From the NCBI RefSeq assembly GCF_003086295.3, contig NC_092048.1, forward strand, positions 65,638,841-65,702,840: a stretch of DNA of 64,000 bases, given 5' to 3'. The DNA comes from Arachis hypogaea. Taxonomy: Eukaryota; Streptophyta; Magnoliopsida; Fabales; Fabaceae. Below are positions 1-64,000 of this stretch, one piece after another (the stretch's first letter is position 1; the number at the start of each line of letters is the position of its first letter). A program made the translations under genes and the position numbers. The notes below the pieces were generated by a model, which had not been told where the DNA came from, made no database searches, and saw nothing but the letters and a program-made list of their open reading frames with translations.

Positions 1-816
1 TGAATGTCAAGATGAACACCAAGAACACTTTGAATGCCAAGATGAACACCAAGAACATATTTTTGAAAAATTTTTAATGTAAGGAAAACATGCAAGACAC
101 CAAACTTAGAATTCTTTAATGCTTAGACACTAAGAATTCAAGAATGCATATGAAAAACAAGAAAAGAGAGAAAACATGCAAATGCAAATATCAAACAAGA
201 AGACTTACCAAGAACTACTTGAAGATCATGAAGAACACTATGAATGCATGGGAATTTTCGAAAAATGCAAGATGCACATGCAATTGACACCAAACTTATA
301 ACATGACTCAAGACTCAAACAAGAAACACAAAATATTTTTGATTTTTATGATTTTATGATTTTTTTTATTTTTGTTTTAAAATTTTCGAAAATCATTTTG
401 AAAAAGAAAAAATAAGGATTCAAAATTTTTCATATGAATTCCAGGAATCTTGTATCTTTAGTCTAAAGCTCCAATCTGAGGGTTAGACATGGCTTAATAG
501 CCAGTCAAGCTTTAGAATGGATTTACATCCATTGAGGTGATTAGTTGAAGACCAATCCCAAAGGACTTTGGGTATGGCTTTTCAGCCAGATAGGATTCAA
601 CATGTTACCATGAAACTCTAGAATTCATTCTTGAAAGTTTTGAAGCCATAGAATAATTTATTTTTGAAAACATTATTTTTACTATATTTATTTTTTTTTT
701 TCGAAAACATAGGAGAAAATTTTTAGAGATTTTTGAAAAATTTTTGAAAAGAAAACAAAAGAAAATTACCTAATCTGAGCAACAAGATGAACCGTCAGTT
801 GTCCAAACTCAAACAA
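1..816 (-). other. Non-coding leader of element D
   Basis: No ORF is supported. It starts with a 31-bp unit repeated twice (1-60), also present in C at 45038-45090. The box ACACCAAACTTA (minus strand TAAGTTTGGTGT) occurs near 98-110 and near 290. The first copy is preceded, in the sense of the element, by an inverted repeat GAATTCTT/AAGAATTC. The middle is A/T-rich with TTTTTGAAAA-type words, so the sense RNA is poor in G. Confidence 0.6.
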
Positions 817-834
817 TCCCCGACAACGGTGCCA
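817..834 (-). other. Primer-binding site of D (tRNA-Asp type)
   Basis: On the minus strand this is a two-mismatch version (TGGCACCGTTGTCGGGGA) of the 18-nt site complementary to the 3' end of plant tRNA-Asp(GUC). It lies six bases inside the LTR end. Confidence 0.8.
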
Positions 835-840
835 AAAACT

Positions 841-2551
841 TGGTGCGCAGAAATTGTGATTACACTTTGATTATGTAAAATTCATTGCTCTTTCTTTCCC
901 TGGTGATGGCGCCAAAAATATGATGCCAATACCATGGTTCACAACTTCGCACAACTAACCAGCAAGTGCACTGGGTCGTCCAAGTAATACCTTACGTGAG
1001 TAAGGGTCGAATCCCACGGAGATTGTTGGTATGAAGCAAGCTATGGTCACCTTGTAAATCTCAGTCAGGCGAATATAAAATAGTAATGGAGTTTTCGAAA
1101 ATAATTAATAAAATAGGGATAGAAATACTTATGTAAATCATTGGTGAGAATTTCAGATAAGCGAATAGAGATGCTTTCGTTCCTCTGAACCTCTGCTTTC
1201 CTGCTATCTTCATCCAATCAGTCTTACTCCTTTCCATGGCTGGCTTTATGTGATGCATCACCATTGTCAATGGCTACTTTCGGTCTTCTCACGGGAAAAT
1301 GATCCAAATGCCCTGTCACGGCACGACTAATCGTCTGGAGGCATCACCCTTGTCAATGGTTACATCCTATCCTCTCAGTGAAAATGGTCAACGCACCCTA
1401 TCACGGCACGGCTATTCATCTGTCAGTTCTCAATCATGCTGGAATAGGATTTACTATCCTTTTGCGTCTGTCACTACGCCCAGCAATCGCAAGTTTGAAG
1501 CTTGTCACAGTCATTCAATCATTGAATCCTACTTGAAATACCACAGACAAGGTTTAGACTTTCCGGATTCTCTTGAATGCTGCCATTATTCTAGCTTACA
1601 CCACGAAGATTCCGATTAAGAGATCTAAGAGATACTCATTCAATCTAATGTAGAACGGAAGTGGTTGTCAGGCACACGTTCATAGGGAATGATGATGATT
1701 GTCACGTTCATCACATTCAGATTGAAGTGCGAATGAATATCTTAGAAGCGAAATAAGATGAATTGAATAGAAAACAGTAGTACTTTGCATTAATCTTTGA
1801 GGAACAGCAGAGCTCCACACCTTAATCTATGGAGTGTAGAAACTCTACCATTGAAAATACATAAGTGATAATGGAGTTCATTGGTCTCGGCCCCAGAGGG
1901 GAACCGGAGTAACCAAGACTGTGAATACAATGATAACAAGTTCTATTTATAATAAACTAGCTACTAGGGTTTTCAGAAGTAAGTAATTGATGCATAAATC
2001 CACTTTCGGGGCCCACTTGGTGTGTGCTTGGGCTGAGCTTGAAGGTTACACGTGTAGAGGTCCTTCTTGGAGTTGAACGCCAGCTTTTGTGCCAGTTTCG
2101 GCGTTGAACTCCACTTTGCAGCTTGTTTCTGGCGCTGGACGCCAGAATTGGGCAGAGAGCTGGCGTTGAACGCCAGTTTGCGTCATTTAAACTTGAGCAA
2201 AGTATAGACTATTATATATTTCTGGAAAGCGCTGGATGTCTACTTTCCAATGCAATTGGAAGCGCGCCATTTTGAGTTCTGTAGCCCCAGAAAATCCATT
2301 TTGAGTGCAGGGAGGTCAGAATCCAACAGCATCAGCAGTCCTTCTTCAACCTCTGAATCTGATTTTTGCTCAAGTCCCTCAATTTCAGCCAGAAAATACC
2401 TGAAATCACAGAAAAATACACAAACTCATAGTAAAGTCCAGAAATGTGAATTTAACATAAAAAATAATGAAAACATCCCTGAAAGTAACTAGATTCTACT
2501 AAAAACATACTAAAAACAATGCCAAAAAGCGTATAAATTATCCGCTCATCA
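841..2551 (-). repeat. 5' LTR of element D
   Basis: 1711 bp, beginning TGATGAGCGG and ending GCGCACCA on the minus strand. It contains GGCGTTnAACGCC-like palindromes (2078-2185), a TATA-like box near 1940-1950 on the minus strand, and the U5 hairpin block near 995-1010. Both reading frames contain spurious ORFs. Confidence 0.85.
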
Positions 2552-3410
2552 GCTATGAACAACTAAACCCCTTTCATTGGGTTAGGGAGCTCTATTGTAA
2601 TTCAATGGATCAATAGTAGTTTTCATCTTCTTCTTCTTTCTTTTCTCGTGATTTTTTTTATAAAGCTTTCGATCTTAATTCAATTGGATAGTTATCTTGA
2701 CAAAGAAGCTATCCATAATTGGAATTCTTCGGATCCTTTAGAGAGGGATGAAGAATTCATGCTAGAATTTCTTTCTCACATTGGATTAGATTAGGGGTTG
2801 GATGGATATTGTGATATTTAATCCTACCAATACTTTGATCTATGAATTTGTGTGGTATAATCAGTGACTGAACTTCAACTCTTCCCATGAGCAATTAGAT
2901 CAAGACATTGGGCAATTGTTCATTCTTAGAGAGATTGGTGAGCCAAGACATTAGGATCCAATCATCTAAAATTTCCAAGCAATGTCAATGAATGCATTAA
3001 TTGAGGAAGAGATGAAAATGATTTGATCCGGAGAGTTCAATATCTCCCAAAACCCAATGAATCTCCTACTCTGATCTTACCCATTCTCATTACATTATGT
3101 TCGTTACTTTCTTGCTAATTCCCCATTCTCATTTAATTTCTTGCAATTTAAGATTCTGTAATTTAATTTCTTGCATTTTAATTTTAGTTAATTAATTCCT
3201 TGCAATTTAAGTTTCCCGCCAAATTTACATTCTGCAATTCTCAACCAAATCAGATTTTGCTCAACTAGAACAATTCTCCAATTAAAGTTGATCAACCAAC
3301 CAATCCCTGTGGGATTCGACCTCAATCTACAGTGAGTTTTTACTTGACGACAATTTGGTGCACTTGCCGGTAGAAAATTGTTGAGAGACAGTTTTCGAGT
3401 GAACCAGTGA
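2552..3410 (+). repeat. Truncated LTR fragment, plus orientation, B/E-type family
   Basis: The stretch from the AACTAAACCCC words near 2565 through the GTGGGATTCGACCTC block near 3310 to TGCACTTGCCGG near 3360 reads as the U3/R/U5 of a B/E-type LTR in the opposite orientation to B. Compare the reverse of 35116-35850 and of 29700-29760. The true LTR end and primer-binding site are missing after about 3400, so it is a broken copy. Confidence 0.55.
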
Positions 3411-4226
3411 GTAAGGACAATGATCACCTCTTCATTGGGCACATGGGTTCGGTTTTCTAGGTGATGAGCCTTCCCCACCATTGTGCAGATTTGTGCTTCC
3501 CAAGGATCCATTTCCAAGCACATGTGACATGCTATTCACCCTTGTAATAACCGTACTGCATGGTCTTGTCATTTTCCTCAATCTTTTCTTCTTCATAGTT
3601 ATCCACCTTAACAACACAACAAAATTTGAATTCAAAGAGGTGGCGGTGAGCAAGTGAAAATTAATAACTTGATAAAGAAAATTGAAAATTTTGGCTATAT
3701 GTTCCGTATATATGAATCACTAACTATGCCACATGTAAGTAAACATAGCTTTGGTGGATACCAAACTTGTTTTACATTGTTAGTTTATTCATCATAAAGA
3801 ACATTTTATTTTCTATTTTAACAACATAAATTTAAAAGAAATTGATGCAAGGCATGGTTTGTCTTTTCATGAATTTTAGCCTTAGAGTAAATTTGACTTT
3901 CTTTAAACTTATGGCACATGTAGAACACCAAACTTAATTTTTAGCTATATACTCCAAGATAATGAATGAGTATATATCCTCAGATGGTTATATGATCATC
4001 ATGCTTGAAAAGCCATTTTAGCGTGCCTTTAGGCACATCAAACTTAGGAATCAGTCATGTGCTTTAAAAATGCTGTGTGCAACCATCAAATCTACTCATG
4101 AAAGCTCAAATTCATGCTAGAAAAACCATTAATTATTGACATTAAAATAAAAGCAAGAATACTAAATCATGGGCTGCCTCCCATGGAGCGCTCTTTTACT
4201 GTCACTAGCTTGACATTGGTTCTCTA
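3411..4226 (-). other. 3' non-coding part of element B and unassigned sequence
   Basis: From about 3660 to 4226 the text resembles the 3' internal region of E, with ACACCAAACTTA boxes near 3940 and 4030 and the post-stop hairpin module at 4168-4214. Between about 3411 and 3660 short minus-strand frames exist (3188-3653), but I recognise no domain there. No TGATGACAAG LTR start follows, so B's 3' LTR has been lost or lies elsewhere. Confidence 0.5.
4168..4214 (-). promoter_or_regulatory. Post-stop two-hairpin module of B
   Basis: On the minus strand the first stem is GTCA/TGAC (4214-4201). It is followed by an AAAAGAGCGCT box and a second stem CATGGG, loop AGGCAG, CCCATG (4185-4168). It begins 12 nt after the ORF stop at 4227-4229. 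The same layout occurs in C, E, H and I with compensatory stem changes. Confidence 0.6.
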
Positions 4227-4489
4227 TTAGGGTGGCTGATGATCATAGTGCCTCAGTTTGTCCCCTCTCACTGTGAGCCTTTTTCCTGTGTTTTGATGAA
4301 CAATCTCTATATGTTCTAATGAGAGTATTTTATTGACAGTGTAGTAATCATCAGATTGTGGAAATGCCTCCAACTGTTGGTAGATTAGTTTCACTCTGTT
4401 TCCCTCTGAGAACTCTTCAGTTGGAATTTTTTTTATTTCTCCACCCCTTTGGAACCTTTTTCTTGCTCTTCTTTCCTTTCTTTGGTGAC
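4227..4489 (-). pseudogene. C-terminal tail of the B polyprotein
   Basis: A minus-strand frame of about 88 codons, basic at its start (RKERRARKRFQ) and ending RGDKLRHYDHQPP. It is the continuation of the gag-protease frame at 26623-29236. The two parts were separated when element A (4490-24847) and a solo LTR (24874-26622) inserted. I recognise no named domain. The same final residues survive in element E at 32988-33050. No RT, RNase H or integrase lies between the protease and this tail, so B was already pol-less before the insertions. Confidence 0.6.
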
Positions 4490-5021
4490 TGTTCATGCCC
4501 TGGGTCGAGTTGTATGACCCGGGCTGATTGACGATAAGTCGACCGACTTTTTCATGTCAGGATTATCCGACCTCTTCTCAAAGAGTTCGGCCAAAACACT
4601 AGGAGAGCCCAAAAAGAGCCCAAACAGAGGAACACGACCCAAGTCCAAAGGCAGCCCAAGCCTAGAAGGATAACGGCAGTTCCCTTAGAGATAAGATAAC
4701 TCCCCTCAAAAGATAAGATAAGATAACTATCTTATCCCCAACAAAGGTCACTCCACACTACTATAAATACACTAGAGCACCCAAGTATAACTCATACTCT
4801 GATTCTACTAAAAACCTGCTTAATACCCTTGCTAACTTAAGCATCGGAGTCCCTTGCAGGTACCACCACCCTCCGGTGATGAAGGATCAGCACCACCACT
4901 AAGCCCAACAAGTCGGACACGGCGGTTCCGAGCACCATCATCAAGTCGGATACAACAGCTCCGACCAGTACAAGAGATCTCGTCCTAGATCGACCTACAG
5001 TTTCAGGTAACCCTCGGAACA
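4490..5021 (+). repeat. 5' LTR of element A
   Basis: 532 bp, TGTTCATGCC to CGGAACA. It contains a 9-bp inverted repeat GATAAGATA/TATCTTATC (4717-4736) about 25 bp upstream of a TATA box (TATAAATA, 4762-4769). The start of transcription is probably near 4790-4800 (inference). Confidence 0.9.
4762..4769 (+). promoter_or_regulatory. TATA box of A's 5' LTR
   Basis: TATAAATA, conserved in the 3' LTR. Just upstream, 4711-4736 holds repeated GATAAG words that form a perfect 9-bp inverted repeat. In the 3' LTR this inverted repeat is disrupted. Confidence 0.6.
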
Positions 5022-5022
5022 T

Positions 5023-5040
5023 TGGCACCGTTGCCGGGGA
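5023..5040 (+). other. Primer-binding site of A
   Basis: TGGCACCGTTGCCGGGGA, one base after the LTR end. It is complementary, with one mismatch, to the 3' end of plant tRNA-Asp(GUC) as I remember it. Confidence 0.8.
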
Positions 5041-5062
5041 ACCTGGAAGTCATCCCATCATC

Positions 5063-6233
5063 ATGGCAGACAACCTTGACAACGACCACAATTCTGATTT
5101 AGAGAACAGAACGCCCCATAAGAACGCGGACATCACACCAAACGATACTTCTCAGCCTAAGAAAGACAAGAATTCGGCAAGCACAGAAATCATGGAGGCA
5201 CTTCAAGCTCAACAAAATCGTCTCAAACAGCTCAAAAAAGAGGCCCAGCATCAACGGGATGCTGAGAGGGACCTACGAAGGGAAACTAGGCGACGCCGAG
5301 AGTTAGAGGACAAGCTCCTAAAGCTTGAAATCGATATCAAAACCAAGACTACCCGATCCAGTCATGAAGATAGCACCCACAAGGATCAAGACCCATTCAC
5401 CAAAGAGATCATGAAAGCCAAAGTCCCAAAGGACTTCAAAGCTCCCGATATGACCCTGTACGACGGCACATCAGATCCAAGCCATCATCTCAGCAATTTT
5501 AGAAGCAGAATATATCTCACCGATGCCTCAGATGCTATTCGATGCAAAGCCTTCCCAACAACACTAACAAAGACAACAATTAAGTGGTTCGACACTTTAC
5601 CCCCCAGATCCATCACAAGTTTCGACGACCTGGCCAAGAAATTTCTTGCCCGATTTACCATCCAGAAGGACAAAGCCAAACACACTCCAAGCCTATTAGG
5701 AATCAAGCAAGGAGATCGGGAGAGTCTTCGCAGCTACATGGAAAGATTCAACAAACCATGCCTTGACATACAAAGCCTACCAACGGAAGCAGCCATTATG
5801 GGTCTCATCAATGGCCTGTGGGAAGGACCTTTTAGTCACTCCATATCAAAGAAACATCTAACATCTCTGAATGAAGTGCAGGAACGAACTGTGAAGTACA
5901 TCAACATGGAGGAAAACTCTCGGCTAGGAGAGACCTCAAAATCCAGATTCTCCTACTATTTCTGGGATAAGGATAAAGAATCTAAGAAAAAAGAAGATCA
6001 ATACGGCGAGAAGCCTAAAAAATCCTAACTATACCCCTCTCTGGGTGTCTCTTGTGGATGTTTATCGAGAAGTATGCCATGCTGAAAAGATACCACCACT
6101 TCGTCCACTCAAAAGCAAGAAAGGAAGAGAAAATCGGACAGAATACTGTGAATATCACCGAATCTACGGACATCCTACCAATGAGTGCTTCGACTTGAAA
6201 AATGTTATTGAGAAATTGGTAAGAGAAGGATGA
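5063..6233 (+). pseudogene. gag of element A (capsid plus zinc knuckle), broken
   Basis: The start at 5063 follows the primer-binding site by 22 bp. Residues 1-110 are charged with a coiled-coil-like KEAQHQRDAERDLRRE stretch. Residues about 150-260 match the Retrotrans_gag capsid pattern (KWFDTLPP, FLARF, LRSYMERF). A frameshift near 6020 moves the reading frame, and a CX3H-type zinc knuckle (CEYHRIYGHPTNEC) lies near 6150-6190. The frame then hits TGA at 6231-6233, where CGA (Arg) is expected. Gag forms the virus-like particle that packages the RNA; this copy cannot make a full product. Confidence 0.85.
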
Positions 6234-6341
6234 CTAGATCGGTATTTAGCCAACAAATCGGATGAGCCTCGAAAAAGAAGAAGGGACGAAGAGGCCAGAC
6301 GAAGAGAACGACCACCTCACACCCGAGAGAGACACGTTCAC

Positions 6342-7094
6342 ATGATAAACGGAGGATTCGCAGGAGGGGGAATCTCAAAATCATCTCGCAAAAGGCACCT
6401 CAAAGAAATATATCATGTCAAGGAAGGAGAAGGATCACCCGACCTCCCTACTATTACTTTCACCCAAGAAGACGCGGTAGGCATCATCCCGGGACATGAC
6501 AATCCTATGATCATCACTATCATATTGTCCAATGCAAACCTCCACCGCACACTGGTGGACCAAGGAAGCTCGGCGGATATCTTGTTTAAACCTGCCGTCG
6601 ATAAACTCGGCCTGCAGGAGAAAGAACTTAGAGCATATCCGAATAGCTTGTTTGGACTAGGAGACACTCCAATCCAACCACTTGGATACATCTCACTACA
6701 CACAACCTTCGGAAAAGGAACCCGATCAAGGACACTCAACATAGACTACATTGTAGTCAACGTAAGCTCGGCCTACAACGCCCTGATAGGTCGGGCAACA
6801 TTGAATCAGCTCGCAGCAGTAGTTTTAACTCCACATCTATGCATGAAATTCCCAACTCCAGAAGGGATTGCTACGATAAAAGGAGATTAGAAAATGGCGC
6901 GACGCTGTTACAATGAAAGTCTGAACCTCAGAGGCAAAGGGGAATAAATCCACACTATCGAACTCGACAGAGTTCGAGGTCGGGAAGAACTTCGCTCACA
7001 ACCTGAGGGCAAAATTGAAGAAGTCTAGATCAGAGACACCCCGGACAAAACAACAAATATTGGGGCAACCCTAAAGAAAGAGGTAAAGGAGCCC
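6342..7094 (+). pseudogene. Aspartic protease of element A, broken
   Basis: The catalytic motif reads VDQGSSADIL (near 6555), the Tat-type version of the retropepsin D-S/T-G triad, followed by the flap region and ALIGRATLNQL. This domain cuts Gag-Pol. The frame is interrupted by TAG at 6888-6890, TAA at 6945-6947 and TAG at 7026-7028. Each is explained by C-to-T in a CAG or CAA codon. It continues in the same frame towards RT. Confidence 0.85.
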
Positions 7095-8486
7095 TTGATA
7101 CAGTTCCTAAGGGATAATGTCGACCTCTTCGCATGGAAGGCTGCAGACATGCCAGACATAGTCCCCAAGCTAATGTGCCATAAACTGGCAATATACCCAG
7201 GATATCGGCCAGTACAGCAGAAGCGTAGGAAGCTCGGACCGGAAAGATCCCAAGTTATGGAAGAACATGTACAAGCTCTACTGGAGGCAGGATTCATAAG
7301 AGAAGTCAAGTACCCCCCTATGGGTAGCCAATGTTGTCTTGGTGAAAAAGTCAAATGAGAAATGGCGGATGTCCACTGATTACACCGATCTCAATAAAGC
7401 TTGCCCAAAAGATCCCTATCCACTCCCAAATATCGACACTCTAGTGGATGCTTCCTCTGGATACAAGTACCTCTCATTCATGGATGCTTATTCAGGATAT
7501 AATCAAATCCCAATGTATCCACCAGATAAGAAAAAACCTCATTCCTAACTCCAAAAGTAAATTATTGTTATGTTGTCATGCCATTCGGACTCAAAAATGC
7601 AGGAGCTACTTACCAAAGATTAATGAACAAAGTCTTCGCAGACCATATCAGGAAACTCATGGAGGTATACGTAGATGACATGTTGGTAAAAACACAGAGT
7701 GAAGAGTCGCTACTATCCGACATCACCGAAGTGTTCGACACCATAAGAAAGCACGATATGCGACTCAATCCAGCAAAATACACCTTTGCAGTAGAAGCTG
7801 GCAAGTTATTGGGCTTCATGCTCACACAAAGAGGAATTGAGGCAAACCCAGATAAATGTCAGGCAATACTCGACATGAAAAGTCCGAACTGGGTCAAAGA
7901 AGTACAACAACTCAACGGAAGACTGGCAGCCTTGTCCAGATTTCTAGCCGGATCGGCCATAAGATCTCTCCCCTTCTACGCCATTTTAAAGAAGGGAAAG
8001 AGGTTTGAATGGACAACGGAGCGCGAGCAGGCTTTCCAGGATTTCAAACGGTTCCTGGGAGAACCACCTATTCTAACTCGACCACGGGAAGGAGAACCAC
8101 TTTTATTATACCTCGCAGTTGGAAATCGGGCAATAGCCTCAAAACTAGTCAGAGATGACGGGAATGGGCAACAACCCATCTACTTCGTCAGCAAAGCTCT
8201 ACAAGGGGAAGAACTGAACTATCAAAAGATAGAGAAATTCGCCTATGCCCTCATACTAACTTTTCGATGACTTCGCCCCTACTTTCAAGCTCATACCATC
8301 AAGGTTCAGACTAATCAGCCCATGAAAGGCATTCTCCAGAAGACAGACTTAGCGGGAAGAATTCTACAATGGGCAGTCGAGCTATCTGAGTTCAATCTTC
8401 AATACGAAACTCGAACGGCCATCAAGTCCCAATATTTGGCCGACTTCATTGCTGAGTACACTGACACTCCAAGAACTCCCACAGAA
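7095..8486 (+). pseudogene. Reverse transcriptase and first RNase H of element A, broken
   Basis: RT motifs in order: the N-terminal LFAWKAADMPDI region, WRMSTDYTDLN, FMDAYSGYNQI, MPFGLKNAGATYQRLMN and the active-site YVDD (7668-7679). The connection and gypsy RNase H follow, with LYLAVGNRAIASKLV and PIYFVSKALQGEELNYQKIEK. A run of six C near 7315 shifts the frame by one, and a second shift lies near 7540 in an A run. TGA at 8268-8270 replaces an expected CGA, and TGA at 8487-8489 just after this stretch replaces an expected TGG. The enzyme would copy the genomic RNA into DNA; this copy is inactive. Confidence 0.9.
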
Positions 8487-8489
8487 TGA

Positions 8490-8880
8490 AATCTATACGT
8501 AGACGGCTCTTCAAACAAAACCGGAAGTGGCGTAGGCGTGATAATAGAAAGCGATCAGGGAACCCAAATCGAACTTTCCCTCAAATTCGGGTTCCCTGCT
8601 TCAAACAATCAGGCCGAATATAAGGCACTATTAGCTGGTTTGAAGCTGGCTAAGGAGGTTGGAGCTCAAAAGTTTATCATCTTCAGCGACTCACAAGTAG
8701 TAACCTCACAAATAGCAGGGAGCTACCAAGCCAAGGATCCCACCATGAAAAAGTACTTGGACAAAACCAGGGAACAGCTCGGACAACTCGGGGAATATGA
8801 GGACCACCACATATCTCGGGAACAGAATGCTCAGGCTGATGCACTGTCAAAACTAGCCAGCACCAAACCAGGGGGCAACA
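8490..8880 (+). pseudogene. Second (archaeal-like) RNase H domain of element A
   Basis: A separate RNase H fold (RVT_3 type) follows the gypsy RNase H: LYVDGSSNKTGSG carries the first catalytic Asp, NNQAEYKALLAGL the Glu, IFSDSQVV the second Asp and NAQADALSKLA the last Asp. Having two RNase H domains in one Pol is, to my knowledge, diagnostic of the Tat lineage (Ogre, Retand). The four catalytic acids are all present here. The only break at this domain is the TGG-to-TGA change at 8487-8489 just before it. Confidence 0.8.
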
Positions 8881-10177
8881 ATAGAAGCTTCATCCAGGAA
8901 ATAGAAAAGGTCCTAGCCATAACAGGTCTGGATCAAGGATGGATGACTCCCATAATTAACTACCTCAAAATAGAAACACTCTCTACAGATAAGAAGGAGG
9001 CGAAGAGGTTAAAATGGGAGGCACAATACTACACTATCATAAGTAATACTCTATACAAGAGAGGGATTTCAACACCACTATTAAAATGTGTGCCGACTTC
9101 CAACACAAAGGAAGTTTTAGAAGAAGTACACAGTGGCATCTGTGGCAACCATCTCGGAGCACGAGCTCTCGCCAAAATGTACTCCGAGCAAGCCAGATTC
9201 TATTGGCCAACTTTGCAAAACGAAGCAACAGAGTCGTAAAGACATGTCCACCATGTTAGAAACATGCTAACTTCCACATCGCCCCATTAGAGGAACTCAT
9301 CAGCATAACCTCACCCTGGCCAATTGCAAAATGGAGACTCGACCTCCTTGGGCCCTTCCCTCAAGGATCAGGACAAGTCAAGTTCCTCATCGTAGGGGTA
9401 GACTATTTCACAAAGTGGATTGAGGCAGAGCCCTTAGCTAATGCCACTGCTCAAAGAAGTCAAAAATTCTTATATAGAAACATTGTCACAAGGTTTGGGG
9501 TTCCTTACTCTATTACCACAGACAATGGCACTCAATTCACAGACGCAGGCTTTAGAAAATTGGTGGCCGACTTGAAAATAAAGCACCAATTCACTTCCGT
9601 AGAACACCCCCAGGCTAATGGACAGGCAGAAGCCGCCAATAAAATCATATTAGCCGGGCTAAAATGGAGATTACAGGATGCAAAGGGAGCCTGGGCTGAA
9701 GAACTCCCACAAGTTTTATGGGCATATCAGACAACTCCACACTCCACGACGAGGGAATCACCCTTCCGACTAGCTTACGGAATGGAGACAATGATCCCAC
9801 TGGAAGTCGAAGAAGGGTCCCCCAGAATGATCTTCTACAGTGAAGAGGCCAACCCCAAACTTCAACAGGAAGAACTCGACTTACTTCCAGAAATACGGGA
9901 AAGAGCTCGGATCAGGGAGGAGGCGTTAAAACGTCGAATGGCCTCAAGGTATAATCAAAAGGAAGTACAGCAAAGTTTCACCAACATCAACCTCATCCTA
10001 ATCCAAAATGATATCAGAACAAGTCGACCTGGAGAGGCAAAACTGGTGGCTAACTGGAAAGGACCCTACCGAGTCACAGAGGTATTGGGAAAAGGCTACT
10101 ACAGGGTGTCCGAACTCGAAAGGCGAGAGCTACCAAGGTCATGGCATGCCTGCAACCTAAGAAGGTATTATAGTTAG
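8881..10177 (+). pseudogene. Integrase of element A, broken
   Basis: The N-terminal zinc-binding region (HSGICGNHLGARALAKM, then C..C near 9245-9256) is broken by a one-base deletion near 9232 and by TAG at 9257-9259, where CAG is expected. From 9260 the frame is open to 10177. Catalytic D-D-35-E residues are visible at 9341-9343 (RLDLLG), 9521-9523 (TTDNGTQF) and 9629-9631 (NGQAEAANK). A basic C-terminal domain (GPYRVTEVLGKGYYRV) follows, with no chromodomain. Integrase joins the cDNA to the host chromosome. Confidence 0.9.
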
Positions 10178-10530
10178 GAACTAATAAAGGATCTTTGGCC
10201 AAAGGTTCACTCTTTTTCCTGAAAAGGTTTTTTGACAAGGCACCAAGCCAAGATCTGCAAAATTGCCTAACTTAAGGGGGTAAAATCCCACATGTATATA
10301 TTTCTCCTGTATGTCCACTTTCTATTTGAATAAAACTTTTCAGATTTCTTCTACAAAGACTCTCTACAGGTCGGCAAGGTGAAAACAAATTCACTGCCCG
10401 ACCACGATGAAAATCGAATTCATCGTCTGAATTTCGACAAAGATCAGCAAAAAGTAAAAACCAAATTCACTGCTCGATCAAAGACGAAGCTACAGGTCGG
10501 CAAGGTGAAGATCAAATTTACCGCCCGATC
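10178..10530 (+). other. 3' non-coding region of A, first part
   Basis: No ORF is supported. It holds AGGTCGGCAAGGTGAA words repeated near 10369 and 10494, the start of the family's repetitive 3' zone. Confidence 0.5.
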
Positions 10531-11010
10531 ACGACAAAATTGACAAAGTTAGAAAAAGTAATCCATAAGCTGAGGCCTGGCGAGCCTTGACTAAAAAATT
10601 GATTACTAGAAATAACTTGAGACCGACCGACATGAAGAAGTCGGACCAATCGACTAAAGCGACAAAAAGTAATAAAAAAGTGATCCATAGAAAGAGGCCT
10701 GACAAGGTCTGAGAAAAAATGGATTGCTAGAAATAACTTGGAACGAACCGACATGAAGAAGTCGGACCCGACTGATCAAAGCGACAAAGTTATAAAAAGT
10801 AATCCACGAAAAGAGGCCTGATCAGCCCTTATCAAAAGTGGATTACTAGAAATAACTAAGAAAGGACCGACATGAAGAAGTCGGCCCAAGCTTATCAAAA
10901 GCGACAGAGTTAATAAAAAGGAAATCCATAAAAAGAGACCCGGAGAGGTCCAACTAAAACTGGATTACTAGAAACAACTCGTAAGATTCAACGAAAGAAG
11001 TTGACCAGCA
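10530..11010 (+). repeat. Tandem repeats in the 3' region of A (period about 120 bp)
   Basis: Four diverged copies of a roughly 120-bp unit. The anchor word CGACATGAAGAAGTCGG recurs near 10628, 10749 and 10868, with a decayed form near 10990. Each unit also has AAGAGGCCTG and GGATTACTAGAAATAACT. The anchor contains the inverted words CGAC and GTCG. Hypervariable 3' tandem repeats are typical of Tat elements. Confidence 0.8.
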
Positions 11011-11471
11011 GAAGGCGTGCGCTGGAAGGGACACAGCTCAACCCAAAGAAAGCCACGACCTCACCCAAATCAATTCACAAGTGTTCTATGAGAATACTAA
11101 AAAGAATAGTCGAACAAGGCTAGCCTCAAAAGGTCACTTCGACCAAAGCATGAAATAAACAAACACAAAGGCAATCAAAAAAGAGGTCGGACAGCAAAAG
11201 CACCAACACTCTTAAAGATTCCTGGAAGTTCTAAAAGATTACAAACAAACACGTCAACAAGAAACAAAGCTACTATAATAAAGACTCAGAAGGCCACTCG
11301 AGAGTCGACCTCAAGAGTTCAAAAGCATTTGTTTTTCTAAAGAAAGTTGCTAACAAAAGCAACTAAAACGTCAAAGTCAAAAGAACTACTAATTACAAAA
11401 AATCCAGAATTTCAAAGACCCACAAAGTCTGGCCATGAGATACAAAAGCAAAAACAGAAACTACAAAAGAT
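11011..11471 (+). other. 3' non-coding region of A before the antisense gene
   Basis: A-rich sequence with scattered GTCGAC and AGGTCGG words. I see no ORF or repeat array in it. It would be the 3' end of the antisense transcript if one is made. Confidence 0.4.
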
Positions 11472-12152
11472 TCAAAGACTCCCTAGTGGCGGCATCTCGG
11501 GGTGAAGGAGGACGAGTCTCAAGAGGGACAGCATCAACTGTTCCATCCGGTCGAGTCAAAATCTGAACATCAGGATCAGACTCGGGACGGCCGACCTCGG
11601 TGCAGGAGTTGGGGAAGTCGGCGCAACAGAAGCTTTAGTGGATGGCACAGGAGGTGGATCTACATCATCATCATCTTCATCTGGGGCAGGGACGATCTTC
11701 CCATTTTCCACAATATTGTCCAAACTGAAGAGAGACAGGTCGAGATCAGGAGCAAGAACTCGGACCTGATCCTTCAAACTCTCATAGGCAGAAGTCACAC
11801 TGCCCACGAGATGGCCTTGGAGCTCGGCATAATCAGCTTGAGCAGATTCCAACCTCTCCCTGAGCTCTATCATCTCACCATAAGTACGGACATAGCTATC
11901 TTTATGCTGCTACGCCATCTCCTCAGCCAGATTTGCAGAAGCCACCGTGGCAGTAGCCCGAGTCTTCTCACCTTCCAACTCCTTTTCCATCTTTGCCACA
12001 TTCACCTCAAGTTCCTCCTTCAACCCCTTGATCCTGTCGAATTCCGACTTGGCTTCCTCTATAAAAGCCTTTGTCGCATGAACCGGAAAATCCTGGGCAG
12101 TTCGGAATAAGGTTGCTCCCATGTGTGCCATCTTAATACTGCTTCGGGTAAT
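11472..12152 (-). pseudogene. C-terminal half of A's antisense gene
   Basis: The minus frame 12131-11910 (KAFIEEAKSEFDRIKGLKEELEVNVAKMEKELEGEK) is a coiled coil. Frame 11873-11556 continues it (ELRERLESAQADYAELQGHLVGS) and passes to an acidic and proline-rich tail. A frameshift near 11605 and a stop near 11903 break it. It is the end of the gene that starts at 21702, separated by element I. The role of this protein is unknown to me; related ORFs are annotated as putative gypsy-type transposon protein. Confidence 0.7.
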
Positions 12153-13619
12153 TGATAAACCACTATTTCATCGTTTATCTTGTGCTCAATTGAGTAGTTT
12201 TTATCAACTCTTTACCCACTTATTCATACTAATTGCATGGTTTTACATTTTCCTTCCTGACTTTGTGCTATGATTGAAAACATGCTTCTTTGGCCTTATA
12301 TTTGCTAATATTAATCCTCCCTTATTACCATTAGATTCCTTGATATGTGTGTTAAGTGATTTCAGAGTTTATAGGGTAGGAATGGCTTAGAGGATGGAAA
12401 AGAAGCATGCAAAAGTGGAAGGAATGCAAGAAGTTGAAGGAACTGCAAAGCTGTCAGCCTAACCCTCTCACCCTAAATTAATCATAACTTGAGCTACAGA
12501 GATTCAAATGATGCGGTTTCAGTTGCGTTGGAAAGCTAACGTCTGGGGCTTCGATTTGATATATAATTTCTCATAGTAAGCATACAGCTAGGCGACGCAA
12601 ACACGTGCTCCACGCGGACGCATCGCAGTGACGAAAATCAGCATGGCAGATTTCGCCCCCAGCGATTTCTGGGCTATTTCTGGCCCAATTTTCGGCCCAG
12701 AAAACACAGATTAGAGGCTGCAAAGCAGGGAAATCTATTCATTCATGAATCAAGCTTTAATATACACAATTTTAGGATTAGATGTAGTTTTAGAGAGAGA
12801 GGTTCTCTCCTCTCTCTTAGGACTAGGATCTAGGATTTCTATTATCTTTAAGCTATGATCTCTTCAATCACAGGTTCAATGTTCCTTTAACTTATTTTCT
12901 ACTTTTATTTATTTCATCACTTTAATTATTATTTATCTTTCCGAATTGGCTTATGAACTTTTTCATGATAGATTTGAATATTCTATTTAATATTATTTGA
13001 GGTATTTTAGATTAATGATTGTTTTAATTATGATGGTTTCAATTCAATTTAGATTTATTTTCCCCTTTTGGCTTTGGTTAAGTAATTAGCAACACTTGAG
13101 TTATCAAACTCAGCTGTTGATTGAAATTGGAATTCTCTGCTGGTTAATTTGTACTCCAATAACTATAGTCTTTCCATAAGAGTTGACTAGGATTTGAGGA
13201 TCAAATTAATTAGTCCACTTGACTCTCCTTTGTTTAGCAAGGGTTAATTTAAGTGGGAGCAGAATCCAATTCTCATCACACCTGATAAGGATAACTAGGA
13301 TAGGACCTCAATTTCTTATACCTTGCCAAGAGATTTTATAATTATTAATTTATTTTTCTTGTCATTTAGATTACTTTTAATTTATTTCAAAAACCCAAAA
13401 ATATACTATTTTACATAACCAATAATAAATCATACCTCCCTGCAATTCTTTGAGAAGACGACCCGAGGTTTAAATACATCGGTTATAAATTTATTTGGGT
13501 TTTGTTACTTGTGACAACCAATCTTTTGTACGAAAGGATTCTCTGGTGGTTTAGAAACTATACTACCAACGCGATTATATTTTTATAAACTTTCTAAATT
13601 AGCAGAAATCTAATCATCA
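12153..13619 (+). repeat. 5' LTR of element I
   Basis: 1467 bp. A CG-rich stretch at 12590-12640 (ACGCGGACGC words) lies about 70 bp upstream of the position that is CTATAAAG in the 3' LTR (19547-19554). Here the same place reads CTGCAAAG, so the 5' promoter box is lost. Confidence 0.9.
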
Positions 13620-13622
13620 AGA

Positions 13623-13640
13623 TGGCGCCGTTGCCGAGGA
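13623..13640 (+). other. Primer-binding site of I
   Basis: TGGCGCCGTTGCCGAGGA, three bases after the LTR end, with one change from the tRNA-Asp complement. Confidence 0.8.
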
Positions 13641-13659
13641 ATTGCAAACGTGTGCCTTA

Positions 13660-14253
13660 TTATTGGTTATTGTTAATATTTACTTTTAAATTATTTTTTT
13701 TCGAAAAAAAATTTCAGATTTTTATTTTAAAATTTTTTATCTTATCTTATCTCAGTTTTAAATTTCAAAATTCAAATCTTTTTTTCAAAAATCATATCTT
13801 TTTCAAAATCTTATCTTATCTTATTTCAAAATCAAATTTCAAATTTCAATATTTAAATTCCAAAATTCATAGTTCATATTTCAAAATTTTGATTTAAATT
13901 TTTAAAAATCAAACCTTTTCAAAATTTAAATCTTTTTCAAATCTTTATCTTATATTGTTGACTTTTTCAAAATTCAAATTTCAAAAATTTAAAATTCAAA
14001 TTTTAAATTTCAAAAATTCAAATTTCAAAATTCCAATTTCAAAATTTAAAATTCAAAATTTTAATTTTCAAATTCAAAAATTTAAATTTCAAAACCTTTT
14101 AATTTAAAAACTGATCTTCTCTTACCTAACTTATCTTATCTTTTCTAATTTGAAAATCAAATCTTTTTTAAACATTTTCTCTTATTTATTTTATTTTATT
14201 TTATTTTCCTTTGCTTGTTTATTTGTTTTTGTTTTTAGTTTTTATTAGCTACT
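13660..14253 (+). other. G-poor, ATG-free leader of I
   Basis: About 590 nt made almost only of A, T and C, in repeating CAAAATTCAAATTTC words. I find no ATG between 13660 and the ATG at 14254. The frame at 13622-13897 is low-complexity and not a gene. Confidence 0.65.
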
Positions 14254-16047
14254 ATGAATTCTCACCCCTCTGGTTTTAAGTTTGGTTCCAATGTTGTTGT
14301 AAGGAATTGAAACTATAATGAAAATAGGCATCAAGGTTGGAAGAATCAAAGATGGGAGGAGCCACAAGGATTTGATCAACCCTCTTGGCAACAACCCCTC
14401 CAATGCGCTATAACCAACAACCATTCTGTGATGCATACCAAGACAATAGTTATGGTGGACCTCTTCATGACAATCAACCTCCACCAAATTACTATGGTCA
14501 AGAGCCATTCCAGGGAGCGTACCAAGATGATAAATTGCAGTTACCAACAAGCCCCACCATATGCTTATGAACCACCTCCCCAACATACCTTTGAACCACC
14601 ATACCAACAAGCCCCTTATCCACCACACCAACCACCATATGAACCACACCCAAAACTACCTCTGTATTATGAGCCCTCTCTCCCAACAAATGAACCCTCC
14701 TATCCAGCCCAACCTCCATTGGATAACAACACACTCATCTCTAACATCATTGGTCTCACCTCTACACTCCAAAATCTTATATCCCGCATGAATCAGCCCT
14801 CTACCTCCAATATTCAACCCTCAAGCTCTAGTACACTTCCTTTTCAACCACATAATGATCTTTCCATCCCATCACCACCCTCCATGGAAGAGCACCCACA
14901 TCCGTCAACCTAAAAGCAAGATGATCCCAATTATGCTATTGATATGAAACAAGAAAGAAGGAATCATCTTTGCGAATCCATACTTCATAAGAAGCTAGAG
15001 GAAGCCCTACAGATGAAGGTAGTAGAAACCCTTGAAGTCGAAGGAGTGGATAAAGAATTAGTGAAGGAAAACATCAAGGAGAAGCCTGATCTTGTCTTAG
15101 AGCAAGAGGAGACCCAAAGTGTGAAGGTAGGAGAGACCATTGAAGATGAAGGAATAGTTGAAAGGAGCTGTCATGGAAAGGAAATCATCAAGGATGAGTA
15201 CAATTTTATACTAAAACAACTAGACAAAGCAGCAATTATTAAAGAGGAAGAAGTGGTTGAAGACTTGGGAGATGCAGAACCTCCATGGGAAAGACCAGTA
15301 ATAGAATTTGATGCCAAAGAAGGTGTACAACCTCCAAGGCATATCATGGCTAAAGACTTTGAAGAGGTTGATCAAGAGATAGAGATTAAAGAAGAAGAAG
15401 GACAACCTTCCATGCCCTTGGTGAGCAATAAAAAAGAGATTGAATTGGAGAAAAGCTACCAAGAGGATGAGGTTAAAACTGAAGAAGCTTACAAGGAGGT
15501 GGAAGAATTCAAAGAAGAGCACAAGGGAGTGGAGCTTGCAAGATAATTAGAAACAACTCCCCCAAAGCCATTACCATCCAATACAACATTCAAGTGGGTA
15601 AAATTCTTATCCTTGACCTTTACTTTCCCACTTGAATATAGTATACTTGAGACAGATGGTCAACTTATAGCTCTTTGTGGCTTTAAGAGTAAAAAGGAGA
15701 TGGGTAGTGGTTGGCAACACCATCCTAGGTTCATTATGATTGGAAGCACAAGGCCTGATTGAAAGGGTTGGCATAATTATCAATTAATTGGGTCTAGGAG
15801 GATGTTTGGGTGCCTAAATGAGAATTTAGATTTCTTGTCACCCGGATGGAATCATCATGATCCACTTGAAGACGGGTGTAGAAACAAGATTTGGGATCCA
15901 GGAATATATGAGGATCGATTTTGGGAGCTCAGAGCTTGTGAAGAACTCCATCAAAGCTTGAAGAAATTACCTGGTATCGATAGAGCTTATTGGAAGTCCA
16001 AGCAATGGTGGAAGTTTCAAGACGAGTTCAAGCACAAGCTACCATGA
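14254..16047 (+). pseudogene. Long ORF of element I (gag-position protein), broken
   Basis: I do not recognise a named family. From the first ATG after the leader, one frame can be followed for about 598 codons. It has a W/Q-rich start, a P/Y/Q-rich repeat zone (EPPPQHTFEPPYQQAPYPP), a Glu/Lys-rich middle (14944-15546) and a W-rich C-terminus (PGWNHHDP, WKSKQWWKFQDEF). Breaks are TGA at 14308 and 15760 (TGG expected), TAA at 14911 and 15544 (CAA expected), and two compensating frameshifts near 14398 and 14530. All four stops are single transitions. No zinc knuckle or protease motif is seen. By position it may be a Gag derivative. Confidence 0.6.
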
Positions 16048-16064
16048 CAAGGAGCTCACCAAAT

Positions 16065-16114
16065 GTCCAACTTAAGGACTTTAACTAAAAGTGCTAGGTG
16101 GGAGACAACCCACC
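16065..16114 (+). promoter_or_regulatory. Post-stop two-hairpin module of I
   Basis: Stem 1 is GTCC/GGAC (16065-16079), then a CTAAAAGTGCT box. Stem 2 is GGTGGG, loop AGACAA, CCCACC (16097-16114). It begins 17 nt after the stop codon at 16045-16047, matching B, C and E on the other strand. Confidence 0.65.
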
Positions 16115-16234
16115 ATGGTATATTCGTTCCTTTTTGTTCTTAGTTTTATTTTATTTTATTTTTATTCGTGTTCATTCATAACGTTTGCATTAGCATCTGC
16201 ATTCTGCATTTTGCATTCTGCATTGTGCATAAAA

Positions 16235-16795
16235 AAAAACACGCACGCGACGCGTCCACGTCACAGGTGCATTAGGAAGAAAGGAAAAGTGAGCAGAAAG
16301 TCACGCGAGAGCGTGGCTGGAGGCGTGCCTTAGGCACAAACATGCCCACGTGACCGCGTCGCTGATGCGGCCACGTAATTTTGAAAATATGCCTCCCACG
16401 CGTCCGCGTCACCCACGCAAACGCGTGCCCTGCAAAATCGACGTAAAAATGTGTTTGGCAGAGACTTATGGTGGAGTTGGGCTGGAATGGTGCTGGAAGC
16501 ACCAGCCCTACCACGCGACCGAGTGCCCCACGCGACCGCGTGCCCCACGTGGCCGCGTCGTTTTCAAAATATGGCAATTCACGCGATCGCGTCACCCACG
16601 CGTCTGCGTCACCAAAAAATTTGGTGATAAGAGTATGAAACAGAGAGTTGCGCGAACGCACGGCTGCACTCGCGCCAATAGCGCAAATCAGGCCACGCGA
16701 TCGCGTAACCCACGCGTCCGCGTCACCTGAAATTATCACACATCACGCGAACTCGTGACCCACGCATCTGCGTCGCCTGCGCCGCACAGCTTATC
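16235..16795 (+). repeat. CG-rich palindrome array of I
   Basis: Many copies of ACGCGnnCGCGT-type 12-mers (for example ACGCGATCGCGT near 16582 and 16696), joined by short spacers. ORFs across it on both strands (16272-16739, 16350-16730) are repeats of R/T/P codons and are not genes. The same motif occurs in the LTRs of J and B. Confidence 0.8.
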
Positions 16796-17327
16796 CTGAT
16801 CAGCGCCAACTATCTTATCTTTTCTTCCCCAATCCTAATTTTTCCCTCCCCTTTCTTATTTCTTTCTTCTTCCTTCTCATTTTTCTTTCCTCATTACATT
16901 TTCATTCTTTCATTCATTGTATTTTAATTTTGTGCATATTTTTATTTTTTTTCTAAATTTATTATTTTACCATTGGTTTTAAATTTTCTTATTCAACTGT
17001 TACATCTTTTCTGGTATTATTTTGGTGCTTAATGACTTGTTTTCCACTGTTGGGTAACATTATTTAAGTCAATGCTAATCTTTTATGATACTTATATTCC
17101 GTGTTCATTGATATAAATTTATATTGTCTTTCCTTACCCATTATCTCTTCCCCTTTGTTGCAATTCTACACTATTGATATGTCGTTTGCTTCTATTATTT
17201 TCTCACTTGCATGTTGTAGCTACCATGTAATTGTGACCCTTATTATTTGGCATTAACCCAACCATATTTTAAATTGTTTCCTATCTTTGTTTTGGGTTAC
17301 TTTTCTTCTTTTTTCTCTTCTTTCAGG
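16796..17327 (+). other. T-rich intergenic part of I ending in a splice-acceptor-like site
   Basis: No ORF. The last 60 bases are pyrimidine-rich and end TTTCAG|G directly before an ATG at 17328, the form of a 3' splice site. Confidence 0.45.
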
Positions 17328-17399
17328 ATGGCCACCGAGGAAGGGAAACAGAAAACTTCTATATGGGGCAACAGACAAGTCCATCTGCACAATCTCTAG
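17328..17399 (+). pseudogene. Remnant of a second ORF in I
   Basis: ATG at 17328 follows TTTCAGG. The frame MATEEGKQKTSIW... stops at TAG 17397-17399. It lies where J has its PF20167-like ORF, that is, just before the hairpin and internal PPT-like box. I infer that it is the start of such an ORF after a large internal deletion. Confidence 0.4.
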
Positions 17400-17445
17400 A
17401 GAAAAGCGTCAGTTGAAGCAACCTTTCCACTTGCACATCTTAGCA

Positions 17446-17482
17446 TGCACCGAGGACGGTGCAATCTTTAAGTGTGGGGAGG
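17446..17482 (+). promoter_or_regulatory. Hairpin plus internal PPT-like box of I
   Basis: Stem TGCACCG, loop AGGA, CGGTGCA (17446-17463), then TTTAAGTGTGGGGAGG (17467-17482). The box repeats the PPT at the 3' LTR (18965-18981). J has the same pair at 62577-62610 with two compensatory stem changes. Confidence 0.6.
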
Positions 17483-18942
17483 TCGATACCGATCTCCATG
17501 GGTTAGTTACTCTTCTTTCTCAACACCAATGTCTTATTTTCTTTATTAGTTCATTGTTGCATCTACATAATTGATTACAAGTTTTCTTGATTTTATGCAT
17601 TTAGTTACTACTTGGTTGAAGTAATATTTTCTTTTTCAAGAAATTTTTTTTATATAGTATTTCACTAATTTAAATTGAAAAATTTTTTCTGTTAAAACTT
17701 GTTTGAAGTTGTATTTGGAACATAGTTTAAAAAGCTAAAAACACACAACCTGTGAGATTTGAGCTTATTTATATGGTTACATTATTTAACCATAAAATTT
17801 TATTCTTGTGTTTTTTCTTCTCTATGATTGCAATCTTTACTTTGTTTCAGTCTATATGTCCATTATTTAGTGTATTTATATGCATGCATATGATTGAGGC
17901 CATTATTTTATTAACTCACTTATCCCAAATAGCCTACCCTTTTAATCACATTTGTTAGCCACTTTGAGCCTTTTAATCCCATTTATTCTATATTTTACCA
18001 CATCACTAGCCTTAAGCGGAAAAACAATTAAATACCCCAACTGAAACTTTGGTTAGCTTAAGATAGAGATTGTGTGTCAATTAAGTGTGGGAAAACTATG
18101 GGAACATGGGTTAATAAGGGAATGTATTATGTTTTTACTTTGATAAAATATTGGGAATTTGGGTACCTACTCATGTGAGACTAGAAAAAATTAAAAATCC
18201 ATGTGCATTGATATGTTACATTTACTTTTATATTTTTAAAAAAGAAAAAATATATATATATATATATTAAAAAAAAGAGAAAAATCCAAAAATATTCAAT
18301 AAATAAGTAAATAAATAAGGGGACAAAATTACCACAATGCAAGGTTAAGTTAATAAAAAGATCAATGTATATGTGATAAAATTAAAATAAAGGTTTATGC
18401 ATGAGTATGTAATGCAAAAGTGGGAATTTTTGGGTAGCTAGGCATGAATTTAAAAGTATATAGAGTGTGTGTATAGGTGAGAACTTAGGTTAGTCAAAGA
18501 TTCATATTATAGCTCACTTAGCCATATATATACCCTCACCCTTACCTTAGCCCCATTACAACCTTGAAAAGACCTCATGATGTTTGCATTGGTACATTAA
18601 ATATTGTTGTTTGGTTAGGTGAAGAACAAAGTTTAGAAAGCATGACTAGGGAAGACTAGAGTGAATTACCCTATACACATGAGAGATTAGAGTGCATATA
18701 CACTACCAATAAGGGTTCAATGCTTGATTCTATGTTCCCTGCTTTCATAAGCTGTCTTCTTAAGTTTACTTGTCTTTAGTGTATAATTTTAATTAGTGAT
18801 TTTTGAATTATTTTTGTCTTGGAGAACTTATTTACTTTTAACCAAGTAGGTAGAAACATCTTAGCATATAGTTGCATTCATATAGATAGGTTGCATTTCA
18901 TACATTCTACCATTCCTCTTCACTCTTTTAGTTCTCTTGAGC
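17483..18942 (+). other. Non-coding stretch of I between the two PPT copies
   Basis: About 1.46 kb, A/T-rich, with a (TA)n run near 18251. Frames at 17287-17574 and 17752-17958 have no recognisable domain. I see no other structure. J has a similar 1.65-kb stretch. Confidence 0.5.
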
Positions 18943-18981
18943 TTAGCATGATAACATGCTAATGTTTAAGTGTGGGGAGGT
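18943..18981 (+). promoter_or_regulatory. Hairpin and polypurine tract before the 3' LTR of I
   Basis: Stem TTAGCATG, loop ATAA, CATGCTAA (18943-18962), then TTTAAGTGTGGGGAGGT directly at the LTR start. The purine tract would prime plus-strand DNA synthesis. Confidence 0.75.
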
Positions 18982-20448
18982 TGATAAACCACTATTTCAT
19001 GGTTTATCTTATGCTCAATTGAGTGGTTTTTATCAACTCTTTACCCACTTATTCATACTAATTGCATGGTTTTACATTTTCCTACCTGATTTTGTGCTAT
19101 GACTGAAAACATGCTTCTTTGGCCTTATATATGCTAATATTAATCCTCTCTTATTACCATTAGATGCTTTGATATGTGTGTTAAGTGATTTCAGAGTTTA
19201 TAGGGCAGTAATGGCTTAGAGGATGGAAAAGAAGCATGCAAAAGTGGAAGGAATGCAAGAAGTTGAAGGAACTACAAAGCTGTCAGCCTGACCCTCTCGC
19301 ACTAAATCGATCATAACATGAGCTAAAGAGGTCCAAATGATGCGGCTCTAGTTGCGTTCGAAAGCTAACGTCTGGGGCTTCGATTTGATATATAATTTGT
19401 CATAGGGGCCGTACATCTAGGCGATGCGAACGCATGCTCCACGCGGACGCGTCGCAGTGACAAAAATTAGCGTGGCAGATTTCGCCCCCGGCATTTTTTG
19501 GGCTGTTTCTGGCCCAGTTTTCGGCCCAGAAAATACAAATTAGAGGCTATAAAGCAGGGGAATCCATTCATTCATGAATCAAGCTTCAATATACACAATT
19601 TTAGGATTAGATGTAGTTTTAGAGAGGGAGGTTCTCTCCTCTCTCTTAGGATTAGGATCTAGGATTTCTATTATGTTTAAGCTATGATCTCTTCAATCAC
19701 AGGTTCAATGTTCCTTTAACTTATTTTCTACTTTTATTTATTTCATCACTTTAATTGTTATTTATCTTTTCGAATTGGCTTATGAACTTTTCCATATTAG
19801 ATTTGAATATTCTATTTAATATTATTTGAGGTATTTCAGATTAATGATTATTTTAATTATGATGGTTTCAATTCAATTTAGATTTATTTTCCCAGCTTTG
19901 GCTTTGGTTAAGTAATTAGCAACACTTGAGTTATCAAACTCAGCTGTTGATTGAAATTGGAATTCTCTGCTGGTTAATTTGTACTCCAATAACTCTAGTC
20001 TTTCCATAGGAGTTGACTAGGACTTGAGGATCAAATTAATTAGTCCACTTGACTCTCCTTTGTTTAGCAAGGGTTAATTTAAGTGGGAGCAGAATCCAAT
20101 TCTCATCACACCTGATAAGGATATCTAGGAAAGGACCTCAATTTCTTATACCTTGCCAAGAGATTTTATAATTATTAATTTATTTTTTTGTCATTTAGAT
20201 TACTTTTAATTTATTTCAAAAACCCAAAAATATACTATTTTACATAACCAATAATAAATCATACCTCCCTGCAATTCCTTGAGAAGACGACTAGAGGTTT
20301 AAATACTTCGGATATAAATTTATTTGGGTTTTGTTACTTGTGACAACCAAACTTTTGTACGAAAGGATTCTCTGTTGGTTTAGAAACTATACTACCAACA
20401 TGATTATATTTTTATAAAATTTCTAAATTAGCAGAAATCTAATCATCA
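18982..20448 (+). repeat. 3' LTR of element I
   Basis: 1467 bp, the same length as the 5' LTR. It keeps a TATA-like CTATAAAG at 19547-19554, about 80 bp downstream of the CG-rich stretch at 19418-19475. Confidence 0.9.
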
Positions 20449-21702
20449 GTAATGAAGTCCAGATGACGAAGAATGGATACATCATCAGTAGGAGCAACAC
20501 CATAAGGAGCGATTTGATGATCGACAAACCCCACAACATCAAAATCAGGGGCGTCCAAATTAAAAGGCTCAACAGTCCTCTATCTTTTTGGAGGAGGGCC
20601 GGCAGTGGGAGAAGAGGTAGCAGCAGAAGTGTATGGAGGATCAACTAAATGGACCCGAGGAGTAGGAATCACCCTCCTCGGCCCAGAAGTGCTCAAGGTC
20701 GGCTTTTTAGAAGAGACTTGAGAAGATCCTTCCTCAGCAACCTTAGCCGAGATGTTCTGGGCAGCTGTAGCTTTCTTCGCCTTCTTAAAAAACTTCATGG
20801 AATCATTATTCTTAACCATCTCTGAAAAACACAGCAAAACCAAGTTACAAAATTGGAAGAAAAGAAACAAAAGCAAGTAAACAAAGCAAAGAAAAAAGAA
20901 GTCGGCCACTACCCAGCTCAGCTCGGACAAGGGAGGGGTCCCCTAAGAATTTCTTTGTGTCGAGATGGGGGGGGTTGCCCCCAAATCTCCTCCAACACAT
21001 TCACAAAAGCCTGCTCGACCTCATCAAGCATCTCCAACGAATATCTAGACACTATAACATTCTTTTGCCAACATAAGGAGAAGGTAGGTTCATTGTTCGG
21101 CTCTAAGAAAAATGGTCGAGCTCCCTCAACAGCTCGGACCTTAAAAAAGTAGTTCTTAAAGTCCCTAAAGGACTCGTCGTATATAGAAAACACTTTATGT
21201 CCTTGGGCAGACCAGAAAGAAATCCAAGAAGCTTTCTTTTTGGAAGTTCCAGGTTTGGTCAAAACAAAGAGGTAAAGAAAGAGAGTTTGAGAAGGCTTGA
21301 CATCCAATTCTTGGCACAGCGACTGAAAGATCTTAATAAAGCCCCAGGAGTTCGGATGGAGCTGGGACGGAGCTACATTACATGACCACAGCAAATCGGT
21401 CTCGAAAGAGGTAAAAGGAAAGGTAATGTTCATTTGCTAAAAAAGTAGTCATAAGCATAAAAGAAGGGGCATTCCCCCTGGGTCAGAGAAGGGAAGCAAA
21501 CCCTCTCGTCGGAGTTAGGCGCTACCAACTCGTAGTTCTTCTCCTAATCCTTACTACTACAGATCCGGTGATGTTTTCTAAGCTCCACGCAGCATTCAGA
21601 GTTAACCACTGAAACGCACATCAAGACGAGGGAGTCCAGCCAGTCAGACATGCCCTCGGAGACTTTGGAGGATGTCTCGACAATATTTTTGTGAGAAGAC
21701 AT
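20449..21702 (-). pseudogene. N-terminal half of A's antisense gene (Transposase_28-like)
   Basis: On the minus strand the start is at 21702 (MSSHKN...). The domain GFIKIFQSLCQELDV, SFRDFKNYFFKVRAVEGARPFFLEPNNEP and WQKNVIVSRYSLEMLDEVEQAF matches what I know as the putative gypsy-type transposon domain PF04195. Breaks are a TAG near 21545 (CAG expected) and a frameshift at about 21434. A phase change near 20920-20830 may be an intron. The Lys/Ala-rich part (KKAKKATAAQN) follows, and element I then interrupts the gene at 20448. The protein runs opposite to gag-pol, as in Retand-type elements. Confidence 0.75.
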
Positions 21703-22636
21703 GGGTCAACTAGTCCTACGGTGAGAAAAAGAAAAATGGGTTACTAACCAAAATAGCTCGGGAAAATCAAGAAATTAGCTCGGAAAAATATGAATACAAC
21801 TCAGACTAAAAGCGTACAACAGCGAAAGGAGACCCTATGACTCACACCAAGGACCAGGGGCATCCTTTGGAGGCAGTAACAGAGTAAGGACTCATGAAAA
21901 ATCTACAAGTCTATGTCTCGACATCTCTCAACAAGAAAATAACCCTCATTCAACAAGTCCCACTCCAAAAAGAAAGTCACGAATCAAAGGTCATCAAAAT
22001 CGCAAAATCAAAAAGTCTATTAGCAAAGGGAAATATCATACATCAAACATGCCAAATGGAAATCATCAAAGATGAAACCTTCTTCAGAATCAGACAGTTC
22101 ATTATTCCAACGCTTCAAAATCAAAGGATATAATCAGAAGCACTAAGAGCATCAACTATCAGGAAATGTAAAAAGGTTCATACAAAGTCAAAGAAACTCC
22201 AAGAGCACACATTATAGCAATAATTAGACACAGCGAAAGCAGAAAGATTCAAACTTTTTCCAAGAAAAAGATCAAAACTTTCTCAAAATCAGACAAAAAA
22301 AGAACAACGACCAACCTGTAGTAGGGAGGAGAAGATAAACACTGAGAGATTGAAGCAACAACGAGGCCATGCCAGACGATCACCTTTCGAACAAAATAAT
22401 GAAGCACCAACAGTCACCTCCAAAAACAAGGAGAAGCGCGAAGACGTGAAAACTTGGGAGCAAGCAAAAATGAATAGTCCCAGGCGAGCCAGAAAACGCA
22501 AGAACAGAAGGGTAAAAGATGGAGTTTCAGGAAGCAAGAGAAGAGACTGAAAGCAAACTCTTTTGGAAATTCAAAATGAAAAGAGGGAAATAGCAAAAAG
22601 AGGAGTTAATAGGCTTTAAAAACCCTCGCACATTCC
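21703..22636 (-). other. Upstream region of A's antisense gene
   Basis: It contains no supported ORF. The A-rich plus-strand frames (21894-22133, 22350-22550) lack domains. A promoter for the antisense gene would be expected here; a TTTTTAAAG word near 22613-22622 on the minus strand is the only weak candidate. Confidence 0.35.
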
Positions 22637-24143
22637 TGTAAATCATGTTGCTTGTATGCGAAGTTTGTATTCGTAGGTTTTGATGAATGACAAACCAACA
22701 AACGACATGAAAGACAAACCAACAAACAACTTGAATGAACAAGCATGTTGAAAGATCAACCAACATTCAACGTTGAGGAATGAAGAGTTGAAAGCAACAC
22801 AACAACAACAAGAAACTGAAGTCCACAACATTTGAAGACAAGTATAGTGTCTTAGGACTTAGGTAACTTCTTGTTAAGAACCAATTGCTAAATCTCTCAA
22901 CACACACTCACAAAATGTTTTGATGCACATCTTGCAATTCAATGCTAGCCAAATGGTTTAAAAACTTGTTTTCAAAGGTACAAAAGCATAGGAATTGACT
23001 CCAACAAGTTTGAGATCAATCCTAAGTATTTTGAAGTGATTTTAAGCCATTCTTTAAGGTTTGCATCGATGCACACTCATCTTGCATCGATGCAAAACAT
23101 GCGACGACTTATTGCATCGATGCAAAGATGTTTGCATCGATGCAACCTAGCTGAAAATTCAAATCTCAGCTTCAAAGACACATTTGCATCGATGCAAAGT
23201 GTTATGCATCGATGCAAATGATTCAAAAACATAAAAAACGGCTAGTTTTGACAAAAAGGCTCCATCCCATTAACTCCCCAACGTTTCTAAGGTTTGGGGA
23301 GTCTATAAATAGATGGATTGAAGCCTTATTTCATACACGTGAGTATTTGCAAACTATCTTGTTCATATTCCTTCATTTTACACATTTTTTAAGGTGTTAT
23401 AATACACAATTTGAGAGAGCAATATCAATTGGTTCAATAGTGCTAAACTTGTAATCATACACTCTACTAGAGAGTACTCATTTCATCTCAACAATTCTTT
23501 GAGAATTGTTTTCTTGTAACACTTTGTAAATTGGAGTGTGATCTCCAAGGTTGAGTCAAGAGTTATAAACACTATAGTCGGTGAGGATACCAAAGAAGTA
23601 TACTAAGTACTCAAGGCAAATCTTAGAGAAGGTATCTCTAAGTGGAGTGGGTTAGTCTACGAGTGGTGATCATATACCGTGAGGTGTTAGAAACTAAGGA
23701 CTCGGATTGTAAAAGGTTTTGCGCGAGCACCTTGAAGCTTGGCAATAGTGGAACTTCTCAATAGCGATTGAGAAAGAAAGTGGACGTAGGACAAGGATTG
23801 TGCCGAACCACTCTAAATAGCGTTTGCATCTCTCCAAACTCATCTCTTCAATATTATTGTCTTTTACCTTTTGAGCAAATAAATTGTGATCGAAAAGTAG
23901 CTTCGTAAGTACTTAAGGAATAGCTTAAGTCCGATTGGTGAAAAGCTTGATCAATTTATTTGAGTTGGTGTCTATTGGAAAGTAAAAGCTCCTTATAAAT
24001 GCTTAGCAATTGAGTTAAGCTCTTGGAAAAATACTAGTACAATAACACTTTTGTTTATTGTCTTTAACTTTCGCAAAAAGATTCATTGTTGTTGCAATAC
24101 TCAATTCACCCCCCCTCTTGAGTAATTGTGCATATGTTCTACA
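22637..24143 (+). repeat. Solo LTR of a copia (Sirevirus-like) element
   Basis: 1507 bp, TGTAAATCATG to GTTCTACA, flanked by a perfect ATTCC duplication (22632-22636 and 24144-24148). The end with a CACCCCCCCTCTTGAG run just before the terminus is typical of copia LTRs as I know them. Six TGCATCGATGCA palindromes lie at 23060-23220, upstream of TATAAATA (23304-23311). No internal sequence remains, so it arose by LTR-LTR recombination. Confidence 0.85.
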
Positions 24144-24314
24144 ATTCCCAAAGCAAGAAACGCGCGTTTCAAACTAAAAGGAGTGAAAGAAAATGCTTCG
24201 CATTCAAGGAGACTCAGACAACCAAAGTGCTCGAGCTCGGCTTCTCCAGAGAAGGATCGAAGTCCTAAAAAAGGACTCGACCCCAAAAGGAAGACCACGC
24301 TCGAGCAGGGGCAC
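24144..24314 (+). other. End of A's internal region with its polypurine tract
   Basis: The sequence GAGCAGGGGCAC (about 24303-24314) abuts the 3' LTR and is the likely polypurine tract. A GCTCGAGC palindrome precedes it. No gene is seen. Confidence 0.55.
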
Positions 24315-24847
24315 TGTTCATGCCTTGGGTCGAGCTGTATGACCCGGGCTGATTGACGACAAGTCAACCAACTTCTTCAGGTCAAGATTATCCGACTTCT
24401 TCTCAAAGAGTTCGGCCAAAACACTAGGAGAGAACAAAAAGGGCCCAAACAGAGGAACACGACCCAAGTCCAAAGGCAGCCCAATCCTAGAAGGATAATG
24501 GCGGTTCCCTTAGAGATAAGATAACTCCCCTCAAAAGATAAGATAAGATGACTATCTAATCCCCAACAAAGGTCATTCCACACTGCTATAAATACACTGG
24601 AGCACCCCAGGTATAACTCATACTCTGATTCTACTAAAAATCTGCTTAATACCCTTGCTAACTTAAGCATCGGAGTCCCTTGCAGGTACCACCACCCTCC
24701 GGTGACGAAGGATCAGCGCCACCACTAAGCCCAACAAGTCGGACACGGCGGTTCTGACCACCATCATCAAGTCGGATACAACAGCTCCGACCAGTATAAG
24801 AGATCTCATCCAAGATTGACCTACAGTTTTAGGTAACCCTCGAAATA
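24315..24847 (+). repeat. 3' LTR of element A
   Basis: 533 bp. It differs from the 5' LTR at about 33 sites, mostly transitions, including the terminal CGGAACA to CGAAATA. Confidence 0.9.
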
Positions 24848-24873
24848 GTAACCCTCCTTTCTTGGCAGCAGGC

Positions 24874-26622
24874 TGATGAGCGGATAATTTATACCCTTTT
24901 TGGCATTGATTTTACATAGTTTTTAGTATGTTTTAGTTAGTTTTTATTATATTTTTATTAGTTTTAATTCAAAACTCACATTTTTGGACTTTACTATTAG
25001 TTTGTATATTTTTCTGTGATTTTAGGTATTTTCTGGCTGAAATTGAGGGACCTGAGCAAAAATCTGATTCAGAGGCTGAAAAAGGACTGCAGATGTTGTT
25101 GGATTCTGACCTGTCTGCACTCGAAATGAATTTTCTAGAGCTACAGAAGCCCAATTGGTGCGCTCTCAATTGCGTTGGAAGGTAGAAATCTTGGGCTTTC
25201 TGGCAATATATAATAGTTCATACTTTACCCGATATTTGATTGCTCAAACTGGTATTCAAAGTCAGCCTAAAATTTCTGGCGTAAAACTCCTAAACTGGCA
25301 CCAGAATTGGAGTTAAACGCCCAAACTGGCACCAAAGCTGGTGTTTAACTCCAGGAACAGTCTAAGCACGAAAAAGCTTCTACGCTCAGCCCAAGCACAC
25401 ACCAAGTGGGCTTCAGAAAGTGGATTTCTGCACTATCTGCACTTAGTTACTCATTTTCTGTAAACCCTAGGTTAATAGTTTAGTATAAAAACTAATTTTA
25501 GAGACTTGTTTATCATCTATCTTTGGAATCTATCTTTGTATCATATGAAACTTTTACACTTAGAGACCTCCATGGGAGGCTGGCCATTCGGCCATACCTA
25601 GACCTCTTTTCACTTATGTATTTTCTACGGTGGAGTTTCTACACCTCATAGATTAAGGTGTGGAGCTCTGCTATTCTTCATGAATTAATGCAAGTACTAA
25701 TGTTTTTCCTTTAATTCACGCCTACTTTTTCTCCAAGATATACTCTTGTTCTTAATTCAGTTAAGTCAGAATGAAGGGGTGACCCGTGACAATCACCCAC
25801 TATCTTCATTACTCGCTTAGCCAAGATCCGCGTGCCTGACAACTACAAGTGGTCTACATGATGTTCAACGTAGTCATTGGACGGCAGCTGGAGTATATTC
25901 TCTTGGGTCTCTAATCAACGATTCACATTGCCTCTCCTGACAACAGAGCATCTGAATCTGAGATTAAAACCTTCGTGGTATAGGCTAGAACCATTGGCAG
26001 CATTCCTGAGATCCGGAAAGTCTAAACCTTGTCTGTAGTATTCCGAGTAGGATCTGGGAAGGGATGACTGTGACGAGCTTCAAACTTGCGAATGTTGGGC
26101 GCAGTGACAGTGTGCAAAAGGACAATGGTCCTATTCCGACGCTAGCGGGAACCGACAGATGATTAGCCGTGCGGTAGCTGTACATGGTATTTTTCATCCG
26201 AGACGAGAAATCCGACAGTTGATTAGTCGTACAGAGATCGTACATGGATTTGTTTTCATTCGAGAGGATCATACAGCTTGCCATGGAAGGAGGTAACGCA
26301 TGGTTGGAGGAAGGCAATAGGAAAGCAGAGGTTCAGAAGCAATAAAGCATCTCCATATGCTTATCTGAAATTCCCAGCAGTGAATTACATAAGTAACTTT
26401 ATTTTATTTTATGTTTTATTTATATTTTAATTATCAAAACCTCATAACCAATTTAATTCGCCTGACTGAGAATTACAAGGATGACCATAGCTTGCTTCAA
26501 GCCGACAATCTCCGTGGGATCGACCCTTACTCACGTAAGGTTTATTACTTGGACGACCCAGTGCACTTGCTCGTTAGTTGCATCGGAGTTGTGAAAAGTG
26601 TGAATCACAATTTCGTGCACCA
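24874..26622 (+). repeat. Solo LTR, gypsy, C/D/G/H-type family
   Basis: 1749 bp in plus orientation, TGATGAGCGG to GTGCACCA, flanked by CAGGC (24869-24873) and TAGGC (26623-26627). It is inserted in B's polyprotein. Palindromes at 25275-25355 precede a TATA-like box. Minus-strand ORFs here (24969-25169, 25985-26317) are LTR sequence. Confidence 0.88.
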
Positions 26623-29236
26623 TAGGCCTTATGTCAGGTCCTTTCTTCTTAATGATCAATCTTGTAACCTCTTTTTGCAATCCCTTCTCAACCTTCTTAT
26701 CCTCATGACCCTTTTGTTTTTCTTCAATATCAGTCTTCTGCACCAAGGGCGAGTTGATGAGTGCTTCCTTGGGTTTTTCCTTCCTGTTTAAGTCTTCCTC
26801 CTCAATTCTCATGCAACCTTTCTTTTTAGCCGGAGGCTGCATCTCCTTAAAGACATTTAGAATGATCTGCTCATCATGTGCTCTGATGATCATTTCACCT
26901 TTCTCCACATCAATTATAGCTCTTGCTGTGGCTAAGAAGGGTCGTCCTAATATGATAGAATCGCTTCCCTCTTCATCTAGATCCAGGATCACAAAATCCA
27001 CTGGAAATATGAACTTACCCACCTTGACTAAGAGATTCTCAACCACTCCATTGGGGATTACCATTGATCTATCGGCAAGTTACACGGACATCCGTGTAGG
27101 CTTTACTTCTTCTATAGACAACCTTCTCATCATAGATAGAGGCATTAGGTTGATACTTGATCCTAGATCACACAGTGCCTTATCAATGGACATGTTGCCA
27201 ATGGTGCAAAGCAAAAAGAAGCTCCCAGGATCTTTGAGTTTTGGTGGGAGACCCTTTTGAATTATTTCACTGCACTCTTGGGTCAAAATCATAGTCTCCT
27301 TTTCATTCCAGCTTCTCTTTTTATTGATGAGTTCCTTGAGGAATTTGGCATACAATGGCATTTGCTCTAAAGCTTCAGCAAGTGGTAAGTTAATTTCCAG
27401 TTTCTTGAAAACTTCCAGGAACTTGGGAAACTGTTGGTCCTTGAGCTCTCTTTGCAACTTTTGAGGGTATGACAGAGGAGGAATGTAAGGTTTCACCTCC
27501 TTCCTCTGTTCTTGTGGATGTTCTTCCATGACTTGCTTTCCTTTCCTTGGAGCTTGTGGCTCTTCCTCCTTCTTCTTGAGCTTCTCCTGGTCCTTCTCTT
27601 CAGTTGCCACTTTACTATCAACCTTATCATTTTCTAGTGTCCTTTCACTTCTGAGTTGAATTGCTTTGCATTCTTTTTTGAGATTTTGAATGGTATCACT
27701 TGGAAAAGTGTTGGTTGGTCTTTCAGCTGGCTGTTTGGACAATTGTCCAATTTGTCTTTCTAGATTTCTCAGTGAAGCTTCATGATTCTTATTAGCCAAC
27801 TCTTGATGCTTCACCATTTTTTCCATCATAATCTCCAGATTAGAGATTCTTTAGGATTCTTGGGGTGGTTGTGGCTGAGTGTGGGATGCAGATGATGGAT
27901 GAAAGTTATTTTGGTTAGTTGATGAGTTATTGGGTGGATAATAGGTGGATGTGGGGTAATTGTTTTATGGTTTTTTGTATGGATTTTGGTTAGTTTACTG
28001 ATAGTTCTGGTGGTTTGTGCTGTGGGGGTTGCTTGAGTTGGAATTTCATTGCCATGAGTTTTGAATGTCTCTCCACCTTAGATTGGGGTGGTTCTTCCAA
28101 GAGGGGTTATAAGTGTCTCCATGGAACTCATTCTGTCCAGCACCTTGGTGGTGCATATATTGAACTTGTTCTGGCTGCTGCTCTTCATAGCTTTCTTCAT
28201 TTTGTCCCCACCCAGCTGGTGGTTGGTTTGCAGTGCTCACTGCAGCTAGTTAAAGACCACCTATTCTCTTTGTCATCATCTCCATTTGTTGCTGGATTTG
28301 TTGGTGCATCATTTTGTTCTGTGCCAAGACAGTGTCCACACCTTCCAGCTCCAACACACCTTTCTTTTGAGCTGGTTGGCGTTGCCTTTGATGAGCATAA
28401 TAGTATTGATTGTTGGTCACAGTGTCTATGAGATTCTAGGCTTCTTCAGCTGTCTTCATTAGTTGTACTGAACCTCCTGCTGAATAATCCAGGGCCTCTT
28501 GAGCTTTTAGAGTCAAGCCCTCATAGAAATTTTGAAGTCTGTCCCATTCACTAAACATCTCAGGTGGACACTTCCTGATCAGGGCCTTGTATCTTTCCCA
28601 TGCCTCATAAAGTGATTCTCCATCTATTTGAGTGAATGTTTGCACTTCTATCTTCAGTCTAATGATTCTCTGAGGTGGGTAAAACTTAGCCAAGAATTTT
28701 CTCACTAGATCATCCCAATTATTGATGCTTTCTTTGAAAAATGTCTCCAGCCATTGAGATGCCTTATCCCTCAAAGAGAATGGAAACAAGAGCAGCTTGT
28801 AAATATTTGGATGCGTACCATTTGTCTTGACTGTTTCACGTATCCTCAGGAAGACAGATAAGGGTTGATTCAGATCTTAAAGGGGACCTCCTCCATAGGA
28901 ACAATTGTTCTGCACCAAAGTGATAAGTTGAGGCTTCAACTCAAAGTTATTTGCATGAACATTAGGAGTGAGTATAGTGCTTCCACAGTTTCTTGGATTG
29001 GGGAAGGTGTAAGAGGATAGAACTCTTCTTGGAGGTGGGCCATTATTTTTGGCCACTTCCTCTGGTGGATTAGGGAGGTTACCCTCCATCTCTTGATCTT
29101 CCTCTTCTTCTCCAATCACTCCCTTCCCTCTTGCTTCTTTTCTTAATCTCAAGAATGTTCTCTTTGGCTCAGAATCAAAAGAGATAGATGCACCTCTTCT
29201 CCCTCCTGGCATACAACACAAACAGACCAAAAACAA
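26623..29236 (-). pseudogene. gag-protease of element B, broken
   Basis: On the minus strand: an N-terminal acidic region, the Retrotrans_gag capsid pattern (WLETFFKESINNWDDLVRKFLAKFYPPQ, ESLYEAWERYKALIRKCP), a spacer with Q/N-rich text, then the protease core (ALCDLGSSINLMPLSMMRRL, IILGRPFLATARAIID). Stops in the main frame include 28877-28879, 28436-28438 and 27080-27082, each explained by CAA or CAG to TAA or TAG, with others near 28250 and 27850. The frame runs to the solo LTR at 26622 and resumes at 4489. No zinc knuckle is seen and no RT or integrase follows. Confidence 0.85.
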
Positions 29237-29375
29237 AAAAAAAAAGCACTCTATTGCTAGAGTGAAGTTACAGTTAGCAGAAATAAATTCTCAAACAGTT
29301 AGTGTGCTTAACAAAAACAAAGAAAAATGCTTAATCTAGATTATCACCTACTTAATCATTGTCAATCTAAATCAA

Positions 29376-29393
29376 TCCCCGGCAACGGTGCCA
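29376..29393 (-). other. Primer-binding site of B
   Basis: Minus strand TGGCACCGTTGCCGGGGA, six bases from the LTR end at 29400. Confidence 0.8.
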
Positions 29394-29399
29394 AAAACT

Positions 29400-29626
29400 T
29401 GACGAGGAAAAATTGATTCCACACAAACTAACTGGCAAGTGTACCGGGTTGCATCAAGTAGTAAAACTCACAAAAGTGAGATCGATCCCACAGGGATTGA
29501 TGGATTAAGCAACTTTAGTATAGGGATGAATTTAGCTAAGCTAATATTGATGAATTGAGTGAAATTGGATTGATAGAAGGTAATTTGCAAGAAATCAAAA
29601 GTGCAGAATGTAAAGAACTTGGAAGG
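29400..29626 (-). repeat. 5' LTR of B, U5 piece
   Basis: 227 bp, ending CGTCA on the minus strand. It holds a U5 hairpin CTCAC/GTGAG near 29467-29480. It is interrupted by E, whose duplicated site GAAGG is at 29622-29626. Confidence 0.8.
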
Positions 29627-31428
29627 TGATGAGATATTTTGATGAGAAACGAATCTCTCACAAAACACACAAAACTAGCCGCCAAGTGTACCGGGTCGTA
29701 TCAAGTAATAAAAACTCACGGGAGTGAGGTCGATCCCACAGGGATTGAAGGATTGAGCAATTTTAGCTTAGTGGTTGATTTAGTCAAGCGAATCAAATGT
29801 TGGTTGGGTGATTTGTGATTTGCAGAATGTAAATTGCATGAAATCAAAGAGAGCGGGAAAGTAAATTGCTGAAACTTAAAGAACAAGAAATTAAATAGCA
29901 GAAACTTAAAGTGCAAGAAATGTAAATTGCGGAATCTTAAAGTGCAAGAAATGTAAATTGCTTGAAATGTAAAGGGGATTGGGATGTGGATTTGCAGAAT
30001 TTAAACACAGAAAAGTTGAATTGCATTAAACAGAAGAGGAAAAGGGGATTGGGATTGAACCGGATCTTGAAGCAGTGAAGTAAATGAAGAGAAAAAGCAA
30101 TAAACAGGGAATTGAAATGAGAAATTCAGATCTCAGGACCCAGAGACTAGAAAACCAAGTCTAGATCTCAATGCCTTCTTAGATCCAACAAGAACAATAG
30201 CAAGGAAATTGTAAATTGCAAAGAAAAGAGATGAAGAACAATAAACCGGAAATGAAATTCAGTAAATAAAGCAGAGAGATCCAAGATTGAGATTGAAACA
30301 GAATTTCTTCAATTCTCCAATCCAAGATCCAAGACAAAATGTAAAATGAAATTGAAAGCAATGAAAACAAGAAATTAAAGTTCACTCAAGTTCAAAAGCT
30401 CTCCGAAAACTATATTTAAAATTCTAAAAGGAAAGCTCCCAAAGGAAAACTCTCCAGGAAAAGCTCTCCTAATAACTTGAATTCTATCCTATTTATACAC
30501 TTCCCAAAAATGATCTTCAAGCCTTGAGTTGGGCCTTTGTTCTTGGTGGAATTGGGTTGAAAGAGGCCTTGGTTGATTGCTCTTGAAGATTGAAGAAGAA
30601 CCGAAGTGAACCAATTGAACCGGTTTTTGAAGTTGGCCAAAGATGATCTCAACGTTAGGGTCAAAGTTAGGGGTCTAACTTTGCCCCTAACTTTTCATAG
30701 CAGCAAGCTTGATTTCCTGGTTTGGACGTTGGTGCCAACGTTAGGGGTCTAACTTTGACCCTAACGTTGGCAATGCTTATTGCTAGTGGCGCCAACGTTA
30801 GCCTCCAAGTTAGGGGGCTAACGTTGGCGCAAACGTTGGCCTTCCTCCTTTGTGATTCAAGTGCCAACGTTAGCCTCCAAGTTAGGGGGCTAACGTTGGC
30901 GCAAACGTTGGCCTTCCCTCTTTGTATTTTAAGTGCCAACGTTAGTGCCCAGGGGAGAAACTCTCAAGTTCCAACGTTAGCCTCCAAGTTAGGGGGCTAA
31001 CGTTGGAGCTAACGTTGGCCACTTCCAGGGAGTGATTTACATGCCCAACGTTAGCCTCCAAGTTAGGGGGCTAACGTTGGGGCTAACTTCATGCAACCCG
31101 GTTCAATTTTCACTTATTCCATTGTCCTTTCTTCACTCCTAGCCATTCCTCTTTGCTTCAACCTTTCTCCAAGCCTTCTTCACCTATCATTGATCAACCA
31201 AACTAATCAAAGCTTTGCTCAAAATCATGAGGTATTCAATCTTCCACAATATGCAACAAATATAGTTCAAAACCTCATGAAATGGCATGAATTCACATAT
31301 GGTTGGTTCAATCAAGGGAAACATGAAAATCTACTCAATTAGCTTGCTTGTAGCTTAAGAAAGTGCATAATTCTAATGAAAACTAAAGAAAAAGACTAGC
31401 TAAAATGGGCTAAGATGACTTGTCATCA
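29627..31428 (-). repeat. 3' LTR of E
   Basis: 1802 bp. Palindrome array at 30650-31090; TATA box (minus TATAAATAG) at 30489-30497. ORFs such as 30722-31000 are translations of the palindromes. Confidence 0.93.
30650..31090 (-). repeat. CCAACGTTAG palindrome array in E's 3' LTR
   Basis: Four copies of a roughly 36-bp imperfect palindrome, with arms CCAACGTTAGCC and GGCTAACGTTGG around CTCCAAGTTAGGG, plus partial copies. The same array is at 34337-34777 in the other LTR. It sits upstream of the LTR TATA box. Confidence 0.85.
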
Positions 31429-31465
31429 CAACACCAAACTTAAAGCTTGCTTGTCCCCAAGCAAG
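31429..31465 (-). promoter_or_regulatory. Hairpin and PPT of E
   Basis: Minus strand: stem CTTGCTTG, loop GGGA, CAAGCAAG (31465-31446), then CTTTAAGTTTGGTGTTG up to the LTR. Compared with C, the outer pair is changed from G-C to C-G. Confidence 0.7.
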
Positions 31466-32924
31466 AAATAGATTTATGCTCCAAGGTTCTTTCAATTAAG
31501 ATGGATTGAGGAACACTTGTAAAGTGCAGTGAGTGAAGTGATCAAGTATCAGTGGGGTGAACTCTAAATTATATGCTCATGCAAGGGCTTCAGTGCTCAC
31601 TAGTCCTTACATATTGGGAGTCGTGGGTCTTAGGATTTTCATCCAAATGGTATCATGGAGATCTCTTTATATGTAATCACCTTGAAGCAGCTTATAGTTT
31701 CTGTGCTTTGGCCTCGACTCTAAGTATCATGTCTCAAGGCGGCTCTTTAGATAAGCTTTCAATCAATACTCCTAAACCAGTTGGTTTTAAGGTATTAGGT
31801 GTTGAAACACCCCTAAGGATTTACTTGCTCAAGCCTCTTTCCTTGACACACTTCAACCACAAGCATTTACTAGGATAACAACTCTTTGAGTTTTTGTTAC
31901 TTTCTTTCTTTTTCTGCCTAGTAATTGATGCTCAGAGCCTTGGGCCATATTCCTTTTGTTTTTGTTTGCTGCTTCTTGGATCAATAGATTTTTGAGAATC
32001 TCCACAATACTTCTTTGAATTTCATGTCCCGCCTATGAGCTCCCATGCAAGTTTTCACAAGCATGCAACCTCAATACATTATCATACAACTAGAACCACC
32101 ACTTCTCCTAATCTTTTGCTTGCCTCAAAATTGTTTAATTCCTCAATTCTTTCTTCTCAAAGAACTTTCATGTGATGCATTTCTTGGAAATTGAGTGCAA
32201 ACAAGTTTTGAAGATGAGAATGTTGTGAATGATCAAACATCTTGCTTATTGAATTATAGAGAAAGACTTATGCTATGCAGGCAAAGGTAATAAAAAAGAA
32301 ACTATGTTATGCAGATAGGCAGGGCAGATCAGAATACAATCCAACTTTCAATTTCAGCAATATTTTATGTAAAACAATGACTTAACAATACAACCTGTTG
32401 AAGTTTACTTGCTTTCCTTCTTCTCATCATCATCATTGCTGGCCTTTAAGTTCATCTTTTGTTTCTTTGGTTGATGATGCTTAGTCCTTCCAACAGCTTG
32501 TATGGACCTCTGCAATGATATTGAAAGTTGCTTGTTCCCCAAGCACTTGGAAACAATGGTTAATTTTTCATGATTTATTTGCGGGCTTTTTGAACTTACT
32601 TTGGTGTGGGAACACCAAACTTAGTACCTTGCCAATGGTTAACCATTTGCGATAATTTCTTTTTTTCTTTTTCAAAAGTAAAAGAACTGGAAACTAAGAA
32701 AAACAGTAAAATGGCTAACTAGTTCATCCAGTATGCTTGAAGCCTACATTATGCAAGAAGTGAGAATGTGTTTTATAATGGGATTTTGGTGAAACACCAA
32801 ACTTAGAATCCTGCATTCTCCTTTAGATTGTTTTGGTGTGCAACACCAAACTTAGCTTCTTGCATTATAGATAAAACTAATTAACCGTTTTATTAAAATT
32901 GCTATGAAAAGAAAACTACCTCAG
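31466..32924 (-). other. 3' non-coding stretch of E
   Basis: No supported gene. ACACCAAACTTA boxes recur near 32608, 32792 and 32842, and a pyrimidine-rich run lies near 31897-31920 (purine-rich in the element's sense). Confidence 0.5.
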
Positions 32925-32971
32925 GTTGGGTTGCCTCCCAACAAGCGCTCTTTTATTGTCACTAGCTTGAC
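32925..32971 (-). promoter_or_regulatory. Post-stop two-hairpin module of E
   Basis: Minus strand: stem GTCA/TGAC (32971-32958), an AAAAGAGCGCT box, then stem GTTGGG, loop AGGCAA, CCCAAC (32942-32925). It begins 17 nt after a TGA at 32988-32990. Confidence 0.65.
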
Positions 32972-32987
32972 ATCCTTCATTCTTTGA

Positions 32988-33060
32988 TCATGGAGGCTGA
33001 AAATCATAGTGCCTCAGCTTTTCTCCTCTCACTATGGACTTCCTTACTGTCTCCTCCATT
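32988..33060 (-). pseudogene. Remnant polyprotein tail in E
   Basis: The minus frame ends KSIVRGEKLRHYDFQPP, stop at 32988-32990. It matches the end of B's tail (RGDKLRHYDHQPP). Only about two dozen codons survive in front of the stop. Upstream I find no gag. Confidence 0.6.
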
Positions 33061-33289
33061 TCTTGGTGCCCTTCTTCAGAAATTCCAAAGGTGGAGAACT
33101 CTCTCCTGGTTCATGTCATACAACCAAATCAGCAAAGATGCACAGAGCATTCTGTAGCTTGAGTGCAGTGGGGGTTAGTAGAGACAAAGTCTCAAACAGT
33201 TAGTGTGCAAGTCAAAAATTAAAGAAACAGAAAAGAAAAAATGCTTGATCTAGATCACCACCTCACTTAATCATTGTCAATCTAATCAA

Positions 33290-33307
33290 TCCCCGGCAAC
33301 GGCGCCA
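33290..33307 (-). other. Primer-binding site of E
   Basis: A perfect 18-nt match to the tRNA-Asp complement (TGGCGCCGTTGCCGGGGA) on the minus strand. Confidence 0.85.
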
Positions 33308-33313
33308 AAAACT

Positions 33314-35115
33314 TGATGAGATATTTTGATGAGAAACGAATCTCTCACAAAACACACAAAACTAGCCGGCAAGTGTACCGGGTCGTATCAAGTAATAAAA
33401 ACTCACGGGAGTGAGGTCGATCCCACAGGGATTGAAGGATTGAGCAATTTTAGCTTAGTGGTTGATTTAGTCAAGCGAATCAAATGTTGGTTGGGTGATT
33501 TGTGATTTGCAGAATGTAAATTGCATGAAATTAAAGAGAGCGGGAAAGTAAATTGCTGAAACTTAAAGAACAAGAAATTAAATAGCAGAAACTTAAAGTG
33601 CAAGAAATGTAAATTGCGGAATCTTAAAGTGCAAGAAATGTAAATTGCTTGAAATGTAAAGGGGATTGGGATGTGGATTTGCAGAATTTAAACACAGAAA
33701 AGTTGAATTGCATTAAACAGAAGAGGAAAAGGGGATTAGGATTGAACCGGATCTTGAAGCAGTGAAGTAAATGAAGAGAAAAAGCAATAAACAGGGAATT
33801 GAAATGAGAAATTCAGATCTCAGGACCCAGAGACTAGAAAACCAAGTCTAGATCTCAATGCCTTCTTAGATCCAACAAGAACAATAGCAAGGAAATTGTA
33901 AATTGCAAAGAAAAGAGATGAAGAACAATAAACCGGAAATGAAATTCAGTAAATAAAGCAGAGAGATCCAAGATTGAGATTGAAACAGAATTTCTTCAAT
34001 TCTCCAATCCAAGATCCAAGACAAAATGTAAAATGAAATTGAAAGCAATGAAAACAAGAAATTAAAGTTCACTCAAGTTCAAAAGCTCTCCGAAAACTAT
34101 ATTTAAAATTCTAAAAGGAAAGCTCCCAAAGGAAAACTCTCCAGGAAAAGCTCTCCTAATAACTTGAATTCTATCCTATTTATACACTTCCCAAAAATGA
34201 TCTTCAAGCCTTGAGTTGGGCCTTTGTTCTTGGTGGAATTGGGTTGAAAGAGGCCTTGGTTGATTGCTCTTGAAGATTGAAGAAGAACCGAAGTGAACCA
34301 ATTGAACCGGTTTTTGAAGTTGGCCAAAGATGATCTCAACGTTAGGGTCAAAGTTAGGGGTCTAACTTTGCCCCTAACTTTTCATAGCAGCAAGCTTGAT
34401 TTCCTGGTTTGGACGTTGGTGCCAACGTTAGGGGTCTAACTTTGACCCTAACGTTGGCAATGCTTATTGCTAGTGGCGCCAACATTAGCCTCCAAGTTAG
34501 GGGGCTAACGTTGGCGCAAACGTTGGCCTTCCTCCTTTGTGATTCAAGTGCCAACGTTAGCCTCCAAGTTAGGGGGCTAACGTTGGCGCAAACGTTGGCC
34601 TTCCCTCTTTGTATTTTAAGTGCCAACGTTAGTGCCCAGGGGAGAAACTCTCAAGTTCCAACGTTAGCCTCCAAGTTAGGGGGCTAACGTTGGAGCTAAC
34701 GTTGGCCACTTCCAGGGAGTGATTTACATGCCCAACGTTAGCCTCCAAGTTAGGGGGCTAACGTTGGGGCTAACTTCATGCAACCCGGTTCAATTTTCAC
34801 TTATTCCATTGTCCTTTCTTCACTCCTAGCCATTCCTCTTTGCTTCAACCTTTCTCCAAGCCTTCTTCACCTATCATTGATCAACCAAACTAATCAAAGC
34901 TTTGCTCAAAATCATGAGGTATTCAATCTTCCACAATATGCAACAAATATAGTTCAAAACCTCATGAAATGGCATGAATTCACATATGGTTGGTTCAATC
35001 AAGGGAAACATGAAAATCTACTCAATTAGCTTGCTTATAGCTTAAGAAAGTGCATAATTCTAATGAAAACTAAAGAAAAAGACTAGCTAAAATGGGCTAA
35101 GATGACTTGTCATCA
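33314..35115 (-). repeat. 5' LTR of E
   Basis: 1802 bp. Palindrome array at 34337-34777; TATA box at 34176-34184; U5 hairpin CTCAC, loop TCCC, GTGAG at 33402-33415. Confidence 0.93.
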
Positions 35116-36682
35116 GAAGGTAAATGGCAGGAAGCTTAAATAACTAAAACTTAAAGTGCAAGAAATTAAAAGAACTGAATCTTAAATTGCAAGGAATGTA
35201 AATAGCTGAATCTCAAAGTGCAGGAAAGTAAAGGTGCAGAAACTTAAATAGCAAGGAAACTTAAATTGCATGAATTATAAAGGGAATTGGGTGCTGGGAT
35301 TCAAAACAGAAATGGACAATGTAAATTGCAGTGAAATAAGAGAGATCTAAGTTGAAGAATTTCAAAGAAAGTGATTCATCAGGGATTGGAGATATCATAA
35401 TCCTTCATGAATCAAATGGGTCTCAACTCCTTTCTCAATCATATAGGTAGATTTATGGCAGATTGAATTTGATTGGATCCCAATTCCTTGGTAATCCAAT
35501 CTCTCTAATCACAATCAATCTTGCCAACTCCTTGATCCAATTGTCATGAAAAGAGGTTAAGTGCATTTCTCTCATCCATAAGCCATACTAACTCTCAAGA
35601 TCTCAATCCCTCCCGAATGGTATTGATCAAGAGAGTAGTAAAGGATAGAGCTCCAATTCTAATTTAAGTGATTCCCCTTCCGAGGCTCACACCCACATTC
35701 AATTGGATTAAACCCCCTTCTGAAGTGAGTAATTCACAATCAAAACAGAAGATATCCTATAGCTACACAATTGAATTGAGAAAAAGAAGAATTTTATTGA
35801 TTCATTGAGATTACAATAGAGCTCCTTCCCCTAATGAATTTGGGGTTTAGTTCATCATTGCTCTAATACAAAACGGAAAAGAAAACGTGCACAAGATGAA
35901 GAACAGAATGCAAAATAAAATGAAATTTAAGTGCAATGTTTCCCTAGCCTTCCCGATCTGCTAGCTGACCCCCTATGAATCAAATTCTCCTCAATTTATA
36001 CACTTTCCAATTCAGTCATCAAGTACTTGGATTGGGCTTTTTGGCCTTTGTTGCAGCAAGTCAGAAAAAGTCTGTATTGGTGCTTCCATGCAGCTTCAGG
36101 AGAACGTAGCGTTCTCAAAGAGAGCGCAACGCTCATTCACCGATGCGTACGCGTCTCCTGCGCGTGCGCGTCCTTGTTTGCTGAGTACTCATCATGCATA
36201 CGTGTGATACACGCTTGAGCGTCCCTTGCAATTTTGCACATCGACGCGTATGCGTAACATGCGCGTCCGCGTCATTGCCATCTCCAGCCTCTATCATGCA
36301 TACGCGTGTCATACATGCGTGTATGTCCTTTGGTAGCGCTCTTTAAATGAGCGTAACGTTCGCGCCACGAGCACTCCTCACGCGTGCGCGTCCTCTACGC
36401 GTGCGCATCCTCTACGCGTGCACGTGGATGTCAAATTATCAACTCCCCACTTCTGCGCCATCCACGCGAATGCACGCTTCTTCAAAGATGCTACACCCAC
36501 GCGTACGCGTCCCTAACCCGTACACGTCGATGGCCAAAGTTGAGTTCCAGATTTTGAAATTGTTGTAGGAGCTCGTTCAAAGAGAACGTAGCGCTCTTGC
36601 CATGAGAACGCTGATCACACCCATGCGTACACATGGAACTTCCAAAATGCTTGCCTTACGCGTAAGCGTTTTGTACGCGTGC
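35116..36682 (-). repeat. 5' LTR of B, middle piece
   Basis: It continues from 29626 after E's duplicated site. TATA-like box TATAAATTGA near 35991-36000. Upstream (36095-36682) is an array of GAACG-TAG-CGTTC-like and ACGCGTnCGCGT-like palindromes. C interrupts it at 36683. Confidence 0.8.
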
Positions 36683-38439
36683 TGGTGCACGAAATTGTGA
36701 TGTCCAGGCTCAAACAATCCCCGGCAACGTGAGCAACTTGGTGCTCTGATCTCAATACATAATTGTCACAACTTCGATACAACTAACCAGCAAGTGCACT
36801 GGGTCGTCCAAGTAATACCTTACGTGAGTAAGGGTCGAATCCCACGGAGATTGTTGGTATGAAGCAAGCTATGGTCACCTTGCAAATCTCAGTCAGGCGG
36901 ATATAAAATAATCATGGAGTTTTCGAATAATAAATAATAGAATAGGGATAGAGATACTTATGTAAATCATTGGTAGGAATTTCAGATAAGCGAATGGAGA
37001 TGCTTTTCATTCCTCTGAACCTCTGCTTTCCTACTATCTTCATCCAATCAGTCTCACTCCTTTCCATGGCTGGCTTTATGTGATACATCACCACTGTCAA
37101 TGGCTACTTTCGGTCATCTCTCAAGAAAATGATCCAATGCCCTGTCACGGCACGGCTAATCGTCTGGAGGCATCACCCTTGCCAATGGCTTCATCTTATC
37201 CTCTCAGTGAATAATATGCTCACGCACCCTGTCACGGCATGGCTATTCATCTGTCGGTTCTCGATCATGCTGGAATAGGATTTACTATCCTTTTGCGTCT
37301 GTCACTAACGCCTTGCAATCGCGAGTTTGGAGCTCGTCACAGTCATTCATTCATCGAATCCTACTTGGAATACCACAGACAAGGTTTAGACTTTCCGGAT
37401 TCTCTTGAATGCCGCCATCATTCTAGCTTACGCCACGAAGATTCTGGTTAAGAGATCTAAGAGATATTCATTCTAGCTTATTTCATGTAGAACGGAAGTG
37501 TTTGTCAGGCACGCGTTCATAAGGGAGAAGGATGATGAGCGTCACACATAATCATCACCTTCATCACGTTCTTGGGTGCGAATGGATATCTTAGAAGTGA
37601 AATAAGAATAATTGAATAGAAAATAGTAGTACTTTGCATTAATCTTTGAGGAACAGCAGAGCTCCACACCTTAATCTATGGAGTATAGAAACTCTACCGT
37701 ATGAAAATACATAAGTGAAGGTCCAGGCATGGCCGAGATGGCCAGCCCCCTAAACGAGATCAATAGTCTCCTAAGATGAACAATGGAATAAAACTGAGAC
37801 CAAAGATGCCTAATACAATAGTAAAAGGTCCTATTTATAATAAACTAGTCACTAGGGTTTACATGAGTAAGTAATTGATGCATAAATCCACTTCCGGGGC
37901 CCACTTGGTGTGTGTTTGGGCTGAGCTTAAGTGTTGCACGTGAAGAGGCCATTTTTGGAGTTGAACGCCAGTTTCTGTGCCAGTTTGGGCGTTCAACTCT
38001 GGTTTTGGATCCTTTTCTGGCGCTGGACGCCAGATTTGGGCAGAAGGCTGGCGTTGAACGCCAGTGTACGTCGTCTATTCTTGGCCAAAGTATGGACTAT
38101 TATATATTGCTGGAAAGCCCTGGATGTCTACTTTCCAATGCAATTGGAAGCGCGCCATTTCGAGTTCCGTAGCTCCAGAAAATCCACTTTGAGTGCAGGG
38201 AGGTCAGAATCCAACAGCATCAGCAGTCCTTCTTCAACGTCTGAATCTGATTTTTGCTCAAGTCCCTCAATTTCATCCAGAAAATACCTGAAATTACAGA
38301 AAAACACACAAACTCATAGTAAAGTCCAGAAATGTGAATTTAACATAAAAACTAATGAAAACATCCCTAAAAGTAACTAGATCCTACTAAAAACATACTA
38401 AAAACAATGCCAAAAAGTGTATAAATTATCCGCTCATCA
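36683..38439 (-). repeat. 3' LTR of C
   Basis: 1757 bp. GGCGTT palindromes at 37955-38068; TATA box (minus TATAAATAG) at 37831-37839; a captured primer-binding-site-like block at 36710-36735. Confidence 0.95.
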
Positions 38440-38478
38440 CAACACCAAACTTTAAATTGTTGCTTGTCCCCAAGCAAC
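38440..38478 (-). promoter_or_regulatory. Hairpin and PPT of C
   Basis: Minus strand: stem GTTGCTTG, loop GGGA, CAAGCAAC (38478-38459), then AATTTAAAGTTTGGTGTTG to the LTR start. H has the same stem, G has one mismatch and F has a wobble pair. Confidence 0.7.
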
Positions 38479-39561
38479 TGAAAATCAAATAGGATAAAAA
38501 GAAAAGAATATACTATAAACTCCAAACTATCAGTGAAACAGAGCTTCAATCATATGAGCGGGACTTATAGCTTTTTGCCTCTTGAATAGTTTTGGCATCT
38601 CACTTTATCCATTGAGGTTCAGAATGATTGGCATCTATAGGAACTCAGAGTTCAGATAGTGTTATTGATTCTCCTAGTTCAGTATGATGATTCTTGAACA
38701 CAGCTATTTCATGAGTCTTGGCCGTGGCCCTAAGCACTTTGTTTTCCAGTATTACTACCGGATACATAAATGCCACAGACACATAATTGGGTGAACCTTT
38801 TCAGATTGTGACTCAGCTTTGCTAAAGTCCCCAATTAGAGGTGTCCAGGGTTCTTAAGCACACTCTTCTTTTGCTTTGGACCTTGACTTTAACCGCCCAG
38901 TCTCAAGTTTTCACTTGACACCTACACGCCACAAGCACATGGTTAGAGACAACTTGGTTTAGCCGCTTAGACCAGGATTTTATTCCTTTAGGCCCTCCTA
39001 TCCACTGATGCTCAAAGCCTTGGGATCCTTTTTATTTGACCTTGCCTTTTGGTTTTAAGGGTTATTGGCTTTTTCTGCTTGCTTTTTCTTTTTTCTTTCT
39101 ATTTTTTTTTCTATTTTTTTTTTCGCCCTTTTTTTTTTCTGCAAGCTTTGTTCTTTGCTGCTTTTTCTTGCTTCAAGAATCATTTTTATGATTTTTCAGA
39201 TTATCGAATAACATGTCTCCTAGTCATCATTCTTTCAAGAGCCAACATATTTAACATTCTTAAACAACAACTTCAAAAGACATATGCACTGTTCAAGCAT
39301 ACATTCAGAAAACAAGAAGCATTGTCACCACATCAATATAATTAAGCTAAGTTCAAGGATAAATTCGAAACTCATGTACTTCTTGTTCTTTTGAATTAAA
39401 ATATTTTTCATTTAAGAGAGGTGATGGATTCATAGGACATTCATATCTTTAAGACAAAGTTACTAACTACTAATGATCATGTAATGAAGGCACAAACATA
39501 GATAAGCACATAACATAGAAAACGAAAAACAGAGAAAGCGAGAACAAGGAATGAATCCACC
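38479..39561 (-). other. 3' non-coding stretch of C with a long purine tract
   Basis: No supported gene. At about 39070-39145 the minus strand is nearly pure A/G (plus strand CTTTTTCTTTTTTC), a second candidate priming tract about 640 bp from the LTR. It is also present in G (52848-52912) and H (56838-56925). Confidence 0.5.
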
Positions 39562-40712
39562 TTAGTGATGGTGGCGTTTCCTTCTTGAGGAACCAATGAT
39601 GTCCTTGAGCTCTTCTATGTCTCTTCCTTGTCTTTGTTGCTCCTCCCTCATTGCTTTTTGATCTTCTCTTATTTCATGAAGCATGATGGAGTGCTCTTGA
39701 TGTTCCACCCTTAGTTGTCCCATATTGGAACTCAATTCTCCTAGGGAGGTGTTGATTTGCTCCCAATAGTTTTGTGGAGGAAAGTGCATTTGAGGCATTT
39801 CCGGATCTCATGGTGATGAGCTTCATACGCCTCTTGAGCTCCATGAATGGGCTCTCTTGCTTGCTCCATCTTTTTCTTAGTGATGGGCTTGTCCTCTTTA
39901 ATGAGGATATCTCCCTCTATGTCAATCCCAGCTGAATTGCATAGGTGGCAAATAAGGTGAGGAAAGGCTAACCTTGCCATAGTGGAAGACTTGTCAGCCA
40001 CCTTGTAAAGTTCTTGAGGTATAATCTCATGAACTTCCACCTCTTCTCCAATCATGATGCTATGGATCATGATGGCCCGGTCTATAGTAACTTCAGACCG
40101 GTTGCTAGTGGGAATGATTGAGCATTGAATGAACTCCAACCATCCTCTAGCTATAGGCTTGAGGTCCAATCTTCTTAGTTGAACCGGCTTGCCTTTGGAG
40201 TCAACCTTCCATTGAGCTCCTTCTACACATATGTCCATAAGGACTTGGTCCAACCTTTGATTAAAGTTGACCCTTCTGGTGTAGGGGCGTTCATCTCCTT
40301 GCATCATGGGCAAGTTAAACGCCAACCTCACATTCTCCGGACTAAAATCTAAGTATTTTCCCCGAACCATTGTAACATAGTTCTTTGGATCCGGGTTCTT
40401 ACTTTGATCATGGTTCTTGGTGATCCATGCATTGGCATAGAACTCTTGAACCATTAGGATGCCGACTTGTTGGATGGGATTTGTTAGATATTCCCAACCT
40501 CTTCTTTGAATTTCATGTCGGATCTCCGGATACTCATTTCTTTTGAGTTTAAAAGGGACCTCAGGGATCACCTTCTTCTTGGTCACAACATCATAGAAGT
40601 GGTCTTGATGGGCTTTGGAGATGAACCTTTCCATCTCCCATGACTTGGATGTGGAAGCTTTTGTCTTCCCTTTCCCCTTTCTAGAGGATTCTCCGGTCTT
40701 AGGTGCCATCAA
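39562..40712 (-). pseudogene. ORF2 of C: PF20167-like plant transposon protein in env position
   Basis: Start MAPKTGESSRKGK at about 40709, with a basic N-terminus. The domain RRGWEYLTNPIQQVGILMVQEFYANAW, VRGKYLDFSPENVRLAFNLP, LKPIARGWLEFIQCSIIPTSNRSEVTIDRAIMIHSIM and LARLAFPHLICHLCNSAG matches what I know as the 'putative plant transposon protein' domain (PF20167). A single-base deletion near 39803 shifts the frame. The C-terminal coiled coil (LGELSSNMGQLRVEHQEHSIMLHEIREDQKAMREEQQRQGRDIEEL) continues to 39562. The function is unknown to me. It has its own TATA box at 40898-40907. Related copies are in G, H and J. Confidence 0.8.
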
Positions 40713-40745
40713 TGGTAATGGAAAAACAAAAAAGCTATGCTTTTA

Positions 40746-40783
40746 CCACACCAAACTTAGAATATTGCTCGCCCTCGAGCAAT
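40746..40783 (-). promoter_or_regulatory. Hairpin and PPT-like box upstream of C's ORF2
   Basis: Minus strand: stem ATTGCTCG, loop AGGG, CGAGCAAT (40783-40764), then ATTCTAAGTTTGGTGTGG. This is the same layout as at the 3' LTR, but it lies in the 5' leader of ORF2. H has the counterpart at 58537-58573. Confidence 0.6.
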
Positions 40784-40897
40784 AAACAAAATAATAGAAG
40801 AAGAAGAAGAAGAAATATGGAGAGGGAGAGGGAGATGTGGTTTCGGCGAAGAAGAGTGTAGAGGGGTGTGTTGTGTGAATTTGATGAAGAATGGGGG

Positions 40898-40907
40898 TCT
40901 TTATATA
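40898..40907 (-). promoter_or_regulatory. Internal TATA box for ORF2 of C
   Basis: Minus strand TATATAAAGA, about 190 nt before the ORF2 ATG. It is followed by a CT-rich leader. H has TATATAAA at 58691-58698 at the same spacing. Confidence 0.55.
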
Positions 40908-41144
40908 GGGAAGGGAGGGGGGGTTAAGGTTCGGCCATATGGGTGGGTTTGGGTGGGAAATTGGTTTTGAATTTTTGAAGGTAGGTGGAGTTTATGAGGT
41001 AGGTTTATGGAGAAGAGTGGATGGATGTGAGTGGTGAAGAGGTGATGGGGAAGAGAGTTTGAGGTGATTGGTGAAGGGTTTTTGGGGAAGAGTGTTTATG
41101 GGGTTGTGTGAAAGAGAGTGGTGAGAAGAAGTGAGTGGAGGTAG

Positions 41145-41240
41145 GTGGGGATCCTGTGGGGTCCACAGATCCTGAGTGGATCTTGTGGGGTCCACAGATC
41201 CTGAGTGGATCCTGTGGGGTCCACAGATCCTGAGGTGTTC
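41145..41240 (-). repeat. Tandem repeat GATCCTGTGGGGTCCACA in C
   Basis: Three copies of a 33-bp unit (GATCCTGTGGGGTCCACAGATCC...), each with an inverted GTGG/CCAC core. H has a shorter version at 58868-58901. Confidence 0.75.
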
Positions 41241-41285
41241 AAGGATTTACATCCCTACACCCATTAGGCATGTAAAAATGCCTTT

Positions 41286-41475
41286 GTACCCAACTCTGGG
41301 CGTTCAGCGCCAGGTTGGTGGCCATTTTGGGCGTTCAATGCCCATTTGTGTGCCATTTCTGGCGTTGAACGCCAGAACCATGCCTGTTCTGGCGTTCAGC
41401 GCCCAGAAGCTGCCCATTTTGGGCGTTCAGCGCCAGCACCATGCTCTGTTCTGGCGCTGAACGCCAGACAGATGC
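41286..41475 (-). repeat. GGCGTT(n)AACGCC palindrome array upstream of ORF2 in C
   Basis: About seven copies of CTGGCGTTnAACGCCAG-like or GGGCGTTCAGCGCC-like palindromes. The same motif occurs in this element's LTRs (37955-38068, 47180-47300). The array lies 380-570 bp upstream of the internal TATA box. Confidence 0.8.
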
Positions 41476-41606
41476 TCCTCCAGGGTGTGATTTTTCTTCT
41501 GCTGTTTTTGATTCCGTTTTCAATTTTTATATTTATTTTGTGACTCCACATGATCATGAACCTACAAAGACATATAACTAAGGAAAATATAGTTAGATAA
41601 ATAAAA

Positions 41607-41653
41607 ATTGGGTTGCCTCCCAACAAGTGCTTCTTTAGTGTCAATAGCTTGAC
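41607..41653 (-). promoter_or_regulatory. Post-stop two-hairpin module of C
   Basis: Minus strand: stem GTCA/TGAC (41653-41640), an ACTAAAGAAGCACT box, then stem TTGGG, loop AGGCAA, CCCAA with an extra G-U pair (41624-41607). It begins 19 nt after the gag-protease stop (41673-41675). Confidence 0.65.
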
Positions 41654-41672
41654 AGTGGGCTCTCATGGAGCC

Positions 41673-44054
41673 TCACAGATGTGCAGAGCTTTGTTGAGAC
41701 TCTCCAACACCAAACTTAGAGTTTGGATATGGGAGTTCAACACCAAACTTAGAGTTTGGTTGTGGCCTCCCAACACCAAACTTAGAGTTTGACTGTGGGG
41801 GCTCTGGTTGACTCTGCTTTGAGAGAAGCTTTTTCTGCTTCCTCTCCATGGTTGCAGAGGGAGATTCTTGAGTTTTAAACACAAGGGAGTCCTCATTCCA
41901 TTGAAGGACTATTTCACCTCTGTCAACATCAATCACAGCTCTTGCTGTGGCCAGGAAAGGTCTTCCTAGGATGATGGATTCATCCTCTTCCTTTCCAGTA
42001 TCCAGGACTATGAAATCAGTAGGGATGTAAAGGCCTTCAACCTTTACTAACACGTCCTCTACTTGTCCATAAGTCTGTTTTCTTGAACTGTCTGCCATCT
42101 CTAATGAGATTTTAGCAACTTGCACCCCATAGATTCCCAGTTTCTCTATCACAGAGAGGGGCATGAGGTTTATTCCTGAACCAAGGTCACATAGAGCCTT
42201 AAAGATCATGGTGCCTATGGTACAGGATATTATGAACTTTCCAGGATCCTGTCTCTTCTGAGGCAATGTCAGTTGATCCAGATCACTTAGTTCATTGATG
42301 AACAAGGGAGGTTCAACTTCCCAAGTATCAATGCCAAATAATTTGGCATTCAGCTTCATGATTGCACCATGAAACTTGGCAGTTTGCTCTTCAGTAACAT
42401 CCTCATTCTCTTCAGAAGAGGAATACTCATCAGAGCTCATGAAGGGCATAAGGAGGTTCAATGGAATCTCTATGGTCTCTAGATGAGTCTCAGATTCCTT
42501 TGGTTCCTCAGAGGGAAGCTCCTTATTGACCACTGGACGTCCTAGGGGGTCTTCCTCCTTGGGATTCACGTCCTCTCCTCTCCTCACAGGTTCGGCCATG
42601 GCGCTTATGTCAATGGCCTTGCACTCTCCTTTTGGGTTCTCTTCTGTATTGCTTGGGAGAGTACTAGGAGGGATTTCAGTGATCCTTTTACTCAGCTGGC
42701 CCACTTGTGCTTCCAGATTTCTAATGGAAGACCTTGTTTCATTCATGAAACTTACAGTGGCCTTAAATAGATCAGAGACTAGATTTGCTAAATTAGAAGC
42801 ATTTTGTTCAGAGTTCTCTGTCTGTTGCTGAGTTGATGATGGAAAAGGCTTGCTATTGCTAAACCTATTTCTTCCACCATTATTAAAGCCTTGTTGGGGC
42901 TTTTGATCCTTCCATGAGAAATTTGGATGATTTCTCCATGTTGAGTTATAGGTGTTTCCATAAGGTTCACCTAAGTAATTTACCTCTGTTATTGCAGGGT
43001 TCTCAGGATCATAAGCTTCTTCTTCAGGAGAAGCCTCTTGAGTACTGTTGGATGCAGCTTGCATTCCATGCAGACTCTGAGAGATCATATTGACTTGCTG
43101 AGTCAATATTTTATTCTGAGCCAATATGGCATTCAGAGTATCAACTTCAAGAACTCCCTTCTTCATAGGCGTCCCATTGTTCACAGGATTTCTTTCAGAA
43201 GTGTACATGAACTGGTTGTTAGCAACCATGTCAATGAGTTCTTGAGCTTCTGCAGGCATTTTCTTTAGGTGAATGGATCCACCTACAGAAGTGTCCAGTG
43301 ACATCTTTGATAGCTCAGATAAACCATCATAGAATATATCCAGGATAGTCCATTCTGAAAGCATGTCAGAAGGACACTTTTTGGTCATCTGTTTGTATCT
43401 TTCCCAAGCTTCATAGAGGGATTCACCTTCTTTCTGTCTGAAGGTTTGAACATCAGCTCTAAGCTTGCTCAGCTTTTGAGGAGGAAAGTACTTGGCTAAG
43501 AAAGCCGTGACCAGCTTATCCCAAGAGTTCAGGCTGTCTTTGGGTTGAGAATCCAACCATAATCTAGCTCTGTCTCTTACAGCAAAAGGGAAAAGCATGA
43601 GCATGTAGACTTCAGGGTCTACTCCATTAGTCTTAACAGTATCACATATCTGCAAGAATTCAGTCAAGAACTGAAAAGGATCTTCAGATGGAAGTCCATG
43701 AAACTTGCGGTTCTGCTGCATCAGAGAAACTAATTGAGGTTTCAGCTCAAAATTGTTTGCTCCAATGGCAGGAATGGAGATGCTTCTTCCATGTAAATTG
43801 GAATTTGGTGCAGTAAAGTCACCAAGCATCTTCCTTACATTATTATTATTTTCGACTGCCATCTCCTTTTCCTGTTCGAAAATTTCTGAAAGGTTTTCTC
43901 TGGATTGTTGTAATTTAGCTTCTCTTAGTTTTCTCTTCAGAGTCCTTTCAGGTTCTGGATCTGCTTCCACAAGAATGTTCTTATCCTTGCTCCTGCTCAT
44001 ATGACAAAGAAGAGGGCACAGAAAAATAATAATAATAGAGATTCTCTTTACCAC
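41673..44054 (-). CDS. Intact gag-protease ORF of element C
   Basis: 793 codons without a stop. The true start may be the second Met (MSRSKDK, about 44000), because the first 18 residues are hydrophobic and not conserved in B. The capsid domain (about residues 100-270) shows WLDSQPKDSLNSWDKLVTAFLAKYFPPQ and ESLYEAWERYKQMTKKCP. A Q/N-rich spacer follows, then an acidic region (SSDEYSSSEENEDVTEE). The protease is near residues 610-720 with CDLGSGINLMPLS and IILGRPFLATARAVIDV. The catalytic triad reads DLG, as in B. The C-terminus repeats NSKFGV three times. No zinc knuckle and no RT follow. The product could assemble particles and cut itself, but needs Pol from elsewhere. Confidence 0.9.
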   Translation of the reverse strand: MVKRISIIIIFLCPLLCHMSRSKDKNILVEADPEPERTLKRKLREAKLQQSRENLSEIFEQEKEMAVENNNNVRKMLGDFTAPNSNLHGRSISIPAIGANNFELKPQLVSLMQQNRKFHGLPSEDPFQFLTEFLQICDTVKTNGVDPEVYMLMLFPFAVRDRARLWLDSQPKDSLNSWDKLVTAFLAKYFPPQKLSKLRADVQTFRQKEGESLYEAWERYKQMTKKCPSDMLSEWTILDIFYDGLSELSKMSLDTSVGGSIHLKKMPAEAQELIDMVANNQFMYTSERNPVNNGTPMKKGVLEVDTLNAILAQNKILTQQVNMISQSLHGMQAASNSTQEASPEEEAYDPENPAITEVNYLGEPYGNTYNSTWRNHPNFSWKDQKPQQGFNNGGRNRFSNSKPFPSSTQQQTENSEQNASNLANLVSDLFKATVSFMNETRSSIRNLEAQVGQLSKRITEIPPSTLPSNTEENPKGECKAIDISAMAEPVRRGEDVNPKEEDPLGRPVVNKELPSEEPKESETHLETIEIPLNLLMPFMSSDEYSSSEENEDVTEEQTAKFHGAIMKLNAKLFGIDTWEVEPPLFINELSDLDQLTLPQKRQDPGKFIISCTIGTMIFKALCDLGSGINLMPLSVIEKLGIYGVQVAKISLEMADSSRKQTYGQVEDVLVKVEGLYIPTDFIVLDTGKEEDESIILGRPFLATARAVIDVDRGEIVLQWNEDSLVFKTQESPSATMERKQKKLLSKQSQPEPPQSNSKFGVGRPQPNSKFGVELPYPNSKFGVGESQQSSAHL

Positions 44055-45885
44055 AGTATAGAGGTTCCCTTATGTGAGTGGAAAAAAAAGAGGAAGAAAT
44101 TCGAACACAGATAGAAGAGGGGGTTCGAATTTGGTGATGATGTGAGGGAGAGATGTTAGTAGATAAATAATTAAATAGAATAAGATGAGAGAGAAGGAAG
44201 GAATTTTCGAAAATTTTTGAAAAGGAGTTATTGATTTTTGAAAATGGTTTTTGAAAATTGTTATTTTTTTTTTTTGAAAAATTTTTTTGAAATTAAAAAT
44301 AAAAAATAAAAATAATTAGTTAATTAGAAAGAAATTTTTGAAAAAGAGGGAAGATATTTTCGAAAATGAGAGAGAGAGAGTTAGTTAGGTGGTTTTGAAA
44401 AAGTTAAGAAACAAACAAAAAGTTAGTTAGTTAGTTGAAACAAATTTTGAAAAGATAAGAAGTTAGGAAGTTAGAAAAGATATTTGAAAAGATATTTTTG
44501 AAAAAGATAAGATAAGAAGATATTTTTGAAAAGATATGATAAAATTAGTTTTGAAAAAGATTTGATTTTTAAAATCACAATTAATGACTTGATTCATAAG
44601 AAATCACAAGATATGATTCTAGAACTTAAAGTTTGAATCTTTCTTAACAAGTAAGTAACAAACTTGAAATTTTTGAATCAAAACATTAATTGATTATGTT
44701 ATTTTCGAAAATTTGGTATAAAAATAAGAAAAAAATTTTTGAAAAATATTTTTGGAATTTTCGAAAATAACTAAGAATTTTTGAAAAAGATTTGATTTTT
44801 GAAAAAGATTTTGAGCAAGATAAGATTTTCAAATTGAAAATTTGATTTGACTCATAAGAAACAACTTGATTTTAAAATTTTTTTGAAAAGGTCAACTCAA
44901 ATTTTCGAATTTGATGAGAGAAAAATGGAAAGATATTTTTTTTATTTTTGAATTTTTATGATGAGAGAGAAAAACACTAAAAAGATGCAATGCATGAAAT
45001 TTTTAGATCAAAACATGTGATGCATGCAAGAATGCTATGAATGTCAAGATGAACACCAAGAACACTTTGAATGTCAAGATGAACATCATAGATACAATTT
45101 TGAAAAATTTTTAATGCAAAGAAAACATGCAAGACACCAAACTTAGAATTCTTTAATGCTTAGACACTAAGAATTCAAGAATGCATATGAAAAACAATAA
45201 AAGACACAAAACAAAAAATCATCAAGATCAAACAAGGAGACTTACCAAGAACAACTTGAAGATCATGAAGAACACTATGAATGCATGAAATTTTCGAAAA
45301 ATGCAAGATGCACATGCAAATGACACCAAACTTATAACATGACTCAAGACTCAAACAAGAAACAGAAAAATATTTTTGATTTTTATGATTTTCTAATTTT
45401 TTTTGGATTTTTTTGAAAATTAATTGAAAAAGAAAAAATAAGGATTCCAAAATTTTTAACATGAATTCCAGGAATCTTGCATTCTTAGTCTAAAGCTTTA
45501 GTCCAGGAATTAGACATGGATCACTAGCCAGCCAAGCTTTCAATGAAAGCTCCGGTCCAAAACACTAGACATGGCCAATGGCCAGCCAAGCTTCAGCATG
45601 TAATTCAGACATGACATGCCTGACATACCCTACAGTCGTGTAACAACTGATGGTTGGAAGCCTCAGTCCAAAAGAATTTAGACATGGCTTTACAGCCAGG
45701 CAGGCTTCACATGCTTCATGAAACACTAGAATTCATTCTTTAAAAATTTTGAAAATTTTTTTTTTTTTCAAAAACAGGTGAGAAAATTTTGAAATATTTT
45801 TTAAAAAATTTTAAAAAAGAAAACAAAAAGAAAATTACCTAATCTGAGCAACAAGATGAACCGTCAGTTGTCCAAACTCGAACAA
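44055..45885 (-). other. Leader of element C
   Basis: About 1.83 kb without a supported gene. From 44080 to 44990 the minus strand is almost free of G (TTTTCAAAAATC-type words). A TAAGTTTGGTGT box with an upstream inverted repeat GAATTCTT/AAGAATTC lies at 45133-45176, and a second box near 45325. The frame at 45175-45462 has no domain. Confidence 0.55.
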
Positions 45886-45903
45886 TCCCCGGCAACGGCG
45901 CCA
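45886..45903 (-). other. Primer-binding site of C
   Basis: A perfect 18-nt tRNA-Asp-type site on the minus strand, six bases from the LTR end at 45910. Confidence 0.88.
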
Positions 45904-45909
45904 AAAACT

Positions 45910-47666
45910 TGGTGCACGAAATTGTGATGTCCAGGCTCAAACAATCCCCGGCAACGTGAGCAACTTGGTGCTCTGATCTCAATACATAATTGTCACAACT
46001 TCGATACAACTAACCAGCAAGTGCACTGGGTCGTCCAAGTAATACCTTACGTGAGTAAGGGTCGAATCCCACTGATATTGTTGGTATGAAGCAAGCTATG
46101 GTCACCTTGCAAATCTCAGTCAGGCGGATATAAAATAATCATGGAGTTTTCGAATAATAAATAATAGAATAGGGATAGAGATACTTATGTAAATCATTGG
46201 TAGGAATTTCAGATAAGCGAATGGAGATGCTTTTCGTTCCTCTGAACCTCTACTTTCCTACTATCTTCATCCAATCAGTCTCACTCCTTTCCATGGCTGG
46301 CTTTATGTGATACATCACCACTGTCAATGGCTACTTTCGGTCATCTCTCGGGAAAATGATCCAATGCCCTGTCACGGCACGGCTAATCGTCTGGAGGCAT
46401 CACCCTTGCCAATGGCTTCATCTTATCCTCTCAGTGAATAATATGCTCACGCACCCTATCACGGCACGGCTATTCATCTGTCGGTTCTCGATCATGCTGG
46501 AATAGGATTTACTATCCTTTTGCGTCTGTCACTAACGCCCTGCAATCGCGAGTTTGGAGCTCGTCACAGTCATTCATTCATCGAATCCTACTCGGAATAC
46601 CACAGACAAGGTTTAGACTTTCCGGATTCTCTTGAATGCCGCCATCATTCTAGCTTACGCCACGAAGATTCTGGTTAAGAGATCTAAGAGATATTTATTC
46701 TAGCTTATTTCATGTAGAACGGAAGTGTTTGTCAGGCACGCGTTCATAAGGGAGAAGGATGATGAGCGTCACACAAAATCATCACCTTCATCACGTTCTT
46801 GGGTGCGAATGGATATCTTAGAAGCGAAATAAGAAGAATTGAATAGAAAACAGTAGTACTTTGCATTAATCTTTGAGGAACAGCAGAGCTCCACACCTTA
46901 ATCTATGGAGTGTAGAAACTCTACCGTATGAAAATACATAAGTGATGGTCCAGGCATGGACGAGATGGCCAGCCCCCTAAACGAGATCAATAGTCTCCTA
47001 AGATGAACAATGGAATAAAACTGAGACCAAAGATGCCTAATACAATAGTAAAAGGTCCTATTTATAATAAACTAGTCACTAGGGTTTACATGAGTAAGTA
47101 ATTGATGCATAAATCCACTTCCGGGGCCCACTTGGTGTGTGTTTGGGCTGAGCTTAAGTGTTGCACGTGCAGAGGCCATTTTTGGAGTTGAACGCCAGTT
47201 TCTGTGCCAGTTTGGGCGTTCAACTCTGGTTTTGGATCCTTTTCTGGCGCTGGACGCCAGATTTGGGCAGAAGGCTGGCATTGAACGCCTGTTTACGTCG
47301 TCTATTCTTGGCCAAAGTATGGACTATTATATATTGCTGGAAAGCCCTGGATGTCTACTTTCCAACGAAATTGGAAGCTCTCCATGTCGAGTTCTGTAGC
47401 TCTAGAAAATCCACTTTGAGTGCAGGGAGGTCAGAATCCAACAGCATCAGCAGTCCTTCTTCAACCTCTGAATCTGATTTTTGCTCAAGTCTCTCAATTT
47501 CATCCAGAAAATACCTGAAATCACAGAAAAACACACAAACTCATAGTAAAGTCCAGAAATGTGAATTTAACATAAAAACTAATGAAAACATCCCTAAAAG
47601 TAACTAGATCCTACTAAAAACATACTAAAAACAATGCCAAAAAGTGTATAAATTATCCGCTTATCA
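45910..47666 (-). repeat. 5' LTR of C
   Basis: 1757 bp. Palindromes at 47180-47300; TATA box at 47058-47066; U5 hairpin CCTTAC/GTAAGG at 46045-46060; captured primer-binding-site-like block at 45937-45962. Confidence 0.95.
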
Positions 47667-48059
47667 CGTGCGTGTCGCTAGAGAGCATAGCGTTCTTCTA
47701 AATAGAGCGTGGCACCAATGTTCATGTTGCAGGGGAATGTAGCGTTCTCCAAATGAGCGCTATGTTCTTCTGCCCTACCTCTTTCTTTCTATGCTTCTTC
47801 TTTTCATCTCTTCACCTACCATCAATCATACATGCAATCAAAGTCTCACCAAAATCATAAGGTTTTGCATCATTTCATAATAATCAAATAAATCTTGCAT
47901 AAATCTCATGATAATGCAGAAAATCAACAATGTTTGATTGAATTAAGATAAACATGAAATTTCAATCCAACTACTTACTTATTGTGCAAGAAATGCATGA
48001 AACCTAATGAAAACAAGTAAAATTCGCTAGTAAAACTAGCCTAAAATGACTTGTCATCA
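47667..48059 (-). repeat. 5' LTR of B, U3 start piece
   Basis: It resumes after C's duplicated CGTGC. It contains GAGCATAGCGTTCTTC-like palindromes near 47683-47775 and ends at TGATGACAAGTC (minus-strand LTR start). Confidence 0.8.
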
Positions 48060-48855
48060 GGCTCGACTTGTGGGTCTTTTATGAACAATTTATGGTAATT
48101 TTTTTTATACTGAGTTGCCATTTGGACTTTATAACACTTTGCTTCTACTTTATTGTCTTCTATCATATCTTCTATAATTTTTGCATAATTTATTATATGA
48201 CATGCTTGCATTTGAAGTTGAGATTTCAAAAGTCGTTTTTGGAGACAAGTTGCCTTTGCTATACAACTTGTTTTACCTAGAATTTGTGCTTGTTTGTTTT
48301 TGTGTGATTTTGTTGCTTTTGCAAGACTTTTTCCTAATAACTCTATGATTTCGAGCTATTTTAGAGGTCAAGGAGGCCTTGCTTCAATTTTATAGTAAAT
48401 TCTATGTGCTCCGACCATGTGAGGTCGATGCCTTTCATTGCTATTAGATTCCTTAAAGTTATTTTGGGCCCTCCTTTCAACTCATTTGGTCGAGCTGCTC
48501 TGGGAGGTCAGATAACTTGTTTTCATGTTTGCTGTGTCGACCTAGTGAGATCGGATATTTATCTCTTGGGAAAGCATTCTTACAAATCTCCCTCTTTTAC
48601 AATTTGTTTCAAATTGTTGTGAGGTCCGGTTTAGATTCGTTTTTGCCTCTTCTTCGTGTTAATTATGATCACACCACCATTAAAAGGTCGGTCATGTTTT
48701 AATTCAAGTTACTTTTGCGATTCGTTTTAGGCTTGTCTCTTTTACCGCCTCATTTTTGTACAAGTGGTTTAATGAGGTCGGACCACGATCTGCTTATATA
48801 ACTTCTTACACCAATTTGAACCTCGTCGCTTTATATTGCCGACCATTGAGGCTGG
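48060..48855. other. Unassigned sequence, probably old element
   Basis: Words such as AGGTCGG and GAGGTCGGACC resemble the 3' region of element A, but I cannot align it. Frames 48041-48229 (minus) and 48404-48702 (plus) are short, and I recognise no domain in either. It lies between B's LTR end and F. Confidence 0.35.
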
Positions 48856-50537
48856 TGGTGTACGGAATCGTGATCACACTTTTCACAACTCCGCACAACT
48901 AACCAGCAAGTGCACTGGGTCGTCCAAGTAATACCTTACGTGAGTAAGGGTCGATCCCACGGAGATTGTCGGCTTGAAGCAAGCTATGGTTATCTTGTAA
49001 ATCTTAGTCAGGAGATTAGTGATCAAAATGATTTCATTTATGAAAAGTAAATAACATGAAATAAATTTTACTTGTGATTCAGTAATGAGGAACAGGTTGA
49101 GGTTCCGGAGATGCTCTGTCGTCTGAATCTCTGCTTTCCTACTGTCTTCTTCTCCAAACAGGCATGGCTTCCTTCAATGGCAAGCTGTATATTGGTGGAT
49201 CACCATTGTCAATAGCTACCATCCGTCCTCTCGGATGAAAAATACTACCTACGGTTTCTGTACGGCTAATCATCTGTCGGTTCTCACTAGTGTCGGAATA
49301 GGATCTCTCTATCCTTTTGCACACTGTCACTGGGCCCAACATTCGTGAGTTTGAAGCTCGTCACAGTCATCCCTTCTCGGATCCTACTCAGAATATCACA
49401 GACAAGGTTTAGACTTTCCGGATTCCAGGAATGTTGCCAATTGGTTCTAGCCTCTTCCACGAAGGTTCTAATCCCACGAACTCGGTCCGTGGATTAGAGA
49501 CCCAAGAGATCCACACTCAAGCTGTCGCCCAGTGACTACGTTGAGCTCAGGTAGAACGGGAGTGGTTGTCAAGCACGCGTTCATAGATTTGAGAATGATG
49601 ATGAGTGTCACGGATCATCATATTCTCTACATTGAAGTACGAGTGAGTATCTTAGAACAGAATCAAGCGTGATTGAATAGAAAACAATAGTAATTGCATT
49701 AATCCGTTGAGACACAGCAGAGTTCCTCACCCCCACCTATGGGGTTTAGAGACTCATGCCGTAGAAAATACAATATGAGAAGTAAAATATCACGAGTTAC
49801 AAAATGAATCTCTAAAAGTAATTTTTATACTAAACTAGTAACTTAGGTTTACAGAAAATGAGTAACTAGGTGTAGATAGTGCAGAATTCCACTTTCGGGG
49901 CCTACTTGGTGAGTGTTTGGGCTGAGCTTTCAAGCTTCCACGTGCATATGCATCAAATTGGAGTTAAACGCCATCCTGGGTGCCAAAATGGGCGTTTAAC
50001 GCCCAGAAGTGTGCCAGTTCTAGCGTTTTACGCCAGAAAAGGGTCTCTGGCTGGCGTTTAACGCCAGTTTGGGCCATCAAATCTCGGGCAAAGTATGGAC
50101 TATTATATATTTCTGGAAAGCCCAAGATGTCTACTGTCCAACGCAATTAAAAAAGCACCAAATTGGGCTTCTGTAGCTCCAGAAAATCCACTTCGATTGC
50201 AGGAGGGTCAGAGTCTAACAGCATCTGCAGTCCTTTCTCAACCTCTGAATCAGATTTTTGCTCATGTCCTTCAATTTCAGCCAGAAAATTCCTGAAATCA
50301 CAGAAAAATATACAAACTCATAATAAAGTCCAGAAATGTGATTTTTGCATAAAAACTAATAAAAATATAATAAAAAGTAACTAAAACAAACTAAAAACTA
50401 TGTAAAAACAATGTCAAAATGGTATAAATTATCCACTCATGACAACACGAAACTTAAACTGTTACTTGTCCTCAAGCAACTAGATAAATAAAGTAGGATA
50501 AAAAGAAAAGAATGATGCAATAACATCTCAGAGTCTT
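48856..50537 (-). mobile_element. Element F: 3' LTR and 3' end (partial)
   Basis: LTR 48856-50442 (1587 bp) of the C/D family, with a changed terminus TCATGAGTGG. A 95-bp internal 3' end with a hairpin-PPT (50461-50480) follows. G then interrupts it. Palindromes at 49960-50070. The left flank is GCTGG (48851-48855). Confidence 0.75.
50443..50480 (-). promoter_or_regulatory. Hairpin and PPT of F
   Basis: Minus strand: stem GTTGCTTG, loop AGGA, CAAGTAAC (50480-50461), with a G-U wobble at pair 4, then AGTTTAAGTTTCGTGTTG. Confidence 0.6.
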
Positions 50538-52221
50538 TGGTGCACGAAATTGTGACTCACAGTTTTCACAACTCCGCACAACTAACCAGCAAGTGCATTG
50601 GGTCGTCCAAGTAATACCTTACGTGAGTAAGGGTTTATCCCACGGAGATTGTTGGCTTGAAGTAAGCTATGGTCATCCTGTAAATCTTAGTCAGGCGGAT
50701 TCAAATGGTTATGAGGTTTTGATAATTAAAAGATAAACAAAACATAAAATAAAATAAGATAGAGATACTTATGTAATTCATTGGTAGGAATTTTAGATAA
50801 ACGTTTAGAGATGCTTTGTTGCTTCTGAACCCTGCTTTCCTACTGTCTTCTTCCAATCATGCGTGCTCCCTTCCATGGCAAGATGTATGATCCACTCGGA
50901 TGAAAAATACCAGGTACGATCTCTGCACGGCTAATCAACTGTCGGATTTCTCGTCTCGGATGAAAAATACCAGGTACAGCTACCGCACGGCTAATCATCT
51001 GTCAGTTCTCACTAGCGTCAAAATAGGATCTCTCTATCCTTATGCACACTGTCACTGCGCCCAACATTTACAAGTTTGAAGCTCGTCACAGTCATCCCTT
51101 CCCAGATCCTACTCGGAATACCACAGACAAGGTTTAGACTTTCCGGATCTCAGGAATGCTGCCATTTGGTTCTAGTCTATACCATGAAGGTTCTAATCTC
51201 ACGGACTCGGTCTGTGTATTAGAGACCCAAGGGAATATACTCCGGCTGTCATCCAATGACTACATTGAACATCATGTAGACCGCTTGTGGTTGTCAGGCA
51301 CGCGGATCTTGGCTAAGCGAGTAACGAAGATAGTGGGTGATTGTCACGGGTCACCCCTTCATTCTGACTTAACTTAATTAAGTACGAGAGTATATCTTGG
51401 AGAAGAGGTAAGCGAGAATTGAAAGAGAAACAATAGTACTTGCATTAATTCATGAAGAACAGCAGAGCTCCGCACCTTAATCTATGATGTGTAGAAACTC
51501 CACCGTAGAAAATACATAAGAGAAAAAGGTCTAGGCATGGCCGTGAGGCCAGCCTCCCAACATGAACAATGGCATAAGCTAGATTAAAAGATACAAATAC
51601 AATAGTAAAAAGTGCTTTTTATACTAAACTAGTAACTTAGGTTTACAGAAAATGAGTAACTAAGTGCAGATAGTGTAGAAATCCACTTCCAGGGCCCACT
51701 TGGTGTGTGCTTGGGCTGAGCATTGAAGCTTTCACATGCATAGGCCATTCTTAGAGTTAAACGTCAGCTTGGGTGCTAGTTTGGGCGTTTAACTCCAGTT
51801 CTGGCGTTGTACTCCAGAAAAGGGTCTTTGATGGGCGTTTGAACACCAGTTTGGGCCATCAAATCTCGAGAAAAGTATGAACTATTATATATTTCTGGAA
51901 AGCCCAAGATGTCTACTTTCCAACTCAATTGAGAGTGCGCCAATTGGGCTTCTGTAGCTCCAGAAAATCCACTTCGAGTGCAGGAGGGTCAAAATCCAAC
52001 AGCATCTGCAGTCCTTTCTCAGCCTCTGAATCAGATTTTTGCTCAGGTCCCTCATTTCAACCAGAAAATACCTGAAATCATAGAAAAACACACAAACTAA
52101 TAGTATCTAGAAATGTGATTTTTGCATAAAAACTAATAAAAATATAATAAAAAGTAGCCAAAATATACTAAAAACTATATAAAAAATAATGCCAAAAAGG
52201 GTATAAATTATCCGCTCATCA
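50538..52221 (-). repeat. 3' LTR of G
   Basis: C/D-type LTR. GGCGTTTAACTCC-like palindromes at 51755-51860; U5 hairpin CCTTAC/GTAAGG near 50617-50632. Confidence 0.85.
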
Positions 52222-52259
52222 CAACACCAAACTTAAATTGTTGCTTGTCCCCAAGAAAC

Positions 52260-53340
52260 TAAAAACAAAATAGGATAAAAAAGAAGGGAATATACAATAA
52301 ATATCAAAAATATCAGTGAAGCTTAGCTCCAATTAGATGAGCGGGACTAGTAGCTTTTTTCTTCTGAACAGTTTTGGCATCTCACTTTATCCCTTGAGGT
52401 TCAGAATGATTGGCATCCATAGGAACTCAGAATTCAGATAGTGTTATTGATTCTTCTAGTTCAGTATGTTGATTCTTGAACACAGCTACTTCATGAGTCT
52501 TGGCCGTGACCCTAAGCATTTTGTTTTCCAGTATTACCACTGGATACATAAATGCCACAGACACATAATTGGGTGAACTTTTTTAGATTGTGACTCAGCT
52601 TTGCTAGAGTCCCCAATTAGAGGTGCCCAGAACTCTTAAGCACACTCTTTTTGCTTTGGACCACGACTTTAACCGCTCAGTCTCAAGCTTTTCACTTGAC
52701 ACCTTCACGCCACAAGCACATGGTTAGGGACAGCTTGATTTAGCCGCTTAGGCCAGGATTTTATTCCTTTGGGCCCTCCTATCCATTAATGCTCAAAGGC
52801 TTGGATCCTTTTTACCCTTGCCTTTTGGCTTAAAGGGTTATTAGATTTTTTTGCTTTCTTTTTTCTTTTTTTTATTTCCTTTTCTTTATTTTTTTTTGCC
52901 ATTTTTTTTCGCAAGCTTTGTGTATTTCACTGCTTTTTCTTGCTTCAAGAATCAATTTTATGATTTTTCAGATTATCAATAACATTTCTCTTTTTTCATT
53001 ATTCTTTCCAGAGCCAATAATTTTAACATTCATAAACTTCACTATAAAAAATATGCACTGTTCAAGCATTCATTCAGAATACAAAAAGTATTGCCACCAC
53101 ATGAAAATAATTAAACTGTTTTCAAGATAGAATTCAAAATTCATGCACTTCTTTTTCTTTTTCAGAAAACATTTTTTATTTAAGAAAGGTAAGGATTCAT
53201 GGAGTCATTCGTAGCTTTAAGACATATACACTAGACATTAATGATCATGTAATAAAGACAAAAACATAGACAAAACATAAAGCATAGAAATCGAAAAAAA
53301 TAGAAAAATAAAAACAAGGAAATTAAAGAACGGGTCCACC
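52260..53340 (-). other. 3' non-coding stretch of G
   Basis: Homologous to 38479-39561 of C, including the purine tract (52848-52912 on the minus strand). No gene. Confidence 0.55.
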
Positions 53341-54498
53341 TTAGTGAAGGCAGCTAGTTCTTCCTCTTGAAGATCTTATGGAGTGCTTTAGCTCCTCAAT
53401 ATCTCTTCCTTGCCTTTCTTGCTCCTCTCTCATGGCCTTTTGGTCCTCTCTGATTTTATGGAGGATGATGGAGTGCTCTTGGTGCTTCACTCTTAGTTGC
53501 TTCATGTTGGAACTCAAATCTCCTAAAGAGGTGTTGAGTTGCTCCCAATAGTTATGTGGAGGGAAATGCATCCCTTGAGGCATCTCAGGAATTTCTTGAT
53601 GAGGGACTTCCTCATGCTCTTATTGAGGTCCATGAGTGGGCTCTCTTGTTTGCTCTATCCTCTTCTTAGTGATGGACTTGTCCCCTTCAATGAGGATGTC
53701 TTCCTCTATGATAACTCCAGCTGAATTGCATAGGTGACAGATGAGATAGAGAAAGGCTAACCTTGCCAAAGTGGAAGGCTTGTCAGCCACCTTGTATAGT
53801 TCTAGAGATATGATCTTATGAACTTCTACTTCCTCTCCAATCATGATACTATGGATCATGATAGCCCGATCCACAGTTACTTTGGATCGATTGCTAGTAG
53901 AAACGATAGAGCGTTGGATGAACTCCAACCATCCTCTAGCCACAGGCTTGAGGTCAAGCCTTCTCAGTTGAATCGGCTTCCCTTTGGAGTCTCTCTTCCA
54001 TTGCACTCCTTCCACACAGATGTCCATGAGGACTTGGTCCAACCTTTGATCAAAGTTGACTCTGCTAATGAAAGGATAAGGATCTCCTCTCATTATTGGC
54101 AAGTTGAATGCCAACCTTACAGTTTTCGGACTGAAATCCAAGTATTTCCGCCGAACCATTGTGAGCTAATACTTTGAGTTTGGGTTCATACTTTGATTAT
54201 GGTTCTTAGTGATCCATGCATTAGCATAGAACTCTTGAACCATTAAGATTCCGACTTGTTGGATGGGGTTGGTGAGAGATTCCCAACCTCTTCTTCGAAC
54301 CTCACGTCAGATCTCCGGATATTCACTCTTTTTGAGCATGAAGGGGATCTCGGGGATCACCTTTTTCTTGGCCACAACTTCATAGAAGTGGTCTTGATGG
54401 ACTTTTGAGATGAATCTCTCCATCTCCCATGACTCGGAGGTGGAAGCAATTGCCTTCCCTTTCCTCTTTCTAGAGGTTTCTTCGGTCTTAAGTGCCAT
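53341..54498 (-). pseudogene. ORF2 of G: PF20167-like protein, broken
   Basis: Same domain order as C's ORF2: MALKTEETSRKRKGK start, RRGWESLTNPIQQVGILMV, VNFDQRLDQVLMDICVEG, LKPVARGWLEFIQRS, coiled-coil end. Stops: TGA near 54307 (CGA expected), TAG near 54168 (TGG expected) and TAA at 53620-53622, which separates the domain from the coiled-coil part. H has a TAA at the same codon. H is inserted just upstream of the start. Confidence 0.75.
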
Positions 54499-54560
54499 TA
54501 ATGGTTATGGAAAAACAAAAAGCAGAGCTTTTTTCACAACAAGCTTAAAAGGTTCGCTCG

Positions 54561-56175
54561 TGGTGCACGAAATTGTGATCCTTAGCAACGGCGCCAAAAA
54601 CTTGGTGCTCGGAACGTAATTCACACACTTTGTCACAACTTCGCACAACTAACCAGCAAGTGCACTGGGTCGTCTAAGTAATAAACCTTACGTGAGTAAG
54701 GGTCGATCCCACGGAGATTGTCGGCTTGAAGCAAGCTATGGTCACCTTGTAAATCTCAGTCAGGCAGATTCAAATGGTTATAGAGTTTTAATAATTAAAA
54801 GATAAATAAAACATAAAATAAAGATAGAGGTACTTATGTAATTCATTGGTGAAAATTTCAGATAAGCATATAGAGATGCTTTCGTTCCTTCTGAATCTCT
54901 GCTTTCCTATTGCTTTCATCCAATCCTTCATACTCCATTCTATGGCAAGCTTTGTGTAGGGCATCACCATTGTCAATGGCTACTTTCCATCCTCTCAGTG
55001 AAAATAGTCCAAGATGCGCTGTCACCGTACGGCTATTCATCTGTCGGTTCTCGATCATACTGGAATAGGATTTAGTAGTCCTTTTGCGTCTGTCACTACG
55101 CCCAGCACTCGCGAGTTTGAAGCTCGTCATAGCCATCCCTTCCCGGATCCTACTCGGAATACCATAGACAAGGTTTAGACTTTCCGGACCTCAAGAATGG
55201 CCGCCAATAGTTCTAGCCTATACCACGAAGACTCTGATCTCATGATCAGAAGGCTAAGAGATACACATTCAAGCTTGTTTGCATGTAGAACGGAAGTGTT
55301 TGTCAGGCACACGTTCATAAGTGAGAATGATGATGAGCATCACATAATCATCACATTCATCATATTCTTGTGTGCGAATGAATATCTTAGAGAATTGAAT
55401 AGAAAAACAATAGTACTTTGCATTAATCCATGAGGAACAGTAGAGCTCCACACCTTAATCTATGGTGTGTAGAAACTCAACCGTTGAAAATACATAAGTG
55501 ATGAAGGTCCAGGCATGGCCGAATGGCCAGCCCCCATAAAGGTCTAAGATAGCATAAAACTAATCAAAAAAACTCCTCTAACATGATAGTAAAAAGTTCT
55601 ATTTATACTAAACTAGTTACTAGGGTTACAAAAATCAGTAAATGATTCAGAAATTCACTTCCGGGCCCACTTGGTGTGTGCTTGGTCTGAGCATTGAAGC
55701 TTTCACGTGTAGAGGTCTTCCTTGGAGTTAAACGCCAGTTTGTAACCTGTTTCTGGCGTTTAACTCCAGAATAGGGCAGAGAGCTGGCGTTGAACGCCAG
55801 TTTGTGTCATCTAAACTCGAGCAAAGTATGGACTATTATATATTTCTGGAAAGCCCTGGATGTCTACTTTCCAACGCAATTTAGAGCGCGCCATTTGGAC
55901 TCCTGTAGCTCCAGAAAATCCACTTTGAGTGCAGGGAGGTCAGAATCTAACAGCATCTACAGTCCTGCTTCAACCTCTGAATCTGATTTTTGCTCAAGTC
56001 CCTCAATTTCAGCCAGAAATTACCTAAAATCGTAGAAAAACACACAAACTCATAGTAAAGTCCAGAAATGTGATTTTTAATTAAAAACTAATAAAAATAT
56101 ACTAAAAACTAACTAAATCATACTAAAAACTATGTAAAAATAATGCCAAAAAGCGTATAAATTATCCGCTCATCA
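54561..56175 (-). repeat. 3' LTR of H
   Basis: C/D-type LTR. It carries a captured CAACGGCGCCAAAAACTTGG block at 54586-54605, palindromes at 55730-55805, and the U5 hairpin near 54687-54702. Confidence 0.88.
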
Positions 56176-56213
56176 CAACACCAAATTTAAATTGTTGCTT
56201 GTCCCCAAGCAAC
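56176..56213 (-). promoter_or_regulatory. Hairpin and PPT of H
   Basis: Minus strand: stem GTTGCTTG, loop GGGA, CAAGCAAC (56213-56194), then AATTTAAATTTGGTGTTG. Confidence 0.65.
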
Positions 56214-57347
56214 TGAAAATCAAATAAGATAAAAAGAAGAGAATATACTATAAATTCCAAAATATCAATGAAACTTAGCTCCAATCAGATGAGCGGGACT
56301 AGTTGCTTTTTGCCTCTTGAATAGTTTTAGCATCTCACTTATCCATTGAAGTTCAGAATGAATGGCATCTATAGGAACTCAGAATTCAGATAGTGTTATT
56401 GATTCTCCTAGTTCAGTATGTTGATTCTTGAACATAGCTACTTTATGAGTCTTGGCCGTGGCCCTAAGCACTTTGTTTTCCAATATTACCACCAGATACA
56501 TAAATGCCACAAACACATAACTGGGTGAACCTTTCCAAATTGTGACTCAGCTTTGCTAAAGTCCCCAATTAGAGGTGTCCAAGGTTCATAAGCACACTCT
56601 TCTTTTTGCTTTGGACCTTGACTTTAACCGCTCAGTCTCAAGCTTTTGGCTTGACACCTTCACGCCACAAGCACATGGTTAAGGACAGCTTGGTTTAGCC
56701 GCTTAGGCCAGGATTTTATTCCTTTAGGCCCTCCTATCCACTGATGCTCAAAGCCTTGGATCCTTTTTATTACCCTTGCCTTTTAGTTTTAAAGGCTATT
56801 GGCTTTTTGCTCTTGCCTTTTGGTTTAAAGAGCTTTTGGCTTTTTCTGCTTTCTTTTTCTTTTTCTTTTTCTTCTTCATTTTTTTCCGCTATTTTTTTAT
56901 TTTCTCTTTTTTTTTTCGCAAGCTTTGTTCTTCACTGCTTTTTCTTGCTTCAAGAATCAATTTTATGATTTTTCAGATTATCAGATAACATGTCTCCTTT
57001 TCATCATTCTTTCAAGAGCCAACATATTTAACATTCATAAACAACAAATTCAAAAGACATATGCACTGTTCAAGCATTCATTCAGAAAACAAAAAGTATT
57101 GTCACCACATCAAAATAGTTAAACCAGTTTCCAAGATAAATTCAAAACCATGTACTTTTTGTTCTTTTGTAATTAAAACATTTTTCATTTAAGAGAGGTG
57201 ATGGATTCATAGGACATTCATAGCTTTAAGACATAGACACTTAGACACCAATGATCATATAGTAAAGACAAAAACATAAATAAAACATAAAGCATAGTAA
57301 ATAAAAACAGAGAAATAAGAACAAGGAGTTTAAGGAACGGGTCCATC
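56214..57347 (-). other. 3' non-coding stretch of H
   Basis: Homologous to C 38479-39561. Purine tract on the minus strand at 56838-56925. No gene. Confidence 0.55.
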
Positions 57348-58499
57348 TTAGTGGGGGTGGCGTCTTCCTCTTCTTGAAGAACCAATGGTGCTCTTGAGCT
57401 CCTCTATGTCTCTTCCTTGTCTTTGTTGCTCCTCCCTCATGGCTCTTTGATCTTCTCTAATCTGATGGAGGATGATGGAGTGCTCTTGGTGCTCCATCCT
57501 TAGTTGTCCCATGTTGGAACTTAATTCTCCTAGGGAAGTGTTGATTTTCTCCTAATAGTTTTGTGGAGGGAAGTGCATCCCTTGAGGCATCTCAGGGATT
57601 TCATGGTGAGGAATTTCCTCATGCTCTTATTGAGGTCCATGATCTCTTGTTTGCTCCATCCTCTTCTTAGTGATGGGCTTGTCCTCTTCAATGAGGATGT
57701 CTCCCTTTATGTCAATTCTAGCCGAATTGCAAAGGTGACAAATAAGGTGAGAAAATGCTAACCTTGCCAAAGTGGAGGACTTGTCAGCCACCTTATAGAG
57801 TTCCTGAGGTATAATCTCATGAGCTTCCATTTCCTCCCTAATCATGATACTATGGATCATGATGGCCCGGTCTATAGTAACTTCAGACCGGTTGCTAGTA
57901 GGAATGATTGAGCGTTGAATAAACTCCAACCATCCTCTAGCTACAGGCTTAAGGTCCAGTCTTCTCAATTGAACCGGCTTGCCTCTTGAGTCAACTTTCC
58001 ATTGAGTTTCTTCCACACATATGTCCATGAGGACTTGGTCCAACCTTTGATCAAAGTTAACCCTTCTATTGTAGGGGCGTGCGTTTTCTTCCATCATTGG
58101 CAAGTTGAACGCCAGCCTTATATTTTCTGGACTGAAATCTAAGTATTTCCCCCGAACCGTGGTAAGCCAATGCTTTGGATTCGGGTTTACACTTTGATCA
58201 TGGTTCCTAGTGATCCATGCGTTTGCATAGAACTCTTGAACCATTAAGATCCCGACTTGTTGAATAGGGTTGGTGAGAACTTCCCAACCTCTTCTTCGGA
58301 TCTCATATCGGATCTCTAGATACTCATTCTTTTTTAGCTTGAAAGAAACCTTAGGGATCACTTTCTTCTTGGCCACAACTTCATAGAAGTGGTCTTGATG
58401 GACCTTTGAGATGAATCTCTCCATCTCCAATGACTCAGAGGTGGAAGCAATTGCCTTCCCTTTCCTCTTTCTTGAGGTTTCTCTGGCCTTAGGTGCCAT
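57348..58499 (-). pseudogene. ORF2 of H: PF20167-like protein
   Basis: The best-preserved copy of the domain: 290 codons open from 58499 to 57627 (MAPKARETSRKRKGK; RRRGWEVLTNPIQQVGILMVQEFYANAW; FNLPMMEENARPYNRRVNFDQRLDQV; LARLAFSHLICHLCNSARID). TAA at 57627-57629 then separates it from a coiled-coil part (SSNMGQLRMEHQEHSIMLHQIREDQ) ending at 57348, with a further stop near 57555. The shared TAA in G suggests this form spread. Confidence 0.8.
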
Positions 58500-58536
58500 T
58501 AATGGTTATGGAAAAACAAAAAGCAATGCTTTTACC

Positions 58537-58573
58537 ACACCAAACTTGAAATGTTTGCTCGTCCCTGAGCAAA
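58537..58573 (-). promoter_or_regulatory. Hairpin and PPT-like box upstream of H's ORF2
   Basis: Minus strand: stem TTTGCTC/GAGCAAA (58573-58554) around a GGGA-containing loop, with an A-C mismatch closing it, then CATTTCAAGTTTGGTGTGG. Counterpart of C 40746-40783. Confidence 0.5.
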
Positions 58574-58690
58574 AGAAGAAAGAAAGAAAGAGAAGAAGAA
58601 GAAAAATGGAGAAGAGGGAGAGATGTGTGTATTCGGCCAAGGGAAAGAAGAGAGGGTTGTGTTGTATGAAAATGAAGAAGGAATGAAGGG

Positions 58691-58698
58691 TTTATATA
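58691..58698 (-). promoter_or_regulatory. Internal TATA box for ORF2 of H
   Basis: TATATAAA on the minus strand, about 195 nt before the ATG at 58499, as in C. Confidence 0.55.
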
Positions 58699-58954
58699 GG
58701 AGTGGGGAGGTTTAGGGCTCGGCCATTAGGGTTGGGTTTGGGAGGGAAAAGAGTTTGAATTTTGGAGGTAGGTGGGGTTTTTGGGGAAGAGTGATTGAGG
58801 TGATTGGTGAGGGGTATTTGTGGAAGAGAGTTATGAAAAAGTGTGAAGAGGAGAGAAGAAAATGTGGGGATCCTGTGGGGTCCACAGATCCTGTGGGGTC
58901 AAGGACTTAACATCCCTGCTCCAATTAGGCGTGTAGAATGCTCTTAGCATGCAT

Positions 58955-59165
58955 GTCTGGCGTTAAACGCCAGCTTGCTGCTTGTTTTTGGCGTTAAACG
59001 CCCAAATGTAGCCTATTTCTGGCGTTTAACGCCACTTCCATGCTTTGTTCTGGTGTTAAACACCAGTCTGGTGCCTGTTTCTGGCGTTTAACGCTAGCTT
59101 GATGCTTCTTTCTGGCGTTAAACACCAGTTTGATGCTTCTTACTAGCGTTTAAACGCGAGTAAGT
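58955..59165 (-). repeat. GGCGTT(n)AACGCC palindrome array upstream of ORF2 in H
   Basis: About seven copies, such as TGGCGTTAAACGCCAG and TGGCGTTTAACGCCA, spaced roughly 30 bp. It lies about 260 bp upstream of the internal TATA box. Confidence 0.8.
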
Positions 59166-59306
59166 TCCTCCTCCAGGGTGAGCTATTTTTAAAGCTGTTT
59201 TTCATTCTGTTTTTGATTTTTCAGTAGTTTTTGTGACTCCACATGATCATCAACCTAAAAAAAACATAAAATAATAATAAAATAAAATAGATATAATTAA
59301 ATAACA

Positions 59307-59353
59307 TTGGGTTGCCTCCCAACAAGCGCTTCTTTAATGTCAATAGCTTGACA
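59307..59353 (-). promoter_or_regulatory. Post-gag two-hairpin module of H
   Basis: Minus strand: GTCA/TGAC (59353-59340), an ATTAAAGAAGCGCT box, then TTGGG, loop AGGCAA, CCCAA with a G-U pair (59324-59307). The gag stop is upstream and partly lost to J's insertion zone. Confidence 0.55.
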
Positions 59354-59452
59354 GTGGGCTCTCATGGAGCCTCACAGATATTCAGAGTATTGTTGGAACC
59401 TCCCAACACCAAACTTAGAGTTTGAATGTGGGGGTTTGAAAGAGCAGAAGAT

Positions 59453-60906
59453 TGACGGTTTAGAATTCAGAATAAATCCTCGTTGCAAGTATAGTTTCTA
59501 AACCGAGCAATTAACCTTTGTTACAAACGTTTTGGTTGTCACAAGTAACAAACCCCTTAAAAATTGATAATCGAAGTATTTAACCTCGGGTCGTTTTCTC
59601 AAGGAACTGCAGGGAGGTATGTTCTTATTATTGGTTATGAGTTTTATAAATTGGGGTTTTAAAGATAAGGAACAAGTAATTTAAATGACAAATAAAATAA
59701 ATAAATAACTGTAAAATAAACTTTTGGCAAGGTATGAGGATTTGGAAGTCCTATCCTAGTTATCCTTATCAATGGTGATGAGAATTGAGTTTTAATCCCA
59801 CTTAGTTAACCTTTACTAAAGCAAAGAAAAGTCAAGTGACTAATTAGCTAGGTCTTCGGGCCCTAGTTAATTCCTAAGAAAGGACTAGAGTTATTGAGGT
59901 TCAATTCAATTAGCAAAGACAACAATTATCAATCACGTTTGAGTTTGATAACTCAAGAGTTACCAATTAATCAACCCAAGCCAAAAGGGGAAAAATAAAC
60001 TTACTTGAATAAAAATGTCTTCAGATTGGAAGCAACAGTAACATGAATAAAAGAAAGGAATCATAAACTGAAATACCTCAAATAACATTAATCAAGAGAA
60101 TCATGTGTAACATGGAAGAATTCATAAATTAAATTATCAAAGTAATTAAAAAGAAAGGGAACATTGAACCTGATAAAGAGCTGGGGTATTAACTTGAAAT
60201 AATAAATAGAAATCCTAATCCTAAAACCTAAGAGAGAGGAGAGAACCTCTCCCTCTAAAAACTACATCTAAACTATCAAAAGTGAATTATTGGAGATCTC
60301 CCCCTGAATGGATGCATTCCCCCACTTCATAACCTCTAATCTGTGCTTTCTGGACTTGGATTTGGGCCAAAAAGGGCTTCAGAAATTGCTGGGAGCGTTT
60401 TCTGTAATTTCTGGTGCATGGCCTCTGTCACGCGTCCGTGAGGGTCACGCGGTCGCGTCATCTGGAGTTTTCCTTATCACGCGTTCGCTTCGGTCACGCG
60501 TCTGCGTCATCTGTGTCTGCTTAAGGCGTGCGTAGTCACGCGTTCGCGTCGCTGCCTTTTCGCACTGGTCATGCGGCCGCGTCGTCCATGCATTCGCGTC
60601 ACTTCCAGTTTCCTTAAAAACTCCATTTTGTGCTTTTCTTCCATTTTTGTATGTTTTCTTTCCATCCTTTAAGTCATTCCTGCCTTAGGAGATCTGAAAC
60701 TACTTAACACACAAATCACGGCATCGAATGGTAATAAAGGGTAATTAAAATAATTATTTTTAAAGCATAGGAAACATGTATTTCACATATATCACATACT
60801 AAGGAAGGGAAAGTAAAACCATGCAATTTATATGAATAAGTGGGTGAAGGATTGAATAAATTTCTTGAATTGAGCACATTATATATCATAAAATATGGGT
60901 TTATCA
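59453..60906 (-). repeat. 3' LTR of J
   Basis: 1454 bp. ACGCGnnCGCGT-type palindromes at 60425-60605. The expected TATA position (near 60335-60345, minus AGGTTATGAAG) is degenerate compared with I's CTATAAAG. Confidence 0.88.
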
Positions 60907-60944
60907 ACCTTCCCACACTTAAACAATAGCATGTCCTCATGCTA
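60907..60944 (-). promoter_or_regulatory. Hairpin and PPT of J
   Basis: Minus strand: stem TAGCATG, loop AGGA, CATGCTA (60944-60927), then TTGTTTAAGTGTGGGAAGGT to the LTR. Confidence 0.72.
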
Positions 60945-62576
60945 AATCCAAGATAAAGAGTAAGGTAAGGTTAAAGTGGTGGAATCTCATGCAATGCAAT
61001 CTATCCTAAATTCAACTACCTAAATGAGTCATGCAATTCTAATTTTTATTCACTTGTATATAGAACTTACATGTAGTTAAATTAATTCACATTCTCAAGG
61101 AATCATATATGCATAGCCAACCTCAGATAATGTTAAGGCACTTTTACAATTGAGATGGGTAAAAATATTTTTTTCAAACTTGCAAGACAATTAACAATTT
61201 AAGCAGAGATATATGGTGATGAGCTATTGAACCCTCACTGGATTTTGTGTTTACTCTCTAGTCACTCAGTGTTTATTGGGTTAATCTCTCTATTCTTCTT
61301 TTTATTCTTGCTTTCTATAGCTTTGTTCTTCATCTAACCAATCAACAATTATAGAATACAGACATACAAAAATCATGAGGTCTTTTTCAAGGTTGTAATG
61401 GGGCCAAGGTAAAGGTAAGGGTATATGTATAAGGCTAAGTGAGCTAATAAGTGAATCCTTGACTAGTCTAAGATCTCACCTTAACATACATATTTTGTAA
61501 TTCAAAGTTTCTCAACCTATTTGCCCAGATTTTTCTCACTTTGTACTGCAAGCTCATTAACTTAAATTTTATCCCATGTGCATTTATTCTTTTTATTTTG
61601 CAATTAGGGAGTTTTTGTATCCCCTTAATTGAAATTAAAACTCTTTTTTTTTTAAATACACATGGTAATTCAATTGTTTTGATTTCGCATGAGCATGCTT
61701 TTCCAAAAATTTTTATTTTGAGATATCTTTATTCTTTTTAACTTTCCTACTTATTTCTATCATCCAAGTTCCCATAGAGTTCCCTACACTTAGACAATAC
61801 ACAATTTCTATCTTAAGCTAACCAAGGATTCAACTTGGGATTTTTTTTTTTACTTTATTTTTCTGCTTAAGGCTAGTAATGTGGTTTATGGAACAAGAGG
61901 GGATTAAAAGCTCAAGGGGGCTAACAAGGGTGATGTAAAAGGTAGGATAATTTGGGATAAGTGAGCTAAACAAGTAATGGCCTCAATCATTTCTTAGTAT
62001 GTATCTATACTCTATAATTGGACATATAGATTAAAAGTTATGGTTTGAATGTAACCATACAATTAAGCTCAAAACTCATAGGCTGTGTGTTCTATGGCTC
62101 AAACAGCATATATCAGCTATACATGTCATGCAAGTAGAAATTAAGAGTTCCCATTATTCTCAATGTAAAATTTATTGGGTGGCTTTAAAGTTTTAGTGTT
62201 TCTCCTTGATGAAATGTTGTTAACTAACTAACATGTTATGTTCTATATACAAGGTGTGGATTGTTTTTATCTATTAAAGTTTTTAGTTTACTTCCTTTTT
62301 ATTTTTAATTTAAACCAAACTATCATATGCTAAAAGGGTAAACTATACTAATTAATCCACATTTTCTATAACTAATAAGAGTAGAATTACAACTAAACTA
62401 ACTGGAAAAAATATGAACTAAGGTGCAAAATGCAGAAATAACATAAAAATACATAAAAAGGACAATGTATAAGTACTGAAAAATAAAAATAAGGATAAAA
62501 ATACAGAAAAATAACCAAAATAAGATAAAAGAGTCTATAGTGGTTCACCAAAAAATACTCCAGAGATGGCGATCTC
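60945..62576 (-). other. Non-coding stretch of J
   Basis: A/T-rich, no supported gene. It corresponds to 17483-18942 of I. Several short hydrophobic frames are present on both strands, without domains. Confidence 0.5.
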
Positions 62577-62610
62577 CCCACACTTAAAATAAAGCATCGT
62601 CCTCGATGCT
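62577..62610 (-). promoter_or_regulatory. Hairpin and internal PPT-like box of J
   Basis: Minus strand: stem AGCATCG, loop AGGA, CGATGCT (62610-62593), then TTATTTTAAGTGTGGGGAG. It begins four bases after the ORF stop at 62614-62616. Confidence 0.6.
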
Positions 62611-62613
62611 CAC

Positions 62614-64000
62614 TCAAGCCGGGTGTGAAGGAGTGTCATCACTGGAAGGATGGGCTGCTGGAGTCTCTGTGGAGGCCTGAGGGCCTGCAGACTGGATGAG
62701 CGTAGGAGGATCTGTCTGCTGGAGATGAGGCTCTGACTGGATAGGAATCTCTGTATCGGCGGCCTGAATCTGCTGTGGCTGCTCCTGCTGTGGTGCAGCC
62801 TGCTCCGGTCCTGCCTATGTAGCCTGGGTGGGGGTCTCCTCGTGAGCATCCTCCTCCACCTTAGATGTATCAGAAGGGGTGTCAGGCTCGGAGGGGATGT
62901 CGCTGCCGGAACGGATCATCAACTTGACGTGCTCATAGTGTCGCTTGCTGCGACGCTCCATACGATCCAAGCGGGCGAAGAGTCGATACACCAAATGGTA
63001 AATAGGCTTAGGAGCAGCTGGAGGTGCAATGGGTGGGGCAGGTGCAGCAATGAAAGAAAAGGGGGCAGCTGAAGGTGTGGCAGTCTCATCAGAAGCAGGA
63101 AGGAATGGAGGTCTGTAGCCTAAAGCCAGAAAGTTCCTGCTGTGAGGAATGAGCTTTTTGCAGTCTGCAGCAGGTGGCTTCTTATCAGCATCCTCCCATG
63201 GCACGTCAGCTCAACGGCCTAGCTGTGTAACCAGGTAGGGGAAAGGGAGGGTGCCTCTGACATAGACCCTGGCCATATAGTGCCAGATGAATCATGGCAG
63301 GAACAGATCCTTACCCTCCATCACACACCAGAAGAGGGTAATCATAGTAGCAGGCAACTCCGTCTCATGAGTGCTCGGCATAATAAAGTTACTCAGGATC
63401 AGGTGCCAGAGCCGAGCCTCATCATTCAAGTATATCCGCTTGATTCCTTTAGGCGTGGTGGTGTTCTTTCCCATGACCCATGGGACAGTAGGGTCAAGGG
63501 CTATCCTCTCCTTGACAGCGTCCCAGTCAAATCTCAGAAACCTCATATCCTCTTCAGCCTTTTGGTAACCGTCAGGCTGATCTGACTTAGGCTGAAGGCG
63601 CAGAATATCCTCAATGGCCTCTTCAGTGACCAGTATCTGCTTCCCTCTGAGGTGCACTGCATCCAGGGAAGTCTTGAAATAATTGCAGTAAAACTTTGTT
63701 ACCCAGGAAGCATTGACCTCAGTCAAATTTCTCTCCAAGAAGAACCAGCCTCTTTGTTTGATTTGATCGGAGGTGTACTGCTGTAGTTCTTCTGGAATTT
63801 TCAAAGTCCTCTCCAGGTACAGATTTCTGGAGGTGGCAAACACCGGATACTTCAGCTCACAGTATCGGTTTGCAAACTTGGATCAGTGGCAGGGATGAGC
63901 TGGTCAGCCTTCTCCTGCGGGGTAAAGTGTTTCTCCCGCCAGGAGTCATCATGCATAAGCTCCAGGAGAGACATAGAGGATTCACCTCTTTTTCGTTTGC
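62614..64000 (-). pseudogene. PF20167-like ORF of J (3' part)
   Basis: One minus-strand frame can be followed from near 63880 to the stop at 62614-62616. The domain is at 63843-63292 (IKQRGWFFLERNLTEVNASWVTKFYCNY, VHLRGKQILVTEEAIEDILRL, ARLWHLILSNFIMPSTHETELPATM), similar in layout to ORF2 of C and H. A proline/alanine-rich and acidic tail follows. Breaks are TGA at 63292-63294 (TGG or CGA expected), TGA near 63210 (CGA expected), TAG at 62815-62817 (CAG expected) and a frameshift near 63880. The start is outside the window. Function unknown. Confidence 0.7.

Follow-up and report, generated by a model that had tools for sequence, protein, structure and literature searches.

The window, a stretch of 64,000 nucleotides of Arachis hypogaea DNA, was found by self-comparison to contain nested LTR elements. 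Four of these, with two open reading frames of element C, are placed as follows:

4488–24842 (+), element A, which encloses element I
12152–20448 (+), element I, inside A, with target duplication GTAAT
29627–35115 (-), element E, with a complete LTR pair and target duplication CCTTC
36683–47667 (-), element C, with a complete LTR pair and target duplication GCACG
41676–44069 (-), gag-protease open reading frame of C (Retrotrans_gag, 1.1e-18; Asp_protease, 2.6e-4, which is under the cut-off of that domain)
39744–40742 (-), Transposase_32 open reading frame of C (4e-38), downstream of an internal hairpin described below

Elements F, G, H and J, all on the (-) strand, are partial; within 50535–59436, G and H seemingly share one LTR (54599–56175) in a chain of the form LTR-internal-LTR-internal. 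With 798 residues, the gag-protease frame of C exceeds every other open frame in the window, and on the strand opposite to it lies a match to the plant snoRNA family snoR71 of Rfam (43359–43466, +; 41.9 bits, cut-off 40). The best named relatives of the Transposase_32 frame come from A. hypogaea and A. stenosperma and are 83–92% identical over 74–91% of the length. Relatives of the gag protein are spread across many flowering plants; 402 were found, proteins of more than 1.75 times the query length having been left out of the candidates. Among the best 120 of these 402, eight carry an RT_RNaseH-type domain and none carries RVT_3 or RNase_H, which points to a partner with a single RNase H that is not HIV-like. 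No RT domain was detected in the elements that bear the hairpin, among the 20 open reading frames scanned of 27 with at least 130 residues.

The primer-binding site TGGCGCCGTTGCCGGGGA, which we take to be complementary to tRNA-Asp, has seven matches in the window with at most three mismatches (0.02 expected), including positions just inside the 5′ LTRs of C, E and I. The hairpin-bearing elements thus combine a primer site for a tRNA other than tRNA-Met with a retrotransposon gag and protease. Non-Met tRNA primers are described for the OTA (Ogre/Tat/Athila) superclade of Ty3/gypsy elements (PMC6317226), and a related soybean element is reported to use tRNA-Asp (PMC1142308). Element A encodes, in order, RT, RT_RNaseH_2, RVT_3/RNase_H and rve domains, and has an antisense Transposase_28 open reading frame (20921–21436, -; 6.4e-9) between pol and the 3′ LTR. 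Retand (Tat) elements are described as having an additional RNase H, placed between RNase H and integrase (PMC6317226), and an antisense TRP28 open reading frame between pol and the 3′ LTR (PMC11963269), and element A therefore bears marks of Retand.

Hairpins at terminal and internal boxes

At seven of the eight 3′ LTR junctions examined (C, E, F, G, H, I and J), a hairpin of 7–8 bp with a 4-nt loop precedes a box of the AAGTTTGGTGTTG or AAGTGTGGGGAGG type, which in turn adjoins the LTR; the loop is mostly RGGA among the copies in the window. Element A, at the remaining junction, has no such stem upstream of its own 3′ LTR. In C, H, I and J one internal box is marked by a hairpin in addition to the terminal box, and in E, F and G the terminal box alone is marked. 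The copies at the 3′ junctions, with the boxes that are polypurine tracts (PPTs) by position, are

38459–38478 (-), hairpin of C, GTTGCTTG/GGGA/CAAGCAAC, 8/8 Watson–Crick pairs
38440–38452 (-), box AAGTTTGGTGTTG of C, positional PPT adjoining the 3′ LTR
31446–31465 (-), hairpin of E, 8/8 pairs, the outer pair being C-G and not G-C
31429–31441 (-), box of E, positional PPT, the stem base lying 17 nt from the TG of the LTR
50461–50480 (-), hairpin of F, loop AGGA, one G-U pair
52240–52259 (-), hairpin of G, 7/8 pairs, one T.C mismatch
56194–56213 (-), hairpin of H, with the same sequence as that of C, GTTGCTTG/GGGA/CAAGCAAC
60926–60945 (-), hairpin of J, TAGCATG/AGGA/CATGCTA, 7 pairs
18943–18962 (+), hairpin of I, TTAGCATG/ATAA/CATGCTAA, 8/8 pairs
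18968–18980 (+), box AAGTGTGGGGAGG of I, positional PPT, with the LTR starting at 18982 as placed by the target duplication GTAAT

and those at internal sites are

17446–17463 (+), hairpin of I, TGCACCG/AGGA/CGGTGCA, followed by a box at 17470–17482
62593–62610 (-), hairpin of J, AGCATCG/AGGA/CGATGCT, followed by a box from 62585
40764–40783 (-), hairpin of C, ATTGCTCG/AGGG/CGAGCAAT, followed by a box from 40758 and immediately upstream of the Transposase_32 open reading frame
58554–58573 (-), hairpin of H, TTTGCTCA/GGGA/CGAGCAAA, 7/8 pairs with a loop-closing A.C, followed by a box from 58547
54553–54572 (-), copy of G, right arm alone, with the 3′ end of an LTR in place of the left arm

All eight sets of coordinates in the original prediction display the sequences ascribed to them, including the flipped outer pair of E, the G-U pair of F, the ATAA loop of I, the stem of J and the internal hairpins given for C, I and J. 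The single mismatch of G and the want of a hairpin before the 3′ LTR of A are likewise confirmed. The closeness of hairpin and box that it described holds as well, although the distance from the end of the stem to the first base of the box is 4–7 nt instead of 2–6 nt. The internal hairpin of H and the right arm in G had not been listed. In the latter, the LTR end ATCACAATTTCGTGCACCA, which is the terminal sequence of the LTRs of C, is fused exactly at the border between loop and right arm, so that this copy was interrupted and not worn down. Across 54553–54600 (-) the LTR 3′ end ATCACAATTTCGTGCACCA is preceded by an LTR and a partial primer-binding site, and it looks as if an element had inserted at the centre of the palindrome.

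The start of the 3′ LTR of C is fixed at 38439 by the 5-bp target duplication GCACG. In a 320-nt context the stem at this junction is predicted with a pairing probability of 0.98, and nine of the 12 copies have predicted stem probabilities of 0.81–1.00; the 3′ junction hairpin of E reaches just 0.35, that of G 0.02 and the broken copy of G no more than 0.02. The loop is RGGA or RGGG in ten of the 11 two-armed copies and a closing G-C is likewise kept in ten of 11. The 30 nt upstream of the hairpin contain at least 70% pyrimidine in eight of the 12 copies, compared with 8% of random 30-mers.

Conservation of pairing and association with boxes

The window contains 19 perfect hairpins of at least 7 bp with a 4-nt loop, compared with about four expected from a first-order Markov model (30 simulations), and eight of the 19 directly precede a box. 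When box-like sites are defined by at most one mismatch to AAGTKTGGKG (47 in the window), 11 of them have a hairpin with at most one bad pair ending 2–7 nt upstream, compared with 2.2% of all positions, a background that includes the 11 sites themselves; the other 36 sites have none. The 11 sites are related by descent and are thus not 11 independent events; in our judgement they represent about four to six independent stem sequences. The best strict Watson–Crick stem in the 30 nt upstream of each site was also compared with 1000 shuffles of that stretch. Shuffled flanks equalled the real stem in 0–2 of 1000 trials at nine of the 11 sites, but far more often at the 3′ junctions of F (444/1000) and G (379/1000), where the strict rule disallows the G-U pair of the one and the mismatch of the other.

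Best upstream stems of only 2–5 bp were found within 30 nt of 15 of the 36 hairpin-less boxes (those at the gag-protease end, in the 5′ untranslated region, in the interior of E and others), and hence the hairpin is not a general companion of the box. Stems with an RGGR loop and at least seven Watson–Crick pairs number nine in the window, eight of which stand directly before a box; the ninth (32600–32619, +) is the antisense of a box of E and its complement. A tenth RGGR-loop stem (18415, +), with six Watson–Crick pairs and one G-U, has no box alongside. A full covariance model built with Infernal from the 11 sites scores 45–56 bits on those same sites, 18 bits at the next-best site in the window and at most 19.8 bits on 47 viral loci with default filters. 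As a negative control, 43 chance combinations of GAGGAC with a box in viral loci showed no more than three stem pairs around the loop. Pattern scans of viral and genome contigs and protein-guided scans of viral contigs yielded no recognisable plant element locus, four of these scans (the protein-guided ones among them) giving no locus whatsoever and the 25 records matched by pattern among genome contigs all being titled as bacteria, and blastn of a 49-nt query against phages gave weak partial matches only. Rfam 15 has no match at gathering score at the hairpin sites; its sole match in the window is the snoR71 site elsewhere.

An alignment of 12 copies, comprising 11 distinct rows related by ancestry and including the broken copy of G, was used to assess covariation. 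Paired cells amount to 90.9%, compared with 64.4% in shuffled alignments, and the covariation score is 0.709 compared with 0.196; none of 500 shuffles, which keep the shared ancestry, was as high by either measure. Two-sided changes occur in seven of the eight stem pairs (shuffled mean 4.2; 6/500 as high), and sliding the partner by 1–3 columns leaves at most 53.4% of cells paired. For six representative stems (the 3′ junction copies of C, E and I and the internal copies of C, I and J), 47 of 48 cells are paired, a value reached by the true pairing alone among the 720 permutations of right arms. The differences between groups are two-sided and end as standard pairs in 1/1 cases between the 3′ junction copies of C and E, 2/2 between the 3′ and internal copies of C, 3/3 between the 3′ copies of C and I and 7/7 between the 3′ copy of I and the internal copy of J. 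One-sided or unpaired differences are found in the 3′ copies of F and G, in the outer pairs of the 3′ copy of J and the internal copy of I, and in the inner pair of the internal copy of H.

When the terminal and internal sites of one element are compared in C, H, I and J, the boxes show 0–1 differences over their first ten letters and the stems differ at 2–7 pairs; the box keeps its sequence and the hairpin keeps its structure. Among C, F, G and H the hairpin is conserved in sequence at 17 of 20 columns, which is no better than the adjoining start of the LTR (33 of 40). Save for stretches of 62–93 bp, no relationship links the LTRs in the C-type, E and I/J groups, and yet the hairpin module is common to all three groups. 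A model built from the C, E, F, G and H copies retrieved the held-out I and J copies weakly (E values of 0.07, 0.61, 1.1 and 2.0); all four were placed at or near their true positions, yet ranked below several hairpin-less boxes. Selection on structure, claimed from stems that change while pairing stays, is supported by the measures of pairing and covariation. A cis element of conserved structure, shared by three or more groups of Arachis elements whose LTRs are for the most part unrelated, is well supported.

Comparison with known systems

A near likeness is found in the Sireviruses (Ty1/copia), for which an inverted repeat around the junction of PPT and 3′ LTR has been described and proposed to guide RNase H (PMC2829016). 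As in Arachis, a conserved stem-forming repeat is tied to the PPT of a plant LTR element, and several PPT copies occur per element. In the Sirevirus arrangement, however, the PPT and the attachment site form the loop between a left arm next to the PPT and a right arm within the 3′ LTR, whereas both arms of the Arachis hairpin are upstream of the box and the box is outside the loop. Furthermore, the upstream PPT copies of Sireviruses are described as lacking the repeat, in contrast to the internal copies of C, H, I and J. The accessible text of the same source also states that Athila4 and Calypso, which are Ty3/gypsy elements, have an extra internal PPT in the linker before the 3′ end, and mentions no hairpin there.

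In HIV and SIV a conserved structure is described at both the terminal and the central PPT, but there the G-rich tract itself takes part in a helix with its 3′ end, unlike the separate upstream hairpin of Arachis (PMC4439019). The U-box or T-box of retroviral and Ty1 PPTs is comparable as an upstream aid to plus-strand priming; it adjoins the PPT, whereas the pyrimidine tract in Arachis is on the far side of the hairpin (PMC10085805). For Ty3 the PPT of a Ty3/gypsy element has been studied for structure in probed genomic RNA; there the PPT itself falls in a paired region of low probability, and the part of the source consulted mentions no upstream hairpin (PMC11381356). The original prediction knew of no description of such a hairpin. 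The portion of the open-licence literature surveyed likewise contained no case of this layout, in which a hairpin of its own precedes the terminal box and an internal one, but related PPT structures have been published, and these closest precedents (the Sirevirus repeat and the HIV structures at the PPT and central PPT), as far as described in the parts of the sources seen, differ in layout from the Arachis hairpin.

Probable role in plus-strand priming

The hairpin is very probably a structured part of the plus-strand primer signal. The box-to-TG gap of 0–1 nt in C, E and I is the position of a polypurine tract, and since the letters of the stem vary while its pairing is kept, the hairpin is probably a working part of the copying of the element. 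A structural mark may matter here because the C-type box, with seven purines in 13 positions, is a poor polypurine tract. The start of the LTR is separated from the last paired base of the stem by 19 nt in C, 17 in E, 18 in F, 18 in G, 18 in H, 19 in I and 20 in J, where the LTR starts of C, E and I are placed by target duplications, those of F and J by similarity and those of G and H by the edges of alignments. The original prediction had suggested that the hairpin stops or positions RNase H, or that it binds Gag or integrase; this narrow range makes the positioning of RT and its RNase H the most concrete reading. HIV RT is reported to cut the RNA template 18 bp behind the polymerase site or primer end (PMC3185654), and the match of 17–20 nt to this geometry is suggestive, although it could be accidental or inherited; common ancestry could also have kept the spacing between stem and LTR. 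The same source attributes a pausing of RT to the stiffness of the tract itself and suggests that the pause allows the cut between PPT and U3.

In such a mechanism RT would copy the box first during minus-strand synthesis and would meet the base of the stem next. A pause at that point would leave the box as an RNA/DNA hybrid within the enzyme and would bring RNase H near the boundary between box and LTR, so that the 3′ end of the primer could be cut precisely; an internal copy marked by a hairpin would serve as a second (central) primer site. We regard this pause-and-position mechanism as a reasonable possibility whose chance falls somewhat below even. The two active sites of Ty3 RT are reported to be only about 13 bp apart (PMC5371799), and with that spacing the cut would fall inside the box, which is a misfit of the geometry. 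The hairpin elements are without an RT of their own in the scanned frames and their relatives suggest a single RNase H; Tat elements, A included, carry a second one (PMC6317226). Also counting against the mechanism, the stems at the 3′ junctions of E (0.35) and G (0.02) are not the predicted fold in the 320-nt context, and A is free of the hairpin. The fuller explanation, a cis-acting RNA structure of the plus-strand primer signal in largely non-autonomous Ty3/gypsy elements of Arachis, has in our estimation about an even chance of being right. Its extension to a general module of plant OTA elements, in which a hairpin brake one RT footprint from the LTR selects both the box and the RNase H cut at terminal and internal sites and other boxes are ignored or masked by a downstream complement, appears doubtful.

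Several other roles would also place a palindrome before the box. It could act in minus-strand DNA as a terminator that halts an incoming plus strand, begun at an internal primer or at the 5′ end, and so spares the strand started at the box from displacement. The hairpin can form in the opposite strand too, and its place just upstream of the internal as well as the terminal box is one that incoming plus strands would reach, but a terminator gives no reason for the narrow distance of 17–20 nt, and the wobbles favour neither strand clearly (two sense G-U pairs, in the 3′ copy of F and the outer pair of the internal copy of J, against one A.C in the internal copy of H, a T-G in antisense); we consider this role unlikely. 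The near-constant purine loop and closing pair, together with the long gag-protease frame of C, would suit a binding site for Gag/nucleocapsid or integrase, used in packaging or in joining ends. Packaging alone would not need copies at both internal and terminal boxes, nor a place before a box, and the 3′ copy of I has an ATAA loop, so a protein-binding hairpin is improbable as well. For an expression signal, such as a translation start or the start of a subgenomic RNA, with the box as a passenger, one can cite the internal hairpin just upstream of the Transposase_32 frame in C and similarly in H; the internal copy of J is downstream of its Transposase_32 frame, and at the 3′ junctions the copies directly precede an LTR, which makes this role very improbable.

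Descent without function would require one ancestral inverted repeat to have been copied along with the box. Copies are indeed near-identical within a group, in homologous surroundings, and the window is rich in other palindromes and palindromic tandem repeats. Neutral decay, however, breaks pairs one side at a time, whereas the differences between groups are two-sided and end as standard pairs, and within one element the stems have diverged more than the boxes; a functionless palindrome is accordingly quite unlikely. Alternatively, the hairpin might prevent the box from pairing within the genomic RNA and so leave it exposed. Pairing of at least 7 bp with a downstream complement is seen for five of 15 hairpin-less boxes and for none of the 11 hairpin boxes, compared with 3.5% of random places, but the five boxes come from two elements and partly from tandem repeats and are thus only a lead. 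The predicted openness of the 11 hairpin boxes (0.08–0.45) is not above that of ten other boxes (0.13–0.69), which argues against a simple exposure role and leaves it with very little probability.

How RT/RNase H chooses the precise ends of the PPT is described as not fully understood (PMC3185511). If the positioning role of the hairpin is true, a natural hairpin maintained by compensatory changes, with a distance to the cut that hardly varies, would answer this question for one large group of plant elements in a simple way that can be tested directly, and in genome annotation the hairpin would help to separate true primer sites from PPT-like boxes.

Two further ideas were dropped in the course of the analysis. 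A likeness of the C-type left arm to a primer-binding site (GTTGCCGGGGA) is not shared by the I and J stems, and an argument from G-U pairs as to which strand forms the hairpin was given up because two against one is not decisive.

Boxes and repeats of other kinds also occur in these elements. Immediately behind each of three boxes inside E (32600–32622, 32785–32804 and 32832–32853, -) comes the complement of that box, CACCAAA, with which the box forms a stem of 7–8 bp. A hairpin-less box-like site with similar flanks is present in I (18083, +) and J (61791, -). In the gag-protease frame of C, about three 33-bp tandem repeats, each with an exact AAGTTTGGTGTTG box, occupy the 3′ end (41704–41798, -), and H has a box at 59416 similar to these. 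Upstream of the internal hairpin, both C (41297–41468) and H (58956–59157) contain 31-bp tandem repeats with a palindromic core of the TCTGGCGTT..AACGCCAG type.
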